Assembly: GCF_001423185.1 (NCBI RefSeq)
Contig: NZ_LMOB01000003.1
Location: forward strand, 1-64,000
DNA length: 64,000 bases
Direction: 5' to 3'
Source of the DNA: Plantibacter sp. Leaf314
GTDB taxonomy: Bacteria > Actinomycetota > Actinomycetes > Actinomycetales > Microbacteriaceae
Part shown: positions 1-64,000 of the stretch, in pieces
How the letters are laid out: each line of letters opens with the position of its first letter
Numbering within the stretch: the first letter of the stretch is position 1
Made by a program: the position numbers and the translations under genes
Notes under the pieces: generated by a model
Told to the model about the DNA's origin: nothing
Seen by the model: only the letters and a program-made list of their open reading frames with translations
Database searches by the model: none

Positions 1-50
1 TCGCGGAGGGTCTCTCCGGTCGCGGGGTTGACGACGGCGTAGTCGCTCAC
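1..50 (-). CDS. aldehyde dehydrogenase, N-terminal fragment (cut by window start)
   Basis: Only the first 16 codons are inside the window. They read VSDYAVVNPATGETLR, the typical opening of NAD(P)-dependent aldehyde dehydrogenases of the succinate-semialdehyde or aminobutyraldehyde type, which start with a 'VxNPATGE' strand. The GTG start at 50 is chosen because AGGAG lies 7 nt upstream on the minus strand. It follows the FAD oxidase gene in the same direction, so it would oxidise the aldehyde made by that enzyme (inference). The catalytic half is outside the window. Confidence 0.75.
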   Translation of the reverse strand, partial: MSDYAVVNPATGETLR

Positions 51-195
51 TGGTGTGCTCCTTTGTCTGAGGTGCTGCTGGTGCTGGCGCGGTGCCCGGC
101 TCGGGTCGACGCCGTCGGGGCGGGTCGGACGCGAATGCGGAGCACCACCTGCACCGTATCGAACCAGGCCCCGCCTGTCAGGAGTGGAAGCCGCT

Positions 196-1629
196 TCAGG
201 AGTCGAAGCCCAGACCCACAGCGTCCATCGTGCGCAGCCACAGGCCCCGCTTGCCGCGGTTCCGGTCGGCGCGGGCCATCTCCGAGAGGGAGATACGGGC
301 GCCGATGAACGCGAGCGGGTCGGGCGGGAACGGCGTCGGCTTCTTCGTGACGAAGTCCATGGTCGTGCGCTCGGTGGGGGTGCCGCTGAGGAGGTCGAGC
401 ATCACGTTGGCGCCGTACCGGGTCGCGCCGACGCCGAGGCCGGTGAAGCCCGCGGCGTGTGCCACCTTGCCGCCGTGCGCGGTCTCGAAGAAGGAGAAGA
501 ACCGTCCGCAGGTGTCGATCGCGCCGCCCCATTTGTGGGAGAACCCGAGGTCGGCGAGCTGCGGGTAGGTGTGCGCGAAGTGCGCGGCGAGCTTGAGGAA
601 GGACTCCTCGCGCTGGTCGAACCGCGGTTCCACCCGCCCGCCGTAGTTGTACACCGCGTCGTAGCCGCCGTAGAGGATCCGGGTCGACCCGTTCGCGTCG
701 GTCGTGAGGCGCGAGTAGTGGAAGCGGTTGTCCAGGTCGGAGATGCCCTGCCGGCCCGCCCAGCCCAGAGCGTCGAGCTGCTCGGGTGAGAGCGGGTTCG
801 TCATGAGCGCGTAGTCGTAGACCGGCACCGTGTACTTCCGCGCTTTCGGGATGAGCGCCTTGAACACGTTGGTGCCGAGGGCGACGCGCTTCGCGACGAC
901 CGAACCGTGCGTGGTCGTGAGGGTGACGGACGTCGCATCGGAGGCGATGGAGCGGACGTGCGTGTACTCGTGGATCTCCACCCCGAGGTCGAGGCAGACC
1001 CGCCGCAGCTCCCAGGCCAGCTTCGCCGGGTTGACGAGCGCGGCGCCCGTCGGCTCGAACAGGCCTGCCTGGAAGATCGGCGAGTGGACCTCCGCCTGCA
1101 TCGCCTCGCGGTCGAGGAAGCGGGCGCCGTGCTCCTCGGCGCTCTCGCGCAGCCACTCGACGTGGTGCGGTGCGGTCGCCGCCTGCAGCAGCCCCGTCTC
1201 CTCCCAGTCGCAGTCCATGCCGTACCGCGCGATGGTCTCGCCGATCTCGCGCAGGTTCTCGCGTCCCAGCTCCTCCAGGCGGTCGAACTCGTGCGGGAGG
1301 CGGCTCTTGCCGTTCGAGGAACCGTGGGTGAGGCTCGGCTCGCAGAACCCGCCGTTGCGACCGGACGCCGCCCACGCGATCCGCCGCCCCTCGAGGAGCA
1401 CGACCCGGCGGTCCGGGTCGCGCTCCTTCGCGAGGAGGGCCGTCCACAGTCCCGAGTACCCGCCACCGACGATCGCCAGGTCCGTCTCGATGTCCGCTTC
1501 CAGCCGGGGGAGTGGCGCCGGCCGGCTCGGGTCGTCGAGCCAGTACGGCTCCGGGTCGGCCGCTGCCAGCTGTTCCCGCAGGCGCGCGGTGTCGGCGAGC
1601 TCTTCGGCCAGTTCGTAGGTGGTTCTCAT
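196..1629 (-). CDS. FAD-dependent amine oxidoreductase (gamma-glutamylputrescine oxidase-like)
   Basis: This 477-aa protein belongs to the D-amino-acid-oxidase-like FAD superfamily. A dinucleotide-binding signature, VGGGYSGLWTA, lies near residues 53-63 after a short N-terminal extension. Its relatives (PuuB/YobN type) oxidise primary or secondary amines such as gamma-glutamylputrescine to an aldehyde, with release of hydrogen peroxide. The segment GRNGGFCEPS near residue 91 is typical of this subgroup. It lies between an APC permease and an aldehyde dehydrogenase in one direction, which fits an uptake-oxidation-dehydrogenation pathway for polyamines or related amines. The substrate itself cannot be read from the sequence. 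Confidence 0.8.
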   Translation of the reverse strand: MRTTYELAEELADTARLREQLAAADPEPYWLDDPSRPAPLPRLEADIETDLAIVGGGYSGLWTALLAKERDPDRRVVLLEGRRIAWAASGRNGGFCEPSLTHGSSNGKSRLPHEFDRLEELGRENLREIGETIARYGMDCDWEETGLLQAATAPHHVEWLRESAEEHGARFLDREAMQAEVHSPIFQAGLFEPTGAALVNPAKLAWELRRVCLDLGVEIHEYTHVRSIASDATSVTLTTTHGSVVAKRVALGTNVFKALIPKARKYTVPVYDYALMTNPLSPEQLDALGWAGRQGISDLDNRFHYSRLTTDANGSTRILYGGYDAVYNYGGRVEPRFDQREESFLKLAAHFAHTYPQLADLGFSHKWGGAIDTCGRFFSFFETAHGGKVAHAAGFTGLGVGATRYGANVMLDLLSGTPTERTTMDFVTKKPTPFPPDPLAFIGARISLSEMARADRNRGKRGLWLRTMDAVGLGFDS

Positions 1630-1691
1630 GGTGTGGTGTCCCTTGTGGTGCTCGGTGCTCGGTGCGTGGTGCTGCGGGGCTGGTGGTGCGC

Positions 1692-3161
1692 CTACTCGGT
1701 GCGTGCGGGGTCGGTGCGTTCGGCCGTGGCCTTCGGGCCCCCGGATCCGCTCGCCGCGGCTGCCGCGTCACGCTTGGTGCTCCGCTGGACGAACAGCCAG
1801 ATGACGACGCCGAGGGCGAGGAGGCCGAGCGCGATGCCGAGCTCGAGGAAGCCGCCGTAGCCGGTGGTGGAGAAGCCGGTCGCGCCGACGATGAGGATGA
1901 TCGCGAGGAGCACCGAGAGCACGACCGACAGCGGCACGAAGAAGCGCGGCAGACGGATGGGGCGCACGGCGTCCGGGCGGTCCTTGCGCAGCAGGAAGAA
2001 GCCGGAGACGGCGAAGAAGTGCGTGAGGATGTAGCCGAGGTTGCCGGTCACGATGATCGCCAGCGGGTTCTGCAGCACGACCAGGATGACGACGTTCATG
2101 ACGAGCATCACGTTGAGCGAGCGGAACGGCACCCCGCGGCGGTTGAGCACACCGAGCGACGGGACGGTGACCCGCTCCTTGCCCATGTTGAACAGCACGC
2201 GGGAGGCGTCGGCCACCGAGGTGGTCATGATGAGCAGCAGCGAGGCGATGAGGCAGAGCACCATGACGTCCGCGGCACCACCGACGAGGGAGGCGAAGCT
2301 CGCGACGAAGAAGGTGGCCGGGTTCTCGGCGATCGCCGCTTCACCCGCGTAGCCGCCGAGGGTCAGCGGGATGACGAAGAAGACACCGAGGCAGAAGAGG
2401 ACGGACGCCTTGATCGCCTTCGTCGTGTCCTTCACCGAGTCGCGGTACTCCGGGGCGAATGTCGCGCAGACCTCGATGCCGAAGGTGGTCCAGGCCATGA
2501 TGTACAGCCAGACGATCGCGGTGTGGAGGCCCTCGATGCCCTCGAGCTTCCAGGTGAGGTCGAGCGGTGCCCAGTCGGCGCTGAACAGCGGGAACACGAT
2601 GAACACGAACAGCGGGATGAGCAGGATGCCTGCCGTGATGTAGACGAACGCCATGGTGACGCGGACACCGATGACGTTGATGAGGTACATGACGCCGATG
2701 ACGCCGAGCCCGATGAGGATCGGGAAGGTGATGGAGATCGGGCCGAGCTGGATGACCCAGTCCTCGTTCGGGAACCACTGCGCCTGGATGAGCGCACCGG
2801 TGACGGCACCGTAGGTGGCGAGGTTGGTGCCCCACGGGAGCCAGTAGCCGACGCCGGTGATCGGTGCGACCCAGGGTGCGCGCGACTTCCAGGCTTCGGC
2901 CGCGTAGTGCGCGATGCCGCCGGAGGAGTTCGGGAACATGGTCGCGAGCTCCGTGTAGATCCAGTTGACGCCCATCGCGAGGATCATGGAGATCGCCCAC
3001 AGCACGGCAGCCCCCCAGCCGCCGAGGCCCGTGATGGAGGCGCCGAGGGTCGCGATGAGGGCGGCGGGCATGGTCATCGCCATGGCGAAGCCGTCGAACC
3101 AGCGCATCCGTTTCGGCAGGTGCGTGGTCTCGTCGGTGCTGGTGACGTGTTCGGTGGACAT
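1692..3161 (-). CDS. APC-family amino acid/polyamine permease
   Basis: This 489-aa integral membrane transporter has about twelve hydrophobic segments. The N-terminal region (MRWFDGFAMAMTMPAALIAT) is typical of amino acid-polyamine-organocation permeases, and the first helices carry the usual glycine-rich stretch. I start it at the ATG at 3161 rather than an in-frame ATG 54 nt upstream. The shorter form begins MSTEHVTSTDET and has a purine-rich AGAAGAG upstream. It is the first gene of the leftward catabolic operon, so it probably imports the amine that the downstream FAD enzyme oxidises. The C-terminal 30 residues are hydrophilic and alanine-rich. Confidence 0.85.
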   Translation of the reverse strand: MSTEHVTSTDETTHLPKRMRWFDGFAMAMTMPAALIATLGASITGLGGWGAAVLWAISMILAMGVNWIYTELATMFPNSSGGIAHYAAEAWKSRAPWVAPITGVGYWLPWGTNLATYGAVTGALIQAQWFPNEDWVIQLGPISITFPILIGLGVIGVMYLINVIGVRVTMAFVYITAGILLIPLFVFIVFPLFSADWAPLDLTWKLEGIEGLHTAIVWLYIMAWTTFGIEVCATFAPEYRDSVKDTTKAIKASVLFCLGVFFVIPLTLGGYAGEAAIAENPATFFVASFASLVGGAADVMVLCLIASLLLIMTTSVADASRVLFNMGKERVTVPSLGVLNRRGVPFRSLNVMLVMNVVILVVLQNPLAIIVTGNLGYILTHFFAVSGFFLLRKDRPDAVRPIRLPRFFVPLSVVLSVLLAIILIVGATGFSTTGYGGFLELGIALGLLALGVVIWLFVQRSTKRDAAAAASGSGGPKATAERTDPARTE

Positions 3162-3231
3162 GGGCTCTTCTCGATTCGTGGGGGACGAGACGTCGCTGTC
3201 TCGCGGCTGATGCACTCAATGTGCCGAAAGA

Positions 3232-3246
3232 TTGTCGCTACGACAA
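3232..3246. promoter_or_regulatory. inverted repeat, candidate operator
   Basis: The sequence TTGTCG-CTA-CGACAA is a perfect 6-bp inverted repeat with a 3-nt spacer. It lies in the control region between the divergent permease and aldehyde dehydrogenase genes. The Lrp/AsnC regulator encoded at 5055 is the natural candidate to bind here, which is inference only. Confidence 0.5.
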
Positions 3247-3297
3247 GATCGGGTGGTTTCAGTTGTTGTAATCGTAACTTTGACGAAACAATACTGC

Positions 3298-3326
3298 TTG
3301 TTCGAGGAATCGCAAGGTTCTAGGCT
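3298..3326 (+). promoter_or_regulatory. sigma-70-type promoter for the aldehyde dehydrogenase gene
   Basis: A -35 element TTGTTC (3298-3303) and a -10 element TAGGCT (3321-3326) are separated by exactly 17 nt, about 80 nt before the ATG at 3404. Confidence 0.5.
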
Positions 3327-3403
3327 GATCCCACATTCTCCCGACGACATCCGCACGACGCTGTTCGGCGTCGTCGGCCAGCCACGACACCAGGAGGTCC
3401 GGA

Positions 3404-4861
3404 ATGACCACGTTGCCGACACCCACTCGCACCCAGCTCTTCATCGCCGGCGAGTTCACCGACGGAACCAGCTCGGAGCGCACGGAGGTGATCAGCCCCG
3501 TCACCGGTGACGTCGTCGCGTCGATCCCCGTCGCCGGCACGGCCGAACTGGACGAGGCGGTGCGCCGGGCGCACGAGGCGCAGCGGGAGTGGCGGAAGCT
3601 CGGCGTGTTCAAGCGTGCCGAGATCTGCCACCGGGTCGGCGACGCGATCAACGCCCGCGTCGAGGAGCTCGCCCGCCTGCAGACGCTCGAGCAGGGCAAG
3701 CCGCTCGCCGAGTCCATCGCCGACATCGCCGAGGCTGCACAGCTGTTCCACCTCCACGCCGAGGACGCCCTCCGCCTCTATGGCGAGACCCTGCCGTCGA
3801 GCGACATCGACAAGCGCATGTTCACCTGGCGCGCACCGGTCGGCGTCTGGGGCATCATCACCCCCTGGAACTTCCCGCTCCTCATGTTCAGTGAGTTCGT
3901 CGCCCCGGGCCTCGCCACCGGCAACGCCTGCATCGTCAAGCCGCCGAGCAACACGCCACTCGCCGTGCTCGCCGCGATGGACTGCCTCGTGGAGGCCGGT
4001 GTGCCAGCCGGGCTCGTGAGCGTCCTCCCCGGTGACGGCGCCTTCGGCTCCGAGCTCGTCTCCCACGACGGCATCGACGCGATCGGCTTCATCGGCTCGT
4101 CCGCGACCGGCGCGAAGATCGTCCGCACCGCCGGCCTCAAGCGTTCGCTCATGGAGTGTTCGGGCAACGGCCCGATCGTCGTCCTCGAGGACGCGAACAT
4201 CGAGCGCGCCGCGAAGGCCGCCGTCGACTCCGCCTTCTACAGCGGCGGGCAGGTCTGCTGCGCGACCGAGCGGCTCATCGTGCACCAGAACGTCCACGAC
4301 GTCTTCGTCGAGGCGGCCCTCGCCTACGCCACCGCGAACGTGCGACTCGGCAACCCGTTCGACGAGGGGATCAACCTCGGCCCGCTCAACAACGAGGGCG
4401 TCGCCGCGAAGATGGACCGCCACCTCGACGAGGCGCGTTCGCTCGGCTTCGACATCCTGCTCGGCGGCGGTCGTGCCGCCGGCCACCCGACGGACCTCTA
4501 CTACGACTTCACCATCGTCGACGGCGTCTCCGAGGACAGCCTGCTCTCGCGTGAGGAGTCGTTCGGCCCGGTCCTCCCGATCCTCACGGCGAAGGACGAC
4601 GACGACATCCTGCGCATCGCCAACGCCGACGCGCTCGGCCTGCAGTCCGCGGTGTTCACCGACAGCCTCTCGAAGGCGTACCGGTTCATGGAGGAGCTCG
4701 AGACCGGCCAGGTGATCGTCAACGACTCCAACGGCTGGTGGGACATCAACATGCCGTTCGGTGGTGCGGGCGGCAAGGGCACCGGTTGGGGTCGGATCGG
4801 CGGCATGTACACGCTGCACGACATGACCGACCTCCGCACGGGCGCGATCCACATCCGCTGA
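3404..4861 (+). CDS. NAD(P)-dependent aldehyde dehydrogenase
   Basis: This 485-aa protein has the full family length. It has the folding and cofactor motif PWNFPLLM near residue 151, the glutamate loop ECSGNGP near 250, and the catalytic cysteine in GQVCCATERL near 283. It also has the later EESFGPVLPI segment. The family oxidises aldehydes to acids in the cytosol, and related proteins act on succinate semialdehyde or aminobutyraldehyde. The ATG at 3404 is preceded by AGGAGG at the right distance. It runs divergently from the permease-oxidase operon and shares its control region. Having two aldehyde dehydrogenases around one amine oxidase is normal for putrescine-to-succinate pathways. Confidence 0.9.
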   Translation: MTTLPTPTRTQLFIAGEFTDGTSSERTEVISPVTGDVVASIPVAGTAELDEAVRRAHEAQREWRKLGVFKRAEICHRVGDAINARVEELARLQTLEQGKPLAESIADIAEAAQLFHLHAEDALRLYGETLPSSDIDKRMFTWRAPVGVWGIITPWNFPLLMFSEFVAPGLATGNACIVKPPSNTPLAVLAAMDCLVEAGVPAGLVSVLPGDGAFGSELVSHDGIDAIGFIGSSATGAKIVRTAGLKRSLMECSGNGPIVVLEDANIERAAKAAVDSAFYSGGQVCCATERLIVHQNVHDVFVEAALAYATANVRLGNPFDEGINLGPLNNEGVAAKMDRHLDEARSLGFDILLGGGRAAGHPTDLYYDFTIVDGVSEDSLLSREESFGPVLPILTAKDDDDILRIANADALGLQSAVFTDSLSKAYRFMEELETGQVIVNDSNGWWDINMPFGGAGGKGTGWGRIGGMYTLHDMTDLRTGAIHIR

Positions 4862-4962
4862 CCGCCAGGCTCCGCCGATCCGCCCGGCCTCCCTCGGCCG
4901 GTCGGGTCGGCGTCGCCCCGGTCGACCGCCCGCGTTCGGGTCGGTCGGTCGGCCGGGGCTCG

Positions 4963-4996
4963 CGGCCCGGGTGTGGTGGACACCGCACCCGGGCCG
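4963..4996 (+). terminator. strong stem-loop downstream of aldehyde dehydrogenase
   Basis: CGGCCCGGGTG pairs with CACCCGGGCCG (11 bp, perfect). The arms continue inward through one T-G pair into GGTG/CACC. There is no T-tract, as is usual in high-GC actinobacteria. A smaller CCGGCC/GGCCGG hairpin precedes it at 4884-4901. Confidence 0.6.
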
Positions 4997-5011
4997 TCAG
5001 GTTCCCCTCGC

Positions 5012-5017
5012 TACGCT
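5012..5017 (+). promoter_or_regulatory. -10 box for the AsnC-cupin unit
   Basis: TACGCT lies 6 nt before an ATG at 5024 that opens a 14-codon reading frame out of phase with the regulator. A transcript starting at 5024 would give the AsnC gene a 31-nt leader carrying its own ribosome site, GGAGGAG. Confidence 0.45.
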
Positions 5018-5054
5018 TGACCGATGACCGTCCGCCAGCTGCCGGAGGAGCCCC

Positions 5055-5507
5055 ATGAACGACCTTGACGACATCGACCGTCGGCTGATCGCGATCCTGC
5101 AGCAGGACGGACGGAAGGCGTTCTCCGAGATCGCCACCGAGACCGGGTTGCCGGCCTCCTCCGTCCGCTACCGGATCCAGCGGCTCGAGGACACGGGCAT
5201 CCTGCAGATCGTCGGTATCGCGAACCCGCTGTCGATCGGCTTCGACCACCTCGCGCTCATCGGCATCCGCTGCGAGCCCGGCATGGCGCGTGGGGTGTGC
5301 CAGGAACTGTCGAAGCATGCGGAGACGAGTTACGTGGTGCTCACGAGCGGTGGTTTCGACGTGATGGTCGAGGCGGTGTGCCGCGACATGGACCACTACA
5401 AGACGTTCCTCCTCGACACCCTGCAGCCGACGCCCGGCGTCCGCTCCACCGAGACCTTCTTCGTGCTCGAAGCCCACAAGCTCGCTTACGGCTGGGGCGT
5501 CGGGTAG
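5055..5507 (+). CDS. Lrp/AsnC-family transcriptional regulator
   Basis: This 150-aa protein opens with DDIDRRLIAILQQDGRKAF, the standard AsnC-type helix-turn-helix entry. The recognition helix region is around LPASSVRYRIQRLEDTGI (residues 32-50). A RAM-type ligand-binding domain follows (residues 70-145). These regulators form octamers that respond to amino acids or related metabolites. GGAGGAG precedes the ATG. It lies just downstream of the aldehyde dehydrogenase and upstream of a cupin, so it probably controls the divergent amine catabolic genes, perhaps through the inverted repeat at 3232. Confidence 0.9.
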   Translation: MNDLDDIDRRLIAILQQDGRKAFSEIATETGLPASSVRYRIQRLEDTGILQIVGIANPLSIGFDHLALIGIRCEPGMARGVCQELSKHAETSYVVLTSGGFDVMVEAVCRDMDHYKTFLLDTLQPTPGVRSTETFFVLEAHKLAYGWGVG

Positions 5508-5561
5508 ACCGACGGGCTGCTCCCCATCCCGCTGTCTCCGTCCCGCTCTGAAAGGCCCCTC

Positions 5562-5912
5562 ATGACCGACGACCTCCTCGCGACCAACGCCGTCCTCCAG
5601 GGTGCCGACGTGGTGCTCGCCGACAACGCGCTCGCGCCGGAGGACGTCGTCTCGGGTTCGCCACGGAGCGGGATCGTGTCGCTCACGGCCGTCGGTGATG
5701 CCGAGGTGGGCGTCTGGGAGCTCGGCGTCGGCGTCGTGCAGGACACGGAGGTCGACGAGGTGTTCGTGGTGCTCTCCGGTGCGGCGACCGTCGACTTCGC
5801 GGACGGCACCCCGTCGCTCGAGCTCCGCGCCGGTTCCATCGGCCGACTCGCCGCCGGCGCCCGCACCACCTGGACGGTCCGCGAGACCCTCCGCAAGGTC
5901 TACGTGGCCTGA
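5562..5912 (+). CDS. small cupin-domain protein (DUF861 / Cupin_3 type)
   Basis: This 116-aa protein is mostly a single beta-barrel cupin. The segments GVWELGVGVVQDTEVDEVFV and LRAGSIGRLAAGARTTWTV resemble the two cupin boxes, and the pattern is close to the ethanolamine-utilisation or ureidoglycine-type small cupins that often accompany amine catabolism genes. The metal-binding histidines of classical cupins are largely replaced, so a binding or accessory role is as likely as catalysis. It follows the AsnC gene by 54 nt and is probably cotranscribed. Confidence 0.7.
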   Translation: MTDDLLATNAVLQGADVVLADNALAPEDVVSGSPRSGIVSLTAVGDAEVGVWELGVGVVQDTEVDEVFVVLSGAATVDFADGTPSLELRAGSIGRLAAGARTTWTVRETLRKVYVA

Positions 5913-5953
5913 GCCTGTACCCCTCCGGTCCCTGAGCTGCCTCCCTGCACCTC

Positions 5954-5978
5954 TGGTCCCTGAGCTTGTCGACGGGCG
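5954..5978 (+). repeat. dispersed repeat, copy 1
   Basis: TGGTCCCTGAGC followed by TTGTCGACGGGCG matches the dispersed repeat found at least nine times in this window. A truncated copy, CCGGTCCCTGAGCTG, lies just upstream at 5925-5939. Confidence 0.75.
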
Positions 5979-5990
5979 CAACCCTCCCCA

Positions 5991-5996
5991 TAGGCT
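5991..5996 (+). promoter_or_regulatory. -10 box of a leaderless promoter
   Basis: TAGGCT ends 6 nt before the ATG at 6003, and no Shine-Dalgarno sequence is present. Transcription should begin at the start codon. Confidence 0.55.
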
Positions 5997-6002
5997 GGTC
6001 GC

Positions 6003-7277
6003 ATGAACCTGCGCACCGTCGAGCTCGACCACACGGACCACGCTGCCCTCGATCTCTGGTGGGGCGCGGCCTCCCGTGGCTTCCTCTCGAAGCCTGAAAC
6101 CGACGTCGCGGTGCGCGCCGAGCGTCGCCAGCTCCTCGTCGGCAGCTCCATCCTCGGCGTCTACGACGACACCGCGGCCGAACCACTCGTCCCCGTCGCC
6201 ACGCTCGGGTCCTTCCCGACCGCGTTCTCCATCCCGGGCGGCACCGTCCGTGCGCTGGCGATCACCGAGGTCACCGTCTCCACCTCCCACGAGCGTCGCG
6301 GGATCGCCCGGTCGCTCATGGAGAACCGCCTGCATCACGCGCAGGCGACGGGCGCCGCGGTCGTCGCGCTCACCGCGAGCGAGGCCACCATCTACGGCCG
6401 GTACGGCTTCGCCCCGTCGACGTGGGAGTACACGCACGAGGTCGACCCGAAGCGCGTCGCCTGGCGGGGTGCGCCGCCCGCCGGCCGGGTGCACACGCTC
6501 GACCCGCGCTCGCTCGCGATCGTCGCCCCCGAGCTGTTCGAGCGCTCGCGTGGCGCGGGTGACATCGACCGCGGGGTCGCCTGGTGGAAGCAGGCCCTGC
6601 GCGAGGTGACGATCCGGCACTTCAGCCACGGTGAGGGCGACACGCTCGCGCTCCGCTACGACGATGCCGACGGCGAGCCTCAGGGCTACGCGCTGTACCG
6701 CGTGGGTGAGGAGTGGGGGACGATCGTCGTCGACGACCTCGTCACCACCACGCCCGAGGCCCGGTACGCGCTGTGGCGACACCTCACGGGGATCAGCCTG
6801 ACGACGAAGGTCACCTTCCACCAGGCGCCGGCCGACGAGGCCATCCCGTGGCGACTGGTCGACCGTCGCGCCGTCAAGACCACCGCGCGAGCCGACTCCC
6901 TCTGGCTCCGCATCGTCGACGTGCCGACCGTCCTCGGCGCTCGGCGCTTCACCGTGCCGGGACCATCGACGCCGCGCGAGCACGTGCTCGACGTCAGCGA
7001 CGCGCTCGGCTTCGCGGAGGGCCGCTTCGTGCTCCGCATCGACGAGCGCGGGGCTGCGGTCGCCGAGCGCCTCGGCGACGTCCCGGAATCGGACACCGAC
7101 ACCGACACCGACGCCGTGCGACTCACGATCAACGAGCTCTCCGCTGTCCTCCTCGGAGGCCCACGGGTGTCGGCGCTCGCCGAAGCTGGGCTCATCACCG
7201 GCTCGGCGGACGCCGTGGGCGCACTGGATCTCGCCTTCGTGACCGAACAGGCGCCCTTCCTGCGGACGCACTTCTAG
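6003..7277 (+). CDS. Eis-like GNAT-family N-acetyltransferase
   Basis: This 424-aa protein has the layout of the actinobacterial Eis family. An N-terminal GNAT domain contains the acetyl-CoA loop VSTSHERRGIARSLMENRL (residues 91-109). A second degenerate GNAT region follows, and the last hundred residues form an SCP2-like lid. The family acetylates amines, including aminoglycosides and lysine side chains of peptides, as a hexamer. The C-terminal end, the usual catalytic carboxylate in Eis, is phenylalanine (THF), which also occurs in the family. The gene is monocistronic and leaderless by sequence. The natural substrate is unknown. Confidence 0.85.
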   Translation: MNLRTVELDHTDHAALDLWWGAASRGFLSKPETDVAVRAERRQLLVGSSILGVYDDTAAEPLVPVATLGSFPTAFSIPGGTVRALAITEVTVSTSHERRGIARSLMENRLHHAQATGAAVVALTASEATIYGRYGFAPSTWEYTHEVDPKRVAWRGAPPAGRVHTLDPRSLAIVAPELFERSRGAGDIDRGVAWWKQALREVTIRHFSHGEGDTLALRYDDADGEPQGYALYRVGEEWGTIVVDDLVTTTPEARYALWRHLTGISLTTKVTFHQAPADEAIPWRLVDRRAVKTTARADSLWLRIVDVPTVLGARRFTVPGPSTPREHVLDVSDALGFAEGRFVLRIDERGAAVAERLGDVPESDTDTDTDAVRLTINELSAVLLGGPRVSALAEAGLITGSADAVGALDLAFVTEQAPFLRTHF

Positions 7278-7452
7278 GAGTTTCGGGCGCTCTGGTCCGT
7301 CGACCTCGAGCCTGCTCCACAGGCCGCCTGAGGTCCGGCTGGATGGTGTGACCGACGGGTGTCGGCAGCCCGGATCGACCACCGTCACTACCGTCGCCTG
7401 CAGCATCACGACGGGCTTCGTCGAGGTGCGTAGCCGGCGACAGGAGCGACGC

Positions 7453-8130
7453 GTGGATATGACCCCCGACGAGACGACGAACGACGGCCCGGGCGGACCG
7501 CCGATAGCGGGCGGACGGGCCCGGCTCGGGCGCCGTCCGGTCATCGCGATCGTCGCTGCCGTGGTGGTGCAGCTCGGAGTGATGGTGTTCCTGTTCGTCT
7601 CCTGTGCCGGATGGGTGGGAACGGTCCGCCAGCTGCCGACCAGCGCCCCGCCCACCTCCGGCACGCCGGGCCTGCAGGCCGATCCGCGGGAGCCCCGATA
7701 CGATGACCAGCTCCCCACGAGGGACGCGGCGTTCCAGTCGGCCGGCATGGCCCTGGGGCGCGTCGCCCAGCTCGCGACCGGTGGTGTGCCGTTCGCGTTC
7801 ACGCCCGAGGCGTCCGAGGCGCCCTGCACGAGCCTGTCGCCCTCCGGACGTCCGACGAAGCTCGCGCGCATGAGTGCCGTGATCGAGCTGCCGGTCGGCA
7901 CGAGTCGTGCCGTGTTCCAGGACATCGTCGACAGGTATGCCCCGCCGCTCGCCCTCTCGGACAGCTCCGACGAATTCAGGGCGGAGCTGCGCGAACCGCC
8001 GTCGGGGCAGATGCGGTTGTCGACACAGGTGCAGGACGACGCCATCATCGTGGAGCGTGAGGCGGGGGAGGGCGGGGACCGACTGCGGATCACGGTCGAG
8101 AACGGCTGTTTCCTCCCGCCGATAGAGTGA
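7453..8130 (+). CDS. hypothetical membrane-anchored protein
   Basis: I do not recognise a family. The protein is about 225 aa. It has a short charged N-terminus, one hydrophobic segment (PVIAIVAAVVVQLGVMVFLF) and an extracytoplasmic region of about 170 residues, so it is probably a type II anchored protein. I prefer the GTG at 7453 because AGGAG lies 6 nt before it; an ATG two codons later is the alternative. It stands alone between the Eis-like gene and an NmrA-like reductase, 27 nt before the latter, so the two may be cotranscribed. Confidence 0.6.
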   Translation: MDMTPDETTNDGPGGPPIAGGRARLGRRPVIAIVAAVVVQLGVMVFLFVSCAGWVGTVRQLPTSAPPTSGTPGLQADPREPRYDDQLPTRDAAFQSAGMALGRVAQLATGGVPFAFTPEASEAPCTSLSPSGRPTKLARMSAVIELPVGTSRAVFQDIVDRYAPPLALSDSSDEFRAELREPPSGQMRLSTQVQDDAIIVEREAGEGGDRLRITVENGCFLPPIE

Positions 8131-8157
8131 CATCCGTCGAGTACAGGGGAGAGTCGG

Positions 8158-8910
8158 ATGAAGATCGTCGTCGCCGGGGGCAACGGGATGGTCGGGCGGC
8201 ACGTCGTGGCTGTGGCCGAGGAGCGCGGACATCGGGTGGTCAGCCTGTCTCGTGCGACGGGCGTCGATCTCGTGTCCGGCGTGGGGCTCGCCCACCAGCT
8301 GGAGGCGGCTGACGTCGTCATCGACGTGACGTCGACGGCCACCCAGTCCGCTGCGAAGTCCAGCGCGTTCTTCGGTGGGGTCACCCGCACCCTGCTCGAT
8401 GCCGAAGGCGCGGCCGGTGTGCCGCATCACGTCGCGCTGTCGATCGTCGGGAGCGATCGCGCTCCGTTCGGTTACTACGCCGGCAAGGCTGTGCAGGAGG
8501 AGCTGGTGAGCACGGGGCGGATCCCATGGACGATCCTTCGGGCCACGCAGTTCCACGAGTTCGCGCAACAGATGGTCGAGCGGTTCCGGTTCGGCCCGGT
8601 CACCATGGTGCCGACGATGACCTCGCAGCCGGTCGCCGCGCACGAGGTCGCCGAGCGCCTGGTGGAGCTGGCCGAGGGGGAGCCGCAGGGCCGTCCGGCC
8701 GACCTCGCCGGCCCGGAAGCGCTCCGCATGTCCGCGATGGTCAAGGCGTACGCGGCGGCCGAGGGCGTTCGCGGCCCGGTCATCGAGATCCCGCTGCCGG
8801 GCGGCTTCGGCAAGGCGATGCGCGACGGCACCACCCTCGCGGGCCCCGACGCACAGCGTGGCGTGCAGACGTTCGCGCAGTGGATCGAGGAGCTCCGCCA
8901 GGCTCGGTGA
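8158..8910 (+). CDS. NmrA-like atypical SDR, NAD(P)-binding protein
   Basis: This 250-aa protein begins MKIVVAGGNGMVGRHVV, the Rossmann signature GxxGxxG of atypical short-chain dehydrogenases. The YYAGK segment near residue 104 keeps the Tyr and Lys positions. The family includes NAD(P)H:quinone reductases and redox-sensing NmrA proteins. GGGGAG precedes the ATG. Its 3' end faces the GntR gene, 20 nt away, with no clear hairpin between them. Confidence 0.8.
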   Translation: MKIVVAGGNGMVGRHVVAVAEERGHRVVSLSRATGVDLVSGVGLAHQLEAADVVIDVTSTATQSAAKSSAFFGGVTRTLLDAEGAAGVPHHVALSIVGSDRAPFGYYAGKAVQEELVSTGRIPWTILRATQFHEFAQQMVERFRFGPVTMVPTMTSQPVAAHEVAERLVELAEGEPQGRPADLAGPEALRMSAMVKAYAAAEGVRGPVIEIPLPGGFGKAMRDGTTLAGPDAQRGVQTFAQWIEELRQAR

Positions 8911-8929
8911 CGGGGTACCCGAGACCGGC

Positions 8930-9655
8930 TCACGGCCGCAGGCTGAACGCCACCTCGCTGTTCCGCGGGGTGAGCCAGGAGACTCCGGACGCGACGGGGC
9001 GATCGTCGGCGTCGAACACCGTCGACTCGACGGTCAGCAGGCGTTCGCCCGGCTCGACGAACAGGTACTCGGCGACCTCCGCCTCGGCCCCTCGGATCGA
9101 GACGAGCAGATCGTTCCGAGCGAGATCCACGCCGTGATGGTCGCGGAGGGTCGCGAAGAGGGACGCGTCGGTCAGGTCGCTGTCGAGGATGCCCGGGAAC
9201 CGATCGAGCGGGAGCTCGGTGACGGCGAGATGGTGCACCGCTCCGTCGACCGAGCGCACCCGGGTCAGCCTCGCGACCCGGTCACCTGGCGTGAGACCCA
9301 GGCGACCGGCGGCCGGTTCGCGGGCCGCGCGATCGGCCAGCTCCGCCACCCGGCTCGTCACGACGAAACCCTGAGCAGTCTGCTGTGCGTGGAACCCGGT
9401 GACCGCACCGGCGAAGCGCTCCCGGTAGCGCATCCGGTGCTGCGGCTCCGTCACGAACGTGCCACGTCCCTGCTCGCGGACAAGGAAGCCCTCGTCGATC
9501 AGTCCGTCGACCGCATGCCGCAGGGTGATCCGGCTCACCCCGTATTCGGCGCAGAGCTCCGGCTCGGCGGGAAGTCTGGCTCCGGCGGGGAGCAGGCGGA
9601 CCCGCGCCAGAAGGAGCGCCCGGACCCTCAGGTACTTGCTGCCGCTCATCCGCAT
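8930..9655 (-). CDS. GntR-family regulator (HutC/UTRA type)
   Basis: This 241-aa protein has an N-terminal winged helix with the canonical GntR core LPAEPELCAEYGVSRITLRH near residues 28-47. A UTRA effector domain follows (residues 85-235). UTRA regulators usually repress and bind a sugar phosphate or other small molecule. It is divergent from the transketolase gene, with a 119-nt gap that contains a perfect 10-bp palindrome, so it very likely controls transketolase and itself. ATG codons at 9655 and 9649 are both possible starts. Confidence 0.88.
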   Translation of the reverse strand: MRMSGSKYLRVRALLLARVRLLPAGARLPAEPELCAEYGVSRITLRHAVDGLIDEGFLVREQGRGTFVTEPQHRMRYRERFAGAVTGFHAQQTAQGFVVTSRVAELADRAAREPAAGRLGLTPGDRVARLTRVRSVDGAVHHLAVTELPLDRFPGILDSDLTDASLFATLRDHHGVDLARNDLLVSIRGAEAEVAEYLFVEPGERLLTVESTVFDADDRPVASGVSWLTPRNSEVAFSLRP

Positions 9656-9720
9656 CGATGCCCCGTTCGTCCGGCCCGCCCGCGGACGACTGCGACGACC
9701 GCGATTCGTCTCGATTCATT

Positions 9721-9730
9721 ATGACGTCAT
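9721..9730. promoter_or_regulatory. palindrome, candidate GntR operator
   Basis: ATGACGTCAT is a perfect 10-bp palindrome in an AT-rich patch 45 nt before the transketolase ATG and 66 nt before the divergent GntR start. GntR operators are short palindromes around GT-AC cores, which fits. Confidence 0.5.
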
Positions 9731-9774
9731 GATGTCTTGCGTAGCGTTCGACTGACACGACCTCAGGAGAACCG

Positions 9775-11802
9775 ATGCCCTCACTCGACGACCGCGCGAT
9801 CACCACCGCCCGACTCCTCGCCCTCGACGCCGTCGAATCGGCAGGATCGGGGCATCCGGGAACGGCGATCGCGCTCGCCCCGGTTGCACACCTCCTCTTC
9901 CAGCAGCACATCCGACACGACCCCGCGGACCCGTCCTGGATCGGCCGAGACCGGTTCGTCCTGTCCTGCGGGCACGCCAGCATCCTGCTCTACACGCAGC
10001 TCTTCCTCACCGGGTACGGACTCGAGGTCGACGACCTTCGGGCGTTCCGGAGCCTCGGTGCGAAGACGCCCGGGCACCCGGAGCTCGGCCACACGGCCGG
10101 TGTCGAGACGACGACCGGACCGCTCGGTCAGGGGCTCGCCACCGCTGTCGGTATGGCGATGGCGATGCAGCACGAGCGCGCCTCGCTCGACCCCGAGGCA
10201 GCACCCGGGGCATCCGTGTTCGATCGCACGGTGTGGGTGCTCGCGTCCGACGGCGACCTGCAGGAGGGGATCTCCGCAGAGGCGGGGGCGCTCGCCGGGC
10301 GTCACCGGCTCGACAACCTCGTGGTCGTCTACGACGACAACGACATCCAGATCGAAGGCGACACCTCGCTGACGAGCTCCGAGGACGTCGTCGCACGCTT
10401 CACCGCGCAGGGGTGGCAGGTGGACCGAGTCGAGCTGGCAGCCGACGGTGACGTCGACCTCGCCCGCCTCGACATCGTGCTCTCCGACCGAGCGGCCGCC
10501 GAGGGACGCCCGCGGCTCGTCGTGCTCAAGTCGCAGATCGCCTGGCCCGCTCCGAACGCGACGAACACCTCCGCCGCCCATGGCGCGCCGCTCGGCTCGA
10601 CCGAGGCCGCACTCCTCCGCGAGGTGCTCGGCGTCGAGACGGCGCCGTTCGAGATCGACGAGGAGGTCCTCGCGCACACGCGGCGAGCGTCGGACCGTGG
10701 AGCGGATCTCCAGGACGCGTGGCAGGTCGGATACGAGCGGTGGCGCCAGGAGCACCCCGACCGCGCGGCCGAGTCCGACCGGGCCAGGAGCGGCCTGCTG
10801 CCGGACGACCTCGTCGACGCGCTGCCCGTCTACGAGCCAGGTCAGACGCTCGCGACCCGCGACGCCTCAGGGCAGACGATCCAGGCGCTGGCCGCCCGAC
10901 TGCCGGAGCTGTGGGGCGGATCGGCCGACCTTGCCGAGCCCAACCGCACGGCGATCGCCGGCGGAGGGTCGTTCCTCCCGGAGGAGGGCGAGCGGACGGG
11001 GCGCGCTGGACGCAACGTCCACTGGGGCGTCCGCGAGCACGCGATGGCCGCGGCGATGAACGGCATCGCCCTCCTCGGCGGTTCCCGGTTCTTCGCCGGC
11101 ACCTTCCTCGTGTTCAGCGACTACCAACGCCCCGCCATCCGCCTCGCCGCGCTCATGCAACTCCCGGTCACCTACCTGTGGAGCCACGACTCGGTCGCGC
11201 TCGGAGCCGACGGCCCCACGCACCAGCCGATCGAGCACCTCGCCAGCCTCCGCGCCATCCCGGGCTTCGACGTGGTCCGGCCGGCGGACGCGGCGGAGAC
11301 CGCCGCCGCCTGGCTCGCCATCCTCGAGCGCAGCCGCCCAGCGGGTCTCGTCCTGGCCCGGCAGCCGCTACCCGTCGCGGACACGGACCGAGACGTCGTC
11401 GTCGACGGCGTCCGGCGTGGTGCATATGCCGTGCTCGATCAGCAGGATCCGGACGTCATCGTCGTCGCGACCGGCTCGGAGGTCGGGCTCGCGCTCGCCG
11501 CCGCCGACCTCGCCGAACAGGACGGACTCGCCGTCCGCGTCGTCTCGATGCCGTGCCGCGAATGGTTCGAAGAGCAGCCGGCCGACTACCGCTCCGCCCT
11601 CCTCCCCGAGCACGTCACGGCTCGAGTGGTCGTCGAGGCTGCAGCGAGCTTCGGCTGGCACGACGTCGCCGGGCCGTCCGGGCGCATCATCGGCATCGAC
11701 GAGTTCGGACTGTCGGCGCCGGCCGAGGACGCCCTGCGCGAGCGAGGGATGACCGTCGACCGCGTGCTCGACGCGATCCGCTCGGTGGTCCGCGCCGGCT
11801 GA
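9775..11802 (+). CDS. tkt: transketolase, single chain
   Basis: This 675-aa protein transfers two-carbon ketol units between sugar phosphates using thiamine diphosphate. It has the expected order. The N-terminal ESAGSGHPGTAIALA (near 20) and GPLGQGLATAVGMA (near 118) are followed by the diphosphate-binding block SDGDLQEG..YDDNDIQIEG (residues 160-195). The Pyr domain carries the catalytic glutamate in WGVREHAM (near 420). A C-terminal domain follows. Its position in a sugar locus, next to its own GntR repressor, suggests an inducible transketolase that drains pentose phosphates from the polyol pathway, in addition to any housekeeping copy elsewhere. Confidence 0.93.
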   Translation: MPSLDDRAITTARLLALDAVESAGSGHPGTAIALAPVAHLLFQQHIRHDPADPSWIGRDRFVLSCGHASILLYTQLFLTGYGLEVDDLRAFRSLGAKTPGHPELGHTAGVETTTGPLGQGLATAVGMAMAMQHERASLDPEAAPGASVFDRTVWVLASDGDLQEGISAEAGALAGRHRLDNLVVVYDDNDIQIEGDTSLTSSEDVVARFTAQGWQVDRVELAADGDVDLARLDIVLSDRAAAEGRPRLVVLKSQIAWPAPNATNTSAAHGAPLGSTEAALLREVLGVETAPFEIDEEVLAHTRRASDRGADLQDAWQVGYERWRQEHPDRAAESDRARSGLLPDDLVDALPVYEPGQTLATRDASGQTIQALAARLPELWGGSADLAEPNRTAIAGGGSFLPEEGERTGRAGRNVHWGVREHAMAAAMNGIALLGGSRFFAGTFLVFSDYQRPAIRLAALMQLPVTYLWSHDSVALGADGPTHQPIEHLASLRAIPGFDVVRPADAAETAAAWLAILERSRPAGLVLARQPLPVADTDRDVVVDGVRRGAYAVLDQQDPDVIVVATGSEVGLALAAADLAEQDGLAVRVVSMPCREWFEEQPADYRSALLPEHVTARVVVEAAASFGWHDVAGPSGRIIGIDEFGLSAPAEDALRERGMTVDRVLDAIRSVVRAG

Positions 11803-11817
11803 TCCGGTCGCCGCCGC

Positions 11818-11847
11818 CGCGCTCACCGCTACCAGGCGGTGAGCGCG
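11818..11847. terminator. bidirectional stem-loop between convergent genes
   Basis: CGCGCTCACCGC pairs perfectly with GCGGTGAGCGCG (12 bp, 6-nt loop). The hairpin includes the last codons and stop of the leftward SDR gene, so the coding sequence itself supplies one arm. Confidence 0.65.
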
Positions 11848-12581
11848 CCGTCGATCGGCAGGTTCACGCCGTTCACGTAGCTCGCGCCGACGCCCAGGAG
11901 GAAGACCACCGGCGCGGCGATCTCGGTCACCTCCGCCATGCGACCCATCGGCGTCTGATCGGCGAGGAAGCGGTTGCGCTCGGGCGGGTTCAGGTCGGTC
12001 ATCTCCGTCCGCGTGTACCCCGGGCTGACGGCGTTCACCCGGATGCCCTGCGGCACCCACTCCACGGCGAGCGACCGGGAGAGGTGGACGACGGCCGCCT
12101 TCGACGAGGCGTACCCGATGTGCGGCTCCGCACCGCGGTTGTAGATGCTCCCGCTCGCGGACGCGATGTTCACGATCGACCCGCCGGCCTCCTGCATCGC
12201 CTCGAACTCCGCCAGGCAGCTGAACAGCACGCCGCTCAGGTTGACGTCGAGCACCCGCTGCCAGTCGTCCGTCGACATCTCAACGGTGGGCTGCAGGTGG
12301 TCGATGCCGGCGCAGTTCACGGCGTACCGGACGGGCCCGAGCTCGGCCGCGGTCGCCACGGCGGCCCTCATGGCGTCCCGGTCGCGGACGTCCACTTCGA
12401 TGGCGCGCGCGTCGACACCGGCGTCGGCGCAGAGCCGCAGGGTGTTCGTGAAGTCGGCCCCGGCACGGTCGAGGCACGCCACGGACACCCCCTCCGCGGC
12501 GATCGCGGCGACGATGGCGGAGCCGATCCCGCCTGCTGCTCCGGTGACGACGGCGACGGTGCCGGGTTCGAGGGTCTGCAT
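11829..12581 (-). CDS. SDR-family oxidoreductase
   Basis: This 250-aa classical short-chain dehydrogenase has the nucleotide-binding motif VTGAAGGIGSAI (residues 11-22), NCAG near 87, the catalytic Ser in ASASGS and YASSK (Tyr-x3-Lys) near residues 152-156. The ATG at 12581 has AAGGAG upstream; the open frame extends further but lacks support. It is the last gene of the sugar operon, after a 64-nt gap from the ROK repressor. It probably oxidises or reduces a polyol or keto sugar. The substrate is not deducible. Confidence 0.88.
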   Translation of the reverse strand: MQTLEPGTVAVVTGAAGGIGSAIVAAIAAEGVSVACLDRAGADFTNTLRLCADAGVDARAIEVDVRDRDAMRAAVATAAELGPVRYAVNCAGIDHLQPTVEMSTDDWQRVLDVNLSGVLFSCLAEFEAMQEAGGSIVNIASASGSIYNRGAEPHIGYASSKAAVVHLSRSLAVEWVPQGIRVNAVSPGYTRTEMTDLNPPERNRFLADQTPMGRMAEVTEIAAPVVFLLGVGASYVNGVNLPIDGALTAW

Positions 12582-12645
12582 GGTGTCTCCTTCGGGGACG
12601 GGGAAAACGGGTGCCGGCGCGTCGCCGACCCCCCTGGTGGAGTGA

Positions 12646-13881
12646 TCAGGACGCGGACGCGGCCTGGGACTGCTGGATCCGCGCGAAGAGCTCACCGTTG
12701 GTGAGGTACCACTGGATCAGCAGGAGGTATGAGCCGTAGAGGACACCTGAGGTGCCGCGTTGCGAGAACTTCAGCTCCAGGTGCTCCATCCGCACGGCGG
12801 GGAGGTAGGTGGCCAAGCAGCCGCGGATGCGCTCGAGGATCGTCTCCGAGGCGGGGAAAGCGTCGCCGACGACGATCACGTCCGGGTCCAGGACGAAGGT
12901 CAGGCCGGCGAGGCCGTAGGCGAGGAGCTGACAGACGCGTTCGACGGCCCAGACGGCCAGTGGGTCTCCGACGTCGAAGGCGGCGAAGATCTGCTCGGGT
13001 GTCGACTGCTCGGTCAACGATGATTCCGGGAAGTCCAGCAGCCGACTCGTCACATGCTGACGGAGCGCCCGCGGTGACGCGTAGTCCTCGAAGAGCCCGT
13101 TGAACTCGTGCGTGTCCACGTTGCGGGTGTGGATGCCGGAGTTGAAGTTGATGCCGAGGTGGCCCACCTCGCCGGCCACACCTCGCGCGCCACGGAAGAT
13201 CTTGCCGTCGATGATGATGCCGCCACCGAACCCGATGCCGCCGACGATGTTGAGCAGGCAGGCCGGCTTCCGGCCCGTCTCGCGCACGTGGTCCTGGTAC
13301 TCCGCCAGTGCGCTGGTCTTTGCGTCGTGTTCGAGGAGCACGGGGACGTCGGGGAACATCGACTGGACCGAGGCTCGGATGTCCCGTTTGCCGAGCTCCG
13401 AGAAGCCGTCGGTATGGAGGATGACCTCGTCGTCGGTCTCGAAGAGCCAACCCAGGCTGGAGATCGCGACGCCGAGGAAGCAGCGCTCGTCGCGACGTTC
13501 CAGGATGCCGCGCAGGGTCTGCTCGATGAGCGCCAGGAGCGGTTCGATCTTGATGTCCGAGGCGATGGGGACCTCGGTGGTCTCGACCTCGACGCCGGAG
13601 CCGTCGAAGGTCCGGAAGGTGAGCTCGTACCGGTTGATGCGGACCGCCACCATGAAGTACTCGGCGAGGTCGAGTCGGATGCCGGTGGCGCGTCGACCGC
13701 CGGCCGAGAACGTCGGGATGTTGTCCTCGACGATGCCGAGACCGATGAGGTCCTGCACGAGCAGCGTGACGGCGGCGCGGCTGAGCCCGGCCTCCCTGGC
13801 CAGGTCGGAGCGGGAGATGGGTGCCCCCTGGAGGATGAGTCCGAGGACTTCATCGGGGTTCACACGTTGCGGACCACCCAT
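12646..13881 (-). CDS. ROK-family transcriptional repressor (NagC/XylR-like)
   Basis: This 411-aa protein has an N-terminal winged helix (ISRSDLAREAGLSRAAVTLL, residues 22-41) followed by a ROK sugar-kinase-like domain. The ROK zinc motif CxCGxxGC that normally follows GEVGH is absent; the sequence reads GEVGHLGINFNSG instead. Metal-stabilised folding as in NagC/Mlc is therefore unlikely. It overlaps the kinase stop codon by one base (TGATG), so it is translated with the operon it probably represses. The inducer is expected to be the transported sugar or its phosphate. Confidence 0.88.
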   Translation of the reverse strand: MGGPQRVNPDEVLGLILQGAPISRSDLAREAGLSRAAVTLLVQDLIGLGIVEDNIPTFSAGGRRATGIRLDLAEYFMVAVRINRYELTFRTFDGSGVEVETTEVPIASDIKIEPLLALIEQTLRGILERRDERCFLGVAISSLGWLFETDDEVILHTDGFSELGKRDIRASVQSMFPDVPVLLEHDAKTSALAEYQDHVRETGRKPACLLNIVGGIGFGGGIIIDGKIFRGARGVAGEVGHLGINFNSGIHTRNVDTHEFNGLFEDYASPRALRQHVTSRLLDFPESSLTEQSTPEQIFAAFDVGDPLAVWAVERVCQLLAYGLAGLTFVLDPDVIVVGDAFPASETILERIRGCLATYLPAVRMEHLELKFSQRGTSGVLYGSYLLLIQWYLTNGELFARIQQSQAASAS

Positions 13882-15581
13882 CAGCGTCCTTTCACGATCT
13901 CGGCGGCATCGACCGGGTCGATCCCACCTGCGAGGATTCTACCGGCGGCCCGATAGCGCGAGAATGCGGTGTCGAAGTGGGCGACGCCGGCCGGCATGGG
14001 TGCATAGCGCGCGACGAAGCCGCGACCGAGCGCCTGCTGCGCAGCCGGGAGGGCCTCGAAGCAGCCGGCGGCCGTGGCAGCATACATGGCTGCGCCCGTC
14101 GCGCTCGCCTCGCGCTCCTCGCTCACGAGTACGTCGACGCCCAGGGCGTCCGCCATGCTCTGGCAGATGAACGGGGACTTCCGGGCGATACCGCCGACGA
14201 GGATGACGCGTTCGAAGCGGAGACCGTTGGCGGCGAGTCCGTCGACGATCGCCTTCGTCCCGAGGACGGCTGCCTCCACGAGGGCGCGGTACACGTCGAC
14301 GGCGTCGTGGCCGATCCGGAGACCGAGGAGGGCGGCGCTCGCGTCCTCGTCGACATCGGGGTATCGCCGCCCGTTGATCCAGTCGTGCGCGACGATCGTG
14401 GTCGGCTGACGCTCGACGAGATGCTGCTCGAGTTCGCCGAGGAGCCGGTCCGCGGTGCGCTCCATGATCTCCGCGACCTGGTCCTCTGGCAGCACGGCGC
14501 GCAGCTCAGGTGCGAGCACGGCGCGGATCGGCCACAGGAGGACGCGGGCGTACCAGGCGAACAGATCACCGAAGGCCGCCTGGCTGGTCTCGCCGCCGAG
14601 CCGGCCGGGGATGATCGAGTCCTCCGCGATCCCGCAGAGCCGGCGGAGGTCACGACCGCTGATGGTTTCGTCGTCGGTGAGGAAGAGGTCGACGGTGGAG
14701 GTGCCCATGACGGTGACCATGCTGCGGTCGTCGATGCCGGCGCCGACCCCGCCGGCGTGGGCGTCGAGTGAGCCCATACCGACGACCGTCGAGGTCGAGA
14801 GTCGCAGGCGCGCGGCCCACTCCTCGCTCAGGGTGCCGACCCTGGTGCCTGCCGGCAGGGGCGGCGTGGCGAAGGTGTCGGCGACGGCGGCCAGGTGCGG
14901 GTGGACGGCCACCAGGACCGCACGCGGGACCATGCCGCCGAGCCGGGTGTTGTAGAGCGCCTTGTGTCCGGCCGAGCAGGCGTTGCGGGCGAAGCGCTCC
15001 ACGACGTCGGCCCCGGTGAGGAGGTTCGGCAACCAGTCGGCGTGCTCCACCCAGGAGTGGGCGTGTTCGAGGATGCGACCGTTGGTGCGGACGGCGCGGA
15101 GCATCTTCGCCCACCACCACTCCGAGCTGTAGACGCCCTGATACGAGGTGTGGTCGGGCTCCGCCTCGCGGAGCGCGCGGTCGACCTCCTCGGCCTCCGT
15201 CGCGGAGGTGCGGTCCTTCCAGAGCCAGAACATCGCGTCGGGGTCGTCGGCGAACTCCGGGTGGAGCGCCAGCGGGACGCCGTTCCGGTCGACGGGTGCC
15301 GGCGTGGAGCCCGTGGCGTCGATCGCGATCGCCGCCACGGCCTCGTCGCCGAGGCGATCGGCTATCTCTTCGAAGCAGGCCTCGAGTGTCTCGAGGTGGT
15401 CGAGGGGGTGTTGACGGAAGCGGTGTTCGAGCGGATCACAGTAGGCGCCGGTCGCCCAGCGGGGGTAGCTCCTGCTGACCGTCAGCACGCCCTCGCCGGA
15501 GGCGGCGTCGACCACCGCCACACGGACCGAGTCGCTTCCGTAGTCGACCCCGGCGACGAGTATCGGGCGTTGGCCGCTCAT
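13881..15581 (-). CDS. FGGY carbohydrate kinase, ribulokinase-like
   Basis: This 566-aa protein matches the length of AraB-type ribulokinases. The first phosphate loop is DYGSDSVRVAVVD (residues 12-24). The aromatic-rich central part (YSSEWWWAKMLRAV, near 150) is typical of AraB. The C-terminal half has GMGSLDAHAGGVGAG and the adenosine motif VGGIARKSP (near 465). It phosphorylates a ketopentose or ketopolyol in the cytosol. The start codon overlaps the stop of the zinc dehydrogenase (ATGA), which argues that the dehydrogenase makes its substrate. Substrate assignment to L-ribulose is by resemblance only. Confidence 0.87.
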   Translation of the reverse strand: MSGQRPILVAGVDYGSDSVRVAVVDAASGEGVLTVSRSYPRWATGAYCDPLEHRFRQHPLDHLETLEACFEEIADRLGDEAVAAIAIDATGSTPAPVDRNGVPLALHPEFADDPDAMFWLWKDRTSATEAEEVDRALREAEPDHTSYQGVYSSEWWWAKMLRAVRTNGRILEHAHSWVEHADWLPNLLTGADVVERFARNACSAGHKALYNTRLGGMVPRAVLVAVHPHLAAVADTFATPPLPAGTRVGTLSEEWAARLRLSTSTVVGMGSLDAHAGGVGAGIDDRSMVTVMGTSTVDLFLTDDETISGRDLRRLCGIAEDSIIPGRLGGETSQAAFGDLFAWYARVLLWPIRAVLAPELRAVLPEDQVAEIMERTADRLLGELEQHLVERQPTTIVAHDWINGRRYPDVDEDASAALLGLRIGHDAVDVYRALVEAAVLGTKAIVDGLAANGLRFERVILVGGIARKSPFICQSMADALGVDVLVSEEREASATGAAMYAATAAGCFEALPAAQQALGRGFVARYAPMPAGVAHFDTAFSRYRAAGRILAGGIDPVDAAEIVKGR

Positions 15582-16633
15582 GCCGTCGGATCGATTCGGA
15601 TCACGCACTTGGTGACCTCGGCCTTGTGGTGCACCGCGTGGTCCATGCCCTGCTGGACGTCGTCGAGCCCATAGACGGCGGAGACGACGTCCTGGAGCTT
15701 GATGGTCCCTGCTGCCACGGCGGCGATCGCCTTCGGGTAGGTGTTGCGGTACCGGAAGACGGTCGTGAGCGTCAGCTCCTTGTCGATGAGCAGGTTCACG
15801 TTGAGGTCGGCGCGGCCGTCCTTCGTGTAGCCGACGAAGGTGACCGAGCCGCCGCGCTTCGCGATCCGGATGGACTGGTCCATCGTGACGCGGTTGCCGG
15901 CGGTCTCGAAGACGGCATCCGGTCCGAAGCCGAACCTGGCGGTGAGCGCGGCGAACAGATCGGGGGTCGTCTCCGCGTTGAGGACCTCGGCCCCGAGACT
16001 GCGGGCGAGCTCCAGCCGGTTCTCCATGACGTCGACGACGACGACGTCCCGCACGCCCGCCGCGCGGAGCGTGAGGAGGGTGAGGAGTCCGATGCACCCG
16101 GCGCCGAGGATCACCGCGCTCGCCCCCAGGCCGACGTCGGAGCGGTCGACGGCGTGGAAGGCGACGGAGAGCGGCTCGATGAGCGCGCCGTCGAGCAGGC
16201 CCACCGAGTCGGGCAACGGGTGGCAGAAGCTCGCGCGATGACGCACGTACTCCTGGAACGTGCCCTCCACCACCGGCAGCGAAGCCCAGAAGTACACGTC
16301 CGGGCACAGGTTGTAGCGTCCACCTCGGCAGAACTCGCACTCCCCGCACGGGACACCCGGTTCGAGCGCGACCCTGGTGCCGGGCGTGAGGTCGGTCACG
16401 GCGGACCCCACCGCGACGACGACCCCCGAAGCCTCGTGACCCAGCACCATCGGCTCGGTCACGACGCTCTCGCCGATGTAGCCGTTCTGGAACAGGGCCA
16501 TGTCCGAACCGCAGATGCCGACGTAGGCCACCCGGACGAGCGCCTCGTCCGGCGCGATCTCGGGCATCGGTCGCTCCTGCAGTTCGAGGACACCGGGTTC
16601 GGTCAGGACCGCTGCGCGCATGGTGGTGCTCAT
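15578..16633 (-). CDS. zinc-dependent medium-chain polyol/alcohol dehydrogenase
   Basis: This 351-aa protein is a sorbitol/xylitol-dehydrogenase-type MDR enzyme. It shows the catalytic zinc ligands in CGSD (residues 41-44) and GHEASG (near 67), and the structural zinc loop CGECEFCRGGRYNLC (near 97). The Rossmann motif is GAGCIGLLT (near 174). It would oxidise a polyol to a ketose with NAD. It overlaps the permease upstream and the kinase downstream by 4 nt each, in a tightly coupled operon. Confidence 0.9.
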   Translation of the reverse strand: MSTTMRAAVLTEPGVLELQERPMPEIAPDEALVRVAYVGICGSDMALFQNGYIGESVVTEPMVLGHEASGVVVAVGSAVTDLTPGTRVALEPGVPCGECEFCRGGRYNLCPDVYFWASLPVVEGTFQEYVRHRASFCHPLPDSVGLLDGALIEPLSVAFHAVDRSDVGLGASAVILGAGCIGLLTLLTLRAAGVRDVVVVDVMENRLELARSLGAEVLNAETTPDLFAALTARFGFGPDAVFETAGNRVTMDQSIRIAKRGGSVTFVGYTKDGRADLNVNLLIDKELTLTTVFRYRNTYPKAIAAVAAGTIKLQDVVSAVYGLDDVQQGMDHAVHHKAEVTKCVIRIDPTA

Positions 16634-17463
16634 TCCTTCACGGCTCCGCTCAGGAGCCCCTTAATCAGACTCTTCTGAGCCACGAAGCCGAGGATGATCG
16701 GCACGATGACCGCGATCGTCGCGACGGCCGACATCTTGCCCCAGAAGAGACCCTGCTGCGTCATGAACCGGTTCATGTACACGGGCAGCGTGCCGGACTC
16801 GGTGAAGGTGAACGACACGGCCAGGAGGAACTCGTTCCAGGTGAGCACGAAGACGAGCAGCGCGGTTGAGATGAGTCCGCCGCGGATGATCGGCAGCATC
16901 ACGCTGATGAAGGACTGCCACCGCGTCGCGCCGTCGATCTGTGCGGCCTCGAGGATCGAGACGGGGATGTCGGTCATGTACGTCGTGCACATCCACACCA
17001 TGAGCGGGATGCCGATCGAGGTGTACAGGAGCACGAGGACGAGTGGCGAGTCCAGGAGCCCGAGCCAGTTGACGATGAGGTAGATCGGGATGATGACCGC
17101 GACCGCTGGGAGCAGCGTCGTCGTGATGTACCAGTTGAAGTGCACCGTCGGTCGCTTCAGCCGCCCGAACACGATCGTGTACGCGATCGGCACGCCGAGG
17201 ATGAGGGTGAGGATGACCGTGATCACGGTGATCACGATGGAGTTCACGAGGTGGTGAACGAGGTCGGGGGTGATGACCGCCTGGTAGTTCTCAAGCGTCG
17301 GGGCGAAGGTCCACGACGGTGGGGCGATGTCCTGCTCCGACTTGAAGGAGGAGTACACCATGTAGAGGATCGGGAAGGAGTACACGATGGCGACGGCGAA
17401 CAGCGCCACGGCCGCCAGCGCTCCGGTGAGCTTCCTCAGTTGGGCTTTGCGTGCGCGGTTCAT
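16630..17463 (-). CDS. sugar ABC transporter permease (MalG-type)
   Basis: This 277-aa protein has six predicted membrane segments. Its ABC-permease EAA loop reads EAAQIDGATRWQSFISVMLP (near residue 187), matching the EAA-x3-G consensus for contacting the ATPase. It has the usual early PILYMVYSSFK segment of MalG-type subunits. It follows the MalF-type gene with a 4-nt overlap. No ATP-binding subunit is encoded in this operon. Confidence 0.92.
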   Translation of the reverse strand: MNRARKAQLRKLTGALAAVALFAVAIVYSFPILYMVYSSFKSEQDIAPPSWTFAPTLENYQAVITPDLVHHLVNSIVITVITVILTLILGVPIAYTIVFGRLKRPTVHFNWYITTTLLPAVAVIIPIYLIVNWLGLLDSPLVLVLLYTSIGIPLMVWMCTTYMTDIPVSILEAAQIDGATRWQSFISVMLPIIRGGLISTALLVFVLTWNEFLLAVSFTFTESGTLPVYMNRFMTQQGLFWGKMSAVATIAVIVPIILGFVAQKSLIKGLLSGAVKE

Positions 17464-18332
17464 CGCTCGGTCACATCCTTCTGCGTCCGGAAGAAGACAT
17501 TGATGATGATGAGGGTGAGGACGACCATCACCACGGAGATGGCGGCGGAACGCCCGACCTGCCAGTCGTAGAAGGCGGTCCGGTACACGTAGTACGGCAG
17601 ATTCGCCGAGGCGACACCTGGGCCGCCCTGCGTGGTGACGAAGATGATGCCGAAGACCTTCATCAGGTTGATGAGGCCGAAGGTGGCGGCGACCTTGAAG
17701 AACGGCTTCATGAGCGGGATCTTGAAGTACCAGATCTGCCGGAGGAATCCGGCGCCGTCGACGTGCGCGGCCTCGAGGACGTCCTCGGGGAGGCTCTGGA
17801 GCCCGGACAGCAGGATGAGGAAGAGGAACGGCGTCCACTGCCAGACGCACAGCATGATGATCGTCGGCAGTGCTGTGTCGGCACTGAAGAAGGACACGGC
17901 TTGGCCACCGAGTGCTCGCGAGACGACGTCGTTGATGCCGAAGGACGGGCTCAGGATGAGCGTCTTCCACACGATGCCGATGACCGGCTCCATCACGAAG
18001 TACGGGATGATCAGCAGCGATCGCGCGATGGCCACGCCGGGGAACCGCCGATTGAAGGCGAGAGCCAGCACGAACGCGAGGAACAGTGAGATGACGAGCG
18101 AGGCACCCGTGATGAGGAGGGTGTTCCGCAGGACGACGTAGAAGTCGCCGTCCTGGAACAGGTAGAGGAAGTTGTCGATGCCGGTGAAGGTCACGGGCAG
18201 GTCGGGGCGGCGGATGTTCCAGCTGACGAACGACAGGATGATCGTGACCAGGAAGGGGACCTGGGTCACGACGAGGACGACGATCAAGCCGGGAACCTGA
18301 AGCAGGTTCACGCGATTGCGGACGGGAGTCAT
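17460..18332 (-). CDS. sugar ABC transporter permease (MalF-type)
   Basis: This 290-aa inner-membrane protein has about six hydrophobic segments and an EAA loop, EAAHVDGAGFLRQIWYFKIP, near residue 195. Two ATG codons 6 nt apart are possible starts. I prefer 18332 because GAAGAG sits about 7 nt before it, whereas it abuts the other. It forms the translocation pore with the MalG-type partner and receives substrate from the binding protein encoded upstream. Confidence 0.92.
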   Translation of the reverse strand: MTPVRNRVNLLQVPGLIVVLVVTQVPFLVTIILSFVSWNIRRPDLPVTFTGIDNFLYLFQDGDFYVVLRNTLLITGASLVISLFLAFVLALAFNRRFPGVAIARSLLIIPYFVMEPVIGIVWKTLILSPSFGINDVVSRALGGQAVSFFSADTALPTIIMLCVWQWTPFLFLILLSGLQSLPEDVLEAAHVDGAGFLRQIWYFKIPLMKPFFKVAATFGLINLMKVFGIIFVTTQGGPGVASANLPYYVYRTAFYDWQVGRSAAISVVMVVLTLIIINVFFRTQKDVTER

Positions 18333-18411
18333 GGCCATTCTCTTCGGGAGGTGGGGGACAGCGTCGGGCGGACGGGCCGGCTCGTGAGCCGCGCCCGTCC
18401 GCCCGATCCGA

Positions 18412-19785
18412 TTACTTGGTGCGGCCGCCGTCGACGAAGGCGTCGGTCGCGACCTTCTGAGCGTTCGCGAGCGCGTCGTCCGTCGAGCCGGACCCGGAGA
18501 TGTACTCGGCGAGGATCTGGCCGATCTTCTCGCCCATACCGGACCATTCGGGGATGCTCGGCAGGGAGTTGCCGACGTACGGGGTGTCACCGACCGCGGG
18601 GTGGGTGAAGTCCACGTTCTCCAGGGACTCCAGCACGAGGCTCGCGTAGGGGGCGACGGCCTGGTACTCGGGTGCCTGGTAGGTGGAGGCACGGGCACCG
18701 GTGAGGACGTTCAGCCAGCCCTTCTTCTCGGCGACGAGCTTGACGTAGTCCTTCGAGGTGACCCAGGTCATGAACTGGAACGCGGCGTCCTGGTTCTTCG
18801 AGGAGGAGGTGAGGCCGATGCCCCAGCCGCCGACGGTCTGCGTGTTGCCCTTGCCGGGACCCGCGGGGGACAGGGCGTAACCCATCTTGCCGGCGACGGC
18901 GGAGTCGGCGCCCTCGAAGACGTCGGCGGAGACGGTCGCGTCGTAGTAGATCGCCGCCTTGCCGCTCGACATCAGGTTGAGCGTCTCGGTGTAGCCGTTC
19001 GAGGAGGCCTCGGGTGCGCCGGCGTCCTTCTGCAGCTTGCGGTAGAACTCCCACGCCTCGGCCATCTCGGGCGAGTCGTAGCCGGCGTTCCAGTCGTCGT
19101 CGGCGATCTGGGCACCGTAGGCGTACTGGATGGTGTTGTGGATGTACATGTTCTCGCCGTAGCCCGCCTTGCCGCGGATGGCGATGCCGACCTGGCCGCT
19201 GGCCGGGTCGTTCAGCTGCGTGGCGAAGTCGTAGATCTCGTCCCACGTGGGCTGGGCGGGCATGGTGAGACCGGCCGCGTCGAACAGGTCCTTGCGATAC
19301 ATGGTCATCGTGCTCTCGCCGTACAGCGGGATCGCGGCCATGCCCTGCTTCTCGGAGGAGAACGCGGAGACGGTGCCGGCGATGAGGTCGTCCTCGTCGT
19401 AAGCGGCCTTCTCGTCGGCGTCCATCTTGTCGAACATGGGGTCGAGCGGCACGGTCCAGCCGGAGTCGAGGTACGTGCCGGCGTCCGAGGTGCCGAGGGT
19501 CACGACGTCGAACTGTCCGCCGTTGACGGCGACGTCCTGCTGGATCTTGGATCGGATGTCGTTCTCCGTGAGCATCACGAACTCGACCTCGATGCCGGTC
19601 TCCTTCGTGAACTCGGGGGCGAGTTCCTGCATCGTCATCATCGGTCCGTTGTTCACGGAGGCGATCACGATCTTCTTGCCGTCACCTCCGCCCGAGGGGT
19701 CTGCTCCCTGGCAGCCCGCCAGGGCGACGGCGAGGGTGACGACAGCTGCGGGGACGGCGAGTCTCCGTAAACGCTTCTGGGACAT
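18412..19785 (-). CDS. extracellular sugar-binding lipoprotein of ABC transporter
   Basis: This 457-aa protein has a lipoprotein signal peptide ending in the lipobox LAGC (residues 20-23), then a glycine/serine linker and a family 1 solute-binding domain. It catches the substrate outside the membrane and delivers it to the two permeases encoded next. The ATG at 19785 has AGGAGG 6-7 nt upstream. As first gene of a seven-gene operon it lies behind a promoter with a palindromic element at its -10 region, facing a DeoR-type regulator. Confidence 0.92.
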   Translation of the reverse strand: MSQKRLRRLAVPAAVVTLAVALAGCQGADPSGGGDGKKIVIASVNNGPMMTMQELAPEFTKETGIEVEFVMLTENDIRSKIQQDVAVNGGQFDVVTLGTSDAGTYLDSGWTVPLDPMFDKMDADEKAAYDEDDLIAGTVSAFSSEKQGMAAIPLYGESTMTMYRKDLFDAAGLTMPAQPTWDEIYDFATQLNDPASGQVGIAIRGKAGYGENMYIHNTIQYAYGAQIADDDWNAGYDSPEMAEAWEFYRKLQKDAGAPEASSNGYTETLNLMSSGKAAIYYDATVSADVFEGADSAVAGKMGYALSPAGPGKGNTQTVGGWGIGLTSSSKNQDAAFQFMTWVTSKDYVKLVAEKKGWLNVLTGARASTYQAPEYQAVAPYASLVLESLENVDFTHPAVGDTPYVGNSLPSIPEWSGMGEKIGQILAEYISGSGSTDDALANAQKVATDAFVDGGRTK

Positions 19786-19808
19786 GGGGGCCTCCTGGTT
19801 AACACCAT

Positions 19809-19848
19809 TGTTATTTACACGATAAACAGATTTGGCGGAGCTGGTCAA
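19809..19848 (-). promoter_or_regulatory. promoter and candidate operator of the polyol operon
   Basis: On the minus strand TTGACC (19848-19843) and TATCGT (19824-19819) are spaced 18 nt apart. The imperfect palindrome TGTTATTTACACGATAAACA (19809-19828, plus strand) covers the -10 box and would block transcription when bound. The neighbouring DeoR protein or the operon's ROK protein is the likely ligand. Confidence 0.55.
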
Positions 19849-20006
19849 CACTTCCGCGATAACGGATCGATATCGCCCGGCTTTTCCTTCGCACCGTGAA
19901 CATCGTGGCCCACGAATGGGTGGGCGCGAAGCTCGCGGGTGGAGACCGCTCGGTCGGTGTGCGATCTCAGGGTTTTCGATTGCTACCGATTTGGCTTGTG
20001 TTTGCT

Positions 20007-20036
20007 TTGCTTCGAGTGCACAGAACCAGGTATCGT
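20007..20036 (+). promoter_or_regulatory. promoter for the DeoR gene
   Basis: TTGCTT (20007-20012) and TATCGT (20031-20036) are separated by 18 nt, with the same -10 hexamer as the divergent operon promoter. The AT-rich TTTGCTTT run here recurs, inverted, upstream of the SDR at 22710. The 336-nt intergenic space holds no other feature I can identify. Confidence 0.45.
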
Positions 20037-20121
20037 CGATGTTGTCAAGAAGTTGCCCGTTCGACGGGTGTTCCGATCGGCACCGCTGCGGAGCCGAGCA
20101 CGACCAGGAAGGGAGGCTGCC

Positions 20122-20922
20122 ATGAGCGAGCCTTCGAGCTCACGAGACGCGTTCGCAACCGAGCGCAGGGAGCGCATCTGGCGACTCGTCACCGAGCGGG
20201 GGCGGGTGCGCACCTCCGAGCTCGCCCGGTCGTTCGACGTCACCGAGCCGACGATCCGTAAGGACATCGCCGAGCTGGAGTCGCGTGACCTCCTGCGCCG
20301 CACGCATGGCGGCGCGGTCGCTCGACGGCCGATGACCGAGGTCCCCGTCGGTGAACGGGAACGGAAGTTCGTCGTGGAGAAGCAGCACATCGCCGAGGCG
20401 TGCTTGCAGTTCATCCAGGACGGCGACGCCATCTTCCTCGATGGCGGCACGACGACCATCCAACTCGCGATGCTGCTCGCGGACCGCGGGTCCGATGCAC
20501 CTCGCGACGTCAAGGTCATCACCAATTCGTTCGCGATCGGCGAGGTCCTCGGCAACCGCCTGGACGAGCATCCGGTCGTCCTCGGCGGCCGCTACCGGCC
20601 GCAAGGACGGTGCTTCGTCGGTCCGCTCACCATGCGCAGCCTCGAGCAGTTCCGCGTCGACGTCGCCTTCATCGGCGTCACCGGCGTGAACGGCGACGGC
20701 GCGTTCGCGGCCGACATCGGCGAGGCCGAGGTGAAGGGTGCCGTCGCGAGACGGGCCACCCGGGTCATCATCCCGATGGACCACTCCAAAGTCGGCCTGA
20801 CCGACTTCGTCGAGGTCTGCCCACTTTCGGCCGTCGACACGATCGTCACCGATCGTCCCGACGCGCAGCTCACGGAATGGGCGGGCGCGCACGACGTCTC
20901 CCTGGTGTACCCGGAGGCCTGA
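20122..20922 (+). CDS. DeoR/GlpR-family transcriptional regulator
   Basis: This 266-aa protein has an N-terminal helix-turn-helix with the family core VRTSELARSFDVTEPTIRKD (residues 31-50) and the hinge LLRRTHGGAV. The sugar-phosphate-binding DeoR C-terminal domain follows, with DGGTTTIQLA (near 108), a signature of effector binding. The ATG at 20122 is preceded by GGAAGGGAGG. It is divergent from the ABC/polyol operon and heads toward an SDR gene, so it probably represses one or both in the absence of a phosphorylated sugar. Confidence 0.9.
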   Translation: MSEPSSSRDAFATERRERIWRLVTERGRVRTSELARSFDVTEPTIRKDIAELESRDLLRRTHGGAVARRPMTEVPVGERERKFVVEKQHIAEACLQFIQDGDAIFLDGGTTTIQLAMLLADRGSDAPRDVKVITNSFAIGEVLGNRLDEHPVVLGGRYRPQGRCFVGPLTMRSLEQFRVDVAFIGVTGVNGDGAFAADIGEAEVKGAVARRATRVIIPMDHSKVGLTDFVEVCPLSAVDTIVTDRPDAQLTEWAGAHDVSLVYPEA

Positions 20923-21029
20923 ACCGGCGCCACCTCGACGGCCAGGGCGGTCGCGACAGCACGGGCGCGGAACGATTCCGCGGCCGTGACGATCCGTGCG
21001 GATCGACTCATCCATTTCGAAGGAGAAAC

Positions 21030-21824
21030 ATGAGCACCAACACCCACCCCGACCGCTTCGCCGGGAAGACCGCCATCGTGACCGGAGCCGGCGGTGCCAT
21101 CGGTTCCGCGACCGCTCGTCGACTCGCCGCGCAGGGGGCGAACGTCGTCGTCGTCGACTTCGACGAGGCGACCGCGCAGCAGACCGTCGACGCGATCACC
21201 GCCGACGGCGGCACGGCACGGGTCCGCGTCGCGGACGTGAGCGACCCCGAGCAGGTCCGCGGCTATGTTGACTACACGCTGGAGCAGTTCGAGCGGATCG
21301 ACATCCTCTTCAACAACGCGGCGATCAACGGGCAGATGGTCCCGATCGTCGACTATCCGCTCGATGTGTACCGCAAGGTGGTCGCCATCAACCTCGACGG
21401 GGTCTTCTACGGTCTTCACTTCACGCTGCCGCACATGATCGCGCAGGGCTTCGGCAACATCGTGAACACCGCGTCCGTCGCCGGCATCATCGGGCACGCC
21501 GACCACTCCGCCTACGCCGCGACGAAGCACGCCGTCGTCGGGCTCACCCGGGTCGCTGCCGCCGAGGTGGCGGGCAAGGGCGTCCGCGTCAACACGCTGG
21601 CTCCCGGCCCGGTGAACGCGCCGATGATGCACGCCAACGAACGCATGCAGACGCCGGACGACCCGATGCGCTATCGCCGCAAGGTGCTCGCCAACATCCC
21701 GGCCGGGCGCTACGCGGAGATCGACGAGATCGCGAGCGCCGCCTGCTGGCTCATGAGCGACGAGTCGGAGTACGTGCACGGCATCGTCCTGCCCGTCGAG
21801 GGCGCCTTCACGTCGTCGATCTGA
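21030..21824 (+). CDS. SDR-family oxidoreductase
   Basis: This 264-aa classical SDR has TGAGGAIGSATA (near residues 17-28), NNAA near 93, the catalytic region ASVAGI, and YAATK (near 159). AAGGAG precedes the ATG. Its last codons and stop lie in the first unit of a 20-bp tandem repeat, so the C-terminus TSSI is encoded by repeat DNA. It lies 107 nt downstream of the DeoR gene in the same direction and is probably controlled by it. It is likely a sugar or polyol dehydrogenase. Confidence 0.88.
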   Translation: MSTNTHPDRFAGKTAIVTGAGGAIGSATARRLAAQGANVVVVDFDEATAQQTVDAITADGGTARVRVADVSDPEQVRGYVDYTLEQFERIDILFNNAAINGQMVPIVDYPLDVYRKVVAINLDGVFYGLHFTLPHMIAQGFGNIVNTASVAGIIGHADHSAYAATKHAVVGLTRVAAAEVAGKGVRVNTLAPGPVNAPMMHANERMQTPDDPMRYRRKVLANIPAGRYAEIDEIASAACWLMSDESEYVHGIVLPVEGAFTSSI

Positions 21825-21889
21825 TGCCGACGTCGTCGATCTGATGCCGACGTCGTCGATCTGATGCCGACGTCGTCGATCTGATGCCG
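21810..21889 (+). repeat. 20-bp tandem repeat, four perfect copies
   Basis: ACGTCGTCGATCTGATGCCG is repeated four times without a mismatch (21810, 21830, 21850, 21870). The first copy contains the stop codon of the SDR gene, and every copy repeats an in-frame TGA (20 bp is not a multiple of three, so the frame shifts per copy). It runs directly into a terminator stem. Confidence 0.95.
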
Positions 21890-21925
21890 AACGGCCGGCG
21901 CCCGATGTCCGGGTGCCGGCCGTTC
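21889..21925. terminator. bidirectional terminator hairpin
   Basis: GAACGGCCGGCGCCCG pairs with CGGGTGCCGGCCGTTC, giving a 16-bp stem with a single G-T pair and a 5-nt loop. It lies between convergent SDR genes and can serve both. Confidence 0.8.
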
Positions 21926-21945
21926 GAACGGTCGTCTCGCAGCGC

Positions 21946-22710
21946 TCAGCGCAGTGTCAGGCCGCCGTCGATGATGAGATCGGCGCCCGTCATGTGCCCG
22001 GACGCGTCGCTGGCGAGGAACACGTATGCCCCCGCGAGGTCCTCGATCGTCGCGAGCTTGCCCATCGGGGTGAGCTGCTTCCAGCCCTCCTGCTGCGGCT
22101 TCATGCGCGGCGTCTCGACCATCGGGGTGATGGTGAACCCCGGGCTTACGGAGTTGACCCGGACGCCGTGCGGCCCCCACTCGTACGCCAGGGTGCGGGT
22201 GAGACCCCAGGCTGCGGACTTCGACGAGTTGTACGGCGCCTGGTACTGCGGCACGGAGAAGAACGACGAGATGGAGGCCGTGTTGATGATGGACCCGCGC
22301 ACCCCGTTGTCGATGAACCAGCGCCCCTCCTCGCGGCAGCAGTAGAACATGCCGTCGACGTTGACGCCGTAGACGCGACGCCACTCCTCGTCGGTCGTCT
22401 CCGTAGCGGGTCCTGCGTTCCCGACGCCGGCGTTGTTGACGGCGATGTCCAGGCCGCCGAGTCGGTCGGCGACCGCGGGGACGAGCTCGGCGACGGCGGC
22501 GGAATCCGTGACGTCGCAGGTGAAGTGCTCGACGTCCCGCCCGTGCCGTTCGGCGAGGCGTGCCGCGGCCGCGCCGGGGTCGGCGGCGGCGAGGTCGACG
22601 ATCGCGACCCGTGCTCCGGCCTCGATCAGGGCGTCCGCCACGCCGTAGCCGATGCCTTGCGCGGCACCCGTGACGAAGGCCGCCTTGCCTTCGAGCGAAA
22701 ACGACACCAT
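21946..22710 (-). CDS. SDR-family oxidoreductase
   Basis: This 254-aa classical SDR has TGAAQGIGYGVADA (near 14), NNAGVGNAG near 90, and YNSSK (near 157) preceded by SISSFF. The C-terminal loop ends in IIDGGLTLR. AAGGAG precedes the ATG at 22710; the open frame runs further upstream but without coding support. It is convergent with the previous SDR and divergent from the ROK kinase gene. Members of this subgroup oxidise sugar alcohols or sugar acids. Confidence 0.88.
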   Translation of the reverse strand: MVSFSLEGKAAFVTGAAQGIGYGVADALIEAGARVAIVDLAAADPGAAAARLAERHGRDVEHFTCDVTDSAAVAELVPAVADRLGGLDIAVNNAGVGNAGPATETTDEEWRRVYGVNVDGMFYCCREEGRWFIDNGVRGSIINTASISSFFSVPQYQAPYNSSKSAAWGLTRTLAYEWGPHGVRVNSVSPGFTITPMVETPRMKPQQEGWKQLTPMGKLATIEDLAGAYVFLASDASGHMTGADLIIDGGLTLR

Positions 22711-22842
22711 GTGTGACTCCTTTGTTCCGTGATTGCGTGTTCTGCAGCTTCTGCGGCTCCCATGTTCGCTTGATGGCCCGGAAATGGCAAGAAACCAAAA
22801 TAAAGCAAACCTGATACGATCCATTTCGAAAGTGAGGTAGCA

Positions 22843-23811
22843 GTGCACATCGGACTCGACATCGGCGGCAGCAAGGTCGCGGCGGTCGCCCTCGACGCGC
22901 GCGGACAGGTCGTCGCCGAGGATTGGCGGGCGCATCAGGCGCGCGGGAACACCGAGGTCGCGGCAGAGCTGCTCGCGGCGGCCAGGCGCCTTCGCGACAC
23001 CGGCCCGTTCGATTCCGTCGGGGTGTCCGTGTCCGGACTCGTCCGACGGGACGGTCGGATCACGAGTGGCGCCTCACTGCGTATCGCGGGAGACCTCGGC
23101 TCGGAGCTCGCCGGATCACTCGGCACCGACGTCCGCGTGGTCAACGACGGCGACGCCACCCTGCGATCCGTGCTCGACCGGCACGAGTCCGAGACCGGGG
23201 AGCGGGTGACCGACGCCGTGCTGCTCACGCTCGGGACCGGGGTCGGCGGTGCGATGGTCGCCGATGGCCGGGTGGTGAGTGGCGTGACCGGCCTCGCCGG
23301 CGAACTCGGACACCTGCCCGTCTTCCCGCCGACCGACGCACGGTGCGTCTGCGGAGGCTCGGGCTGTCTTGAGCAGTACGCCGGCGGTATGGGCATCAGC
23401 GTCCTTGCCGCACGGGCGGTGGAGACCGGCTGGACCCCAGGGCACGACGTTCCGTCGACGCCGTCGGCGAAGGACGTCGTCGATGCGGCGCTGCGCGGCG
23501 ACCCGGTCGCGTCGGGCGTGCTCGACCAGGCCGCCATCGCGTGCGCGCAGGCCATCCGCGCCATCTGCGTCACGATCGAACCCGCCGTCGTCTTCCTCGG
23601 AGGCAGCATCGCGCACGGAGCCGCCGAGCTCCTACCCGCCCGCATCGAGCACCACCTCCACCGGCACTGGTCGTTCGCGGGTCTCACGACACCGCCGCCG
23701 GTGCGACTCGACGCCATCGGACCGTTCGCCGCTGCGATCGGAGCCGCGCTCCTGGCCCGCCCCGACCTCACCCAGACCATCACCCCTGCGGCGACCATCT
23801 CCGCCGTCTGA
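22843..23811 (+). CDS. ROK-family sugar kinase
   Basis: This 322-aa protein lacks a DNA-binding domain and so is an enzyme-type ROK protein. It has the ATP phosphate loop DIGGSK (residues 6-11), catalytic VNDGDA (near 99), and GTGVGGAMV. The zinc motif CVCGGSGC follows GELGH (near 152), in contrast with the ROK repressor at 12646. It starts at GTG 22843 behind GTGAGG. It probably phosphorylates a hexose or amino sugar in the cytosol, and it opens a rightward cluster of four genes. Confidence 0.85.
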   Translation: MHIGLDIGGSKVAAVALDARGQVVAEDWRAHQARGNTEVAAELLAAARRLRDTGPFDSVGVSVSGLVRRDGRITSGASLRIAGDLGSELAGSLGTDVRVVNDGDATLRSVLDRHESETGERVTDAVLLTLGTGVGGAMVADGRVVSGVTGLAGELGHLPVFPPTDARCVCGGSGCLEQYAGGMGISVLAARAVETGWTPGHDVPSTPSAKDVVDAALRGDPVASGVLDQAAIACAQAIRAICVTIEPAVVFLGGSIAHGAAELLPARIEHHLHRHWSFAGLTTPPPVRLDAIGPFAAAIGAALLARPDLTQTITPAATISAV

Positions 23812-23847
23812 CCCTCACCCCGAACCAAACCCTGGAAGGCAACCGCT

Positions 23848-24906
23848 ATGACCACCCCCCTGCGTATCGGCATGATCGGCTGCGGACGGATCGCGCAGGC
23901 CGCGCACCTCCCCGCCCTTGCGAAGACCGACCAGCTGACCCTCGTGTCCGTCTACGACCCGAGCGAACTCCTCTCGTCCCAGGTCGCGGCCCGCTACGGC
24001 GTGACCAGCTCCGTCACGCTCGACGACCTCCTCGCAACGGACATCGACGCCGTCGTCATCGCCACCCCGGACCGTTTCCACCACCAGCTTGGCATGGCTG
24101 CGCTCTCGGCCGGCAAGCACGTCCTCGTGGAGAAGCCACTCGCCGCGACGGTCGCCGAGGCCGAGGAGCTCGTGGCGCTCGCCGCCGAACGTGGACTCCG
24201 GCTGCAGACCGGCGCGATGAAGCGCCACGACCCCGGTGTCTCGTTCGCGCACGACGCCCTGCCGGAGCTCGGCCGGGCCGTGTCGTACCACTCGGTCTAC
24301 CGGGTGCCAGCCCGTCGCGCGCCGATCGAGGCCACGCTCTTCCCCGACATGATCGTCGACGCCGAGGTCCGTGCTGTCGAGAACACCTTCAAGTCGAGCG
24401 GGAACCGGACCGGTTACCTGCTCGCGACGCACGGTGCCCACGTCTTCGACACCCTCATCCACTTCACGGGACTTCCGCGCTGGATCCGCGTCCACGGCAG
24501 CCAGGTGGGCGAGGACTACACGTGGCACGGCGTCGTCGGTCTGGCTGATGGCGGGGTCGGCTCGTTCGAGATGACCGTCGACGTCCACGGCGACTGGTCG
24601 GAGGGCATCGAGCTGTCGGCCGAGCACGGCACCATCCGGACCCGCACACACCAACCGTTCTGGAAGCGCGCATCGGACGTGGAAGTGTTCCTGGAGCGGG
24701 ACGGCTTCTCGCGTCGGCCGCACCCGACCGACACCAACGCGTTCAAGTTGCAGCTGGAGGCGTTCGCGGCCGCCATCGCAGCGGGTGGTGGCGAGAGCCC
24801 GAGCCCGCAGGACGGCGTCGCCGTGGTCCGCCTCATCGACGCCGCCATCGCGAGCGCCGCTGCACACGGCGAGCTCGTCACCCTGACCGAGCCGGCCCTC
24901 CGATGA
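23848..24906 (+). CDS. Gfo/Idh/MocA-family oxidoreductase
   Basis: This 352-aa protein begins with the Rossmann motif IGMIGCGRIAQAAHLPAL (residues 7-24). EKPLA (near 94) supplies the conserved lysine-proline of the family. The C-terminal beta-sheet domain follows. Members oxidise or reduce sugars and inositols with NAD(P). It overlaps the next gene by 4 nt (ATGA), indicating coupled translation with a TIM-barrel isomerase, a common pair in inositol and rare-sugar pathways. Confidence 0.9.
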   Translation: MTTPLRIGMIGCGRIAQAAHLPALAKTDQLTLVSVYDPSELLSSQVAARYGVTSSVTLDDLLATDIDAVVIATPDRFHHQLGMAALSAGKHVLVEKPLAATVAEAEELVALAAERGLRLQTGAMKRHDPGVSFAHDALPELGRAVSYHSVYRVPARRAPIEATLFPDMIVDAEVRAVENTFKSSGNRTGYLLATHGAHVFDTLIHFTGLPRWIRVHGSQVGEDYTWHGVVGLADGGVGSFEMTVDVHGDWSEGIELSAEHGTIRTRTHQPFWKRASDVEVFLERDGFSRRPHPTDTNAFKLQLEAFAAAIAAGGGESPSPQDGVAVVRLIDAAIASAAAHGELVTLTEPALR

Positions 24907-25739
24907 GCGCCGTCGAACTCGGGGTCTTCGCCCGTTGCTTCCCGGCCCAGGCGCCGGAGCCGCTCGGCCGGGAGATCGCCGCAGCCGGGTTCTCCACCGT
25001 GCAGCTCAACCTCTCGGCGGTCGGTCTGCCGACGATCCCGGACGCTCAGGCCTCGGCCGGAGTCGACCTGGTCTCCGTCCGGCGCGACCTCGAGGCCGCG
25101 GGCCTGCGCATCTGGGGACTCTCCGGCTCGTACAACCTCGTCCATCCCGACCAGGACCGCGCGCGTGCGCAGACGGTGGATGCCGCACGGCTCATCCGTC
25201 GGGCGCCTGAACTCGGGGTCGTCGCGGTCACGCTCTGCACCGGCAGTCGGAACGCCGACGACATGTGGGCTGCGCACCCCGACAACGACACCCCGGACGC
25301 GTGGGCAGACCTCCTGAGCAACCTCGGTCCGCTGCTCGACGCCGCCGAGGAGGCGGACGTGTTGCTCGCCGTCGAACCGGAACCCGGCAATGTCGTCTCG
25401 GGGACCGACGCGGCGGTGCGGCTGCTCGACGAGCTGGGGGACCGGGGCGGACGCATCGGCTTCATCCTCGATCCGGCGAACCTCGTCGGCGAGACGGAGC
25501 CGGACGCATACGAGAGGGTCCTCCGCGACGCGTTCGACCGACTCGGGTCGCGCGCCATCTGTGTCCACGCGAAGGACGTCGTCACCTGGGACGAACGGAT
25601 CGCCGGCGCCTCGGGACTCGACTTCGCTCTGGTCCGCGAGCTGCACGCCGGGCTCCCACACGCGGTGCCGGTGATCGTCCAGGACGCCGATCCCGCGAAC
25701 CTCGCCGCCGTCCGCTCGCTGGTCCTCGGCGACGCATGA
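24903..25739 (+). CDS. sugar phosphate isomerase/epimerase-like TIM-barrel protein
   Basis: This 278-aa protein is of the xylose-isomerase-like/AP-endonuclease-2 fold. Metal-binding positions are visible in AVEPEPGN (near residue 157), ILDPANL (near 190), and CVHAKDVV (near 221). Relatives interconvert keto and aldo sugars or inosose intermediates. The 4-nt overlaps with the genes on both sides place it in one operon with the Gfo/Idh/MocA oxidoreductase and a hydrolase. Confidence 0.85.
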   Translation: MSAVELGVFARCFPAQAPEPLGREIAAAGFSTVQLNLSAVGLPTIPDAQASAGVDLVSVRRDLEAAGLRIWGLSGSYNLVHPDQDRARAQTVDAARLIRRAPELGVVAVTLCTGSRNADDMWAAHPDNDTPDAWADLLSNLGPLLDAAEEADVLLAVEPEPGNVVSGTDAAVRLLDELGDRGGRIGFILDPANLVGETEPDAYERVLRDAFDRLGSRAICVHAKDVVTWDERIAGASGLDFALVRELHAGLPHAVPVIVQDADPANLAAVRSLVLGDA

Positions 25740-26566
25740 GTGGCGTCGACCCCTCCGAGGCCTTCGCCGAGGCTGCCGCGACGTCGGTCCTCGGCTCCGG
25801 TGAGACGGTCGTGCTCATGCTGCACGGCCTCGGTGGCGACCGGAACCAGCCGCTCGGTCTGTTGAGCGAGCCGCTCGGCGCGGGGCTCACGGTGGTCGCG
25901 CCCGATCAACGCGCACATGGCGAGACGTCTGTCATCGGTGAGCCGGAGGACTTCACTGTGGATCGCCTGGCGGATGACGCCGTCGCGCTCCTGCGGAGGC
26001 GCGGCTTCATCGCTCGACCGCTGATCGTGGTGGGGATCTCGATGGGGGCTGCGGTCGCCCTGCGTCTGGTGCAGCGTGGCGGGCTCCGGCTCCGAGGTGC
26101 ATTGCTCGTCCGGCCGGCGTTCGGCGAGGAGCCCTGGCCGGAGCATCTCCGGGTCTTCCGCGAGGTGGCCGCCCTCCTGCGGGCGCAGGGCGCCGACGGC
26201 GTCGGGAGGTTCGCTGCGTCGGAGGCGTATCAGCAAGTCGCGGAGGTCTCACCTGTGGCGGCCGAGAGTCTGCTCGCGCAGTTCACGAAGCCGGGCGCTG
26301 CTGGGCGGGTCGTGCGCCTCGAGCAGGTCCCGGCGAACCCGTCGATCACCTGGGGCGGCCGCTGGACGCCGTCGTGCCCGGTGACCGTCGTGGGTGCGGA
26401 GGCCGATCCGGTGCACCCGATGTGGGTCGCGGAACTCTGGCACGAGCGGATCACCGGTTCCGAGCTCGTGGTCACACCTTCGCGCGACCGCGAGCCCGCG
26501 GCCTACGACGAGCAGATGCGCGCGGCCACCCGTCGCTGCCTGGAGGCCTGGGCCGACGGCGTCTGA
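25736..26566 (+). CDS. alpha/beta hydrolase
   Basis: This 276-aa protein has the oxyanion segment LMLHGLGGDRNQP (near 27), the nucleophile elbow GISMGAAVA (Ser in G-x-S-x-G, near 101) and a late acid in VGAEADPVHP (near 220). A final histidine is not obvious at the usual place, although H-containing segments exist. It starts within the stop codon of the isomerase (ATGA). It may hydrolyse an ester or lactone in the sugar pathway. Confidence 0.75.
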   Translation: MSGVDPSEAFAEAAATSVLGSGETVVLMLHGLGGDRNQPLGLLSEPLGAGLTVVAPDQRAHGETSVIGEPEDFTVDRLADDAVALLRRRGFIARPLIVVGISMGAAVALRLVQRGGLRLRGALLVRPAFGEEPWPEHLRVFREVAALLRAQGADGVGRFAASEAYQQVAEVSPVAAESLLAQFTKPGAAGRVVRLEQVPANPSITWGGRWTPSCPVTVVGAEADPVHPMWVAELWHERITGSELVVTPSRDREPAAYDEQMRAATRRCLEAWADGV

Positions 26567-26593
26567 CGCTCGGCGTCGGGCCCTGGCATCGAC

Positions 26594-27088
26594 TCAGGCT
26601 GCGGCCCGGACGTCCTGCATCAGTCGGGGCGTGCGCCCCTCGCCGATCCGCTTGAACCACTCGGAGGGCGGATAGGCGAGGCGGACGACGAAGTAGTTCA
26701 CGTACTCGATGACGCCCAGCAGCCAGATGAACGGGATGCCGATCGCCGCGAAGGGGTGAGCGGGGAACCAGACGATGATCCCGACGAGTCCTGCCAGTAG
26801 CAGCGCTACGTCGAGCACGCGGAACCCGCGGTAGACGGAGGCCAACCCGCTGGGCATCCTGCCCTGCTCGACCCACTGTCGGGCGAGCAGCCAGTAGACG
26901 CCGGCCTGCGCGAGGATCACCAGCAGCGGGATGAGCGCGGACCAGAACGCGAGCGCATCGCTCGGGCGTTCGAGTACCGGCAGTACCGAGACAAATGCGA
27001 CGCCGATGAACACGATGGCGGCGAACAGCTCCCCGAATCCGAGGCTCAGGTACCGGCCCCGGAGGACCGTGCGGCGATCGTCGGTCAT
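26594..27088 (-). CDS. conserved hypothetical membrane protein
   Basis: This 164-aa protein has four strongly hydrophobic segments (about residues 18-38, 46-68, 93-110, 116-137). Its conserved-looking soluble tail reads YPPSEWFKRIGEGRTPRL. I do not know a function. The start is supported by TAGGCT ending 6 nt before the ATG, a leaderless promoter. It is convergent with the hydrolase gene, with only 27 nt between them. Confidence 0.7.
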   Translation of the reverse strand: MTDDRRTVLRGRYLSLGFGELFAAIVFIGVAFVSVLPVLERPSDALAFWSALIPLLVILAQAGVYWLLARQWVEQGRMPSGLASVYRGFRVLDVALLLAGLVGIIVWFPAHPFAAIGIPFIWLLGVIEYVNYFVVRLAYPPSEWFKRIGEGRTPRLMQDVRAAA

Positions 27089-27094
27089 CCCACC

Positions 27095-27100
27095 AGCCTA
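27095..27100 (-). promoter_or_regulatory. -10 box of a leaderless promoter
   Basis: TAGGCT on the minus strand lies 6 nt before the ATG at 27088, with no ribosome site between. Confidence 0.5.
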
Positions 27101-27149
27101 AGCACAGCGTGTCGGGCTGGTCGAGTGCGTTGGGGAGACCTTCAGGTGC

Positions 27150-27926
27150 TCAGAACGTGACGGTCGGCAGCGTCATGATCTCGGCGCCGTCCTCGGTGAT
27201 CGCGATGGTGTGCTCGCTGTGGGCGGTGCGGCTGCCGGTGACGCTGCGGAGCGTCCAGCCGTCGGCGTCGGTGACGAGCTTGTCGGTGTCGACCATCACC
27301 CACGGCTCGATCGCGAGGAGCAGACCGGGGCGCAGCTTGTAGCCGCGGCCGGCGCGACCGTCGTTGGAGACGTGCGGGTCCTGGTGCATGGTCGTGCCGA
27401 TGCCGTGTCCGCCGAAGTCCATGTTGATCGGGTACCCGGCGCCGCTCAGCACGGTGCCGATCGCGAAGGATATGTCGCCGATCTTCGCACCCGGCTTGGC
27501 GGCGGCGATGCCGGCGGCGAGGGCGCGCTCGGTGGTCTCGATGAGCGCGAGGTCCTCCGGCTTCGCGGTGCCGACGACGAAGCTGATCGCGGAGTCTGCG
27601 GCGATGCCGTCGAGGAGGACGGCGAGGTCGAGGGTGAGGAGGTCACCGTCGGCGAGCGCGTAGTCGCGTGGGAGGCCGTGCAGGACGGCGTCGTTGACGG
27701 CGGTGCAGATGTAGTGGCCGAAGGGTCCGCGTCCGAAGGAGGGGGCGTAGTCGACGTAGCAGGAGACGGCGCCGGCCTCGAGGATCATCGCCTTGGCCCA
27801 GCGGTCGATCTCGAGGAGGTTCGTGCCGACCGTCACGCGGTGCTTCAGCGTGTGGAGGATGTTCGCGACGAGCTCGCCGGTGCGACGGGCCTTCGCGACC
27901 TCGGTGGGGGTGAAGATCTCGATCAT
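27150..27926 (-). CDS. map: type I methionine aminopeptidase
   Basis: This 258-aa cytosolic metalloenzyme removes the initiator methionine. The metal ligands are visible in order: TLDLAVLLDGIAADSA (first two Asp), GHGIGTTMHQDP (His), AIEPWVM (Glu) and AHSEHTIAI (final Glu). I use the ATG at 27926, with GGAAGGG upstream; an ATG at 27941 is the alternative. It is divergent from a small XRE regulator, an arrangement that suggests local control. A housekeeping copy near the ribosomal operon is likely elsewhere (inference). Confidence 0.92.
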   Translation of the reverse strand: MIEIFTPTEVAKARRTGELVANILHTLKHRVTVGTNLLEIDRWAKAMILEAGAVSCYVDYAPSFGRGPFGHYICTAVNDAVLHGLPRDYALADGDLLTLDLAVLLDGIAADSAISFVVGTAKPEDLALIETTERALAAGIAAAKPGAKIGDISFAIGTVLSGAGYPINMDFGGHGIGTTMHQDPHVSNDGRAGRGYKLRPGLLLAIEPWVMVDTDKLVTDADGWTLRSVTGSRTAHSEHTIAITEDGAEIMTLPTVTF

Positions 27927-28025
27927 GCGGGGCCCTTCCATCGGTGTGCTGCGTGTGCGGTGTGGCGGTGTTCGTGCCACTCTCGGCACCCGACCAATAA
28001 CTATACCGGTCAAACTATCCCGTAC

Positions 28026-28031
28026 TACACT
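28026..28031 (+). promoter_or_regulatory. -10 box of a leaderless promoter
   Basis: TACACT ends 6 nt before the ATG at 28038. Upstream the direct repeat AACTATACCG / AAACTATCCCG (28000-28022) may be an operator shared with the divergent aminopeptidase gene. Confidence 0.5.
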
Positions 28032-28037
28032 GGGCGC

Positions 28038-28319
28038 ATGGTCCGCCTCCCGCTCACCCCCACCGACGTCGAACGTGGTCAGCGCCTGGGTGCGCTCCTG
28101 CGTGAGGCCCGTGGCGAGCGGTCGATGCTTGACATCGCCCTCGACGCCGGGCTCTCGCCGGAGACGCTGCGGAAGATCGAGTCCGGTCGCGTCGCGACGC
28201 CGGCGTTCTCGACGATCGCCGCGATCGCCGAGGTGCTCGACCTCTCCCTCGACGAGGTCTGGGCGACGATCAGTCCAGCTCCTGCCCGCGAGCGCCTGCG
28301 CGAGCGTCTCGTCTCCTAG
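28038..28319 (+). CDS. small XRE-type helix-turn-helix regulator
   Basis: This 93-aa protein is essentially one helix-turn-helix domain. Its core, LDIALDAGLSPETLRKIESG, lies at residues 31-50, with a typical second half, PAFSTIAAIAEVLDLSLDEV. It is divergent from methionine aminopeptidase with 111 nt between the starts, and probably represses that gene and itself. A leaderless start is supported by TACACT 6 nt upstream. Confidence 0.85.
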   Translation: MVRLPLTPTDVERGQRLGALLREARGERSMLDIALDAGLSPETLRKIESGRVATPAFSTIAAIAEVLDLSLDEVWATISPAPARERLRERLVS

Positions 28320-28348
28320 CATCGCGCCCCGGTCCTCTGACGGATCCC

Positions 28349-28374
28349 CCGGTCCCTGAGCTTGTCGAAGGGCG
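28349..28374 (+). repeat. dispersed repeat, copy 2
   Basis: CCGGTCCCTGAGC followed by TTGTCGAAGGGCG, full consensus, between the XRE gene and the convergent lipoprotein gene. Confidence 0.8.
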
Positions 28375-28400
28375 CCCCGCGATCACTGCACGCCGCCCCG

Positions 28401-28859
28401 CTACTGCGTGTCGCTCGTCGTCGGTTCGACCGGCCGGGTGAAGACGTTCTCGCTGATCTTGGTCCACCCCTCGTCGGGGTCGAGCTGTGTGTCGACGGCG
28501 GCATCGGAGAGCACCGTGTACCGGTTGACGCTGTCGCTCAGGGTCACCTGGTCGCCGTCGCCGCAGGCGCGGAACGGCTCGGTCGCGGCGAACACGATGA
28601 TGCAGATGCGTGGCTGCCCCTGCTCGGTCGCCGACGCCAGGAAGATCTCCGTATCGCCCTGCACCGCGACGAGCCGCGTCGAATCGGCATCGATCGCGAG
28701 TGGATCGTCGCTTCCGCCGCCGGGCGTGCTCACCGGGAGTCGATCCTGGTCGGTCTGGTCACGTTCCAGGTCCGCATAGCTCTGACCCGAGGCGGCGCAC
28801 GCGCTGAGCCCGACAGCCAAGGTCAGCGCGGCGATTCCAGCGGCAATGCGTCGATGCAT
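28401..28859 (-). CDS. hypothetical lipoprotein
   Basis: This 152-aa secreted protein has a lipoprotein signal peptide (MHRRIAAGIAALTLAVGLSA) followed by the modified cysteine at residue 21. The mature part is acidic and contains two later cysteines in RICIIVFAA and FRACGDGD that may form a disulfide. No family is recognised. The start at 28859 has a normal signal-peptide layout. Confidence 0.7.
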   Translation of the reverse strand: MHRRIAAGIAALTLAVGLSACAASGQSYADLERDQTDQDRLPVSTPGGGSDDPLAIDADSTRLVAVQGDTEIFLASATEQGQPRICIIVFAATEPFRACGDGDQVTLSDSVNRYTVLSDAAVDTQLDPDEGWTKISENVFTRPVEPTTSDTQ

Positions 28860-28890
28860 GTGACGTCCCCCGAGGTCGATTCCCGACAGC

Positions 28891-29523
28891 CTACGACTTC
28901 TGCTCCCTGCGGCCCGCTGCGACGCCCGCGTCTCGGCTGGCGAGCATGATCGCGATGATCCCGAGGAAGACCGGGGCGACCACCCCGCCGAGTCCGTCGA
29001 GGATCGAGAGGAACGGTGCGAACCGCGACGCGTCGGACCCTGCCGCGACGACGACGACCAGCTGCACGACCCGCACCGCAGCCGCGGCGACGAGTACCCA
29101 GAGGGGCGCGAGGTGCCACGGGCGGGGCACGATCCCGGCGCGGGCGATTTGCGTGGTGGCGATCGCGGCCAGCACGAAGCTGACGATCAGGTCGACGTGT
29201 CCGTACCCGATCATGGAGCCGTGGCCGGGCTGGGCGGCCAGGGCGACGAGCGCGGGTGTGCCGATCGCGGTCCACACGGCGAGGCCGATCAGCGCCGCGG
29301 TGCCGAGCGGTCGCCTCGCGGTCACGCTCGTGGAACGGTCTGAGCCGATCGCGAACATGATCATCGACACGACGATCAGCAGGGTCGAGAGCAGGCTTCC
29401 GGTCGGCCCGAGGTACGACCCCACCTGCAGGAGCGGGCCGAGGAGAACCGACCCGATCATCAGTGCTCCGGCGACGATCCACACCTGCTTGGATCCTGGC
29501 GTCATCTCGTTCGTCTCCCCCAT
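28891..29523 (-). CDS. hypothetical membrane protein
   Basis: This protein is about 210 aa with six hydrophobic segments and little else. It is not recognised. Two starts compete. ATG 29523 follows TAGACT by 8 nt (nearly leaderless). ATG 29505 (MTPGSKQVW) has GGGGGAG 9 nt upstream. The charged tail ends RREQKS. It lies 31 nt upstream of the lipoprotein gene in the same direction, so the two may share a transcript. Confidence 0.6.
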   Translation of the reverse strand: MGETNEMTPGSKQVWIVAGALMIGSVLLGPLLQVGSYLGPTGSLLSTLLIVVSMIMFAIGSDRSTSVTARRPLGTAALIGLAVWTAIGTPALVALAAQPGHGSMIGYGHVDLIVSFVLAAIATTQIARAGIVPRPWHLAPLWVLVAAAAVRVVQLVVVVAAGSDASRFAPFLSILDGLGGVVAPVFLGIIAIMLASRDAGVAAGRREQKS

Positions 29524-29565
29524 GGGCGCCCAGTCTACGGACGGGCTCGCTGCGCACGCGGAGCT

Positions 29566-29591
29566 CCGGTCCCTGCGCTGGTCGACGGGCG
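29566..29591 (+). repeat. dispersed repeat, copy 3 (variant)
   Basis: CCGGTCCCTGCGC followed by TGGTCGACGGGCG, two or three differences from the consensus, in the divergent gap upstream of the iminopeptidase. Confidence 0.65.
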
Positions 29592-29617
29592 TCCCGGTCT
29601 TCGTCACCCGGGCTGTG

Positions 29618-29623
29618 TAGCGT
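29618..29623 (+). promoter_or_regulatory. -10 box of a leaderless promoter
   Basis: TAGCGT ends 7 nt before the ATG at 29631. Confidence 0.4.
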
Positions 29624-29630
29624 GGCTCGG

Positions 29631-30587
29631 ATGACTGATGAGCATGCCGGCCCGTACGCCACCGGATTCGTCGAGGTCGAGGGTGGTGCGTCGATCTTCT
29701 GGGAGGAGTCGGGCGTCCCGGACGGCGTTCCGGCGCTGTGGCTGCACGGAGGCCCTGGCGGTTCGCTCGGCTCCGGGTGGTATCGCTCGCACTTCGACCT
29801 GTCGCGGTACCGGCTGATCGGGATCGACCAGCGGGGGAGCGGCAAGAGCGTCCCGAACATCCTCGATGCGCGTGATCGGCTCGACGAGCACACGACCCAG
29901 CGGTTGATCGCCGACATCGAGCAGGTTCGCGTGGCGATGGGTGTGGAGCGCTGGGTGGTCGCCGGGGTCTCCTGGGGCACGACCCTCGCGCTGGCGTATG
30001 CGCAGGAGCATCCCGACCACGTGATCGCGCTGGGGCTCGTCGCGGTGACGACGACGAGCCGCGAGGAGGTCGACTGGATCACCGAGGGTGTCGGCCGCGT
30101 GTTCCCGGAGGAGTGGGCGCGGTTCGAGCGCGACAGTCGCCGCCGGGATGGCGAGCGCGTCGTCGAGGCCTACGCGCGGCGGCTGCGCGAGGGTGATGCG
30201 GCCGAGCGAACCGCTGCCGCTGCCGCCTGGGACCGGTGGGAGAGCGCGCACGTGTCGCTCGACAGCCCGGAACGTGTCGGCCAGCTCTTCGCCGATGCCC
30301 GCACGCGGGAGGCGTTCGCGACGCTCGTCACCCACTTCTGGAGTCGCGACGGCTTTCTCACCGGCGAGCAGGCGGTGCTCGCCCGGATGGGCCGGATCGC
30401 GGACATCCCGGGCGCGCTGGTCCACGGTCGCCGTGACATCAGCGGACCGGCCGTGACGGCCTGGCGCCTCCACCAACTGTGGTCGGCGAGCGAGCTGACG
30501 ATCGTCGAGGCCGAGGGCCACGGCGGAGCGGAGGAGAGCGCGGTGCTGCGTGCGGCGCTTGACCGCTTCAAGACCCTCGCTCCCTGA
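29631..30587 (+). CDS. pip: prolyl iminopeptidase (alpha/beta hydrolase, S33)
   Basis: This 318-aa cytosolic enzyme releases N-terminal proline from peptides. The family signature LHGGPGGSLG (residues 39-48), the segment IDQRGSGKS and the nucleophile elbow GVSWGTTLA (Ser near residue 110) are all present. Late acid and histidine candidates lie in VHGRRDI and EGHGG. The last codons and the TGA stop (CTCGCTCCCTGAGC) are a partial copy of the dispersed repeat, so the C-terminus LAP is repeat-encoded. Confidence 0.88.
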   Translation: MTDEHAGPYATGFVEVEGGASIFWEESGVPDGVPALWLHGGPGGSLGSGWYRSHFDLSRYRLIGIDQRGSGKSVPNILDARDRLDEHTTQRLIADIEQVRVAMGVERWVVAGVSWGTTLALAYAQEHPDHVIALGLVAVTTTSREEVDWITEGVGRVFPEEWARFERDSRRRDGERVVEAYARRLREGDAAERTAAAAAWDRWESAHVSLDSPERVGQLFADARTREAFATLVTHFWSRDGFLTGEQAVLARMGRIADIPGALVHGRRDISGPAVTAWRLHQLWSASELTIVEAEGHGGAEESAVLRAALDRFKTLAP

Positions 30588-30601
30588 GCATCCCGGCTCG
30601 C

Positions 30602-30626
30602 CGCTCCCTGAGCGTGTCGAAGGGCC
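30602..30626 (+). repeat. dispersed repeat, copy 4
   Basis: CGCTCCCTGAGC followed by GTGTCGAAGGGCC. A truncated copy, CGCTCCCTGAGCATCCCGG, overlaps the stop codon of the preceding gene at 30578-30596. Confidence 0.75.
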
Positions 30627-30666
30627 CCGCTCTCTCAGCCGCGCCCGCTCCGGAAACCCAACCACC

Positions 30667-30692
30667 CCGGTCCCTGAGCCTGTCGAAGGGCT
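30667..30692 (+). repeat. dispersed repeat, copy 5
   Basis: CCGGTCCCTGAGC followed by CTGTCGAAGGGCT, full consensus. It is 65 bp after the previous copy, so the gap is largely made of repeat DNA. Confidence 0.8.
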
Positions 30693-30746
30693 CCCCGGCC
30701 CACCCACCTCCCCTTCCATGACACCGGCCCATGCAACACTCGTCGC

Positions 30747-31226
30747 ATGGAACCCGAGGTCGAGATCCGCGTCGCGACGCCGGCCGATGCCGCCGGGCTG
30801 GCCGAGCTCAAGCTGGCGATGTCACCTCCAGCGGCCCCGCTCGCGGACTGGGAACGGGCCCTGTTCTCCCACGACCTGACCTCGTGGATCGCCGTCGACC
30901 CCGACTCCCGGGTGTGCCTGGTGGCCGTGGTCGACGATCAGGTCGTCGGGATGGCGTGGCTGGTCGTGTTCTCTCGCGCCCCGAACATCGGCGCGCTCCG
31001 CCGCCTCACGGGCGACGTGCAGAGCGTCTTCGTCCGCCCCGAGTTCCGCGGCCGTGGCATCGCCGGCCGGCTCGTCGACGGCCTGCTCGATGCAGCACGT
31101 GCTCGCGACATCGGACGGGTCTCCGTCAGCTCGAACGAGAACGGCGCCTCGGTCTACCGCCGTGCCGGCTTCGAGGAGGCGCCGCTCCTCCTCGAGTGGC
31201 GGGCCGAGTCGGACGGTTCCCACTAG
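30747..31226 (+). CDS. GNAT-family N-acetyltransferase
   Basis: This 159-aa protein is a single GNAT domain. The acetyl-CoA-binding turn is FRGRGIAGRLVDGLLDAAR (near residues 98-116), and the C-terminal strand ENGASVYRRAGFEEAPL is typical. The substrate is not deducible. AACACT ends 6 nt before the ATG, so the gene may be leaderless. It stands alone and ends before a strong bidirectional terminator. Confidence 0.85.
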   Translation: MEPEVEIRVATPADAAGLAELKLAMSPPAAPLADWERALFSHDLTSWIAVDPDSRVCLVAVVDDQVVGMAWLVVFSRAPNIGALRRLTGDVQSVFVRPEFRGRGIAGRLVDGLLDAARARDIGRVSVSSNENGASVYRRAGFEEAPLLLEWRAESDGSH

Positions 31227-31293
31227 CGTCACGATCTCCGCTGGCGGCGGTCGACGCGCTCGTCGGACGCGGCCCGACCCGTCCCACAAACGA

Positions 31294-31349
31294 CGAATCG
31301 CCCTGATCCGCGATCCGAGCAACAGCTCGGGGCGGGTCAGGGCGATTCG
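31294..31349. terminator. bidirectional terminator hairpin
   Basis: CGAATCGCCCTGATCCGC pairs with GCGGGTCAGGGCGATTCG, 18 bp with one wobble, around a 20-nt loop. It lies between convergent genes (GNAT and the NADP-binding reductase). Confidence 0.8.
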
Positions 31350-31363
31350 CGATGCGGGGTGTC

Positions 31364-32011
31364 TTACATGTCGCGGTAGCGCTTGGCCTCGGCGACGAGT
31401 TCGCGCAGCTTGTCGGCGTCGACGTCCGGGCCGTAGCCGGGGGTGTCGCGCTGGATGCGCCATCCTTCGGCGAGGGCGCCGATGTCGAGGGGCTCGAAAC
31501 CGAAGGAGTCGATGAGTGCGGCGACGGTGGCCTTCGCGTCGGCGTCGTCACCGGCGATGACGAGGGCGCGACGGTTGGGGGTGCCGGACGGCTTGCCCTT
31601 CGTGGTGAGGTCGGCGGCGTAGATGTGGTTGAACGCCTTCACGACCTTCGACTCGGGGAGGTGCGCCTGCAGCATCTCGGCCGTGGTGGTCGTCTCCTCG
31701 TCGAGCTCGGCGATGTGGCCGTCGCGCTCGGGGTAGTAGTTGTTGGTGTCGATGACGACCTTGCCGACGAGCGGTGCGACGGGCACGGTGTCGATCGCGT
31801 GCAGCGGGATGGTGACGATGACGATGTCGCCACGCTCGGCCGCGTCGAGGGCGGTGCCTGCGGTGGCGTGTTCGCCGAGCTCCGAGACGAGGTCCGCGAG
31901 CGTCTCCGGTCCGCGCGAGTTGGACACGATGACGTCGTGACCCTGCGCCACCGTGAGGCGTGCGAGCTGAGAGCCGATGTTTCCTGAACCGATGATTCCG
32001 ATGGTTGTCAT
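31364..32011 (-). CDS. NADPH-dependent F420-reductase-like protein
   Basis: This 215-aa protein begins TTIGIIGSGNIGSQLARL (residues 2-19), a Rossmann fold of the NADP oxidoreductase coenzyme-F420-dependent family. VVKAFNHIYA near residue 124 is the conserved substrate-loop segment of that family. Many such proteins in actinobacteria act on unknown small molecules rather than F420. I start at 32011, since upstream codons lack coding character. Confidence 0.85.
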   Translation of the reverse strand: MTTIGIIGSGNIGSQLARLTVAQGHDVIVSNSRGPETLADLVSELGEHATAGTALDAAERGDIVIVTIPLHAIDTVPVAPLVGKVVIDTNNYYPERDGHIAELDEETTTTAEMLQAHLPESKVVKAFNHIYAADLTTKGKPSGTPNRRALVIAGDDADAKATVAALIDSFGFEPLDIGALAEGWRIQRDTPGYGPDVDADKLRELVAEAKRYRDM

Positions 32012-32107
32012 GTTGAGGGGAACGGTTCCGGCGGGGTGGGGCATTCCTGCGCTCAGCGATTCTCAGCGGACGTTCATCCGCGGCGGTCCGGTCGTGTGGT
32101 CCGGTCG

Positions 32108-32695
32108 TCAGTCGGCGGCAGCGACGCCCAGGAGCGCGCCGATCGCCGCATCGAGTCTGGTCCGGACCTCGCTCTCGGGTTCCGGGTCGTAGCCGAGTTG
32201 GGAGGCGACGCCGCCGGCGAGCGCCCAGACTGCCCAGGCGGCGGTGTCGGGATCGACCCAGGCCGGGATCTCGCCCTCCGCGCTTCCGCGGGCGATGAGC
32301 GACGCGATGAGGCCACGGAGTCGCGCGTCGCTCTCGGCGATGGCGGCGGCGATGTCCGCATCGACCAGTGCGACCTCCGCGAACACCTCACCCTGGCGGT
32401 GCGCGGCCCGGCGCGGTTCATCGAGGGGGAGGACGCCGATGAACAGGTCGACGAGCCACCGTCGCAGGTTCGGGCGGCCGGGCTCGCCGGACGGCAGGGG
32501 CGCCGACGTGTCGCGGAGTCGGGTGAACGCCGCCGCGACCATCCGCTGCTTGCTCGGGAACGCCTTCTGGACGGAGCCGAGCGAACAGCGGTCCTCGCTC
32601 GCGACCGCGCGGAACGACAGCGCACCGAGGCCTGACCGCGCGACGATCCGCAGCGCCGCATCGGCGAGTTCGGTCTGGCGGTCGGTCAGGTCCAC
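32108..32695 (-). CDS. TetR-family transcriptional regulator
   Basis: This 195-aa protein has the helix-turn-helix LADAALRIVARSGLGALSFR followed by CSLGSVQKAFPSKQRMV (residues 9-46), typical of TetR although the second helix is slightly degenerate. A TetR C-terminal ligand domain follows. The best start is GTG 32695. Longer forms would overlap the protease gene, which ends at 32700. It reads into the F420-reductase-like gene (96-nt gap), a probable target. Confidence 0.82.
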   Translation of the reverse strand: MDLTDRQTELADAALRIVARSGLGALSFRAVASEDRCSLGSVQKAFPSKQRMVAAAFTRLRDTSAPLPSGEPGRPNLRRWLVDLFIGVLPLDEPRRAAHRQGEVFAEVALVDADIAAAIAESDARLRGLIASLIARGSAEGEIPAWVDPDTAAWAVWALAGGVASQLGYDPEPESEVRTRLDAAIGALLGVAAAD

Positions 32696-32699
32696 GTTC

Positions 32700-33533
32700 T
32701 CAGGGTAGGGCTGGGGAGCCGGTCGCTGCTGTTCCGCCCGGCCGCGACGGTGTCCGCCGACCGAGGAACACCGCATAGCCGAGCATGACGAGGCAGGCGG
32801 CGCCGAGTCCGATGAGCGATCGGGTGTCGGTCGCGTCGCCGCCGATGAAGGTGACGAAGTTCCAGGCGGCGTGCCAGGCGATCGCGGGCCACAGGCTGCC
32901 GGTGAGGACGAGGAGTTGCGCGGCGACGAGACCGAAGAGCGCCGCGAACGCCACCTGCAGGATGGAGGAGCCGAGGTCGGCGCCGCCCGCGAGGTTCGCC
33001 AGGTGCAGGACGCCGAAGAGGACGGAACTCCCGACGATCGCCGTACGAGAGCTGCGTGCGCGGAGGATCGCGAACACGATGCCGCGGAACCAGGTCTCCT
33101 CGTTCAGCGCGACAGCGACCACGAGCGCGGCGTATGCCGCGATGGCCGGTGCGTCGACCCGGACACCCTGGGTGCCGAGGATGATCAGGACCGTCGCGGC
33201 GGCCGGGACGAACCACAGCGCGGCTCGCGCTCGCCGCGGACGCCGGAAGCCGTAGTCACTGACCCTCGGTCGCGAGAATCGCATGACGATGAGCCCGAGG
33301 ATGGCTGAGGCGGCTGCGCCCGCGGCGAGGATGAACGCTCCGCCGATCTCTGTTGCCTCGGACAGTTGTGCCGCGGCAGATGCGCCCGCCGTGAACACGA
33401 CGGGGACGAGCGCGAGGGCGATGGCGGCGAACCACGGAGCGCGCAGGTGCCAGCTCGCGGTGGGGTGGTCGCCGGGCTGTTGCTCCTCGGTTGAGGCGGT
33501 CGGTGCGGAGGGTGAGGCGGAGCGAGGGGGCAT
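32700..33533 (-). CDS. CPBP-family intramembrane metalloprotease
   Basis: This 277-aa protein has about eight membrane segments. The Abi/CAAX protease motifs are clear: NEETWFRG (EExxxR, near residue 142), FGVLHLANL (FxxxH) and WHAAWNF (HxxxN-like). Members cleave membrane proteins or act in bacteriocin self-immunity. I choose the ATG at 33533 because TATTCT ends 6 nt before it. A GTG 15 nt upstream is also open. The 4-nt spacing to the TetR gene suggests an operon. Confidence 0.85.
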   Translation of the reverse strand: MPPRSASPSAPTASTEEQQPGDHPTASWHLRAPWFAAIALALVPVVFTAGASAAAQLSEATEIGGAFILAAGAAASAILGLIVMRFSRPRVSDYGFRRPRRARAALWFVPAAATVLIILGTQGVRVDAPAIAAYAALVVAVALNEETWFRGIVFAILRARSSRTAIVGSSVLFGVLHLANLAGGADLGSSILQVAFAALFGLVAAQLLVLTGSLWPAIAWHAAWNFVTFIGGDATDTRSLIGLGAACLVMLGYAVFLGRRTPSRPGGTAATGSPALP

Positions 33534-33540
33534 GGCCAAA

Positions 33541-33556
33541 GAATACACATGTATTC
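33541..33556. promoter_or_regulatory. palindrome at the protease promoter
   Basis: GAATACA-CA-TGTATTC is a perfect 7-bp inverted repeat overlapping the -10 region (33540-33545, minus strand) of the protease-TetR unit. It is a natural operator for the TetR protein encoded in that unit. Confidence 0.55.
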
Positions 33557-33689
33557 CGAGAGGTGGAGCTACCTGAAGCGATCGGCTGCGGCGCGGCCCG
33601 CCCGGACCGATGCATGGGCAGCGCTGCCCATCGCCGAGCGGATCGGCGCTCGGTACCGTGCGAGTGTCGGGTCAATCAGAGGAGCAGCC

Positions 33690-34448
33690 ATGCAGATCAC
33701 ACGTCGAAACCAGTCCATCGCTTCGGCCGGTGCGCGCGTGCGTGGTGTCGGGTCGGGTCGAGGCGTGAGCAGGTCATTCCGAGCTCGTCGGCTCGGCGTG
33801 GTTGCCACCGGTGCGCTCCTGGCGGTGGTGATGTCGGGTTGCGCGACCCTCCCGTTCGCCCAATCCGCGCCGGATGCCGCCGCCCCCTCTGCGGCCGTCG
33901 AGCCGTCCGAGGCCCCGACGGTCGACGTGGTGTCGAAGCTGCTGACCATCGACGACCTTCCCACCGGCGGGTGGGCTCTGCAGCCCACGGACTCGAGCGA
34001 GCCGGAGACCTCCACCGACAAGGCCGAGACGACCGTCTGCCAGGGCAACCTGGCCAGCGTCCTCGGAACCGAGGAACCGCCGACGGTCTCCTTCGAGCGC
34101 GCCAGGACGGTGTTCTCCGAGTCCCTGGTCCCGACGGACGATTCGGAGGCGTTGCTTGAAACGGCCGACGCCGCCGTCTCCGCGTGCTTCGGTGAGCAGA
34201 CGGAGCGGATGGTCAACGGCGAGACGATCTTGATCGAGTGGGAGCCGGTCGACGTGACCGGGGTCGACGGCGCGGTGAAGGGTTACACGCTGTCCGCGTC
34301 GACCGGCTACGTCGTGACGACGTCCATTCAGATGTACCTCGTCGCGGGCGAAGGAGCGCTCGTCTCCGTCGGCGTGCTGGCCGGCAGCGTGACCCCCGAC
34401 GAGCTCGCGCAGCTCACGCAGGCGGCCGTCGACAAGGTCGCTGAGTAG
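33690..34448 (+). CDS. hypothetical lipoprotein
   Basis: This 252-aa secreted protein starts at ATG 33690, behind GAGGAG. It has a long, arginine-rich N-region, then a hydrophobic segment ending in the lipobox MSGC near residue 49. The mature domain begins with an alanine/proline linker, then a globular region with cysteines in ETTVCQGN and VSACFGEQ. A sensor-type or substrate-binding role is possible, but no family is recognised. Confidence 0.7.
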   Translation: MQITRRNQSIASAGARVRGVGSGRGVSRSFRARRLGVVATGALLAVVMSGCATLPFAQSAPDAAAPSAAVEPSEAPTVDVVSKLLTIDDLPTGGWALQPTDSSEPETSTDKAETTVCQGNLASVLGTEEPPTVSFERARTVFSESLVPTDDSEALLETADAAVSACFGEQTERMVNGETILIEWEPVDVTGVDGAVKGYTLSASTGYVVTTSIQMYLVAGEGALVSVGVLAGSVTPDELAQLTQAAVDKVAE

Positions 34449-34475
34449 CCGAGCTCCCACCGGTCACTGAGCCCC

Positions 34476-34502
34476 CCGGTCACTGAGCTTGTCGAAGTGC
34501 GC
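34476..34502 (+). repeat. dispersed repeat, copy 6 (with partial copy)
   Basis: CCGGTCACTGAGC followed by TTGTCGAAGTGCGC. A truncated copy, CCGGTCACTGAGCC, lies directly before it at 34460. Confidence 0.7.
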
Positions 34503-34543
34503 TTTCCGACAGGCGTGAATACGCGGCGGCCCTGACGCCCGCC

Positions 34544-35653
34544 TCATTCCACCGGCGGCAGCAGCTCGAACGTCAGCGGCTCGGTCGCGATCCCATTCAC
34601 CTGCAGCGCGATGCCGTGGGCTCCCGGGTGGTAGCGGCGGGTGGTGATCGCTCGGAACGAGTGTTCGCGGGTGAGCAGGATGTGCTCACCGGGGGCCAGC
34701 TCGGTCGTCGTGAGCTTGAACGTCTTCGTCGTCTGTGAGCCGTTCGCCTTCTGGTGGTGGACGACGTAGTCGATCGCCAGGCGGGCGGTCTCGGCGCCGG
34801 TGTTGCGCACAGTCGCGACGAATCGGACCGTTCCGCCGAACGGGATGTGGGCGCTGTCGACCGCGAAGCCTTCGACCTCCGTGGTCGCCGCTCCGAAGCC
34901 GAGGGCCGCCAGCGCGCCCGGGTTCCCGCGCTTCACGAGGGTGCGCAGCGCGTGGCGGACGAGCGCCGGAGTGTTGACGTCGGGGTCGGAGAGCCAGCGG
35001 TCGGCGGTCGCGACGACGAGCTCGGGGTCGTCGCGGCTGAGGTCGTTGAGGTGGTTGGCGACCGAGCGGCGCACGTACTCGCTCGGGTCGCGGTAGAGGG
35101 CGTCGAGGATCGGAACGGTGACGCCCGGGTTCGCGACGATCTCACGCACGCGCACGGCCCACGGCAGGTAGGGGCGGGTGCCCTCGCTCGCGAGGCGGCG
35201 GACGTGCTCGTTGTCGGAGGTGGTCCAGTCGAGGACGATCGCGAGTGCGCGGTCGAGGTCGTGGCGGAGCAGGGTGCGGATGGCGAACTCGGCGCTGAGG
35301 CGGTCGGTGAGTTCGGCGAGGAGCCGCATGGCGTCGTCGAAGGCCTCGGGCGTCCCTTCTTCCACCCCACGGACCGCGACCGCGCTGGTCACCGGCCAGA
35401 TGAGCCAGCCGGTGAACGCGGGGTCCGAGGCCTGGGCGGTGCGGACGACACCGGCGAGCGTCGCGTAGTCGCCCGGGACGTCCTCGAGCACGGCGTCGCG
35501 CAGGAGGTCGGCGCGCTCCCGGAGGGCGAGGCCGTCGAGCCGCTCGGCTGCTTGGGCCGTCGCCTCGAACGGCTTCCCCGGCGCGGCCTCCTGGAGCGAG
35601 CGGGTGAGGGTGCGGGCGACGGCGGTGCCGAGGAGCTCGTCTGCGAAGGGCAT
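34544..35653 (-). CDS. AlkD/AlkC-like DNA alkylation repair HEAT-repeat protein
   Basis: This 369-aa protein contains degenerate HEAT-like helices. The pattern PSEYVRRSVANHLNDLSRDDPELVV (around residue 180; cited here as two blocks, EYVRRSVANHLNDLS and DDPELVV) is characteristic of the AlkC/AlkD family, which excises alkylated bases. A C-terminal beta-rich region (residues 270-365, FGGTVRFVATVRNTGAE) looks like an immunoglobulin-type extension, as in AlkC proteins. The two 60-bp repeat units lie just upstream of its start. Confidence 0.8.
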   Translation of the reverse strand: MPFADELLGTAVARTLTRSLQEAAPGKPFEATAQAAERLDGLALRERADLLRDAVLEDVPGDYATLAGVVRTAQASDPAFTGWLIWPVTSAVAVRGVEEGTPEAFDDAMRLLAELTDRLSAEFAIRTLLRHDLDRALAIVLDWTTSDNEHVRRLASEGTRPYLPWAVRVREIVANPGVTVPILDALYRDPSEYVRRSVANHLNDLSRDDPELVVATADRWLSDPDVNTPALVRHALRTLVKRGNPGALAALGFGAATTEVEGFAVDSAHIPFGGTVRFVATVRNTGAETARLAIDYVVHHQKANGSQTTKTFKLTTTELAPGEHILLTREHSFRAITTRRYHPGAHGIALQVNGIATEPLTFELLPPVE

Positions 35654-35698
35654 ACGGCGATCTTGGCCTGTGCCGCTGACAGCTGTGCTGGGCCTGGG

Positions 35699-35841
35699 TT
35701 GAGTTGCCCGGAAGTGTTCTCAATCCGCGCAATTTTTCGACAGATCCAGGCGACTCAAGATGCGTGGGCCCCGCCGCCTGTCCTGAGTCGCCCGAAACTG
35801 TTCCGATCTCGCCCGATTCGCAACACATTCAGGCAACTCAG
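35699..35841. repeat. two tandem ~60-bp units with inverted-repeat ends
   Basis: Unit 1 (35699-35758) and unit 2 (35783-35841) are clearly related along their whole length. Each unit ends in an inverted repeat: TTGAGTTGCC / GGCGACTCAA and CTGAGTCGCC / GGCAACTCAG. The internal parts share TGTTC and CAGG landmarks. They fill the divergent gap between the AlkD-like gene and a methyltransferase. They could be a non-autonomous mobile element pair, a double operator or structured RNA. Confidence 0.7.
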
Positions 35842-35917
35842 CGGGGTTGGACGCCGCGGCACTCGGCACTTCCGACGCCATCAACGAGGTCGGGTCGACA
35901 CCCAACCGGCCCAGTGT

Positions 35918-35923
35918 CAGACT
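35918..35923 (+). promoter_or_regulatory. -10 box of a leaderless promoter
   Basis: CAGACT ends 6 nt before the GTG at 35930. Confidence 0.4.
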
Positions 35924-35929
35924 CGGAAC

Positions 35930-36754
35930 GTGACGATCGGCGACCGACAACAGCACTCCCCGCAGCTCAGCGGCGGGCTCCACGGAGCTGATCACGACCT
36001 CCTCGAACGCCTCAACGCGGCACATGCCGAAGCCCAGATGGTCGGATGGGACTTCTCGCGGTTGGACGACGCGCTGATCTCTGACAGTCCATGGTGGGAC
36101 TTCGAAACCGACTGCCTGCACGCGCTGCGTGACTCACGCATCGGAGCCGTGGATCTGGGAACAGGCGGCGGAGAGCGGTTGTCCGCGCTCCTGGAGTCGC
36201 TCTCCCGGGAGTCAGCACGCCCGCCCCTGGTCGTCGCTACTGAAGGATGGCAGCCCAACGTCCCGGTCGCGCGAGCGCGACTCGCGCCCCAGCGTGTAGC
36301 GGTCCTGCAGTACGACTCGGATGCCGGCGACGTCCTCGACCTCGCCGACCAGAGCCAGGACCTGGTGATGTCTCGGCACGAGTCCTACGACGCGGCCGAG
36401 GTCGCCCGCGTCTTGGCCCCCGGCGGCAGGTTCCTGACCCAACAGGTTGACGGCTTCGACGCGCCCCAGATCCATGAATGGTTCGGGAGTGAGTACGCCC
36501 ACCCCGATGTCACCGTCGATGCCCACGCGGAGGCCCTGCGGGAGGTGGGGATGCGGATCGACCAGGTCGACCACTGGGAGGGATCGATGCAGTTCAAGGA
36601 TGCTGTCGCTCTCGTCACCTACATCGGCCTCGTCCCGTGGGACGCTCCTGACTTCACCGTGGAAGCGCATGCTCAGCGACTCTCCGAGTTGAACGCCGCA
36701 GCCCCCATCACCGTGACGCAGCGCCGGTTCCGGGTCTACGCCACCAAGGAGTAG
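35930..36754 (+). CDS. class I SAM-dependent methyltransferase
   Basis: This 274-aa protein has motif I AVDLGTGGGERLSAL near residue 68, an acidic residue at the end of strand 2 (VVATEGW) and motif IV/post-IV QDLVMSRHESYD followed by VLAPGGRFLTQQV. Such proteins methylate small molecules or nucleic acids, and no substrate is suggested by the context. The start is GTG 35930, probably leaderless. It is the last ordinary gene before the accessory island. Confidence 0.8.
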   Translation: MTIGDRQQHSPQLSGGLHGADHDLLERLNAAHAEAQMVGWDFSRLDDALISDSPWWDFETDCLHALRDSRIGAVDLGTGGGERLSALLESLSRESARPPLVVATEGWQPNVPVARARLAPQRVAVLQYDSDAGDVLDLADQSQDLVMSRHESYDAAEVARVLAPGGRFLTQQVDGFDAPQIHEWFGSEYAHPDVTVDAHAEALREVGMRIDQVDHWEGSMQFKDAVALVTYIGLVPWDAPDFTVEAHAQRLSELNAAAPITVTQRRFRVYATKE

Positions 36755-36793
36755 CGGCCGACCGACGTTCTGCCTCCGTTCACCCGGTCGCGA

Positions 36794-36799
36794 TAGCCT
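36794..36799 (+). promoter_or_regulatory. -10 box of a leaderless promoter (gene A, copy 1)
   Basis: TAGCCT ends 7 nt before the ATG at 36807. Confidence 0.4.
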
Positions 36800-36806
36800 G
36801 GCGCGC

Positions 36807-37308
36807 ATGACTGCATCGCTGACTGCCCTGGCCGAAGAACTCACGCGTCGGGGCCTCGTCGCCTCGCCCGAGGTGGAGGACACGTTCGTCTACGGGCTCG
36901 CCCGTGCTCAACGTCGACCCCGAGCCCGAGGAGCAGGAGGTCGAGCCGGAGCCGGCGGCGCTCGCCGACTTGGCCCAGCGGGTGTTGTCCATCCCGGCGG
37001 CGGAGTGGAAGGTGCTGCTCGACCGCGTGGTGTCGGAGATCGAAGAGTCCGACGAGCTGGACGAGGTCGTCGAGACCGCCGAGCTCCGCGAAGACCTCGT
37101 GCTGCGCTCCGTGATCGTCTTCATCGACGCCGTGCTGCTGTCGTTCGACGCGCCGAAGCAGTTCCCCGACAGCTCGGTGCTCGTGCAGCTCGACGCCGAT
37201 CTCGCGTTCGAGGCCGTCGAGGTCGAGGCTGACGATGACGACGAAGAGGGTGGCGAGACGATCGAGTTCTCCACCGTCGAGGAGCTGGTCCGCCGCCTCT
37301 CGATGTGA
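36807..37308 (+). pseudogene. gene A copy 1: acidic protein, broken by a 14-nt deletion
   Basis: Copy 2 of this gene (44666) encodes an intact 156-aa acidic protein. Here the first 33 codons are the same, ending VYGLAR. Then 14 nt (CGACGCCGAGGTCA in copy 2) are missing and the reading frame shifts. The rest of the protein continues in the other frame from a GTG at 36904 that could re-initiate (134 codons). The tail differs from copy 2 by an insertion encoding DDDDEEGGETIEFSTVEEL. No function is recognised; the protein is strongly Glu/Asp-rich. A sequencing error is possible but would need to be 14 nt long. Confidence 0.8.
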
Positions 37309-37342
37309 GGCGGACGCCGGTCTCGCGGATCCCGTGTCTCCT

Positions 37343-37366
37343 CCGGTCCTGGAGGTTGTCAAAGGA
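37343..37366 (+). repeat. dispersed repeat, decayed copy
   Basis: CCGGTCCTGGAGG followed by TTGTCAAAGGA, several differences from the consensus. It occupies the same place (between genes A and B) as the intact copy at 45214. Confidence 0.5.
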
Positions 37367-37594
37367 CTGACACGTGTACTTTGGAAAGCCATTCGACGAG
37401 TCGTACTCGGCCTGACCACTCTTCTCGTAGCAGCGTCGCTCCTGCCATGCGCGTACTCGGCCGGAGGGTGTTAGCAAACTAATCCAATGAACCACGGGGT
37501 CTTCGGGCTCGACTTCCCGGGACTGGGGGTAGCTGCTCTGATGCTCGTTCTCTTACCAGCAAGGATCGCGGTGGTGCTAGTCGGGTGTCACCGC
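37361..37594 (+). pseudogene. gene B copy 1: small membrane protein relic
   Basis: Translated in one frame, this stretch aligns without gaps to the first 70 or so residues of the intact protein at 45243. Shared blocks are LTRV..VLGLT, GGC, PM and LD-PGL (about 22 of 54 identities by hand). The arginine after GGC is replaced by a TAG stop (37472), and no plausible start codon precedes it. It is therefore a decayed paralogue. The frame stays open afterwards but the resemblance ends near 37594, and the remainder to 37697 holds nothing I recognise. Confidence 0.6.
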
Positions 37595-37697
37595 TGTATC
37601 AGCCCGTTGGGGAGACCTGGTACCGCACGCGCGATTTCGGTCGCGCACCAGGTCGCCACCAAATCTCCCGAGCCGACGACAACGGCGTCTGGCGGCG

Positions 37698-40364
37698 TTA
37701 TACCTCACCGCGAGGAACTGTTTCAGGAGTCTCAGGCTCATCTCCCTGGGTCCTTATCTGTTCCTCGAGGCGAGCTTGCTCTGCCGCTCTCGCCTGAGGA
37801 GAGTGGGGGTTCAGTACGAATAGAGGATTGGCTTCGGGAACCGGCGCTTGATACGCGAGCGCATTTCGGCCGATCAGGTTGCTGCTCGTCAGGTGCCGCT
37901 TCACCGCCTCGACGCTGGTCCAGTCGCTCCCCACAGCAATCGCGCGCGCGAACGCAAGCACACGCTCTCTGATTGAGTCGATCACCGCCTGCTCCAGGAC
38001 AACGGTGTTGGGCGCGGGTGTACCCAGCGGATCATAGAACCGCGACGGATGAACTAGGACGGAGACCGCAGTGCAGTCGTGACCATAATTCTGACGATGC
38101 CAATTGACGTGACCTGAAGCCTGATCTAGTTCTGACTTTATGATCCTGGCATCACTGCGATGTACGCCGGTCTTCAGTTCGATGAGTATCTGGGTCGCTT
38201 CGGAGACCGACCAGAGAACATCCGGTCCCGTGTTGTAACGCTTGTCAGGTCTGTCCGCTTCGAATCCGAGGTGGTAGCCCAAGTCTTCGAAAGCCTGCTC
38301 TGCTGCCTCGACAGCTGCCTGATCACGATCGTAGACGATCGCGTTCAGTATCGTTGTGAAGCCGAGGAGGAGCTCTACGCCGGTGGCATACCTTTCAGTG
38401 AGAAACTCACTTGCGGCATTCGCCTGAGCTGAGCTCGGTCGGATGACCCGAACCGGGACTGCCGTCAGAGGCATCATCACGTTGATGTTCGCCAGCCGCG
38501 CTTCCTGCAAAATGGTCTGGGCACGATCGGGATCGTAGCGATGCGCGTACGATGCCGCTTCCTCCTGATACCACGCCCGTTCATACGGCTTCAGGCCCCG
38601 GAGACCATCGGAAAGTATCTGCTCTGCATCGTGGGGACGGCCGGCTCGAGCAAGGTCGAATCCTCTTCTACGAGCGACCGCAACCTCGGTTACACGACCG
38701 GCGCGGTCGTACTCGACTCCCGCCGTCGCGGCTCGGCTCAGGCGTCGCCACTCCGAGTCGCGGCTCAGGAACAGGATCAGCGCGTCACGGACCGCTGAGA
38801 GCCCCTCGCCCTGGATTTGACCCGCGAGTTCGAGGCTGAGATCGATCTGAGCGCGTGTTGCCGGCGAATAGTGCTGGCGTGCTGCGGGTGAGCGCAGAGA
38901 GAGCGCCAGAGTGCTCCCAAGCAACAACACTGCTGAATAGTCCTCAGCGTCTCGAATTCCTCTGCCCATGCCCTGTTCGATTCGCTGCGTTTGACGTGCC
39001 GCGAACGTGTCTGTACCGGCAAGAGCGGCTGCCGCTCGCGCATCGCCGGGGCTCAACGGAAACGGCACCCCGTCGATGACCAGAAGCCTGCACGCATCGT
39101 CAGGCAAGTCCACCCCGTCATACTTATTCACGAGGACCACAACACCGAGCCATTCGCCAGATTTGAGGCGATGAATTGCGGCGTCGAGATCGCGGACTCT
39201 GTAAGTGTGATCGGCGTATGGGGCCCATTCGGTCGCGCGCGCATTAGATGGCACTAGGACGATCACGTTGATGCGCTTCGGCTCATCCTCTTGCCCGTCA
39301 GCAGCCCACTGTCCCCTCGAGAACTCCTTCACCATCTCGCGAACGGCGTCTTCCCCCAGGGACGGGTTAAGTGCCAGTGGGGCGAGGATAAGCCGATCGC
39401 CAAGATCCGCCGCGCGGTCCGGTGTCACTGGGGTCATCACGTCATCGGGGTCTGCGCCGAGATCAGTGACCAAGACTCCATCGTCTGAGAGCGTCGCGGT
39501 CAGGTACACACGGCGGGCGGCATTGCTGAAGGACGGGATCATCTCGATCGGCGAGCAAGGCGGCGAGATTTCGATCGATTGGCTAGTGATAGTCATGGCG
39601 CATAGATCCAACAGGGGAGACACGAGCGGCCACGAAAAGTAGATCCACTTCTGCTCATGGTCACGGCCGAGCGGATCGAGCAACTCCCTCACGCTGTCTT
39701 GCTGCGCTGACCATGCCCAAAAGGGCACTCGCAACGGAGGCCCGCCGAAACCGTTGTCGATTGCGTGCCAAGCTGACGGGCTCTGATCTTTCAGAGATTC
39801 CCCGAATAGATCCAGGAGGTCGCGATAAGCGTCCTCAGTTCGCGGAACGGTGACCCTGAACTGCTGCTCCGCGATCGCGAGAGCTGAGTGAGCATCGTCG
39901 AGAATAACCAATCCAAGCGGGAACGATGCATGGGCTCCTCCCGCGACACCGAAGACGCTTCGTCCGTTGACAAGCTTCTGCAGGGTGGTGACCAGAATCG
40001 CTTTGCTGGCCCGGAAGTCCTCGTTATAGAAATCGTCGACCGCAGGGATGCCCAACTCATCCGCCGCCTTGAGTACCTGCGACGCCAAATACGTATCGGG
40101 AGCCAGGTAAATCGCAGGGCCGATCCCCTCGTTGAGACTGGACTGTGCGATCAGCAGTCCAACTACCGTCTTGCCGCCGCCGGTGTTCTGCTTAATCACA
40201 ACGTCACGCTGGGCCCGCTTCTCGCTGTGCCAGACTTTCAGCACCTCGCCCTGTTCGAGACGGAGCCGCGGCCACGGCTTGTTCGGTAGCGCGTCGAAGA
40301 TGTCCCTGGGGTTCGTGACAGGCTCCCCGGAACGGATATTTAAGCTCTTCAGATTGATTGGCAT
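37698..40364 (-). CDS. DEAD/DEAH-type helicase with C-terminal nuclease-like domain
   Basis: This 888-aa protein has a superfamily 2 helicase core: Walker A NTGGGKT (residues 60-66), Walker B DDAH (156-159), motif III LTATL (288-292), NKYDGVDLP (413-421) and motif VI QRIEQGMGRGIR (460-471). The C-terminal third contains GPDVLW (714-719) and IELKTG (729-734), a spacing that suits a PD-(D/E)xK nuclease. It is a single-gene, lower-GC insertion between gene B and gene C of the first A-B-C set. Helicase-nuclease fusions of this size are usually anti-phage or restriction-like; that role is inference. GGGGGT precedes the ATG. Confidence 0.75.
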   Translation of the reverse strand: MPINLKSLNIRSGEPVTNPRDIFDALPNKPWPRLRLEQGEVLKVWHSEKRAQRDVVIKQNTGGGKTVVGLLIAQSSLNEGIGPAIYLAPDTYLASQVLKAADELGIPAVDDFYNEDFRASKAILVTTLQKLVNGRSVFGVAGGAHASFPLGLVILDDAHSALAIAEQQFRVTVPRTEDAYRDLLDLFGESLKDQSPSAWHAIDNGFGGPPLRVPFWAWSAQQDSVRELLDPLGRDHEQKWIYFSWPLVSPLLDLCAMTITSQSIEISPPCSPIEMIPSFSNAARRVYLTATLSDDGVLVTDLGADPDDVMTPVTPDRAADLGDRLILAPLALNPSLGEDAVREMVKEFSRGQWAADGQEDEPKRINVIVLVPSNARATEWAPYADHTYRVRDLDAAIHRLKSGEWLGVVVLVNKYDGVDLPDDACRLLVIDGVPFPLSPGDARAAAALAGTDTFAARQTQRIEQGMGRGIRDAEDYSAVLLLGSTLALSLRSPAARQHYSPATRAQIDLSLELAGQIQGEGLSAVRDALILFLSRDSEWRRLSRAATAGVEYDRAGRVTEVAVARRRGFDLARAGRPHDAEQILSDGLRGLKPYERAWYQEEAASYAHRYDPDRAQTILQEARLANINVMMPLTAVPVRVIRPSSAQANAASEFLTERYATGVELLLGFTTILNAIVYDRDQAAVEAAEQAFEDLGYHLGFEADRPDKRYNTGPDVLWSVSEATQILIELKTGVHRSDARIIKSELDQASGHVNWHRQNYGHDCTAVSVLVHPSRFYDPLGTPAPNTVVLEQAVIDSIRERVLAFARAIAVGSDWTSVEAVKRHLTSSNLIGRNALAYQAPVPEANPLFVLNPHSPQARAAEQARLEEQIRTQGDEPETPETVPRGEV

Positions 40365-41186
40365 GAGTACCCCCGATTTCGCGCCAGCTTCTCGAACGAA
40401 GCATATCGAGCACGGCGAGAGCCTGCGCGCATGAACTACTCGATCGGCGTTGATGGGTGACCCGGCTCGATCCGTTTGGGGGCATTGTTTGATTCATTTG
40501 ATAGAATCAGAGCATTCGCAGTATCTTTGCGACTGCGCCCGTGAGCACGAGTACGGAGTTTGGAAGGCCACTGCCTCAGACAGTCACTTGTCTCTATCGG
40601 CGCGTGTGACCAGGGTGCGAAGTCCCGCATTGGAATTTGGGGCGTAGACGCGGTCGAGTCCGTTGGGTGGCTGTCAGAGTGGTCGCACCGATGATGCCCA
40701 GTCAGGCCACAGCGAATCCGAGCGGCATGCCGTCCGCCGCGGCCGGCGCCTATCTTCGCGAGCACGAGACATCTGATTCGAAGTGGTCCAGGATGCTCCA
40801 GATCGCGCGCCCGGACTCTCGGGCTTGAGATGCTTGTACGAACGCCTAAGCGGCGTCACGCACGTTGGAAGCCGCTTCGGAACTGCGTTTACGACACCAC
40901 CGAGTGGGAGCTTGGGGCCGCTCGGGTCGGCGACGGTCGCGATCCCGGCACAAGCGGCCGCACCTAGCGCTGTGATACCCAGGCCTTCGCTGATGGTGCG
41001 CAGCGCGTTCGACGCCGGTGAACCGATTGTTGCCCTTGCCAGCTGCGTAGTGCTCTGGCCCAGTTCTGCCTTGACGATCGCTGCTGCTGCTGCTGCTTCG
41101 GGAGCGGCGTGCTCGGTATCCGTCGTGCACTGGTGCAATTGATGGACATACGGTAGCGATCTCGAGCGGCACGTTCTGATGGCCCA
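40365..41186. other. intergenic stretch without a convincing gene
   Basis: This is about 820 nt between the helicase-nuclease start and gene C. It has lower GC near 40480-40560, which probably carries the helicase promoter. Short open frames on both strands (for example minus 41138-40674, alanine-rich, built over a run of five GCT triplets at 41082-41096) have no recognisable features. I see no RNA gene or mobile element. Confidence 0.5.
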
Positions 41187-41207
41187 GGGCAGGCTTGCCG
41201 TCTGCCC
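41187..41207 (-). terminator. hairpin after gene C copy 1
   Basis: GGGCA-GGC-TT-GCC-GTCTGCCC forms a stacked stem-loop 7 nt past the stop codon of the leftward membrane protein gene. Confidence 0.5.
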
Positions 41208-41213
41208 GACGAC

Positions 41214-41873
41214 CTACTTGTTCTCCGTCAGCCCATCCACACCAGACGCGGAGCACGACACCGAGGCGTACGCGCCCGTCGAGGTCTGCTCGGCGACCAC
41301 ATCGCCGTCGACGGTGATCTTGCAGCTGACGGAGCCGGTGTCCTCGGCGCCGTTGGTCGCGATGAGGGAGAACGCGGTGAAGTCGGTGTCGCTTCCCGCT
41401 GTGACGGTGAGTTCCTTGATGAAGGGAAGAGCCTGGCCCGTCGCCTGCTCGGTCCCGTTGGTACCGGCCGTGTAGGTGGAGTAGACGATGGAGGCGTCAG
41501 TGGCGGTGCCGTTGACCTCGTAGACGACGGACACTTCCTTGATGGCGGCCGCGGAGGACTCTGCTTTCGTGGTCTTCACGGCGTCGCTGACGAGTCCGGC
41601 GAACCCGGCCGTGTAGGTGATCGCGAGGATGATGCTCAGGACGATCGCGATGGCCGAGACGATCGTGCTGCCGAGCACGAGGCCGACGAGCCCCACGAAC
41701 CCGGCGATGTAGTTGAGGATCGGGATGAACGCACCGACGAGCGCGAACCCACCGACGATGAGAGCGGCGATGCCAAGTCCGTTGCCGCGCTTGCCGGTTT
41801 TGACGGGAGCCGGGCCTGGCACGGGGAGCGGGTAGGGCTGGTTCTGGGCGGGCGGCTGGTTCGAAGACGACAT
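41214..41873 (-). CDS. gene C copy 1: MmpS-like membrane protein with DUF4190-type N-terminus
   Basis: This 219-aa protein has a proline-rich cytoplasmic start, two close hydrophobic segments (GLGIAALIVGGFALVGAFIP and a second at residues 60-95), and a C-terminal extracytoplasmic beta-rich domain. That domain contains VVYEVNGTATDASIVYST and ends with paired cysteines in VSCKI and VSCSAS. The C-terminal pattern resembles MmpS-type accessory proteins; the N-terminal pair of helices resembles DUF4190. Function is unknown. A frameshifted second copy lies at 48119-48758. Both are followed upstream by 50 nt of shared sequence. Confidence 0.7.
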   Translation of the reverse strand: MSSSNQPPAQNQPYPLPVPGPAPVKTGKRGNGLGIAALIVGGFALVGAFIPILNYIAGFVGLVGLVLGSTIVSAIAIVLSIILAITYTAGFAGLVSDAVKTTKAESSAAAIKEVSVVYEVNGTATDASIVYSTYTAGTNGTEQATGQALPFIKELTVTAGSDTDFTAFSLIATNGAEDTGSVSCKITVDGDVVAEQTSTGAYASVSCSASGVDGLTENK

Positions 41874-41968
41874 GCGCGTGGGACCTCTCTGCGGCGTGGG
41901 TTCCACCGTACCGAGGTCGACGCCGCGGATCACTGCCGTCTTCGGTTCGCGGTCCATGCCGACAGCGA

Positions 41969-41996
41969 AGGGGCGGGGCATGTCCGCCCCGCCCCT
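41969..41996 (-). terminator. GC-rich terminator hairpin
   Basis: AGGGGCGGGGC pairs with GCCCCGCCCCT (11 bp, 6-nt loop) 20 nt past the stop of the SnoaL-like gene. Confidence 0.6.
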
Positions 41997-42016
41997 CGGC
42001 TGACCAGCGCTCGTCG

Positions 42017-42439
42017 CTACCGGCTCGCGTCGTCGACGAGTGCCGTGTCGACGAACTGCTCGAAGCGCACGATGAGCCCGCCGCGGACGACGAAGTGGTG
42101 GGCCACCCGGGCGTTCAGCTCCTTGCCCGTGCCGCGGTGCGTCGCCGTGTATCGGGCGAGCACCACGACGTTCTCGCCGTCGACCACGTAGGTGTCGTCG
42201 TGCGCGGTCCAGTCGGCCCAGTCTGCGCCGAGTCGTTCCATCACGTTGCTGGTGACGCCCTCCGGCGTCCGGTACGTGCCGGCGAGCGGGAAGCCGGCCA
42301 TCTCGGTCCACTCGACGTCTGGCGCGAGGGTCGCGCGCAGTGCGTCGAGGTCTCCGGCGGCGGAGGCGAGGTATTGCCTCCGCACGACGTCGCGTGGTGC
42401 CGAGGACGGCTCGGTCTTGGTGGTGTCGTTCAGCCCCAT
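42017..42439 (-). CDS. SnoaL/NTF2-like protein
   Basis: This 140-aa protein is of the nuclear transport factor 2-like fold. An N-terminal helix-rich part (VVRRQYLASAAGDLDALRATLAP) leads into the sheet segments VVDGENVVVLARYTAT and LIVRFEQFVDTAL. The family includes small isomerases, cyclases and simple binding proteins. It overlaps the metallo-hydrolase gene upstream by 10 nt, so the two are translated together. Confidence 0.82.
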   Translation of the reverse strand: MGLNDTTKTEPSSAPRDVVRRQYLASAAGDLDALRATLAPDVEWTEMAGFPLAGTYRTPEGVTSNVMERLGADWADWTAHDDTYVVDGENVVVLARYTATHRGTGKELNARVAHHFVVRGGLIVRFEQFVDTALVDDASR

Positions 42440-43236
42440 GTCATCTCACCCTTCGCGACCTTCGGGCCGATCTGAGCGGCGATGAGCATGCCCGAGGACG
42501 GGTACTGCTCGACGAGCGCCTGCGTCGCGGCAGCGCCATCGGCGGACGCCGCAACGATCGTCTCGAACGCCTGCAGGTACGAGCGCGTGTAGTCGATGGC
42601 GGTCGCGTCGTTCGCCGTGTCGGGGAGGCGGTGGCCGGCGATCACGAGCTGCGGGTCGAGGGCCTGCATCTCGTCGAGGAGGTCGATCCAGGCGGCGCGG
42701 AGTTCCGGCGTCGCCGTGTCTGCGGTCCACACGTGCTCCTGCTGGAAGAGGAGGACGCCGCCGAGGATGGCGCGGTGCTCGGCGTTCCAGAGGTACTGGC
42801 GGTCCGGGAGGGCGGCTGAGGCGCCCCTGAGCTCGAGGCGCTGGCCGTCGACGATGAGTGCGTCGCCGCTGAGCGGGGTGAGGGGGACGAGTCGGGTGGG
42901 CAGGTTCGCGCCGAGGGAGGCCCAGGCGGTCAGCTTGCCGTCGAACGACGCGTTGATGTGCTCGATGACGATGGGGGTGGCGACGAGCGCTGCGTCGGGG
43001 AAGGCATCCGCGACGACCTCGAGGCCGAAGGAGAAGTCGGGGTCGGCGTGGCTGACGAACACCGTGGTGAGCGTCTTGCCGGAGTCGAGGATGGATGCGA
43101 CGAGGCGGTGGCCGTCGGCGCGGGTGAAGCCGGCGTCGACGAGGAGGGCTTCGGTTTCGCCGGTCACGAGGACGGCGGACTTATTCTTCGAACCTGCGGG
43201 GAAGTCGAGGTCGAAGACGTCGAAGTTGAGCGTCAT
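42430..43236 (-). CDS. MBL-fold metallo-hydrolase
   Basis: This 268-aa protein has the metallo-beta-lactamase fold order: LLVDAGFTRADG, then FVSHADPDFSFGLE in place of the canonical HxHxDH (here SHADPDFS), a late VIAGHRLPD histidine, and a conserved central GGVLLFQQEHVW. The first metal site is therefore altered (one histidine replaced), so activity or metal content may differ from the typical family. It is divergent from a MarR regulator, with the operator-like palindrome at 43317 in between. Confidence 0.78.
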   Translation of the reverse strand: MTLNFDVFDLDFPAGSKNKSAVLVTGETEALLVDAGFTRADGHRLVASILDSGKTLTTVFVSHADPDFSFGLEVVADAFPDAALVATPIVIEHINASFDGKLTAWASLGANLPTRLVPLTPLSGDALIVDGQRLELRGASAALPDRQYLWNAEHRAILGGVLLFQQEHVWTADTATPELRAAWIDLLDEMQALDPQLVIAGHRLPDTANDATAIDYTRSYLQAFETIVAASADGAAATQALVEQYPSSGMLIAAQIGPKVAKGEMTWG

Positions 43237-43316
43237 GGTGGTGGATCCTTCGGTTGGACGAGGCTCGGTGCGCCCGAGTCGATGCCGCGGTGCGGCGTAC
43301 ATGACGGTACAACAAA

Positions 43317-43332
43317 AGCTGACTCGTCAGCT
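43317..43332. promoter_or_regulatory. palindromic operator between MarR and MBL genes
   Basis: AGCTGAC-TC-GTCAGCT is a perfect 7-bp inverted repeat centred in the divergent gap. It is a good candidate site for the MarR protein at 43401. Confidence 0.6.
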
Positions 43333-43388
43333 ATTCCCGATCCTCGGACGGAGATCTCGCGGCCCGTCGGTGGCCTGTCCCCGGCGTC

Positions 43389-43394
43389 TACTGT
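43389..43394 (+). promoter_or_regulatory. -10 box of a leaderless promoter (MarR gene)
   Basis: TACTGT ends 6 nt before the GTG at 43401. Confidence 0.45.
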
Positions 43395-43400
43395 GGAGAC

Positions 43401-43895
43401 GTGACGACTGAGAACGAGTTCACTTCGGCGAAGGATGCTGCGAGTGATGCGCGCATCCTGGTGTTCGGTCGTCTGCTGGGCGCGGCGAACGGCCTCGAGT
43501 ACCTGCTGGGCAAGGAGCTCGAGGAGCAGACCGGCCTCAGCCATTCGCTTTTCGAGCTGTTGCTGATCGTCGGCCGTGCCGGTGCCGGCGGGCTGTCGGT
43601 GCGGGACATCGCGCAGGCGAAGGTCGTCACGTCCGGTGGGGCGACGCGGCTTGTGCATCGTGCCGTCGAGCAGGGGCTGGTGAGTCGCCGGGCCTCTGCC
43701 GACGATGGCCGGGTGCAGCTCATCGAGTTGACGGCGGAGGGCGAGCGGGCGGTCGTCGAGGCTGCTGGTCTGCATGCGCGGAACATCGAGCGGCTGCTGT
43801 TGTCCGTCTTGCCGGCCGAGAACCGGGCGGTCTTCGAGGAGTCGGTGAAGCTGTTGAGCAAGCACGCCTCTGGGGCACTTCCGGTGATGCCGTAG
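43401..43895 (+). CDS. MarR-family transcriptional regulator
   Basis: This 164-aa protein has a winged helix with LSVRDIAQAKVVTSGGATRLV (near residues 64-84; recognition helix SGGATRLVHRA) and the wing SRRASADDGRVQLIEL. It starts at GTG 43401, apparently leaderless. Dimeric MarR proteins respond to phenolic or oxidising compounds. It faces the MBL-SnoaL operon across a perfect palindrome and is its likely regulator. Confidence 0.88.
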   Translation: MTTENEFTSAKDAASDARILVFGRLLGAANGLEYLLGKELEEQTGLSHSLFELLLIVGRAGAGGLSVRDIAQAKVVTSGGATRLVHRAVEQGLVSRRASADDGRVQLIELTAEGERAVVEAAGLHARNIERLLLSVLPAENRAVFEESVKLLSKHASGALPVMP

Positions 43896-43964
43896 GGCGG
43901 CTCGGCTCCTGTTCGATCTGCGGGTTCGGTGCCTGCCCTCTGGCTCGTCGATCACCTGCTTAGT

Positions 43965-43970
43965 TAGGCT
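43965..43970 (+). promoter_or_regulatory. -10 box of a leaderless promoter
   Basis: TAGGCT ends 6 nt before the ATG at 43977. Confidence 0.55.
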
Positions 43971-43976
43971 CGCCGC

Positions 43977-44555
43977 ATGAGTAGCGATGTCCCTCTCGTC
44001 CCGGGCGAAAACGCCTTCCCGCTCCACATCTTCGATGCCCTCGGCTTGGACCCGGTGGTGTTCAAGGACCGCATCGGCGGGTCGGTGATGGTGATCGAGA
44101 AGCGGCCTGAGGACGGGCCGGTGACGATCCTGACGTCCGGGGTGTCCCGGCTCGAGACCGACTCCGGTGAGCGGATCGAGCTCGCGGTGGAGGTCGTCGA
44201 CGGTCAGCAGGGTGCCGCGATGGTCGCGCTGCGGATCGTGATCAACGAGATCGCGACCAACCGACGGGTGCCGCCGGTGCTCACGCCGTGGCGCAACGGG
44301 ACGCCGTTCCTCAACGAGACGGCGATCTCTGCGCTCCTGGTGACGCCGTCGCGCTGGGGAGCGTCGTTCGACGAGATCCGGAACGAGGCCGGCCAGGTGG
44401 TCGGACACGTGCGGACGCTGAGGCTACTCACGGACGGTGAGGCCGCGGTTGCGGGGCAGCGTGGGTGGGATGCGCTCGTTGCCGAGGTGGGGTCGGTGGA
44501 TGCGTTGTTGGACGTGGAGCGGGTGGAGCCGTTCGGAACTCTGACTGAGGCTTGA
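43977..44555 (+). CDS. SUFU-like (suppressor-of-fused-type) protein, tentative
   Basis: This 192-aa soluble protein has alternating strands and helices. The stretch VTILTSGVSRLE, the late ISALLVTPSRWG and the closing LRLLTDGEAAVAGQRGWDALV follow the SUFU pattern (strand 'TxGxS', 'lLltP', 'ltxxE...Gxd'). SUFU proteins are frequent immunity proteins in toxin systems, but no toxin is visible next to it. The start is leaderless. Its stop codon lies in a heptamer repeat (44547-44574). Assignment is from pattern only. Confidence 0.5.
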   Translation: MSSDVPLVPGENAFPLHIFDALGLDPVVFKDRIGGSVMVIEKRPEDGPVTILTSGVSRLETDSGERIELAVEVVDGQQGAAMVALRIVINEIATNRRVPPVLTPWRNGTPFLNETAISALLVTPSRWGASFDEIRNEAGQVVGHVRTLRLLTDGEAAVAGQRGWDALVAEVGSVDALLDVERVEPFGTLTEA

Positions 44556-44574
44556 GGCTTGAGGCTCGAGGCCC
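44547..44574 (+). repeat. short heptamer tandem repeat
   Basis: GAGGCTT, GAGGCTT, GAGGCTC and GAGGCCC lie in tandem over the stop codon of the preceding gene. Confidence 0.8.
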
Positions 44575-44612
44575 CGCGTATAATCTCGCCCTTCTCGGGA
44601 GCCGGTGCCGCG

Positions 44613-44629
44613 GCCGACATATGGTCGGC
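44613..44629. other. hairpin upstream of gene A copy 2
   Basis: GCCGAC-ATATG-GTCGGC is a perfect 6-bp stem-loop 37 nt before the ATG at 44666. It could be a weak terminator for the gene upstream or an operator. Confidence 0.4.
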
Positions 44630-44665
44630 ACGTTTGCGTCGCCTGGCGCCTTGGACCTAGGTCTG

Positions 44666-45136
44666 ATGACTGCATCGCTGACTGCCCTGGCCGAAGAACT
44701 CACGCGTCGGGGCCTCGTCGCCTCGCCCGAGGTGGAGGACACGTTCGTCTACGGGCTCGCCCGCGACGCCGAGGTCATGCTCAACGTCGACCCCGAGCCC
44801 GAAGAGCAGGAAGTCGAGCCGGAGCCGGCGGCGCTCGCCGACTTGGCGCAGCGGGTCCTCTCAACGCCGACGGCGGAGTGGAAGGTGCTGCTCGACCGCG
44901 TGGTGTCGGAGATCGAGGAGTCCGACGAGCTGGACGAGGTCGTCGAGACCGCCGAGCTTCGCGAAGACCTCGTGCTGCGCTCCGTGATCGTCTTCATCGA
45001 CGCTGTACTGCTGTCGTTCGACGCGCCGAAGCAGTTCCCCGACAGCTCGGTGCTCGTGCAGCTCGACGCCGACGTCGCGTTCGAAGCCGTCGAGGTCGAG
45101 CCCGACGAGGAGCTCGTGCGCCGCCTCTCGATGTGA
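44666..45136 (+). CDS. gene A copy 2: acidic hypothetical protein
   Basis: This 156-aa protein is not recognised. It is strongly acidic, with an alternating Glu/Pro stretch (PEPEEQEVEPEPAALADLAQ, residues 43-62) and long helices rich in Asp/Glu/Val. There are no cysteines or membrane segments, so it is probably cytosolic. The first 33 codons are the same as those of the broken copy at 36807, and the overall match is about 96% over 400 nt by eye. Such similarity, greater than that of the neighbouring duplicated genes, suggests recent gene conversion. A role as an inhibitor or immunity protein is possible because of its charge, but nothing shows it directly. Confidence 0.65.
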   Translation: MTASLTALAEELTRRGLVASPEVEDTFVYGLARDAEVMLNVDPEPEEQEVEPEPAALADLAQRVLSTPTAEWKVLLDRVVSEIEESDELDEVVETAELREDLVLRSVIVFIDAVLLSFDAPKQFPDSSVLVQLDADVAFEAVEVEPDEELVRRLSM

Positions 45137-45213
45137 GTGCGGCGTCGGTCGCTGGGCCCGTGTCTCCTTCGATCCGTGAGCGTTTCGGAGGGGTGTCCGT
45201 GACCTCCACATCC

Positions 45214-45240
45214 CCGGTCCCTGAGCTTGTCGAAGGGCAG
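45214..45240 (+). repeat. dispersed repeat, copy 7, abutting a start codon
   Basis: CCGGTCCCTGAGC followed by TTGTCGAAGGGCAG. Its GAAGGG lies 5 nt before the ATG at 45243, so the repeat provides the ribosome-binding site of gene B. Confidence 0.85.
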
Positions 45241-45242
45241 AC

Positions 45243-45584
45243 ATGGGCACGGTGACACGCGTCGTTCGACAACCCGTCCTCTGGGCAGTCCTCGGCCTGA
45301 CCGCCCTCTACATCGCGCTCATCCTGCTGATCGTCACGAACTTCGACGGCGGCTGCCGCGAGTCGTATCCGATGAGCTGCCAATTCCTGGAACTCGACCT
45401 GCCGGGCTTGCTCACCACGGTGCTTCTCCTCGCGGTCGTCGCTGTCGACGCCGGTATCTGCGCCGCGCGTCCGCGATCGGTCGCGAGAGGAGCGCTGCTC
45501 GCTGCGCTCGGAGCCGGAGTCGTCGCCATCATGGTCCTGGGTTTCGACCTGTCGACGAATCCCGCTTGGGAGTGGCGGTACTGA
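45243..45584 (+). CDS. gene B copy 2: small membrane protein
   Basis: This 113-aa protein has three hydrophobic segments (residues 12-34, 55-74, 84-102). An extracytoplasmic loop contains cysteines in DGGCRESYPMSCQF, perhaps disulfide-bonded. No family is recognised. The start is set by the Shine-Dalgarno-like GAAGGG contributed by the dispersed repeat. A relic of a paralogue with a TAG stop lies at 37361-37594 after the other copy of gene A, so A and B form a repeated pair. Confidence 0.65.
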   Translation: MGTVTRVVRQPVLWAVLGLTALYIALILLIVTNFDGGCRESYPMSCQFLELDLPGLLTTVLLLAVVAVDAGICAARPRSVARGALLAALGAGVVAIMVLGFDLSTNPAWEWRY

Positions 45585-45671
45585 CTGCGAGTCGCCCGGT
45601 CAGTTGTGACGTTCCTGCCGCCCTGAGGCCGGTGCTGTCGACTTCGTCACGAGTTGTGACGCGGTGGGCTC

Positions 45672-45848
45672 GTGGAGGGCATCGAGTCCGTCGACACCGT
45701 CCGCAGGACTCTCTTCGCGAACGACCCGGCCCCCGTGCCCTCCGTCTCCGCAACCGAACGCGCGTACCGCCTCGAGGCATTGCAAAGCCTGTTGGGGTTG
45801 GTGCGAAGAAACGTCACTGAGGTCAACTGGTCGAGGCAAACTGGTTGA
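45672..45848 (+). CDS. short open frame, possible gene remnant
   Basis: This is 58 codons from GTG 45672 to a stop at 45846-45848. The middle reads TERAYRLEALQSLLGLVRRN, which looks like a genuine amphipathic helix rather than noise. The last 26 nt overlap the 3' end of the convergent alarmone-synthetase gene, so it may be the 5' part of a gene cut by insertion of that module. No family is assigned. Confidence 0.3.
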   Translation: MEGIESVDTVRRTLFANDPAPVPSVSATERAYRLEALQSLLGLVRRNVTEVNWSRQTG

Positions 45849-46788
45849 CCATTGAATCGATCAGAGCCTCAAAGTCCGATCCCCGAGTCATGGCACTCAA
45901 TTTCGAGGGTCTAGCCGAGGCGCGCTCCGCCACGATCAACGCTTCCGGTTCGAGGTACAGCCAATCTCGCGACTCGACGAAGTCCTCGGAGCCGTACGCA
46001 TGGCGGCCGATGGTATCGGCGATGCGTTGCTCGTTCTCCGCAGCAAAAGTTCGAATGATCTCGACGACACGCGGTCTCTCGTCGATCTTGTAAGAGGTCA
46101 TAAGCGTCTCGAGCAGGCCACTTGGCCGAGTGGCGCGGGAACGCCCATCAATTAGACCGTCGAGAACCGATGTCAGATCCTCGTAGACGCGGGTGTCCTC
46201 AAACTCTGGTTTGACTGCAAGGGCGTCGAGCATGAGATCCACCTCCGAATCGAACAGCTCAGCAAGAACGATGAGACGCAACATCCTACGCTCGAGCTCT
46301 GACGTCAGCTCGATGGGACCTTTGTATCGAACGCGGTGATCCACGATGTACCAAGCGTCAGAGGCCGCAGTGCGGACTTGCACCTCGACCTTAACTGGTG
46401 AACTGCCACTGTCTGTGATGGACGCGTCCCGCAAGTCGAACTGGTTGGACTCATACTTCAGTTCGTCGGGTCGAGAGACGCGCCGGTCGACTTTTGGGTC
46501 CCAGACAGTCTGGCTTTCGAGCAACTCAGTGAATTCGTGCACACCGCGCTTCGTGGGGAAAATTGCCTTTAGTGCCACAAGATCGCCCAGGCTGTCCCAT
46601 GTTCGTGGCGAACTGGGGTTCTTGAATACCTTACCAAGCACGCTGCGGTGGGTCTTAACGCGACCAGACACCACCGCGCCTTTGTCTACACTCCTTGCAA
46701 GCTTCTCGATTAACTCTGTCCATCTGACTAGGGCGGCATCTAGATATGGGCGTTCAGTGAAGTAGCGGTCGGATATCGGATTGGTCAT
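45823..46788 (-). CDS. RelA/SpoT-domain alarmone synthetase
   Basis: This 321-aa protein has an N-terminal RelA/SpoT nucleotidyltransferase domain. The ATP-binding block is RVKTHRSVLGKV (residues 43-54), with GDLVALKAIF (68-77), the Y-x-S loop KYESNQF (111-117) and the catalytic EVQVRT (135-140) leading to HRVRYKG (151-157). No hydrolase domain is present, so it would only make (p)ppGpp-like nucleotides or pyrophosphorylate another target such as tRNA. The C-terminal 150 residues are helical and of unknown type. It starts 2 nt after the stop of the NA37-like gene and has lower GC than its surroundings. Toxin or abortive-infection roles are known for small enzymes of this family; here that is inference. 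Confidence 0.82.
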   Translation of the reverse strand: MTNPISDRYFTERPYLDAALVRWTELIEKLARSVDKGAVVSGRVKTHRSVLGKVFKNPSSPRTWDSLGDLVALKAIFPTKRGVHEFTELLESQTVWDPKVDRRVSRPDELKYESNQFDLRDASITDSGSSPVKVEVQVRTAASDAWYIVDHRVRYKGPIELTSELERRMLRLIVLAELFDSEVDLMLDALAVKPEFEDTRVYEDLTSVLDGLIDGRSRATRPSGLLETLMTSYKIDERPRVVEIIRTFAAENEQRIADTIGRHAYGSEDFVESRDWLYLEPEALIVAERASARPSKLSAMTRGSDFEALIDSMVNQFASTS

Positions 46789-46790
46789 GT

Positions 46791-47816
46791 CTAGCTTTTC
46801 GGCGCTGATCCGAAGCTGACTTTACGCACATCGCCACGCACGATAATCGTTGTGACGCCCGTACTCACATCGGTCTCCACCTGAATCGCGCCACTCTCGA
46901 GAGCTTCGCTGCTGGCCGTGATAACAACACCCGGACCTACAAACCTGAGGCCAGATCCGTGTCCGACAACCAACGACAGGTCTTTGGGAATAACTGCGCT
47001 GGAGACCGCATCAGGTAGAGCGGCGAGGAAATCATCTCGATCATCGATTTCGAGGAACTGATCAGCAAATTCGACGGCTTGAAAACTGTCTGCCGGTGTC
47101 TGCATATAGGAAACGATGGCACCTGCGTAGCGAGCCTTCAATTCAGGACTTGATACGCGTTCGTTCACAAACGAAAGGGCAGAGTCCATGAACTGTTTGG
47201 TTCGAACCTCTGCATCATCGGCGAGTTTGCAACCCAAAAAGCTTGTCAGGAAGAAGTCGGCGAATGCGACGCCATTCTGTTGGTCGACCATCTGCCCATC
47301 TATGGAGCCGGAATCATCATTCAATATAGCGATCTTGTAGACGCGTGAGCTATTCCCAACAATCAATTCATTTAGGTGCTCGAGGTCAAAGTGATCCGCC
47401 TCCCCTGATTCATCCCTCTTAAGTCGCATCCCCTCCTGGTGTTCAGCTTTCAAGATGGCGACCGAAACAGTCGATCCGTCCTCGACGATAGCGACAATCA
47501 GGATGCCGGATGGACTATTCCCAGTTTGGCTCTGATGGAGTAGCTCAGCCAGAGACTGTGATGCAGGGACCAAAGTATCGTGGTCTCCGAGAATTTCGCG
47601 AATGTGGTCAGGGAGTGATCCGCCGAGAACATCATCTTCGATGATCAGTCTGGGATGGCGCAGCGAAAAATCGAGCATGTTTTCTTCGATGAATCGACGA
47701 GTCTCGACCTGAAGGGCCGTCTCCGAGTAGGAGAGAGACACTCGGGAGCTGTCGTCAGCTGAGTACCTTCCCTTTGGAATCTCGTGGATGATGGCCCGGC
47801 GGATTCGAATGGGCAT
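46791..47816 (-). CDS. nucleoid-associated protein (NA37/YejK/NdpA-like)
   Basis: This 341-aa protein shows the family layout. An N-terminal sheet-rich part has ILIVAIVEDGSTVSVAILKAE. The central VAFADFFLTSFLGCKLADDA (near residues 191-210) is the conserved F-x-D-F-L-GC segment of nucleoid-associated proteins. A helical middle and a C-terminal strand region (VRGDVRKVSFG) follow. These proteins bind double-stranded DNA or the folded nucleoid. Here it is the first gene of a two-gene unit with an alarmone synthetase, which suggests a DNA-state sensor coupled to an effector (inference). GAGG lies before the ATG. Confidence 0.72.
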   Translation of the reverse strand: MPIRIRRAIIHEIPKGRYSADDSSRVSLSYSETALQVETRRFIEENMLDFSLRHPRLIIEDDVLGGSLPDHIREILGDHDTLVPASQSLAELLHQSQTGNSPSGILIVAIVEDGSTVSVAILKAEHQEGMRLKRDESGEADHFDLEHLNELIVGNSSRVYKIAILNDDSGSIDGQMVDQQNGVAFADFFLTSFLGCKLADDAEVRTKQFMDSALSFVNERVSSPELKARYAGAIVSYMQTPADSFQAVEFADQFLEIDDRDDFLAALPDAVSSAVIPKDLSLVVGHGSGLRFVGPGVVITASSEALESGAIQVETDVSTGVTTIIVRGDVRKVSFGSAPKS

Positions 47817-47828
47817 TGCAAACCTCTT

Positions 47829-47857
47829 CGTCTACAGTTCTACGATGGATTCTTCAA
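47829..47857 (-). promoter_or_regulatory. promoter of the NA37-alarmone synthetase unit
   Basis: On the minus strand TTGAAG (47857-47852) and TAGACG (47834-47829) are spaced 17 nt apart, 12 nt before the ATG. The stretch from 47858 to 48118 has no other recognisable feature. Confidence 0.45.
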
Positions 47858-48118
47858 CATAGCAGCGACGTACAGTCTGGCCCTAGATTCGAGTTGTGTT
47901 GCAGTGGATTTACCGTGATAGCAGCCTCGAGCTTCACCGGTCCTGAGCGGTGGGCTCCGTCGAATACAGTCAGGTGGGTGGGTGTCCCGGTTAGTTAACC
48001 TGCCTCTGCGCTCGCGAGGCTCCGGGTGGCGGTTCGAATGCGCCAACTGGTCAAGTCGAGCGCCTCCCGATGGCGGCCGTCGAAGCATGCTCGCTCTAGT
48101 GAGGACGGAAGTAATCTT

Positions 48119-48758
48119 CTACTTGTTCTCCGACACCCCGTCGGCACCCGACGCGGAGCATGACCCATCGCATACGCTCCCGTCGCCGTCTGCTCCGCGA
48201 CCACGTCGCCGTCGACGGTGATCTTGCAGCTGACCGAGCCGGTGTCCTCGGCTCCGTTCTGCGCCTGGAGGGAGTATGAGGCGTAGTCGTACTCGCTTCC
48301 TGCCTGGACGGTGAGCTCCTGGATGAACGGCAGTGACTTGCCGCTGGCCTGTTCCGTACTGCTGCTGCCTGCCGAATAGGTGGAGTAGGTGATCGAGGCG
48401 TCGGTGGCGGTGCCGTTGACCTCGTAGATGACGGAGATCTCCTTGTTGGCGGCCGCGGAGGACTCTGCTTTCGCGGTCTTCACGGCGTCGCTGACGAGTC
48501 CGGCGAACCCGGCCGTGTAGGTGATCGCGAGGATGATGCTCAGGACGATCGCGATGGCCGAGACGATCGTGCGAGTCCCACGAACCCGGCGATGTAGTTC
48601 AGGATCGGGATGAAGGCCCCGATGAGCGCGAACCCTCCGACGATGAGGGCGGCGATGCCAAGTCCGTTGCCGCGCTTGCCGGTTTTGACGGGAGCCGGGC
48701 CTGGCACGGGCAGCGGGTAGGGCTGGTGCTGGGCGGGCGGCTGGTTCGAAGTGGACAT
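48119..48758 (-). pseudogene. gene C copy 2: MmpS-like membrane protein, two frameshifts
   Basis: The sequence matches the intact gene at 41214-41873 along its full length, from MSTSNQPPAQHQPYPLPVPG to the terminal ENK. Relative to that copy it lacks 19 nt after GATCGTG (near 48570), which breaks the second membrane segment. It also lacks one nucleotide near 48160, which changes the last 20 codons. Two independent lesions make an intact product unlikely. Neither lesion is at a homopolymer. Confidence 0.8.
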
Positions 48759-49312
48759 GCTCGTGGTGCCTCTCTGCTGCGTTGGTTCCACCGCACCGAG
48801 GGCGGGCTCCGAGGGGCAGGGGTGGACGGGCCCCTGATGCGATGGACTCGTCGGATTCGCAAACTGTGCGCGGCTGTCCGTTACTCTCCGCGCCGTCGCT
48901 CTAAGTCCGATGAAGCTCGATGCCAAACTCGCGCTCGGTCCAGTCGGGGTAGAGCTCACGTAGGACGGAGCAGTAGTCGGGGCTGCGACCGAGGGTTGCG
49001 GAAGTAGGTCCGTTGTCCACCAGCAACGGCTGGGGAGCGGACCAATCCATGCGCGCTGTGCGTGACGACGATGACCTAGAGGTAAGGACAGAGTCGACTC
49101 CTACCGATCGTTGCGGACGCCGCGCCGCGCCGGTATCGGCACTGGCCCGTGCATCGAGTCCGACTCGCTCCGAGAGCGCAACTCGTGCAGCGATCCGCCT
49201 CATTGTGCGAGCAAGACTTGAGCCGAACGTGTTTGGTTCAATGCGCAAACAAGGACAGCGTTGGCGAGCCACAGAGTCTGACAGGTGAGTCGCTGTGACG
49301 GTGCCATGTCGG
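48759..49312. other. intergenic stretch with a possible gene remnant
   Basis: The first 50 nt repeat the sequence found before gene C copy 1. On the minus strand a frame ending at 48901 closes with VLRELYPDWTEREFGIELHR, which has the look of a true C-terminus, but no credible start or domain precedes it. Nothing else is recognised. Confidence 0.4.
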
Positions 49313-49325
49313 TAGTGTGATCACA
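49313..49325. promoter_or_regulatory. -10 box overlapped by a palindrome, promoter of the five-gene cluster
   Basis: TAGTGT (49313-49318) is a plausible -10 box. The perfect palindrome TGTGATCACA (49316-49325) overlaps it. A repressor at this site would control the whole cluster. No regulator gene is adjacent. Confidence 0.45.
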
Positions 49326-49351
49326 GCTGGTACAGGTCGGAGGGGGATTCT

Positions 49352-49396
49352 GTGACTGACACATTGACCAAGCCAATCGGATCGTTCGTTGTCTGA
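49352..49396 (+). CDS. 14-codon leader frame
   Basis: GTG 49352 has a strong GGAGGGGG ribosome site 5 nt upstream, but the frame ends after 14 codons (VTDTLTKPIGSFVV) in a TGA. That stop overlaps the TTG start of the next gene by 8 nt. It may be a leader peptide whose translation delivers ribosomes to the weak TTG start. Confidence 0.4.
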   Translation: MTDTLTKPIGSFVV

Positions 49397-50237
49397 GGCA
49401 ACGGCGGCTGCTCCGTGCCGCCACGTAGGCGCGCCATCTGCCGCGCATGTCGAACGAGCGGTGAAGGCTATACAGGGTCTCTATGGACATCCCGAGGTTC
49501 TTGCCTCATACGGCCTTTCTCCCAGCGAGTTCGCGTCGGTCTTGCCTGCGGCAATCGAGACAGCGCGAGGCAGCATGAGCGCCAGTACTTCAAATCGACG
49601 CCACTTTCTCGCGAGCGTGCTCTCGCACCTCGTCGAGACCGGCCTCGCCTCGAGCTTGACGAGTCCGTCATACGGTGCCGACACGGTGTATCGCTTGGAG
49701 GTGCCCGGGACGGGACCCATCGCGATCATCCAGAAGGGCTGCCCCGATGGTGCCCACAGCAGTAGCAGATGGACAGCTCCAGAATGGGCACAGGAGGTGT
49801 ATCTGTGGTGGATGTGTTCGAGCATGAAGTCGCATCCAGGGGAGCATGTAGTGAAAGGCATCAATCGGCTGCGCCAGCGATTTGAATCGGATCCGGCGTG
49901 GCGTCTGACTGGGGTGATCTTCCACAATGAACTGTGCGGCTCAGTGAATCGCCCGTGCCCGAAGCAGTCGAAGGCCATCGAGATAGCTGGTCGGTCCGTT
50001 CCACCTCCCTGTGTGTACCTGGTTCCCGAAAGCGACGAGGCTTCGTCCACGTTGAATTGGACCGGCGAGAGGAAAGCCGTGTTTCCCGCGATATTGATGC
50101 GCGCATTCGGCATCGATGATGTGGAACAGCCCTTCTTCGAGGGCTACGTCGGTTTTCAACGGCGTAACAACGCAGACTTGCGCACTTCCGTTACTATCCG
50201 ATTCGGAGCAGGCCGCTCCTCGACTTACAGGAGCTGA
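49389..50237 (+). CDS. unknown protein, first gene of the restriction-like cluster
   Basis: This 282-aa protein is not recognised. The segment GADTVYRLEV..IAIIQKG (residues 97-117) has Asp and a Q-x-K-like pair at a spacing that could suit a PD-(D/E)xK nuclease. GVIFHNELCG near 175 and PPPCVYLVPE near 207 look like conserved core strands. There are eight cysteines. The start is TTG 49389, coupled to the leader frame; a GTG at codon 25 is the alternative. It ends 2 nt before the ParB-like gene. A nuclease or target-recognition role is inference from context. Confidence 0.55.
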   Translation: MSEATAAAPCRHVGAPSAAHVERAVKAIQGLYGHPEVLASYGLSPSEFASVLPAAIETARGSMSASTSNRRHFLASVLSHLVETGLASSLTSPSYGADTVYRLEVPGTGPIAIIQKGCPDGAHSSSRWTAPEWAQEVYLWWMCSSMKSHPGEHVVKGINRLRQRFESDPAWRLTGVIFHNELCGSVNRPCPKQSKAIEIAGRSVPPPCVYLVPESDEASSTLNWTGERKAVFPAILMRAFGIDDVEQPFFEGYVGFQRRNNADLRTSVTIRFGAGRSSTYRS

Positions 50238-50239
50238 TC

Positions 50240-51562
50240 ATGACCAATCCGCTGCTCGACCAAGAGCGTGTGAACTTCCTCGCTGCCCGCCAGGTCCTAG
50301 CCACTGCGCCGCTTCCAGCATGGCCGCGTACGTCGAAGCAGCTGAACCTCGTTGAGTTAGAGGTGGACTGGGTAAAATTCTCCACCCTGAATCACCGAAC
50401 GCGCGCAGAGCAACGAGCCGTTGTCGCGCTACAGGGCGATACCACGCTCTTCAGCGCCGACCCCTTCGGTTTCGCTGCACAAGAGGCACAGTACGAGATC
50501 CTGCGAACCCAGGAGGGATTCGCAGAACTTAGGTCCGACCTCGCGAATAGGGAGCAGCAAGAGCCCGCGATTGTGACGGCGGACGGCGTGCTGATCAACG
50601 GCAATCGTCGTGCTGCGGCGCTTCGCAGTTTGTACATCGACGAGGATCGCCCGGACGCGCGATACATCCGTTGTCTCGTTCTGCCTGCCGACGCTACAGT
50701 TGCCGAGCTTGTGGATCTCGAAACCGAGCTGCAGATTGCCCGGGATTTCAAGCAAGAGTATGGGTGGATCAATGAGGCGCTTCTGGTTGAGGAGCTGTAC
50801 GAACGCGAGAGTCGTGACTACTCGCGTGTCGCGACGAGAATGCACAAGGATGTGTCGGCAGTTCGTTCCCTCCACGAGAAACTTCAGCAGGTGCATCAAT
50901 TGGTCAGTATGTCTTCAGGTAGTCGAAACTACATTGATTTCAATGACAACGAGTCGGCCTTTGACGAACTAGCGAAACACGTTCGAAACAAGCAGCCAAT
51001 CGAAGCGGAGTCGGTGCGGTCTGTCTATTTTCTAGGAACCCTGGCAAATGTTAAGTATCGAAAACTCCGTCACCTTCGTCGTCCAGACGCGGCGGAGTTG
51101 GTGAAGGCTGAAATAGAGAGTGATCCCTCCCTCAGCAAGCTCCTTGCCCTAGCCGAAGAAACAGATCGAATCGGGGGCGAAGCGCAGGACGTGCTTGATG
51201 CGATCCTTGGGGAGGCCCCGGCAGCGGGTCCGCTAACAGCGCTCCTGGGTTTAGTTGCAACTAGGCGAGTTGACGAAGCCGTGGAACTCGAAGGCGGGAC
51301 GGTTGTCGAGATGGCTGCAGTCCTCGAGAGCCTGGCAAGCGCCGTAGTTGCGGCGGCCGACGAGGCCGAGGAGGATCAACGTGACCAGAGTGCGCAGGTC
51401 GCTCCGCTGGCCCGTCTGGATAAGGCGATAGTTGAGGTTGAGCGTGCAACGGAGGGCTTGGCAAGAGCTCGAGCCTTCGACGACTTCGACGAAACCGGGC
51501 TCGCTTCACGGATCACAAGGCTGCAGGCTCTCTTAGGGAATTTCGCGGAAACACAATCGTGA
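50240..51562 (+). CDS. ParB/Srx-like nuclease-domain protein
   Basis: This 440-aa protein carries a ParB-like core with GVLINGNRRAAALRSL (residues 116-131), the conserved G-N-R-R of ParB/Srx domains, which bind or hydrolyse nucleotides. A long helical region follows (residues 170-330), and the C-terminal 100 residues are charged and coiled-coil-like. AGGAG precedes the ATG. Partition-type ParB has a helix-turn-helix after the core; here no clear one is visible. It overlaps the helicase gene by 4 nt (GTGA), so the two products probably work together. Confidence 0.75.
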   Translation: MTNPLLDQERVNFLAARQVLATAPLPAWPRTSKQLNLVELEVDWVKFSTLNHRTRAEQRAVVALQGDTTLFSADPFGFAAQEAQYEILRTQEGFAELRSDLANREQQEPAIVTADGVLINGNRRAAALRSLYIDEDRPDARYIRCLVLPADATVAELVDLETELQIARDFKQEYGWINEALLVEELYERESRDYSRVATRMHKDVSAVRSLHEKLQQVHQLVSMSSGSRNYIDFNDNESAFDELAKHVRNKQPIEAESVRSVYFLGTLANVKYRKLRHLRRPDAAELVKAEIESDPSLSKLLALAEETDRIGGEAQDVLDAILGEAPAAGPLTALLGLVATRRVDEAVELEGGTVVEMAAVLESLASAVVAAADEAEEDQRDQSAQVAPLARLDKAIVEVERATEGLARARAFDDFDETGLASRITRLQALLGNFAETQS

Positions 51563-53439
51563 TCAGAATAGAGCTTGGCTCACACTCTCGACCTACTGTG
51601 AGGTTGTGCCGAGAGGGAACCTATAACGCCGGTGCTTGGGCACATTTAGGCGCCGTACTTGGGCGCGGCGTAGTAGGCGGCGATGCCTCTGTCCTCGAAG
51701 TCCGAGAAGAGGTGTTCCTGTCCGAGCTGTCGAGCGTGCGCGAGGCGAGGTCATTTTATGGGGAGGACCTCTCCTTCGGGCCGAAGATCACGTCGCAGCT
51801 CACGACGCTCGCGCAAGATCGAGTTACCCGAGAACGAGCTGTGGCGAGCAGCGTAAGCGGATCATTGGAGTCCATCGAAAGCGAGCTCCTAGATGCGGGA
51901 TTTGTGCGGACTCTAAAGCCCTTCCAATTGTTGAATCTTGCCCGAATATCCCAGCTGCCTCACGGCGCTGATTTCTCTGTGCCTGGAGCCGGGAAGACGA
52001 CCGTCGCTTTGGCGAACTTTGCGTTGCAGCGGGCTCGTGGTGAGGTGTCTCGACTACTGGTCGTAGGACCGATCGCTGCGTTTGAGGCGTGGAAGACAGA
52101 CGCTGCGGCCTGCTTCGATTCAAGTCCAATGATCTCTGTTCATCTCGGCAGCAATTCGGCTATCTCGCAAAGAACTGACATTCTCTTGACTAATTACAAT
52201 CGTGTTGCCAGCGACTATGAACGCATCAGATCGTTCGTAGCATCTGGGCCGACACATTTGATTCTCGATGAGGCGCACAGAATGAAGCGTGGAGAAGCAG
52301 GCGTTCATGGTAGAGCTGTTCTGGATCTCGCCTATGTTGCCCGGAGACGTGACATCTTGACCGGCACGCCAACTCCGCAGGGGGCTTTCGACCTAGTTGC
52401 ATTGATGCGGTTCCTATATCCTGGCCAAGATCGCTCGATTCTGCCACCTAGTACCTACGATGAGTCGGCCAGCCGGGAGGCGGAGGTAGTTCAGGCGGCA
52501 GGGCAGGCGATAGGCAAATACTTTGTGCGAACCCGCAAGGCTGATCTGGAGATACCCGAGCCGGAGTGGAACGTCGTTCGACGTCCGATGGGTGCGATAC
52601 AGGCCGCGATCTATGATGCGCTCAAGGGTCGGTATCGGGGTGAGTTCGAGCTACCCAAAGATTCTCGCCGCAATTTCGACCGGTTGGGTCGAGTAGTAAT
52701 GTACTTATTGGAGGCGGCAGTGAATCCTGCTCTTCTCACGGCGGGTTCCGATGTGGCCGACGAGACGGGGTTTGTCCATCCGCCGATTGAGCTGGACGGT
52801 TCGGAACCACTGAGTCGACTCTTAGAGAATTACGCGCAGTTCGAAACCCCCTGGAAGTACGAGTACGTACGTGAGGCTGTAGCGGCGGCGGCTCGGTCAG
52901 GTCGAAAAATTCTGGTCTGGACTACATTCGTGCGCAACATTCGGGTACTTGCTGAAGAACTCAGCGCGTATAACCCCGCGATTGTTCATGGCGGCGTGCC
53001 CGCCGAGGATGCCGTCGCCGCGGGGCAAACCAGCCGAGAGAGCGAACTGAATCGCTTTCGCTACTCCCCGGATTGCACGGTTCTGCTAGCGAACCCGGCG
53101 GCCGCGGGAGAAGGAATCAGCCTTCATCATTGGTGCCACGAAGCAATCTATTTGGACCGTACTTTCAATGCAGGTCACTTCCTTCAAAGCCAAGATCGCA
53201 TTCATCGGCTCGGTCTAGAGCCCGAGACGGTCACGCGGTTCACGCTTCTTGTTAGCGAGGAATCGATCGATGACTTTGTCGACGAGCGATTGCGCGAAAA
53301 GGTAGCCGTTCTATCGCAACTGATGAATGACCCCGGACTTGTTCGCGTCGCATTGCCCGAAAGTGACCAATATCATGATGTCCCAGCAGTGGAATCGGAC
53401 GACATGTCGGCGGTGGCTTACCACCTAGTTGGCCGGTAG
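51559..53439 (+). CDS. SNF2-type DEAD/DEAH helicase
   Basis: This 626-aa superfamily 2 ATPase has Walker A PGAGKTT (residues 142-148), DEAH (237-240), LTGTPTP (267-273), motif V GEGISLHHW (517-525) and motif VI QSQDRIHRLG (543-552). The last, with R-x-H-R-L/I-G, is typical of SNF2 translocases. The N-terminal 120 residues are unassigned. SNF2 enzymes move along double-stranded DNA without full unwinding. The gene overlaps the ParB-like gene and lies 3 nt before the nuclease-like gene. Confidence 0.88.
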   Translation: MIRIELGSHSRPTVRLCREGTYNAGAWAHLGAVLGRGVVGGDASVLEVREEVFLSELSSVREARSFYGEDLSFGPKITSQLTTLAQDRVTRERAVASSVSGSLESIESELLDAGFVRTLKPFQLLNLARISQLPHGADFSVPGAGKTTVALANFALQRARGEVSRLLVVGPIAAFEAWKTDAAACFDSSPMISVHLGSNSAISQRTDILLTNYNRVASDYERIRSFVASGPTHLILDEAHRMKRGEAGVHGRAVLDLAYVARRRDILTGTPTPQGAFDLVALMRFLYPGQDRSILPPSTYDESASREAEVVQAAGQAIGKYFVRTRKADLEIPEPEWNVVRRPMGAIQAAIYDALKGRYRGEFELPKDSRRNFDRLGRVVMYLLEAAVNPALLTAGSDVADETGFVHPPIELDGSEPLSRLLENYAQFETPWKYEYVREAVAAAARSGRKILVWTTFVRNIRVLAEELSAYNPAIVHGGVPAEDAVAAGQTSRESELNRFRYSPDCTVLLANPAAAGEGISLHHWCHEAIYLDRTFNAGHFLQSQDRIHRLGLEPETVTRFTLLVSEESIDDFVDERLREKVAVLSQLMNDPGLVRVALPESDQYHDVPAVESDDMSAVAYHLVGR

Positions 53440-53442
53440 AAT

Positions 53443-54396
53443 ATGCTTCCCACTCACGGTTCGGTGATGAGTGTCTTTCTTCTTGCTAATGTTGCGACTC
53501 ACGGTAGGGCTGCCAATGATGCAGATTGGGTTGGCCAGGCGCAAAAGCGGAGCTCGTTTCTTGCTTCCGCGATTGATCACGAGCCCACCGCTCGTTTACT
53601 GCGTACAGCTGGCTTGGTCGGGTCCCAGGAAGAAGTCAAGCCGAGCTCCGCTTTGCGAGCAGTCTCCTTCGCGGCAACTCGGTCTTGTTTGATCGCAATT
53701 GCAAGTCTAATGCTCCAGATTTCTCCGCCAGACTGGCTCCCATCGGCGACTGTCGGAGGGCGTTTCCGCGAGGCGCTCGTCCCGACGGCGGATCTGCAGT
53801 CTCTTGAGTGGCTGCGTCCGGACCTTGATCGACTGCTTGTTGGTGCCATGGCCGGGAGCAGTGAACGCATAGAACTCCTTCGCTTGGGATTAGGACGTGC
53901 CGCAGAGTTAGTTGTGCTCCATATGTTGAGAGCAGGACATAGTCAGCCTACTCATGTGTCAGAAGTTTCTGACCATTACGGATACGACATAGAGTCGAGT
54001 TTTCCTGAGACCCAACAGTGGGAGGTAAAGGGCTGCTTCACGGAGGCAGCCGGTCGTTTCCACATAAGCAGAAATGAATTCGAGACGTGCAAACTGTTCA
54101 GAGACAGTTGGAAGATCGTGCAGGTTCAGTTCGCTGGTGCCGCCGTGACTGCCCCGGCTCTGACAGAGGCGCACGTAATCGGGGTCCGGCAGGCCGCGGC
54201 ACCGGATGTGATAGCTCTTGCTCCCGCTGAGTCTCCGACATTCCGCTGGGAGCAGAGCGCACAGATGACCTTGCCCGCAAGTCGATGGACGTCGAGTGCC
54301 ATGGGCGGGACTGCTGGTCTGAGCCTCCCAAGTCTGTACGAGCTAGGGGCCGAGGCGGCCGACCTGCGCTTGCTTCGCGTGGGCAGACGGGCTTGA
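53443..54396 (+). CDS. DUF3883-like protein with PD-(D/E)xK-type motif
   Basis: This 317-aa protein has a helical N-terminal 140 residues and a C-terminal nuclease-like domain. That domain contains GRAAELVVLHML (Glu near 155), GYDIES (Asp 182) and WEVKG (Glu 194, Lys 196), the order E...D...ExK expected of restriction-type nucleases and seen in DUF3883. The segment FHISRNEFETCKLFRD matches the conserved helix after the core. In this cluster it is the best candidate for the cutting subunit. ATG 53467 is an alternative start. Confidence 0.7.
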   Translation: MLPTHGSVMSVFLLANVATHGRAANDADWVGQAQKRSSFLASAIDHEPTARLLRTAGLVGSQEEVKPSSALRAVSFAATRSCLIAIASLMLQISPPDWLPSATVGGRFREALVPTADLQSLEWLRPDLDRLLVGAMAGSSERIELLRLGLGRAAELVVLHMLRAGHSQPTHVSEVSDHYGYDIESSFPETQQWEVKGCFTEAAGRFHISRNEFETCKLFRDSWKIVQVQFAGAAVTAPALTEAHVIGVRQAAAPDVIALAPAESPTFRWEQSAQMTLPASRWTSSAMGGTAGLSLPSLYELGAEAADLRLLRVGRRA

Positions 54397-54468
54397 AGGC
54401 GGAAGCGCAGGCGCAAGCCGGAATCGGTGGTTCACGCCACGAGATCGCTCGATGTCGGCACTGTCGCA

Positions 54469-54474
54469 TAGTGT
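54469..54474 (+). promoter_or_regulatory. -10 box of a leaderless promoter (methyltransferase)
   Basis: TAGTGT ends 6 nt before the GTG at 54481, with no ribosome site. The hexamer is the same as that proposed for the promoter of the whole cluster at 49313. Confidence 0.5.
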
Positions 54475-54480
54475 ATCCCT

Positions 54481-55647
54481 GTGGATAACGTGACGTCGAT
54501 CGATGCGGCGAGACCCAAGGTTCTGGAATTCTTCGCCGGGATCGGGCTTGCGCGGCTGGGTCTCGAGTCGGCAGGGTTTCGGGTAGCTTGGTCGAACGAC
54601 TATGAGTTGAGCAAGCGATCGATGTACGAGGCCCACTTTGGTATGGGCGACTCGAGTCATACGTTTCGCCTTGGTGACATCGCGGGCGTAACGGCGGACG
54701 AACTGCCGTCGGACGCAAGTTTGGCCTGGGCTTCTTCTCCGTGCACCGATCTCTCGCTTGCAGGGGGACGAGCGGGGCTAGCCGGTAAGGAGTCCGGCAC
54801 TTTTTGGGAGTACATACGCCTCCTGCGCGAGCTCAAGACGAAGGGGGCGTTGCCTGCGGTTGCAGTGCTCGAGAACGTCGTCGGTCTGGCGACGTCGCAC
54901 GGCGGGGACGACTTGGTGGCTGCAATCTCGGCATTCAACGAACTCGGGTATTCCGTCGACGTTCTAGTTATCGATGCCAGGCGATTCGTCGCACAGTCAA
55001 GACCTCGACTTTTTCTTGTCGCAGTGACAGACCCTTCTGACGATGTCGACAGCGTTTCGGACCTGCGGCCAGACTGGCTTCAGTGGGTGTTTGGTGATGC
55101 AAACCTCCGCACTCATCGAGCGGCCTTGCCCGCTGCGCCCGCGGCGAAACTCAATGGTTTCGGTGAGCTGACCGAAGCTATGCCCCGTGATGATGCGCGA
55201 TGGTGGGATAGCGAGCGCACCGCGCGCTTCATCGGTTCGCTCTCCGCGATGCAGCTCGCGCGCATTACGGAAATGCAGAAGATGGCTGGAAGCCGGTTCC
55301 GCACCGCCTATAGACGAACCAGGAACGGTGTTGCAATGTGGGAAGTCCGGCCTGACGATATATCTGGATGCCTCAGAACGGCGCGCGGCGGTTCGTCGAA
55401 GCAAGCGGTCGTCCGGCTGGGTGATGGCCAGATGCAGGTTCGTTGGATGACACCAAGAGAGTATGCGCGATTGATGGGGGCTGATGATTACCGGCTCGAC
55501 GGCGTACGTACTAACCAAGCCTTGTTTGGGTTCGGTGATGCCGTGGCCGTCCCGGCGGTCCGCTGGCTGGCTAAAAACTACCTAGTGAAGGCGCTCAGCG
55601 GTGGGAGCGACTCTATGCGTCCCAGCGTGGATTTTGCACATCGATAG
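54481..55647 (+). CDS. DNA (cytosine-5) methyltransferase
   Basis: This 388-aa protein methylates cytosine at C5. It shows motif I EFFAGIGLARLGLESAGF (residues 16-33), the catalytic Cys in SSPCTDLSLAG (motif IV, Cys 88), ENVVGL (motif VI, 131-136), QSRPRLFLVAV (motif VIII, 172-182) and the C-terminal motif X NQALFGFGDAVAVPAVRWLA. The target recognition region lies between. It is the last gene of the cluster, 84 nt after the nuclease-like gene, and has its own leaderless promoter. That would allow methylation to be established independently, as in restriction-modification systems (inference). Confidence 0.92.
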   Translation: MDNVTSIDAARPKVLEFFAGIGLARLGLESAGFRVAWSNDYELSKRSMYEAHFGMGDSSHTFRLGDIAGVTADELPSDASLAWASSPCTDLSLAGGRAGLAGKESGTFWEYIRLLRELKTKGALPAVAVLENVVGLATSHGGDDLVAAISAFNELGYSVDVLVIDARRFVAQSRPRLFLVAVTDPSDDVDSVSDLRPDWLQWVFGDANLRTHRAALPAAPAAKLNGFGELTEAMPRDDARWWDSERTARFIGSLSAMQLARITEMQKMAGSRFRTAYRRTRNGVAMWEVRPDDISGCLRTARGGSSKQAVVRLGDGQMQVRWMTPREYARLMGADDYRLDGVRTNQALFGFGDAVAVPAVRWLAKNYLVKALSGGSDSMRPSVDFAHR

Positions 55648-56284
55648 CTGTTCGCATGTCCGCCGTCCGACGGTGTAGGCCTATCGGTTTACCACCGGGG
55701 ACTACGAGATAGATTCACGATCGGCCCGGTCGATTGCAGGTCGCCCTGTTGAGATTCGGCGGTTCCGTCAGTTGCAGATCGGTGTCTCAGAATCTATCAT
55801 TACTCGCCGCCAGGCCATTCGAGCGCAATCATCAACTAGGCGGCAGCCAGGCACCGCGCTGCCGGGCGTGCCTGTGCAGCGGATCAGTGCCCCCGCAGTC
55901 GTTCCGCCCCTCCGGCATTGCGATGTGCGTTAATGCCTGCGGCTGCGCGAGCATGTTGAGGTTTCGCGCGAGGAGGCGACGACGCGGGCCGGACCAGCCC
56001 TGGCAACAAAGCTTGCCCTGCGCTCGCGAATGCAGCCACCGCACTCTTGCTCCGGGGTCTCCACCTAATGACACACCGTCTGGTCGGCGCGGTCAATCAG
56101 CATTCGCGTCCCCCGCCATCCCTGCCAGTGGCGTGCCTGGCACCTTCAACCGGATGTCACGCTCAATCCGGAACGTTAGCTGCTGCGTGGCCGCCTGGGT
56201 CGTAAAGTGCAAATGCTGCCCTGGACGAATCTGCGTCTAGTCCGCTTCCTCCCCGGTCGGGCTGCTGTGAAGAACTCTGAAGTC
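55648..56284. other. intergenic stretch without a recognised gene
   Basis: There is nothing convincing on either strand in about 640 nt. The longest frame (55734-56240) is arginine/cysteine-rich without family features, and the opposite strand has similar noise. No tRNA or repeat was found. Confidence 0.5.
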
Positions 56285-56317
56285 GACAGCTCGCTGTCAC
56301 GACCCTTCGTTAGGGTC
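56285..56317. promoter_or_regulatory. two adjacent hairpins upstream of the giant gene
   Basis: GACAGC-TC-GCTGTC (56285-56298) and GACCCT-TCGTT-AGGGTC (56301-56317) are perfect inverted repeats 3 nt apart, 160 nt before the giant gene. They could be operators or a structured leader. The remaining stretch to 56477 shows no other feature. Confidence 0.45.
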
Positions 56318-56477
56318 GGTGTGGGCGAACTGAACCTAGGCTCTTGTGAAGGCCGTAGTTTTGTCGGAGGGCCGGTGCTGAGTCCTTTGCCGAAATGGCC
56401 GACGCCACCTTGTCTCCGGCGATTGTGTTCTGACAACGCGCGTGACCCACCCGCACGATCACATGAAAGGCCCGCAC

Positions 56478-59400
56478 GTGGACGCTTCTGAACTCAACTC
56501 CGCCGTCGGCCAGGGGCTCGAGCAGCTTGGGTTGGGCCTTCGGCCCATCGTCGAGGGTGCGTTCGCCGAGGCGGTGCCCGGTGTCGAGTGGACTCGGATC
56601 GTCGAGCAGAAGGATCGCGCGGCCGGGATCGGGCACGGGCGGTACTCGGCGACCGACGTGTCGCTGATGCTCCGGGCGATGACCGAACGGATCGGGGAAC
56701 TGTGGTACCCGTTCGACCGCGTGCTGTCGCGGAGCGCTCGCGGGTATGCCAGTGAACTTCGGGAGGTTCGAAACGCCTGGGCGCACAACGCGGGGTTCAC
56801 GGAGCAGTCTGCGTACCGGGCTTTGGACTCGATGCAGTTGTTGTTGGAGAGCGTCGGGGCCGCGGAGCAGGCTGCGGTTGTGGGGGAGTTGAAGGGGCGG
56901 GTGTTGAGCCCTTCGACAGGCTCAGGGACCGAGACGGGTGCGTTGACGAAGACGGCGAACGAAGACGAGATGGGCCCTTCGACAGGCTCAGGGACCGGAG
57001 CGGTCGCGTCGACAGGGTTGGCCGACGGTCGCGAAGCGGAAGATGGGCAGAGCGCCGCAGGCGCCATTTCCGTTGACGGCGCCGCAGGCTCCTCGTCTGC
57101 AGCAGACGCCCCCGCCTTCGTCGCCATCCGCGTCAGCGCGACGCCGACGCTCAGCTACGCGATGGCGCACTGCAGCATCGCGGTGATCGACGAGATCGTC
57201 CTCGAGAACCACGGCGGGGAACGCCGGGCGGCGTCCGTCGAGATCGACGTCGTCACCGCCGACGGTGCCCTCGCCGACACCAAGGTGCTCCTCGCCGACC
57301 TCGGCGAAGACCGCACCACCCTCCTCCGCAGCCCCGAAGTCCTCCTTGACCCACGCCGCATGCTCCTCGTCGAAGAACAGCGGCCCGGCGTCATCCGGGT
57401 CACCGTCCGCGACGCCGCAGGCACCCAGCTCGGCGCCGTCGAGAGCCCCGTCACCGTGCTCGCGTCCAACCAGTGGATCGCCGCACCCGTGCAGCTCGGC
57501 CTCGAACTCCTCGCCGCCCACGTGCAGCCCAATGCCCTCGTTGTCAGCGAGCTCATGCTCGAGGTCTCCGACCTCCTCGAGCAGCAGACCGGAAACAGCT
57601 CCCTCGCCACCTACCAACTCGACGACCCCGCCCGCATCGACGCCATCGTCGCGGCCGTCTGGGACGCCGCCCGCGCCCGCGACATCCGCTACGCCGAACC
57701 GCCCGCCAGCTGGGGCCAAAGCGGCCAGAAGGTCCGCACCCCCGAGGAAGTCCTCACCAGCCACCTCGGCACCTGCCTCGACACCACCATCCTGCTCGCG
57801 TCCGTCCTCGAAGCCATCGGCATCCACCCCCTGCTCTGGCTCCTCAACGACCACATCTTCCTCGGCTACTGGCGCGTCCAGACCACCCTCGACGTCGTCG
57901 CCAGCACCGACGTCTCCGAAGCCGTCAACTCCCTCGAACTCGGCCGCATCGGCGTCGTCGAGACCACCATGCTCACCGGCACCTCCGCGACCTTCGCCGA
58001 CGCCTCCCGTCGGCCCCATACCGAACACCTCGCCGGCTCGCTCGACGACTTCATCGGCATCACCGACGTCGTCCAGGCCCGTCTCCGCAAGATCTACCCG
58101 CTGCCGAGCCGCCGCATCAACGCCGAGGGCGAGCCCGTGGTCACCCTCTACCAGGCACCCGAAGCCCGCGCCCTCACGCAGGACGCCCCGGCCACCGCCG
58201 AGTCGACCGCCGCCGGCCACGGCCCCGACGTCCCGAAGCGCGTCTCCACCTGGAAGAACGCCCTCCTCGACCTCAGCCTCCGCAACAAGCTCATCAACTA
58301 CACCGACCGCTCCGGCTTCGAACTCGCCGTCCCCGGCCCCGCGCTCGGGCGCCTCGAGGACAGCATCAATCACGGCACCCCGCTCACCCTCGTCGCCTCC
58401 GACAGCGTCGCCACGATCGACCAGCAGCGCGGCATCCGCTTCGGCCGCGACCTCGACGAGAGCGACCGCATCACCTTCCTCGACGACAAGAAGAGCGCCT
58501 TCATCGACGTCACCCAAGCCGCCTACCCGACGAAGCTCCGCGCCCTCGCCTACAAGGCCAAGACGATCGTCGAGGAGACCGGCGCCAACAACCTCTACCT
58601 CGCGTTCGGCATGCTGAGTTGGCGCTTCGGCGACCGCGACCTCCGCTCACCCCTCGTGCTCGTGCCCGTCACGCTCACGACCACGAGCCGTGGCTCCTCC
58701 TACCGCCTCACCCTCGACGAGGCCGGCTCGTCCACGCCCAACTACTGCCTGCTCGAGAAGCTGCGCCTGAGCTTCGGCCTCGAGATCCCCGGACTCGCCA
58801 ACCCCGTCGAGGACGGCTCCGGCATCGACCTCCCCGCCGCGTTCACCGCCGTGCGCCAGGCGATCCTCGACGCCGGCCTCCCGTTCCGCGTGGAGGAGAC
58901 GGCGTCGCTGTCGATCCTCCAGTTCGCGAAGTACCGGCTGTGGAAGGACCTCGACGAGAACTGGGAGACGCTCAGCCGCAACAGCCTCGTCGACCACCTC
59001 ATCAACTCGCCGCTCGAGGCCTACGCCGACCCGACGCCCGCGCAGACCGACACCGACCTCGACCGCCTCGGCCTCGACTGCCCGGTCGCCGCCGACTCGT
59101 CGCAGCTCGACGCCGTCGCCGAAGCGGTCGTCGGCCGCACCTTCGTGCTCGAAGGCCCTCCCGGCACCGGCAAGTCGCAGACCATCACCAACCTCCTCGC
59201 CCGCTCGCTCGCCGAGGGCAAGAAGGTCCTGTTCGTCGCCGAGAAGCGTGCGGCGCTCAACGTCGTGAAGCAGCGACTCGAAGACGTCGGACTCGGCGCG
59301 TTCTCGCTCGACCTCCACGACAAGGGCGCCAGGCCCAACGTCGTCCGCGCGCAGATCAAGACCGGCCTCGACCTCCGCACCAAGGCCGACATCGATGCGC

Positions 59401-62400
59401 TGAGCACCAACCGCGAGCTGTCCGAGTCCGGCCTCCGCACCCTCACCCGCTACGCCGATCGCCTCCACGAGGTCAACGCCGCCGGCTTCTCGCTCTACTC
59501 CGCGCGGAGTCGCCTGCTCGCGATGGACCACGACCTCGTCCCCATGGCGATCCCCGAGCAGCTCGTCGCAGCCGGTACGCCCGAGGCCTTCGAGGAGCTG
59601 CGGCAGGTGTTCCGCGAGCTGCCCGAGCGCTCGGATCTCGCGCGCCCGAGCACGACCCACCCGTGGGCGTTCCTCGACGGCCCGTCGGCTCCCGGGCTCG
59701 ACGCCGCGACTGTCCAGCAGCTCGCCCGCGCGATGGACGCCGCCCTGGCCTCGACGCTCGACGCCGGCCTCCCGATGGACGCCCTGCGCCTCGCGTCGCG
59801 ACCCGATCTCCTCGGCCTCTGGTCGACCGCCGTCGCCGCACCGCGCCTGCCGATCGGCGCGCTAATGGCCGGAACCAGGCCCGAGGACTTCAGCCGGCTC
59901 GACGAGGCTCTCGCTGCCGCCGAACAGCTTCGCGACGCCCAGGCCGAGTGGCGCTCGACCTTCACGCCAGCCATCCTCGACCGCGACATCGCCGGCCCGC
60001 TTCACGCCGCCGAGCAGGCTGCCGCGTCGAGCTTCTTCGGTCGCAAGAAGCGGCTCCGGGCCGCGCTCGCCCAGCTGAGCGACGTGCTCGCGGTCGACGC
60101 GACCTCGTTCAAGGTGAAGCAGCTCGTGCCACAGCTCACCGAGGCGAAAGCCGCGCAGGACCGCCTCGTCCAGCTGCGCGGCACGCTCCGCTCCACAGCC
60201 CTCCCGCTCGTCGGCGACCGCTGGAACCCACTCGTCGAGCCGACCCAGCCGGTGCGCGAACTGCTCGGCTGGTACCGCTGGCTGTCGGAGGGCTTCCGTC
60301 TCCCTGGCACGCCCGACGACGCGTTCATCACCGCCGTCCGCGACCACTACGCGACGACCCAGCCGTCGCAGGAGGCAGCCCAGGCGCTGACGACGCTCGC
60401 GAGCACCTGGAGCGAGTTCCTGCGGATTGCGTCCGTCACCACCGAGCGCCTGTCTGCGTGGTCGGGTGGCGAGGGCTTCCTGCAGGCCTGGTGGTCGACG
60501 CGCGACGCCCGCCGCCTCGACGCCGCCGAGCCCGTCGTCCTCGAGCGCTGGCTCGACCTCGTGCGGGTCATCGAACCGCTCCGCACCCACGGGCTCGACG
60601 ACGTCCGCGCTGCGATCCTCGCCGGTCGCATCGAGACCGAGGACGCGACGCTCGCCTTCGAGAAGGGCCTCGCGCAGGCGTCGATCGACGAGCGCGAGCG
60701 CACCACGACGCTCGACGCCTTCGACGCCACCGCACACAACCGCAGCGTCACCCGTTTCACCACGAGCGTGAAGGCCGTGCGTGAGGAGCTGCCGCGGGCG
60801 ATCCCGGCGTCGGTACTCGGGCTGCGGACGTTCAGTTCGCAGTCGGAGAGCGGTCAGGTCGGCGGGCTGCGTCGCCAGATCGACCGTCAGCGCGGCGGCA
60901 TGAGTGTCCGTGCGCTGCTCGAGAACTTCGGCGAGCTCATCACGCAGATCATGCCCTGCACGCTCGCGAGCCCGGAGTCGGTCGCGCGGTTCTTCCCGGC
61001 CGCCGCCGAGCTGTTCGACATCGTCGTGTTCGACGAGGCGTCGCAGATCCGGGTCGCCGACGCGATCGGGGCGATGGGGCGTTCGCGCTCGGTCGTGGTC
61101 GTGGGCGACAGCAAGCAGATGCCGCCGACGACGTTCGCGGAGGCCGGCGCGACGATCGACGACGAGGCCGACTTCACGAGCGAGGTGCTGCAGGACGAGG
61201 AGTCGATCCTGTCCGAGTGCGTGCAGGCGCGGGTGCCGAGCAAGTGGCTGTCGTGGCACTACCGCAGCCAGGACGAGTCGCTCATCGCGTTCTCGAACCA
61301 CCATTACTACGACAGTCAGTTGTCGTCGTTCCCGGCGCCGTTCGTGGGCGCGGGCGACGGTGGGGTCGAGGGCCACGGGCTGGCATTCGTGCGACTCGAC
61401 GGGCAGTTCGAGCGCGGCGGCCGAGGCAAGTCGCTGCGGACGAACCCGGTGGAGGCACAGGCGATCGTCGAGGAGATCACCCGCCGTTTCGCCGCTTCGC
61501 CGGATGAGACGCCGTCGCTCGGCGTCATCACCTTCAACGCGCAGCAGCGGACGCTCATCGAGGACCTGCTGCGCGACAGCACCGACCCGCGGATCGCGAC
61601 GGCGCTCGACGAGCAGGACGGGCTCTTCGTCAAGAACCTGGAGAACGTGCAGGGTGATGAGCGCGACACGATCCTGTTCTCGATCGCGTTCAGTGCGAAC
61701 GAGAAGGGCGTGATCCCGCTGAACTTCGGGCCGCTGACGCGAGCTGGTGGCGAGCGGCGGTTGAACGTCGCCGTGACGCGGGCGCGGCGACAGGTGGTGC
61801 TGTTCGCGAGCTTCGACCCGTCGGAGCTGCGCGCGGAGCAGACGTCGTCGATCGGCATCAAGCACCTGAAGGCGTATCTCGAGCTCGCGCAGCGGGGGAG
61901 CGACGCGGCCGGTGAGGACGGTCGTCGTCAGGCGATCATCGACCGCCACCGCGACGAGATCGCCGACGAGCTGCGGTACGCCGGGCATGCCGTTCGGACG
62001 GATGTCGGGTTGTCGGACTTCCGCGTCGACATCAGCATCGCGACAGAGGCGGAGCCGGACCGACCGCTCGTCGCGGTGCTGCTCGACGGGGCGTCGTGGC
62101 GTGAGCGACGGACGGTCGCTGACCGTGACGGACTGCCGATCGAGGTGCTGAGTGGCCTCATGCGGTGGCCGGGCGTCGAGCGCGTGTGGTTGCCGGAGTG
62201 GCTGCACCACCGCGAGGAGGTGCTTGACCGGTTGGTCGCGGCCGTTGAGGCTGCAGGGGAGCGGGCTGCTGCGGGGCGTGCGGTGGACGCACCTGTTACC
62301 GACGAACCGGACCAGACCGAGGTGACTGCCGGCGGCAGCGAGGACGCCGTCGACGAGTCCGCCGCGGGTGCGGATGCGGTCCCGCCGGTGCGGAGTGCGC

Positions 62401-63086
62401 GCGTTCGGGAGTGGTCGGAGCGGCTGGCGTCGCTGGAGACCCTGTCGGAGTTCCGTGACCGCAAGGTCGGTTCGGCGCAGTCCGCGGAGGCGGCGCCGGA
62501 GACGGATACGTCGGCGCGGCATCCGGAGCTGTCCGAGTACCAGGCCTGGGACGCGCCCATGCTGGGCTCGATCGAGGTGCTCGACCGCTTGCCGGGTCGG
62601 ACGTCTGTTGTCGCGGTGCAGGGTGCGATCCGTGCGGCGGTGGAGGCCGAGGGGCCGATCCATCTGACGCGTCTGGCGAAGCTGGTCGCGGGTGCGTTCG
62701 GTCTCGATCGGGTGGCTGGGTCGCGGGCGAAGTCGATCCTCGACAAGGTCCCGGCCGAGTTCCTCGGTCGCTCTGACGAGCCCTTCGCTTGGCCGACGGA
62801 GATCGACCCGCTCACGTGGCGAGGAGCGCGTCAGTCCGCGGCGGACGCGCCTCGTGCGATCGAGCACATCTCCCTGGTGGAGATCGCGAACGCGATGGCG
62901 ATCGCCGCGGAGCAGTCCGCCGGTCTCTCGCCCGACGAGCTCCGTCGCGAGACCCTCGCGATCTTCGGCGGCAAGCGTGTCACCGCCGCGATCGGTGCCC
63001 GCCTCGACGAGGCCCTCGAGTTCGGTTTGGCTTCAGGGCGTGTTCGCCGGAGCGGCGAGACGATTCTGGAGGGCGTGTTGTCGTGA
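56478..63086 (+). CDS. giant HEPN-transglutaminase-like-DUF4011-SF1 helicase-nuclease-like protein
   Basis: This protein is about 2202 aa. A Swt1-type HEPN domain (residues 10-130) carries the R-x4-H motif RNAWAH (98-103). A linker follows whose two PSTGSGT stretches (145-151, 167-173) are copies of the dispersed repeat. A beta domain and a transglutaminase-like segment with HLGTCLDTTILLAS and NDHIFLGYW (430-465) come next. A DUF4011 region begins WKNALLDLSLRNKLINYTDR (590). The superfamily 1 helicase has GPPGTGKSQT (892-901), DEAS (1515) and LNVAVTRARRQVV (1760). A nuclease-like region contains RVDISIA..VAVLLDG..WPGVERVWLPEW (1830-1905), and a DUF3320 tail follows. GTG 56478 is preferred (AAAGG 7 nt upstream). 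Related DUF4011-helicase-nuclease proteins are reported anti-phage factors, as I recall; its role here is inferred. Confidence 0.85.
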   Translation: MDASELNSAVGQGLEQLGLGLRPIVEGAFAEAVPGVEWTRIVEQKDRAAGIGHGRYSATDVSLMLRAMTERIGELWYPFDRVLSRSARGYASELREVRNAWAHNAGFTEQSAYRALDSMQLLLESVGAAEQAAVVGELKGRVLSPSTGSGTETGALTKTANEDEMGPSTGSGTGAVASTGLADGREAEDGQSAAGAISVDGAAGSSSAADAPAFVAIRVSATPTLSYAMAHCSIAVIDEIVLENHGGERRAASVEIDVVTADGALADTKVLLADLGEDRTTLLRSPEVLLDPRRMLLVEEQRPGVIRVTVRDAAGTQLGAVESPVTVLASNQWIAAPVQLGLELLAAHVQPNALVVSELMLEVSDLLEQQTGNSSLATYQLDDPARIDAIVAAVWDAARARDIRYAEPPASWGQSGQKVRTPEEVLTSHLGTCLDTTILLASVLEAIGIHPLLWLLNDHIFLGYWRVQTTLDVVASTDVSEAVNSLELGRIGVVETTMLTGTSATFADASRRPHTEHLAGSLDDFIGITDVVQARLRKIYPLPSRRINAEGEPVVTLYQAPEARALTQDAPATAESTAAGHGPDVPKRVSTWKNALLDLSLRNKLINYTDRSGFELAVPGPALGRLEDSINHGTPLTLVASDSVATIDQQRGIRFGRDLDESDRITFLDDKKSAFIDVTQAAYPTKLRALAYKAKTIVEETGANNLYLAFGMLSWRFGDRDLRSPLVLVPVTLTTTSRGSSYRLTLDEAGSSTPNYCLLEKLRLSFGLEIPGLANPVEDGSGIDLPAAFTAVRQAILDAGLPFRVEETASLSILQFAKYRLWKDLDENWETLSRNSLVDHLINSPLEAYADPTPAQTDTDLDRLGLDCPVAADSSQLDAVAEAVVGRTFVLEGPPGTGKSQTITNLLARSLAEGKKVLFVAEKRAALNVVKQRLEDVGLGAFSLDLHDKGARPNVVRAQIKTGLDLRTKADIDALSTNRELSESGLRTLTRYADRLHEVNAAGFSLYSARSRLLAMDHDLVPMAIPEQLVAAGTPEAFEELRQVFRELPERSDLARPSTTHPWAFLDGPSAPGLDAATVQQLARAMDAALASTLDAGLPMDALRLASRPDLLGLWSTAVAAPRLPIGALMAGTRPEDFSRLDEALAAAEQLRDAQAEWRSTFTPAILDRDIAGPLHAAEQAAASSFFGRKKRLRAALAQLSDVLAVDATSFKVKQLVPQLTEAKAAQDRLVQLRGTLRSTALPLVGDRWNPLVEPTQPVRELLGWYRWLSEGFRLPGTPDDAFITAVRDHYATTQPSQEAAQALTTLASTWSEFLRIASVTTERLSAWSGGEGFLQAWWSTRDARRLDAAEPVVLERWLDLVRVIEPLRTHGLDDVRAAILAGRIETEDATLAFEKGLAQASIDERERTTTLDAFDATAHNRSVTRFTTSVKAVREELPRAIPASVLGLRTFSSQSESGQVGGLRRQIDRQRGGMSVRALLENFGELITQIMPCTLASPESVARFFPAAAELFDIVVFDEASQIRVADAIGAMGRSRSVVVVGDSKQMPPTTFAEAGATIDDEADFTSEVLQDEESILSECVQARVPSKWLSWHYRSQDESLIAFSNHHYYDSQLSSFPAPFVGAGDGGVEGHGLAFVRLDGQFERGGRGKSLRTNPVEAQAIVEEITRRFAASPDETPSLGVITFNAQQRTLIEDLLRDSTDPRIATALDEQDGLFVKNLENVQGDERDTILFSIAFSANEKGVIPLNFGPLTRAGGERRLNVAVTRARRQVVLFASFDPSELRAEQTSSIGIKHLKAYLELAQRGSDAAGEDGRRQAIIDRHRDEIADELRYAGHAVRTDVGLSDFRVDISIATEAEPDRPLVAVLLDGASWRERRTVADRDGLPIEVLSGLMRWPGVERVWLPEWLHHREEVLDRLVAAVEAAGERAAAGRAVDAPVTDEPDQTEVTAGGSEDAVDESAAGADAVPPVRSARVREWSERLASLETLSEFRDRKVGSAQSAEAAPETDTSARHPELSEYQAWDAPMLGSIEVLDRLPGRTSVVAVQGAIRAAVEAEGPIHLTRLAKLVAGAFGLDRVAGSRAKSILDKVPAEFLGRSDEPFAWPTEIDPLTWRGARQSAADAPRAIEHISLVEIANAMAIAAEQSAGLSPDELRRETLAIFGGKRVTAAIGARLDEALEFGLASGRVRRSGETILEGVLS
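56908..56931 (-). repeat. dispersed repeat inside the giant gene, copy 8
   Basis: GCCCTTCGACAGG followed by CTCAGGGACCG, the consensus in inverted orientation. Read in frame it encodes PSTGSGT. Confidence 0.85.
56974..56997 (-). repeat. dispersed repeat inside the giant gene, copy 9
   Basis: The same 24 bases as the copy at 56908, 66 nt further on (22 codons), so the frame is kept and PSTGSGT is encoded again. Confidence 0.85.
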
Positions 63087-63120
63087 GACACACGAATCTC
63101 ATGCACCGGCGGGTGGCCTA

Positions 63121-63750
63121 GTGGTTCGTACAGGGGCACGAAGCAATGAGCTTCGAAGGCTGTTGCGCGCTGCGGGGATGGAGGAGGCGGGGTCGAGACC
63201 ACCGGCGCCTCGCCTCGACTCGCTCTCCGAATCGAAGGTGTCTGACATCATCGGCCTGTACAGGGGCCTTGGCGGGGCCATCGATCATCCACGGCTTGCT
63301 CCGGGCGCTTGGGACATTGCTTACCAAAATGGGCTCGTCATCGAGTTGGACGAGGAAATGCACTTCACCCGCTATCGGGCTCAAACACTCGAAACAGCCT
63401 GGGCGCCGCAACTCCCGTGGACGGACAGCTACCGCCGCTACACAGCGGAACATGAGGGCCGCGTCGGGACTGGTGGCCGACGGTGGTCGAACCCTTCCGC
63501 CGCTCGCCTGTTCGGTGGCGAAGATCCTCCGCTGACGTTCGGTGCCTTTGGGGGTCCACGCTGGAAACAGCGAGCCCTCTACGACGCCATCAAGGACGCT
63601 GCGGCTCTGGACGGTACCGTCACGCTGGCTCGGATATCGGTCCACGATGTCATTGGTGTAACGCTGCTCAACGACATCCTTTACGGGAAGGCTGCGGTCG
63701 ATCTGGAGGTCCTTACTGACTTCATTGCAGCCCGAACCACTCAGTCTTAG
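63121..63750 (+). CDS. hypothetical protein with nuclease-like core
   Basis: This 209-aa protein has a central segment, GLVIELDEEMHFTRYRAQTL (residues 70-89), with the E-L-D-E-E and H-F-x-R-Y-R pattern that recalls small endonuclease folds. The C-terminal part, TLARISVHDVIGVTLLNDIL, has no known match. No reliable assignment can be made. It starts at GTG 63121, overlapping the stop of a 12-codon frame (GTG 63083 to TAG 63121) that itself overlaps the giant gene's stop. Translation may therefore be passed along. It is likely part of the giant gene's operon. Confidence 0.6.
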   Translation: MVRTGARSNELRRLLRAAGMEEAGSRPPAPRLDSLSESKVSDIIGLYRGLGGAIDHPRLAPGAWDIAYQNGLVIELDEEMHFTRYRAQTLETAWAPQLPWTDSYRRYTAEHEGRVGTGGRRWSNPSAARLFGGEDPPLTFGAFGGPRWKQRALYDAIKDAAALDGTVTLARISVHDVIGVTLLNDILYGKAAVDLEVLTDFIAARTTQS

Positions 63751-63759
63751 GGGCGACGG

Positions 63760-63765
63760 TACGCT
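63760..63765 (+). promoter_or_regulatory. -10 box of a leaderless promoter
   Basis: TACGCT ends 6 nt before the ATG at 63772. Confidence 0.5.
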
Positions 63766-63771
63766 CTGCCC

Positions 63772-64000
63772 ATGGCAGACACGAAAGCAACCAAGACCAT
63801 CGGTGAGCACTGGGTTGCGAGCGAACTGGCGCGGCATGGTTGGGCCCCGGCCTTGACTCGAGATGGGCTTGAGCGGACGGACATTCTTGCGGTCCATTCA
63901 GGCGAGGAACGACCGATCATCGAAGTTCAGGTGAAGACCATCCGGGGCGACAGTCAAACGTCCAGCTGGCCTCTCGGCGAGAAAGCACAACTGCCTCCCA
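63772..64000 (+). CDS. DUF4365/resolvase-like nuclease-fold protein, cut by window end
   Basis: The first 76 codons read MADTKATKTIGEHWVASELA at the start, followed by GLERTDILAVHSGEER and IIEVQVKTIRG. The arrangement G-E...D-I...E-x-Q-V-K is the PD-(D/E)xK core of DUF4365 and Holliday-junction-resolvase-like proteins. The C-terminus is outside the window. It has its own leaderless promoter, so it may be a separate gene rather than part of the giant-gene operon. Confidence 0.65.
   Translation, partial: MADTKATKTIGEHWVASELARHGWAPALTRDGLERTDILAVHSGEERPIIEVQVKTIRGDSQTSSWPLGEKAQLPP

Follow-up and report, generated by a model that had tools for sequence, protein, structure and literature searches.

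The window analysed here, a stretch of 64,000 nucleotides from Plantibacter sp. Leaf314, carries a cassette of four consecutive genes (g1 to g4) that appears to be a novel type of restriction system and is followed by a C5-cytosine DNA methyltransferase gene (g5). Judged from gene content and protein motifs, we lean with modest confidence toward the view that cassette and g5 together form an ATP-driven restriction machine, against which methylation protects and in which a pseudo-endonuclease reads the site.

The five genes are located on the forward strand with intergenic gaps of 2, -4, 3 and 84 nt according to the ORF coordinates, in agreement with the original prediction, and all are open. 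The cluster start proposed at 49313 is out of the g1 frame, as translation from there encounters 7 stops; the g1 ORF starts with TTG at 49389. g1 (49389-50237) encodes a REase-like protein of 282 aa, g2 (50240-51562) a ParB-family protein of 440 aa with a ParB/Noc-type N domain and an HTH region followed by long C-terminal helices, g3 (51559-53439) a SNF2-family ATPase/translocase of 626 aa, g4 (53443-54396) a NOV_C/DUF3883 nuclease of 317 aa and g5 (54481-55647) the methyltransferase of 388 aa. While the description as a cluster of five adjoining genes is correct, the conserved operon comprises four genes, g1 to g4, with the methyltransferase as a near-constant neighbour of variable position and orientation.

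Gene order and strand of g1-g2-g3-g4 are intact in all 30 loci in which the four genes were found, out of 33 loci compared after removal of two rows (L018, the same Mesorhizobium mediterraneum locus as L037, and L034, the window itself) and merging of L039 with L036, which lie on the same plasmid. The order, the recurrence of which had been suggested as a check, recurs across phyla; the gene arrangement is not due to chance, and the notion of a coherent, recurring, defence-like gene set is supported. A C5 methyltransferase of one family is encoded near the cassette at 32 of the 33 loci, the exception, L003, ending at a contig boundary; the base rate of any C5 methyltransferase is 22 of 40 genomes (the window genome and relatives). 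Whichever REase is the partner, at least 90% of the 32 methyltransferases display the signature Y-x-RTR...E-x-R-x-D...GCLRT..GGSS-x-Q, and Mantel r is 0.76-0.93 among the cassette genes and 0.52-0.65 between cassette and methyltransferase. The predicted C5 methyltransferase g5 itself matches PF00145 with 140.9 bits (cut-off 22) and the PADLOC model MTase_II PDLC03243 with 551 bits, is the only PF00145 match in a search of the window genome and, as in type II restriction-modification (R-M), is presumably the cognate methyltransferase.

At 26 of the 33 loci, a type II endonuclease from one of the recognised partner families accompanies the cassette, namely a GIY-YIG enzyme at 16, a DUF4928 protein at 7 and the endonuclease g1' at 4; L038 is included in both the GIY-YIG and the g1' count, and the Kozakia plasmid, scored for g1', has a short GIY-YIG gene in addition. 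Vsr is likewise present at most cassette loci. Eco29kI and Cfr42I are GIY-YIG enzymes with the site CCGCGG; this site as a target of the cassette loci was considered and discarded as unsupported, the two GIY-YIG partners scanned matching PF01541 only and none of the PADLOC or NCBIfam models. In the window, the cassette locus is present in a reduced form. Upon tblastn with GIY-YIG, DUF4928, HNH, g1' and Vsr queries, no remnants of REase or Vsr were detected in the window, the g1' query matching g1 alone, and DUF4928, searched for within the window, was not found there; in the window genome neither Vsr nor a g1' other than g1 was found, nor a GIY-YIG partner homologue with a query that had no positive control. 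Four further loci (L004, L012, L019, L024) harbour no REase of the known partner families, so that there and in the window the cassette is the only recognised candidate restrictor. Acquisition is sporadic, as g2 occurs solely in the window genome among 60 genomes made up of this genome and its relatives, and in 3 of 396 genomes of the phylum, the window genome included and the other two encoding distant homologues.

The first protein of the cassette, originally considered unknown, is a divergent homologue of type II restriction endonucleases with a match of 63.5 bits (E=4e-18) to PADLOC REase_II PDLC03501 and, by sequence, a divergent paralogue of g1' of this family. The acid of the (D/E)xK motif is replaced in 120 of 120 aligned g1 proteins and kept as D in 119 of 120 g1', the latter being the closest of 3143 and at least 67% identical to the query; the window g1 reads IIQK where g1' reads IDLK. 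g1 seems to have lost a cutting residue of its restriction-enzyme ancestor and is proposed to be the site reader. Loss of the acid alone is no proof of an adaptor role, since the g1' of L027, one of two g1' copies aligned, equally lacks the Asp and displays AVK instead. A PDB sequence search with g1 gave no match, and the best Foldseek rows are acetyl-CoA carboxylase (E 0.03); as several REases appear at similar Z on a second look, the structural comparison is retained as weak support.

The ParB identity of g2 rests on its predicted fold. The Pfam match to ddrB-ParB (E=0.027) is sub-threshold and a PDB sequence search with the g2 ParB profile retrieved coiled-coil noise and no ParB, but the AlphaFold model (pLDDT 92) matches Noc, KorB, ParB and Spo0J structures with Foldseek probabilities of 0.96-1.00 over the top 30 matches (E 3.5e-4 to 0.06, two below 0.001; TM by target up to 0.61). 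The GNRR box noticed originally is present, consistent with the combination of a GxRR-containing ParB N domain and an HTH, and reads GNTR in two distant homologues; 13 columns are invariant across 10 divergent g2 sequences. A PADLOC match to JetC3 (17.3 bits over a helical stretch) was dismissed as coiled-coil similarity.

With respect to motor and nuclease, the SNF2 motifs and the E...D...ExK core read from the sequence both hold. Matches of g3 to PF00176 (64.5 bits) and Helicase_C PF00271 (27.5 bits) exceed the cut-offs, a ResIII match (24.5 bits, cut-off 22.5) scores below SNF2, and the G-x-GKT, DE-H and QS..RI.R columns are invariant in 6 divergent homologues, the Walker lysine of g3 being K146. 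g4 matches PF13020 NOV_C with 35.9 bits (cut-off 22.1), its residues E155, D182, E194 and K196 are conserved in at least 90% of 30 homologues, and it is proposed to be the cutting subunit.

In the mechanism that we favour, methylation of a short DNA site by g5 would mark self DNA, and g1, derived from the kind of type II endonuclease that partners this methyltransferase family, would bind the unmethylated site without cutting. Binding of g1 would let the ParB protein g2 engage the DNA, probably as a nucleotide-gated clamp, and recruit the SNF2 motor g3, which would translocate along the DNA at the expense of ATP and bring the NOV_C nuclease g4 to the DNA for cleavage, with restriction of phages or plasmids as the expected outcome. 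The original prediction had called the system modification-dependent and, at the same time, let it load onto unmethylated DNA, two statements that contradict each other in direction; the genetics is in better agreement with protection through the mark that the host itself sets.

Distant relatives, from which G611, G661, G795, G814 (E > 1e-8) and G892 were left out, combine ParB-SNF2-NOV_C with adjoining other methyltransferases, and the wider ParB-SNF2 distribution extends from Actinomycetota to an archaeal bin. Proteins from two additional, independent lineages of type II endonucleases, likewise with acidic residues lost, are encoded at three of these loci: a BstYI/BglII-like 154-aa protein before ParB with one Glu lost in L065 and L069, and a PmeII/EcoO109I-like protein with Asp and Glu lost in L033, where the comparison with PmeII is to one sequence at 22.7% identity. 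On some Bacillota plasmids (L081, L082, L083, L085) type III mod-res genes directly precede ParB-SNF2, L081 being an 8.7-kb plasmid of Lacticaseibacillus paracasei. A pseudo-REase is not universal, since at many distant loci (L031, L043, L044, L067, L070 and L072-L074) no REase-like gene was recognised among the neighbours scanned; in L044 the SNF2 gene is not followed by NOV_C, in L071 an HNH enzyme is encoded downstream of NOV_C, and 5 of 13 inspected plasmid loci (L077, L084, L086, L088, L089) have no annotated methyltransferase in their incomplete gene tables. Dropped or weak were L030 (an 884-aa ORF with internal ParB-like similarity, SNF2 lacking), L032 (ParB-SNF2 on a 4.8-kb contig, no methyltransferase seen), L066 (ParB-like, neither SNF2 nor methyltransferase) and L068 (contig end; a REase_II whose motif is intact and a C5 methyltransferase, on the strand opposite to a 38-bit ParB). 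ParB-SNF2, usually with NOV_C, may be a general effector core with interchangeable reader and methyltransferase, so that one core accompanies type II as well as type III R-M specificities. That it is a plug-in effector of an unnamed R-M type built on a ParB nucleotide switch, in bacteria and at least one archaeon, its specificity provided by retired type II endonucleases repeatedly and independently turned site readers or by type III Mod-Res, is a tentative generalization, which we hold possible, if short of probable.

As 26 of the 33 loci also encode a recognised type II endonuclease, the cassette could be an accessory of classical R-M, whereby the REase cuts first and the cassette either tracks along and degrades DNA that is cut or unmodified, or takes stalled complexes apart, and the form seen in the window would be decaying after loss of its REase; the position of ParB-SNF2 directly after type III mod-res genes is in line with such a role. 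However, five loci including the window maintain methyltransferase and cassette without a partner REase of a known family, and in the window, with all genes open and the g3, g4 and g5 motifs intact, there is no sign of decay, which renders this explanation unlikely. Another explanation is that g1 is an unusual nuclease that remains active through rearrangement of its catalytic site (D98, Q115/K116, D120, H123, E136), by which the cassette would become a helicase-assisted two-nuclease R-M system. D98 (retained in 115 of 120 g1), K116, D120, H123 and E136 are indeed invariant or nearly so, and Gln participates in some REase sites such as the E-x-Q of BglII/BstYI; none of the 120 g1 nevertheless has an acid at the position of the g1' Asp, and other REase-like proteins in the same setting have also lost acids, so that we regard an active g1 as improbable.

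Still less probable in our view is a selfish or regulatory module, in which ParB and SNF2 would ensure that the R-M unit is maintained or would regulate its expression, without direct restriction. Four plasmids carry the cassette, partition and repressor proteins share the ParB fold, KorB being among the best Foldseek matches, and Exiguobacterium copies of the wider family are located near ParA genes. On the other hand, a conserved g4 nuclease and a SNF2 motor are unexpected in a partition locus, and no ParA gene was found in the scan of genes at the window cluster or is annotated as an immediate neighbour of the cassette on any of the four plasmids, the Kozakia ParA gene being approximately 1.3 kb away.

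Chromosome segregation and DUF262 nucleases are the main settings in which ParB nucleotide switches are known. If correct, the restriction machine proposed here would link these switches to self/non-self discrimination, would add an ATP-dependent R-M architecture distributed from Actinomycetota to an archaeal bin, with restriction enzymes recycled as catalytically dead DNA readers, and would account for genes next to methyltransferases that carry annotations such as 'partition protein', 'hypothetical protein' and 'DEAD/DEAH box helicase'. The five genes of the window would then represent one directly testable minimal system.

In line with the prediction of an uncharacterised system, no PADLOC, NCBIfam or Pfam model recognises the gene set as a named system, and the available text of the literature searched (including PMC12839542, PMC10853773, PMC2292703, PMC3710099 and PMC10952713) holds no description of the cassette. 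DISARM, Zorya I, Dpd and BREX likewise combine several defence genes, including one for an ATPase of the SNF2 or a related type, the similarity to g3 being generic for helicases. In line with the original prediction, the core proteins of DISARM, BREX and Dpd were not found among the proteins scanned, with no match to PglZ or BrxC of BREX, to DrmB or DrmC of DISARM, or to DpdA of Dpd. DrmA (19.6 bits) matches g3 only, NCBIfam DrmD reaches 32.8 bits against a cut-off of 610, the 93 bits of g5 with the DrmMII methylase model fall far short of its MTase_II score, and DpdE (28.5 bits) reflects helicase similarity to g3. For Zorya, NCBIfam ZorD reaches 15.4 bits against a cut-off of 1500 and ZorA/B have no match. 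g5 scores 349 bits with the Druantia type II model DruM2 (PDLC00028), but DruE, DruF and DruG are not among the matches listed for the eight proteins scanned (for g5, 25 of 46), and neither HsdR/HsdM/HsdS nor Mod/Res are among the PADLOC matches listed for the five window proteins, which sets the locus apart from type I and type III R-M.

Closer are three kinds of systems. MORC/paraMORC-associated R-M operons, as far as described in the available text, are centred on GHKL ATPases, include a SWI2/SNF2 helicase in one group and mostly cytosine methylases, Vsr and REase-fold nucleases (PMC2292703), and thus have SNF2 helicase, cytosine methylase, Vsr and REase-fold nuclease in common with the cassette loci; Pfam finds no GHKL/HATPase in the five window proteins, the cassette has ParB instead, and the main text of that paper, as available, makes no mention of 'ParB'. 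Type II R-M composed of g1' and a C5 methyltransferase shares the methyltransferase family and, at the distance of the 63.5-bit match, the REase family with g1, which differs in the lost motif acid and in its linkage to the ParB, SNF2 and NOV_C genes. GmrSD, BrxU and SspE, in the available account, likewise tie a ParB/Srx-type nucleotide-binding domain (DUF262) to DNA cleavage by a nuclease domain, whereas g2 belongs to another ParB branch (GNRR, Noc-like, HTH region) and the cassette possesses a separate SNF2 motor, a separate NOV_C nuclease and its own methyltransferase (PMC10952713).

The best-supported reading of the five-gene set is a methylation-protected restriction machine, of which the window carries the minimal five-gene form. 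In the proposed mechanism, the C5 methyltransferase g5 would mark self DNA, the REase-like g1 would read the unmarked site, the ParB-family protein g2 would tie recognition to a nucleotide switch, the SNF2 protein g3 would translocate and the NOV_C (DUF3883) nuclease g4 would cut. The five genes are open on the + strand at 49389-55647; ORF calls confirmed the inter-gene gaps of 2, -4, 3 and 84 nt of the original prediction and moved the cluster start from 49313, which is out of frame, to the TTG at 49389 where g1 begins. The GC content at 46-56 kb (0.54-0.63) is below that of most of the window. Pfam, NCBIfam and PADLOC scans assigned SNF2 to g3, C5 methyltransferase to g5 and NOV_C to g4, the latter also matching the PADLOC candidate PDC-S36 with 23 bits. 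With a weak Pfam ddrB-ParB match and a 17-bit match to PADLOC JetC3, g2 is a ParB with a predicted Noc/KorB/ParB fold, while g1 (49389-50237, +) matched PADLOC REase_II PDLC03501 (E=4e-18) and nothing in Pfam or NCBIfam. The g1 family and the paralogous Type II endonuclease family g1' have six cysteines in common (C10, C118, C143, C183, C190 and C208), possibly a metal site.

A ParB alignment scanned against a genome collection of 84,980 species retrieved 33 loci, and four plasmid records were added from PLSDB; with the duplicate L018 removed, two stretches of one plasmid merged, the distant loci L030-L033 set aside and the window added, 33 loci were compared. g1 and ParB are present in all of them, SNF2 in 32 (L029 is cut) and NOV_C in 30 (L026 and L029 are cut, L017 is without a recognisable copy), and wherever all four genes occur the g1-g2-g3-g4 order and strand are kept (30/30); in L037 a transposase gene sits before NOV_C. 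Judging by record titles, this cassette occurs among others in Actinomycetota, in Alpha-, Beta- and Gammaproteobacteria and in one Verrucomicrobiales bin, with protein-level matches also in the acidobacterium Granulicella. As only the window's own genome is positive among 60 (own and relatives), the distribution is sporadic. One g2 homologue, P0058 of Microcella, bears the public name 'phosphorothioation-dependent restriction protein DptG', which looks like a misannotation.

A g5 homologue (METHYLTRANSFERASE) lies inside the fetched flank in 32/33 loci, the exception, L003, being cut at g4, and is placed variably, upstream or downstream of the cassette and on either strand. Among 40 genomes (own and relatives), 22 have a C5 methyltransferase, so this proximity is not background; in the window genome, g5 is the sole C5 methyltransferase that the genome search found. 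The C-terminal-half signature Y-x-RTR...E-x-R-x-D...GCLRT..GGSS-x-Q is kept in at least 90% of the 32 with any endonuclease partner, and residues 240-330 show an identity (class medians 0.36-0.72) near that of the catalytic half (0.42-0.70), from which we infer that these methyltransferases share one target or closely related ones, although some of the signature may serve catalysis instead of target recognition. Pairwise distances, with r values all inflated by shared phylogeny, correlate at 0.76-0.93 among g1-g4, 0.52-0.65 with the methyltransferase, 0.87 between methyltransferase and Vsr and 0.65 between methyltransferase and GIY-YIG, as expected for two modules travelling together yet swapping partners.

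A rival explanation regards the cassette as an accessory to a classical REase, and another assigns it a regulatory or maintenance role. Candidate REases are frequent beside the cassette: GIY-YIG homologues in 16/33 loci, DUF4928 in seven (the single one scanned being PADLOC REase_II PDLC03543) and g1' in four, namely L023, L027, L038, which counts under both GIY-YIG and g1', and a Kozakia plasmid, where g1' is in two pieces and an additional short GIY-YIG gene falls below the count threshold. Vsr accompanies 27/33 loci. The window, L004, L012, L019 and L024 yielded no REase of these three types; the same holds for the cut loci L003 and L029. Across the window genome, Vsr was not found, a GIY-YIG query (without positive control) gave zero matches and a g1' query matched g1 alone; DUF4928 was searched in the window only.

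The proposed mechanism has g1 read the site and g4 cut, and a further rival holds g1 to be active. In L065 and L069, a 154-aa BglII/BstYI-like protein is encoded 5' of ParB. That of L065, of which L076 on a Paracoccus plasmid is a near copy, reaches Pfam BglII at E=1.5e-5 (25.2 bits, under the cut-off of 26) and BstYI at E=0.47 only; that of L069 matches PADLOC REase_II (E=3.9e-6) and the BstYI structure (E=2.9e-5). At the aligned site (BstYI KDRVAIEVQFGK; L069 KDRVGLCLQLGN; L065 QDDLAFQLQTGN) both lack the Glu of BstYI, which we take to be catalytic. Likewise, the PmeII-like protein of L033 reads TNLTAKM against TGIDLEF in an annotated Aeromonas PmeII, whose acids would be catalytic judging by one alignment at 22.7% identity. 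Together with the lineage of g1, this makes three endonuclease lineages next to the ParB-SNF2 core in which acidic residues were apparently lost, a seemingly convergent change. L068 may be a counter-example, as its REase_II neighbour looks intact, but it lies on the opposite strand beside a weak ParB.

A broader ParB profile (matches at E up to 0.001) was applied to two phyla. In that of L012, a gammaproteobacterial bin, 9/398 genomes matched, centre included (four at E <1e-20), and in that of L031, a Bacteroidetes bin, 8/296, centre included (seven at E <1e-20). Twelve loci were fetched, ten of the non-centre matches and two actinobacterial ones, and ParB adjoins SNF2 in ten, not in L066 and not in L068, which breaks off at ParB. 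In two of the ten the SNF2 gene is not whole, being split in L069 and interrupted in L072. The protein after SNF2 is NOV_C over the Pfam cut-off in 9/9 scanned of these ten; L044 has no NOV_C there, and in L071 NOV_C is followed by an HNH-type enzyme. Of the twelve loci, 11 (all but L066) have a likely DNA methyltransferase no further than about 7 kb away: C5 by the g5 profile, with mostly low scores, in L043, L044, L065, L068 and L071-L074, xPPY-type in L065 and L069 (PADLOC-confirmed) and L067 (motif only), and in L070 a D12-like gene with a start resembling the Pfam-confirmed D12 gene of L031. L066 carries a ParB-like ORF (8460-10028, 137 bits) with neither SNF2 nor methyltransferase recognised nearby. 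L033, an archaeal bin labelled Cenarchaeum with contamination possible, has ParB, SNF2, NOV_C, the EcoO109I/PmeII-like protein and an N4/N6 methyltransferase in a row; adjoining is a 1492-aa TIR, NACHT-like and HEAT protein (9246-13724).

On plasmids, ParB adjoins SNF2 in 13/13 loci inspected (L077-L089; 12 Bacillota, one Streptomyces), which are not independent, as several are close relatives. A methyltransferase is annotated in eight. L081, L082, L083 and L085 have the order Type III mod, res, ParB, SNF2, these being the four annotated genes of the 8.7-kb Lacticaseibacillus plasmid of L081 (1-8755), and L078, L079 and L087 a C5 methyltransferase plus a Vsr or Sau3AI-type enzyme; the incomplete gene tables of L077, L084, L086, L088 and L089 list none. 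The L081 ParB matches 67 plasmid records, 52 of Enterococcus, with at least 80% coverage in 14/67. An about 865-aa 'sigma factor-like HTH' protein stands directly 5' of ParB-SNF2 on Enterococcus plasmids (L084, 3899-6493; L088, 3889-6498), and a 'hypothetical' protein of about 1120 aa after it on Exiguobacterium plasmids (L086, 10691-14044; L089, 10817-14179).

Directly after the g1-g5 cluster, a second defence gene (56442-63086, +) encodes a 2214-aa anti-phage ProA protein by NCBIfam (1766 bits, cut-off 1500) with Swt1-like HEPN, DUF4011, AAA, REase_MTES_1575 and DUF3320 domains. At 45823-47816 (-), a protein with a RelA/SpoT domain, which also matches PADLOC candidate PDC-S33 (E=5e-7), adjoins an NA37/YejK-like nucleoid protein, the pair possibly being another defence or toxin unit.

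With respect to known systems, PADLOC-DB 2023, NCBIfam 2026 and Pfam hold no model naming the gene set, and full-text searches of open-licence papers, preprints being outside their scope, on the set and on its partner enzymes yielded no description of the set; an earlier description may exist elsewhere. The nearest published analogue identified is the MORC R-M operon class (PMC2292703).
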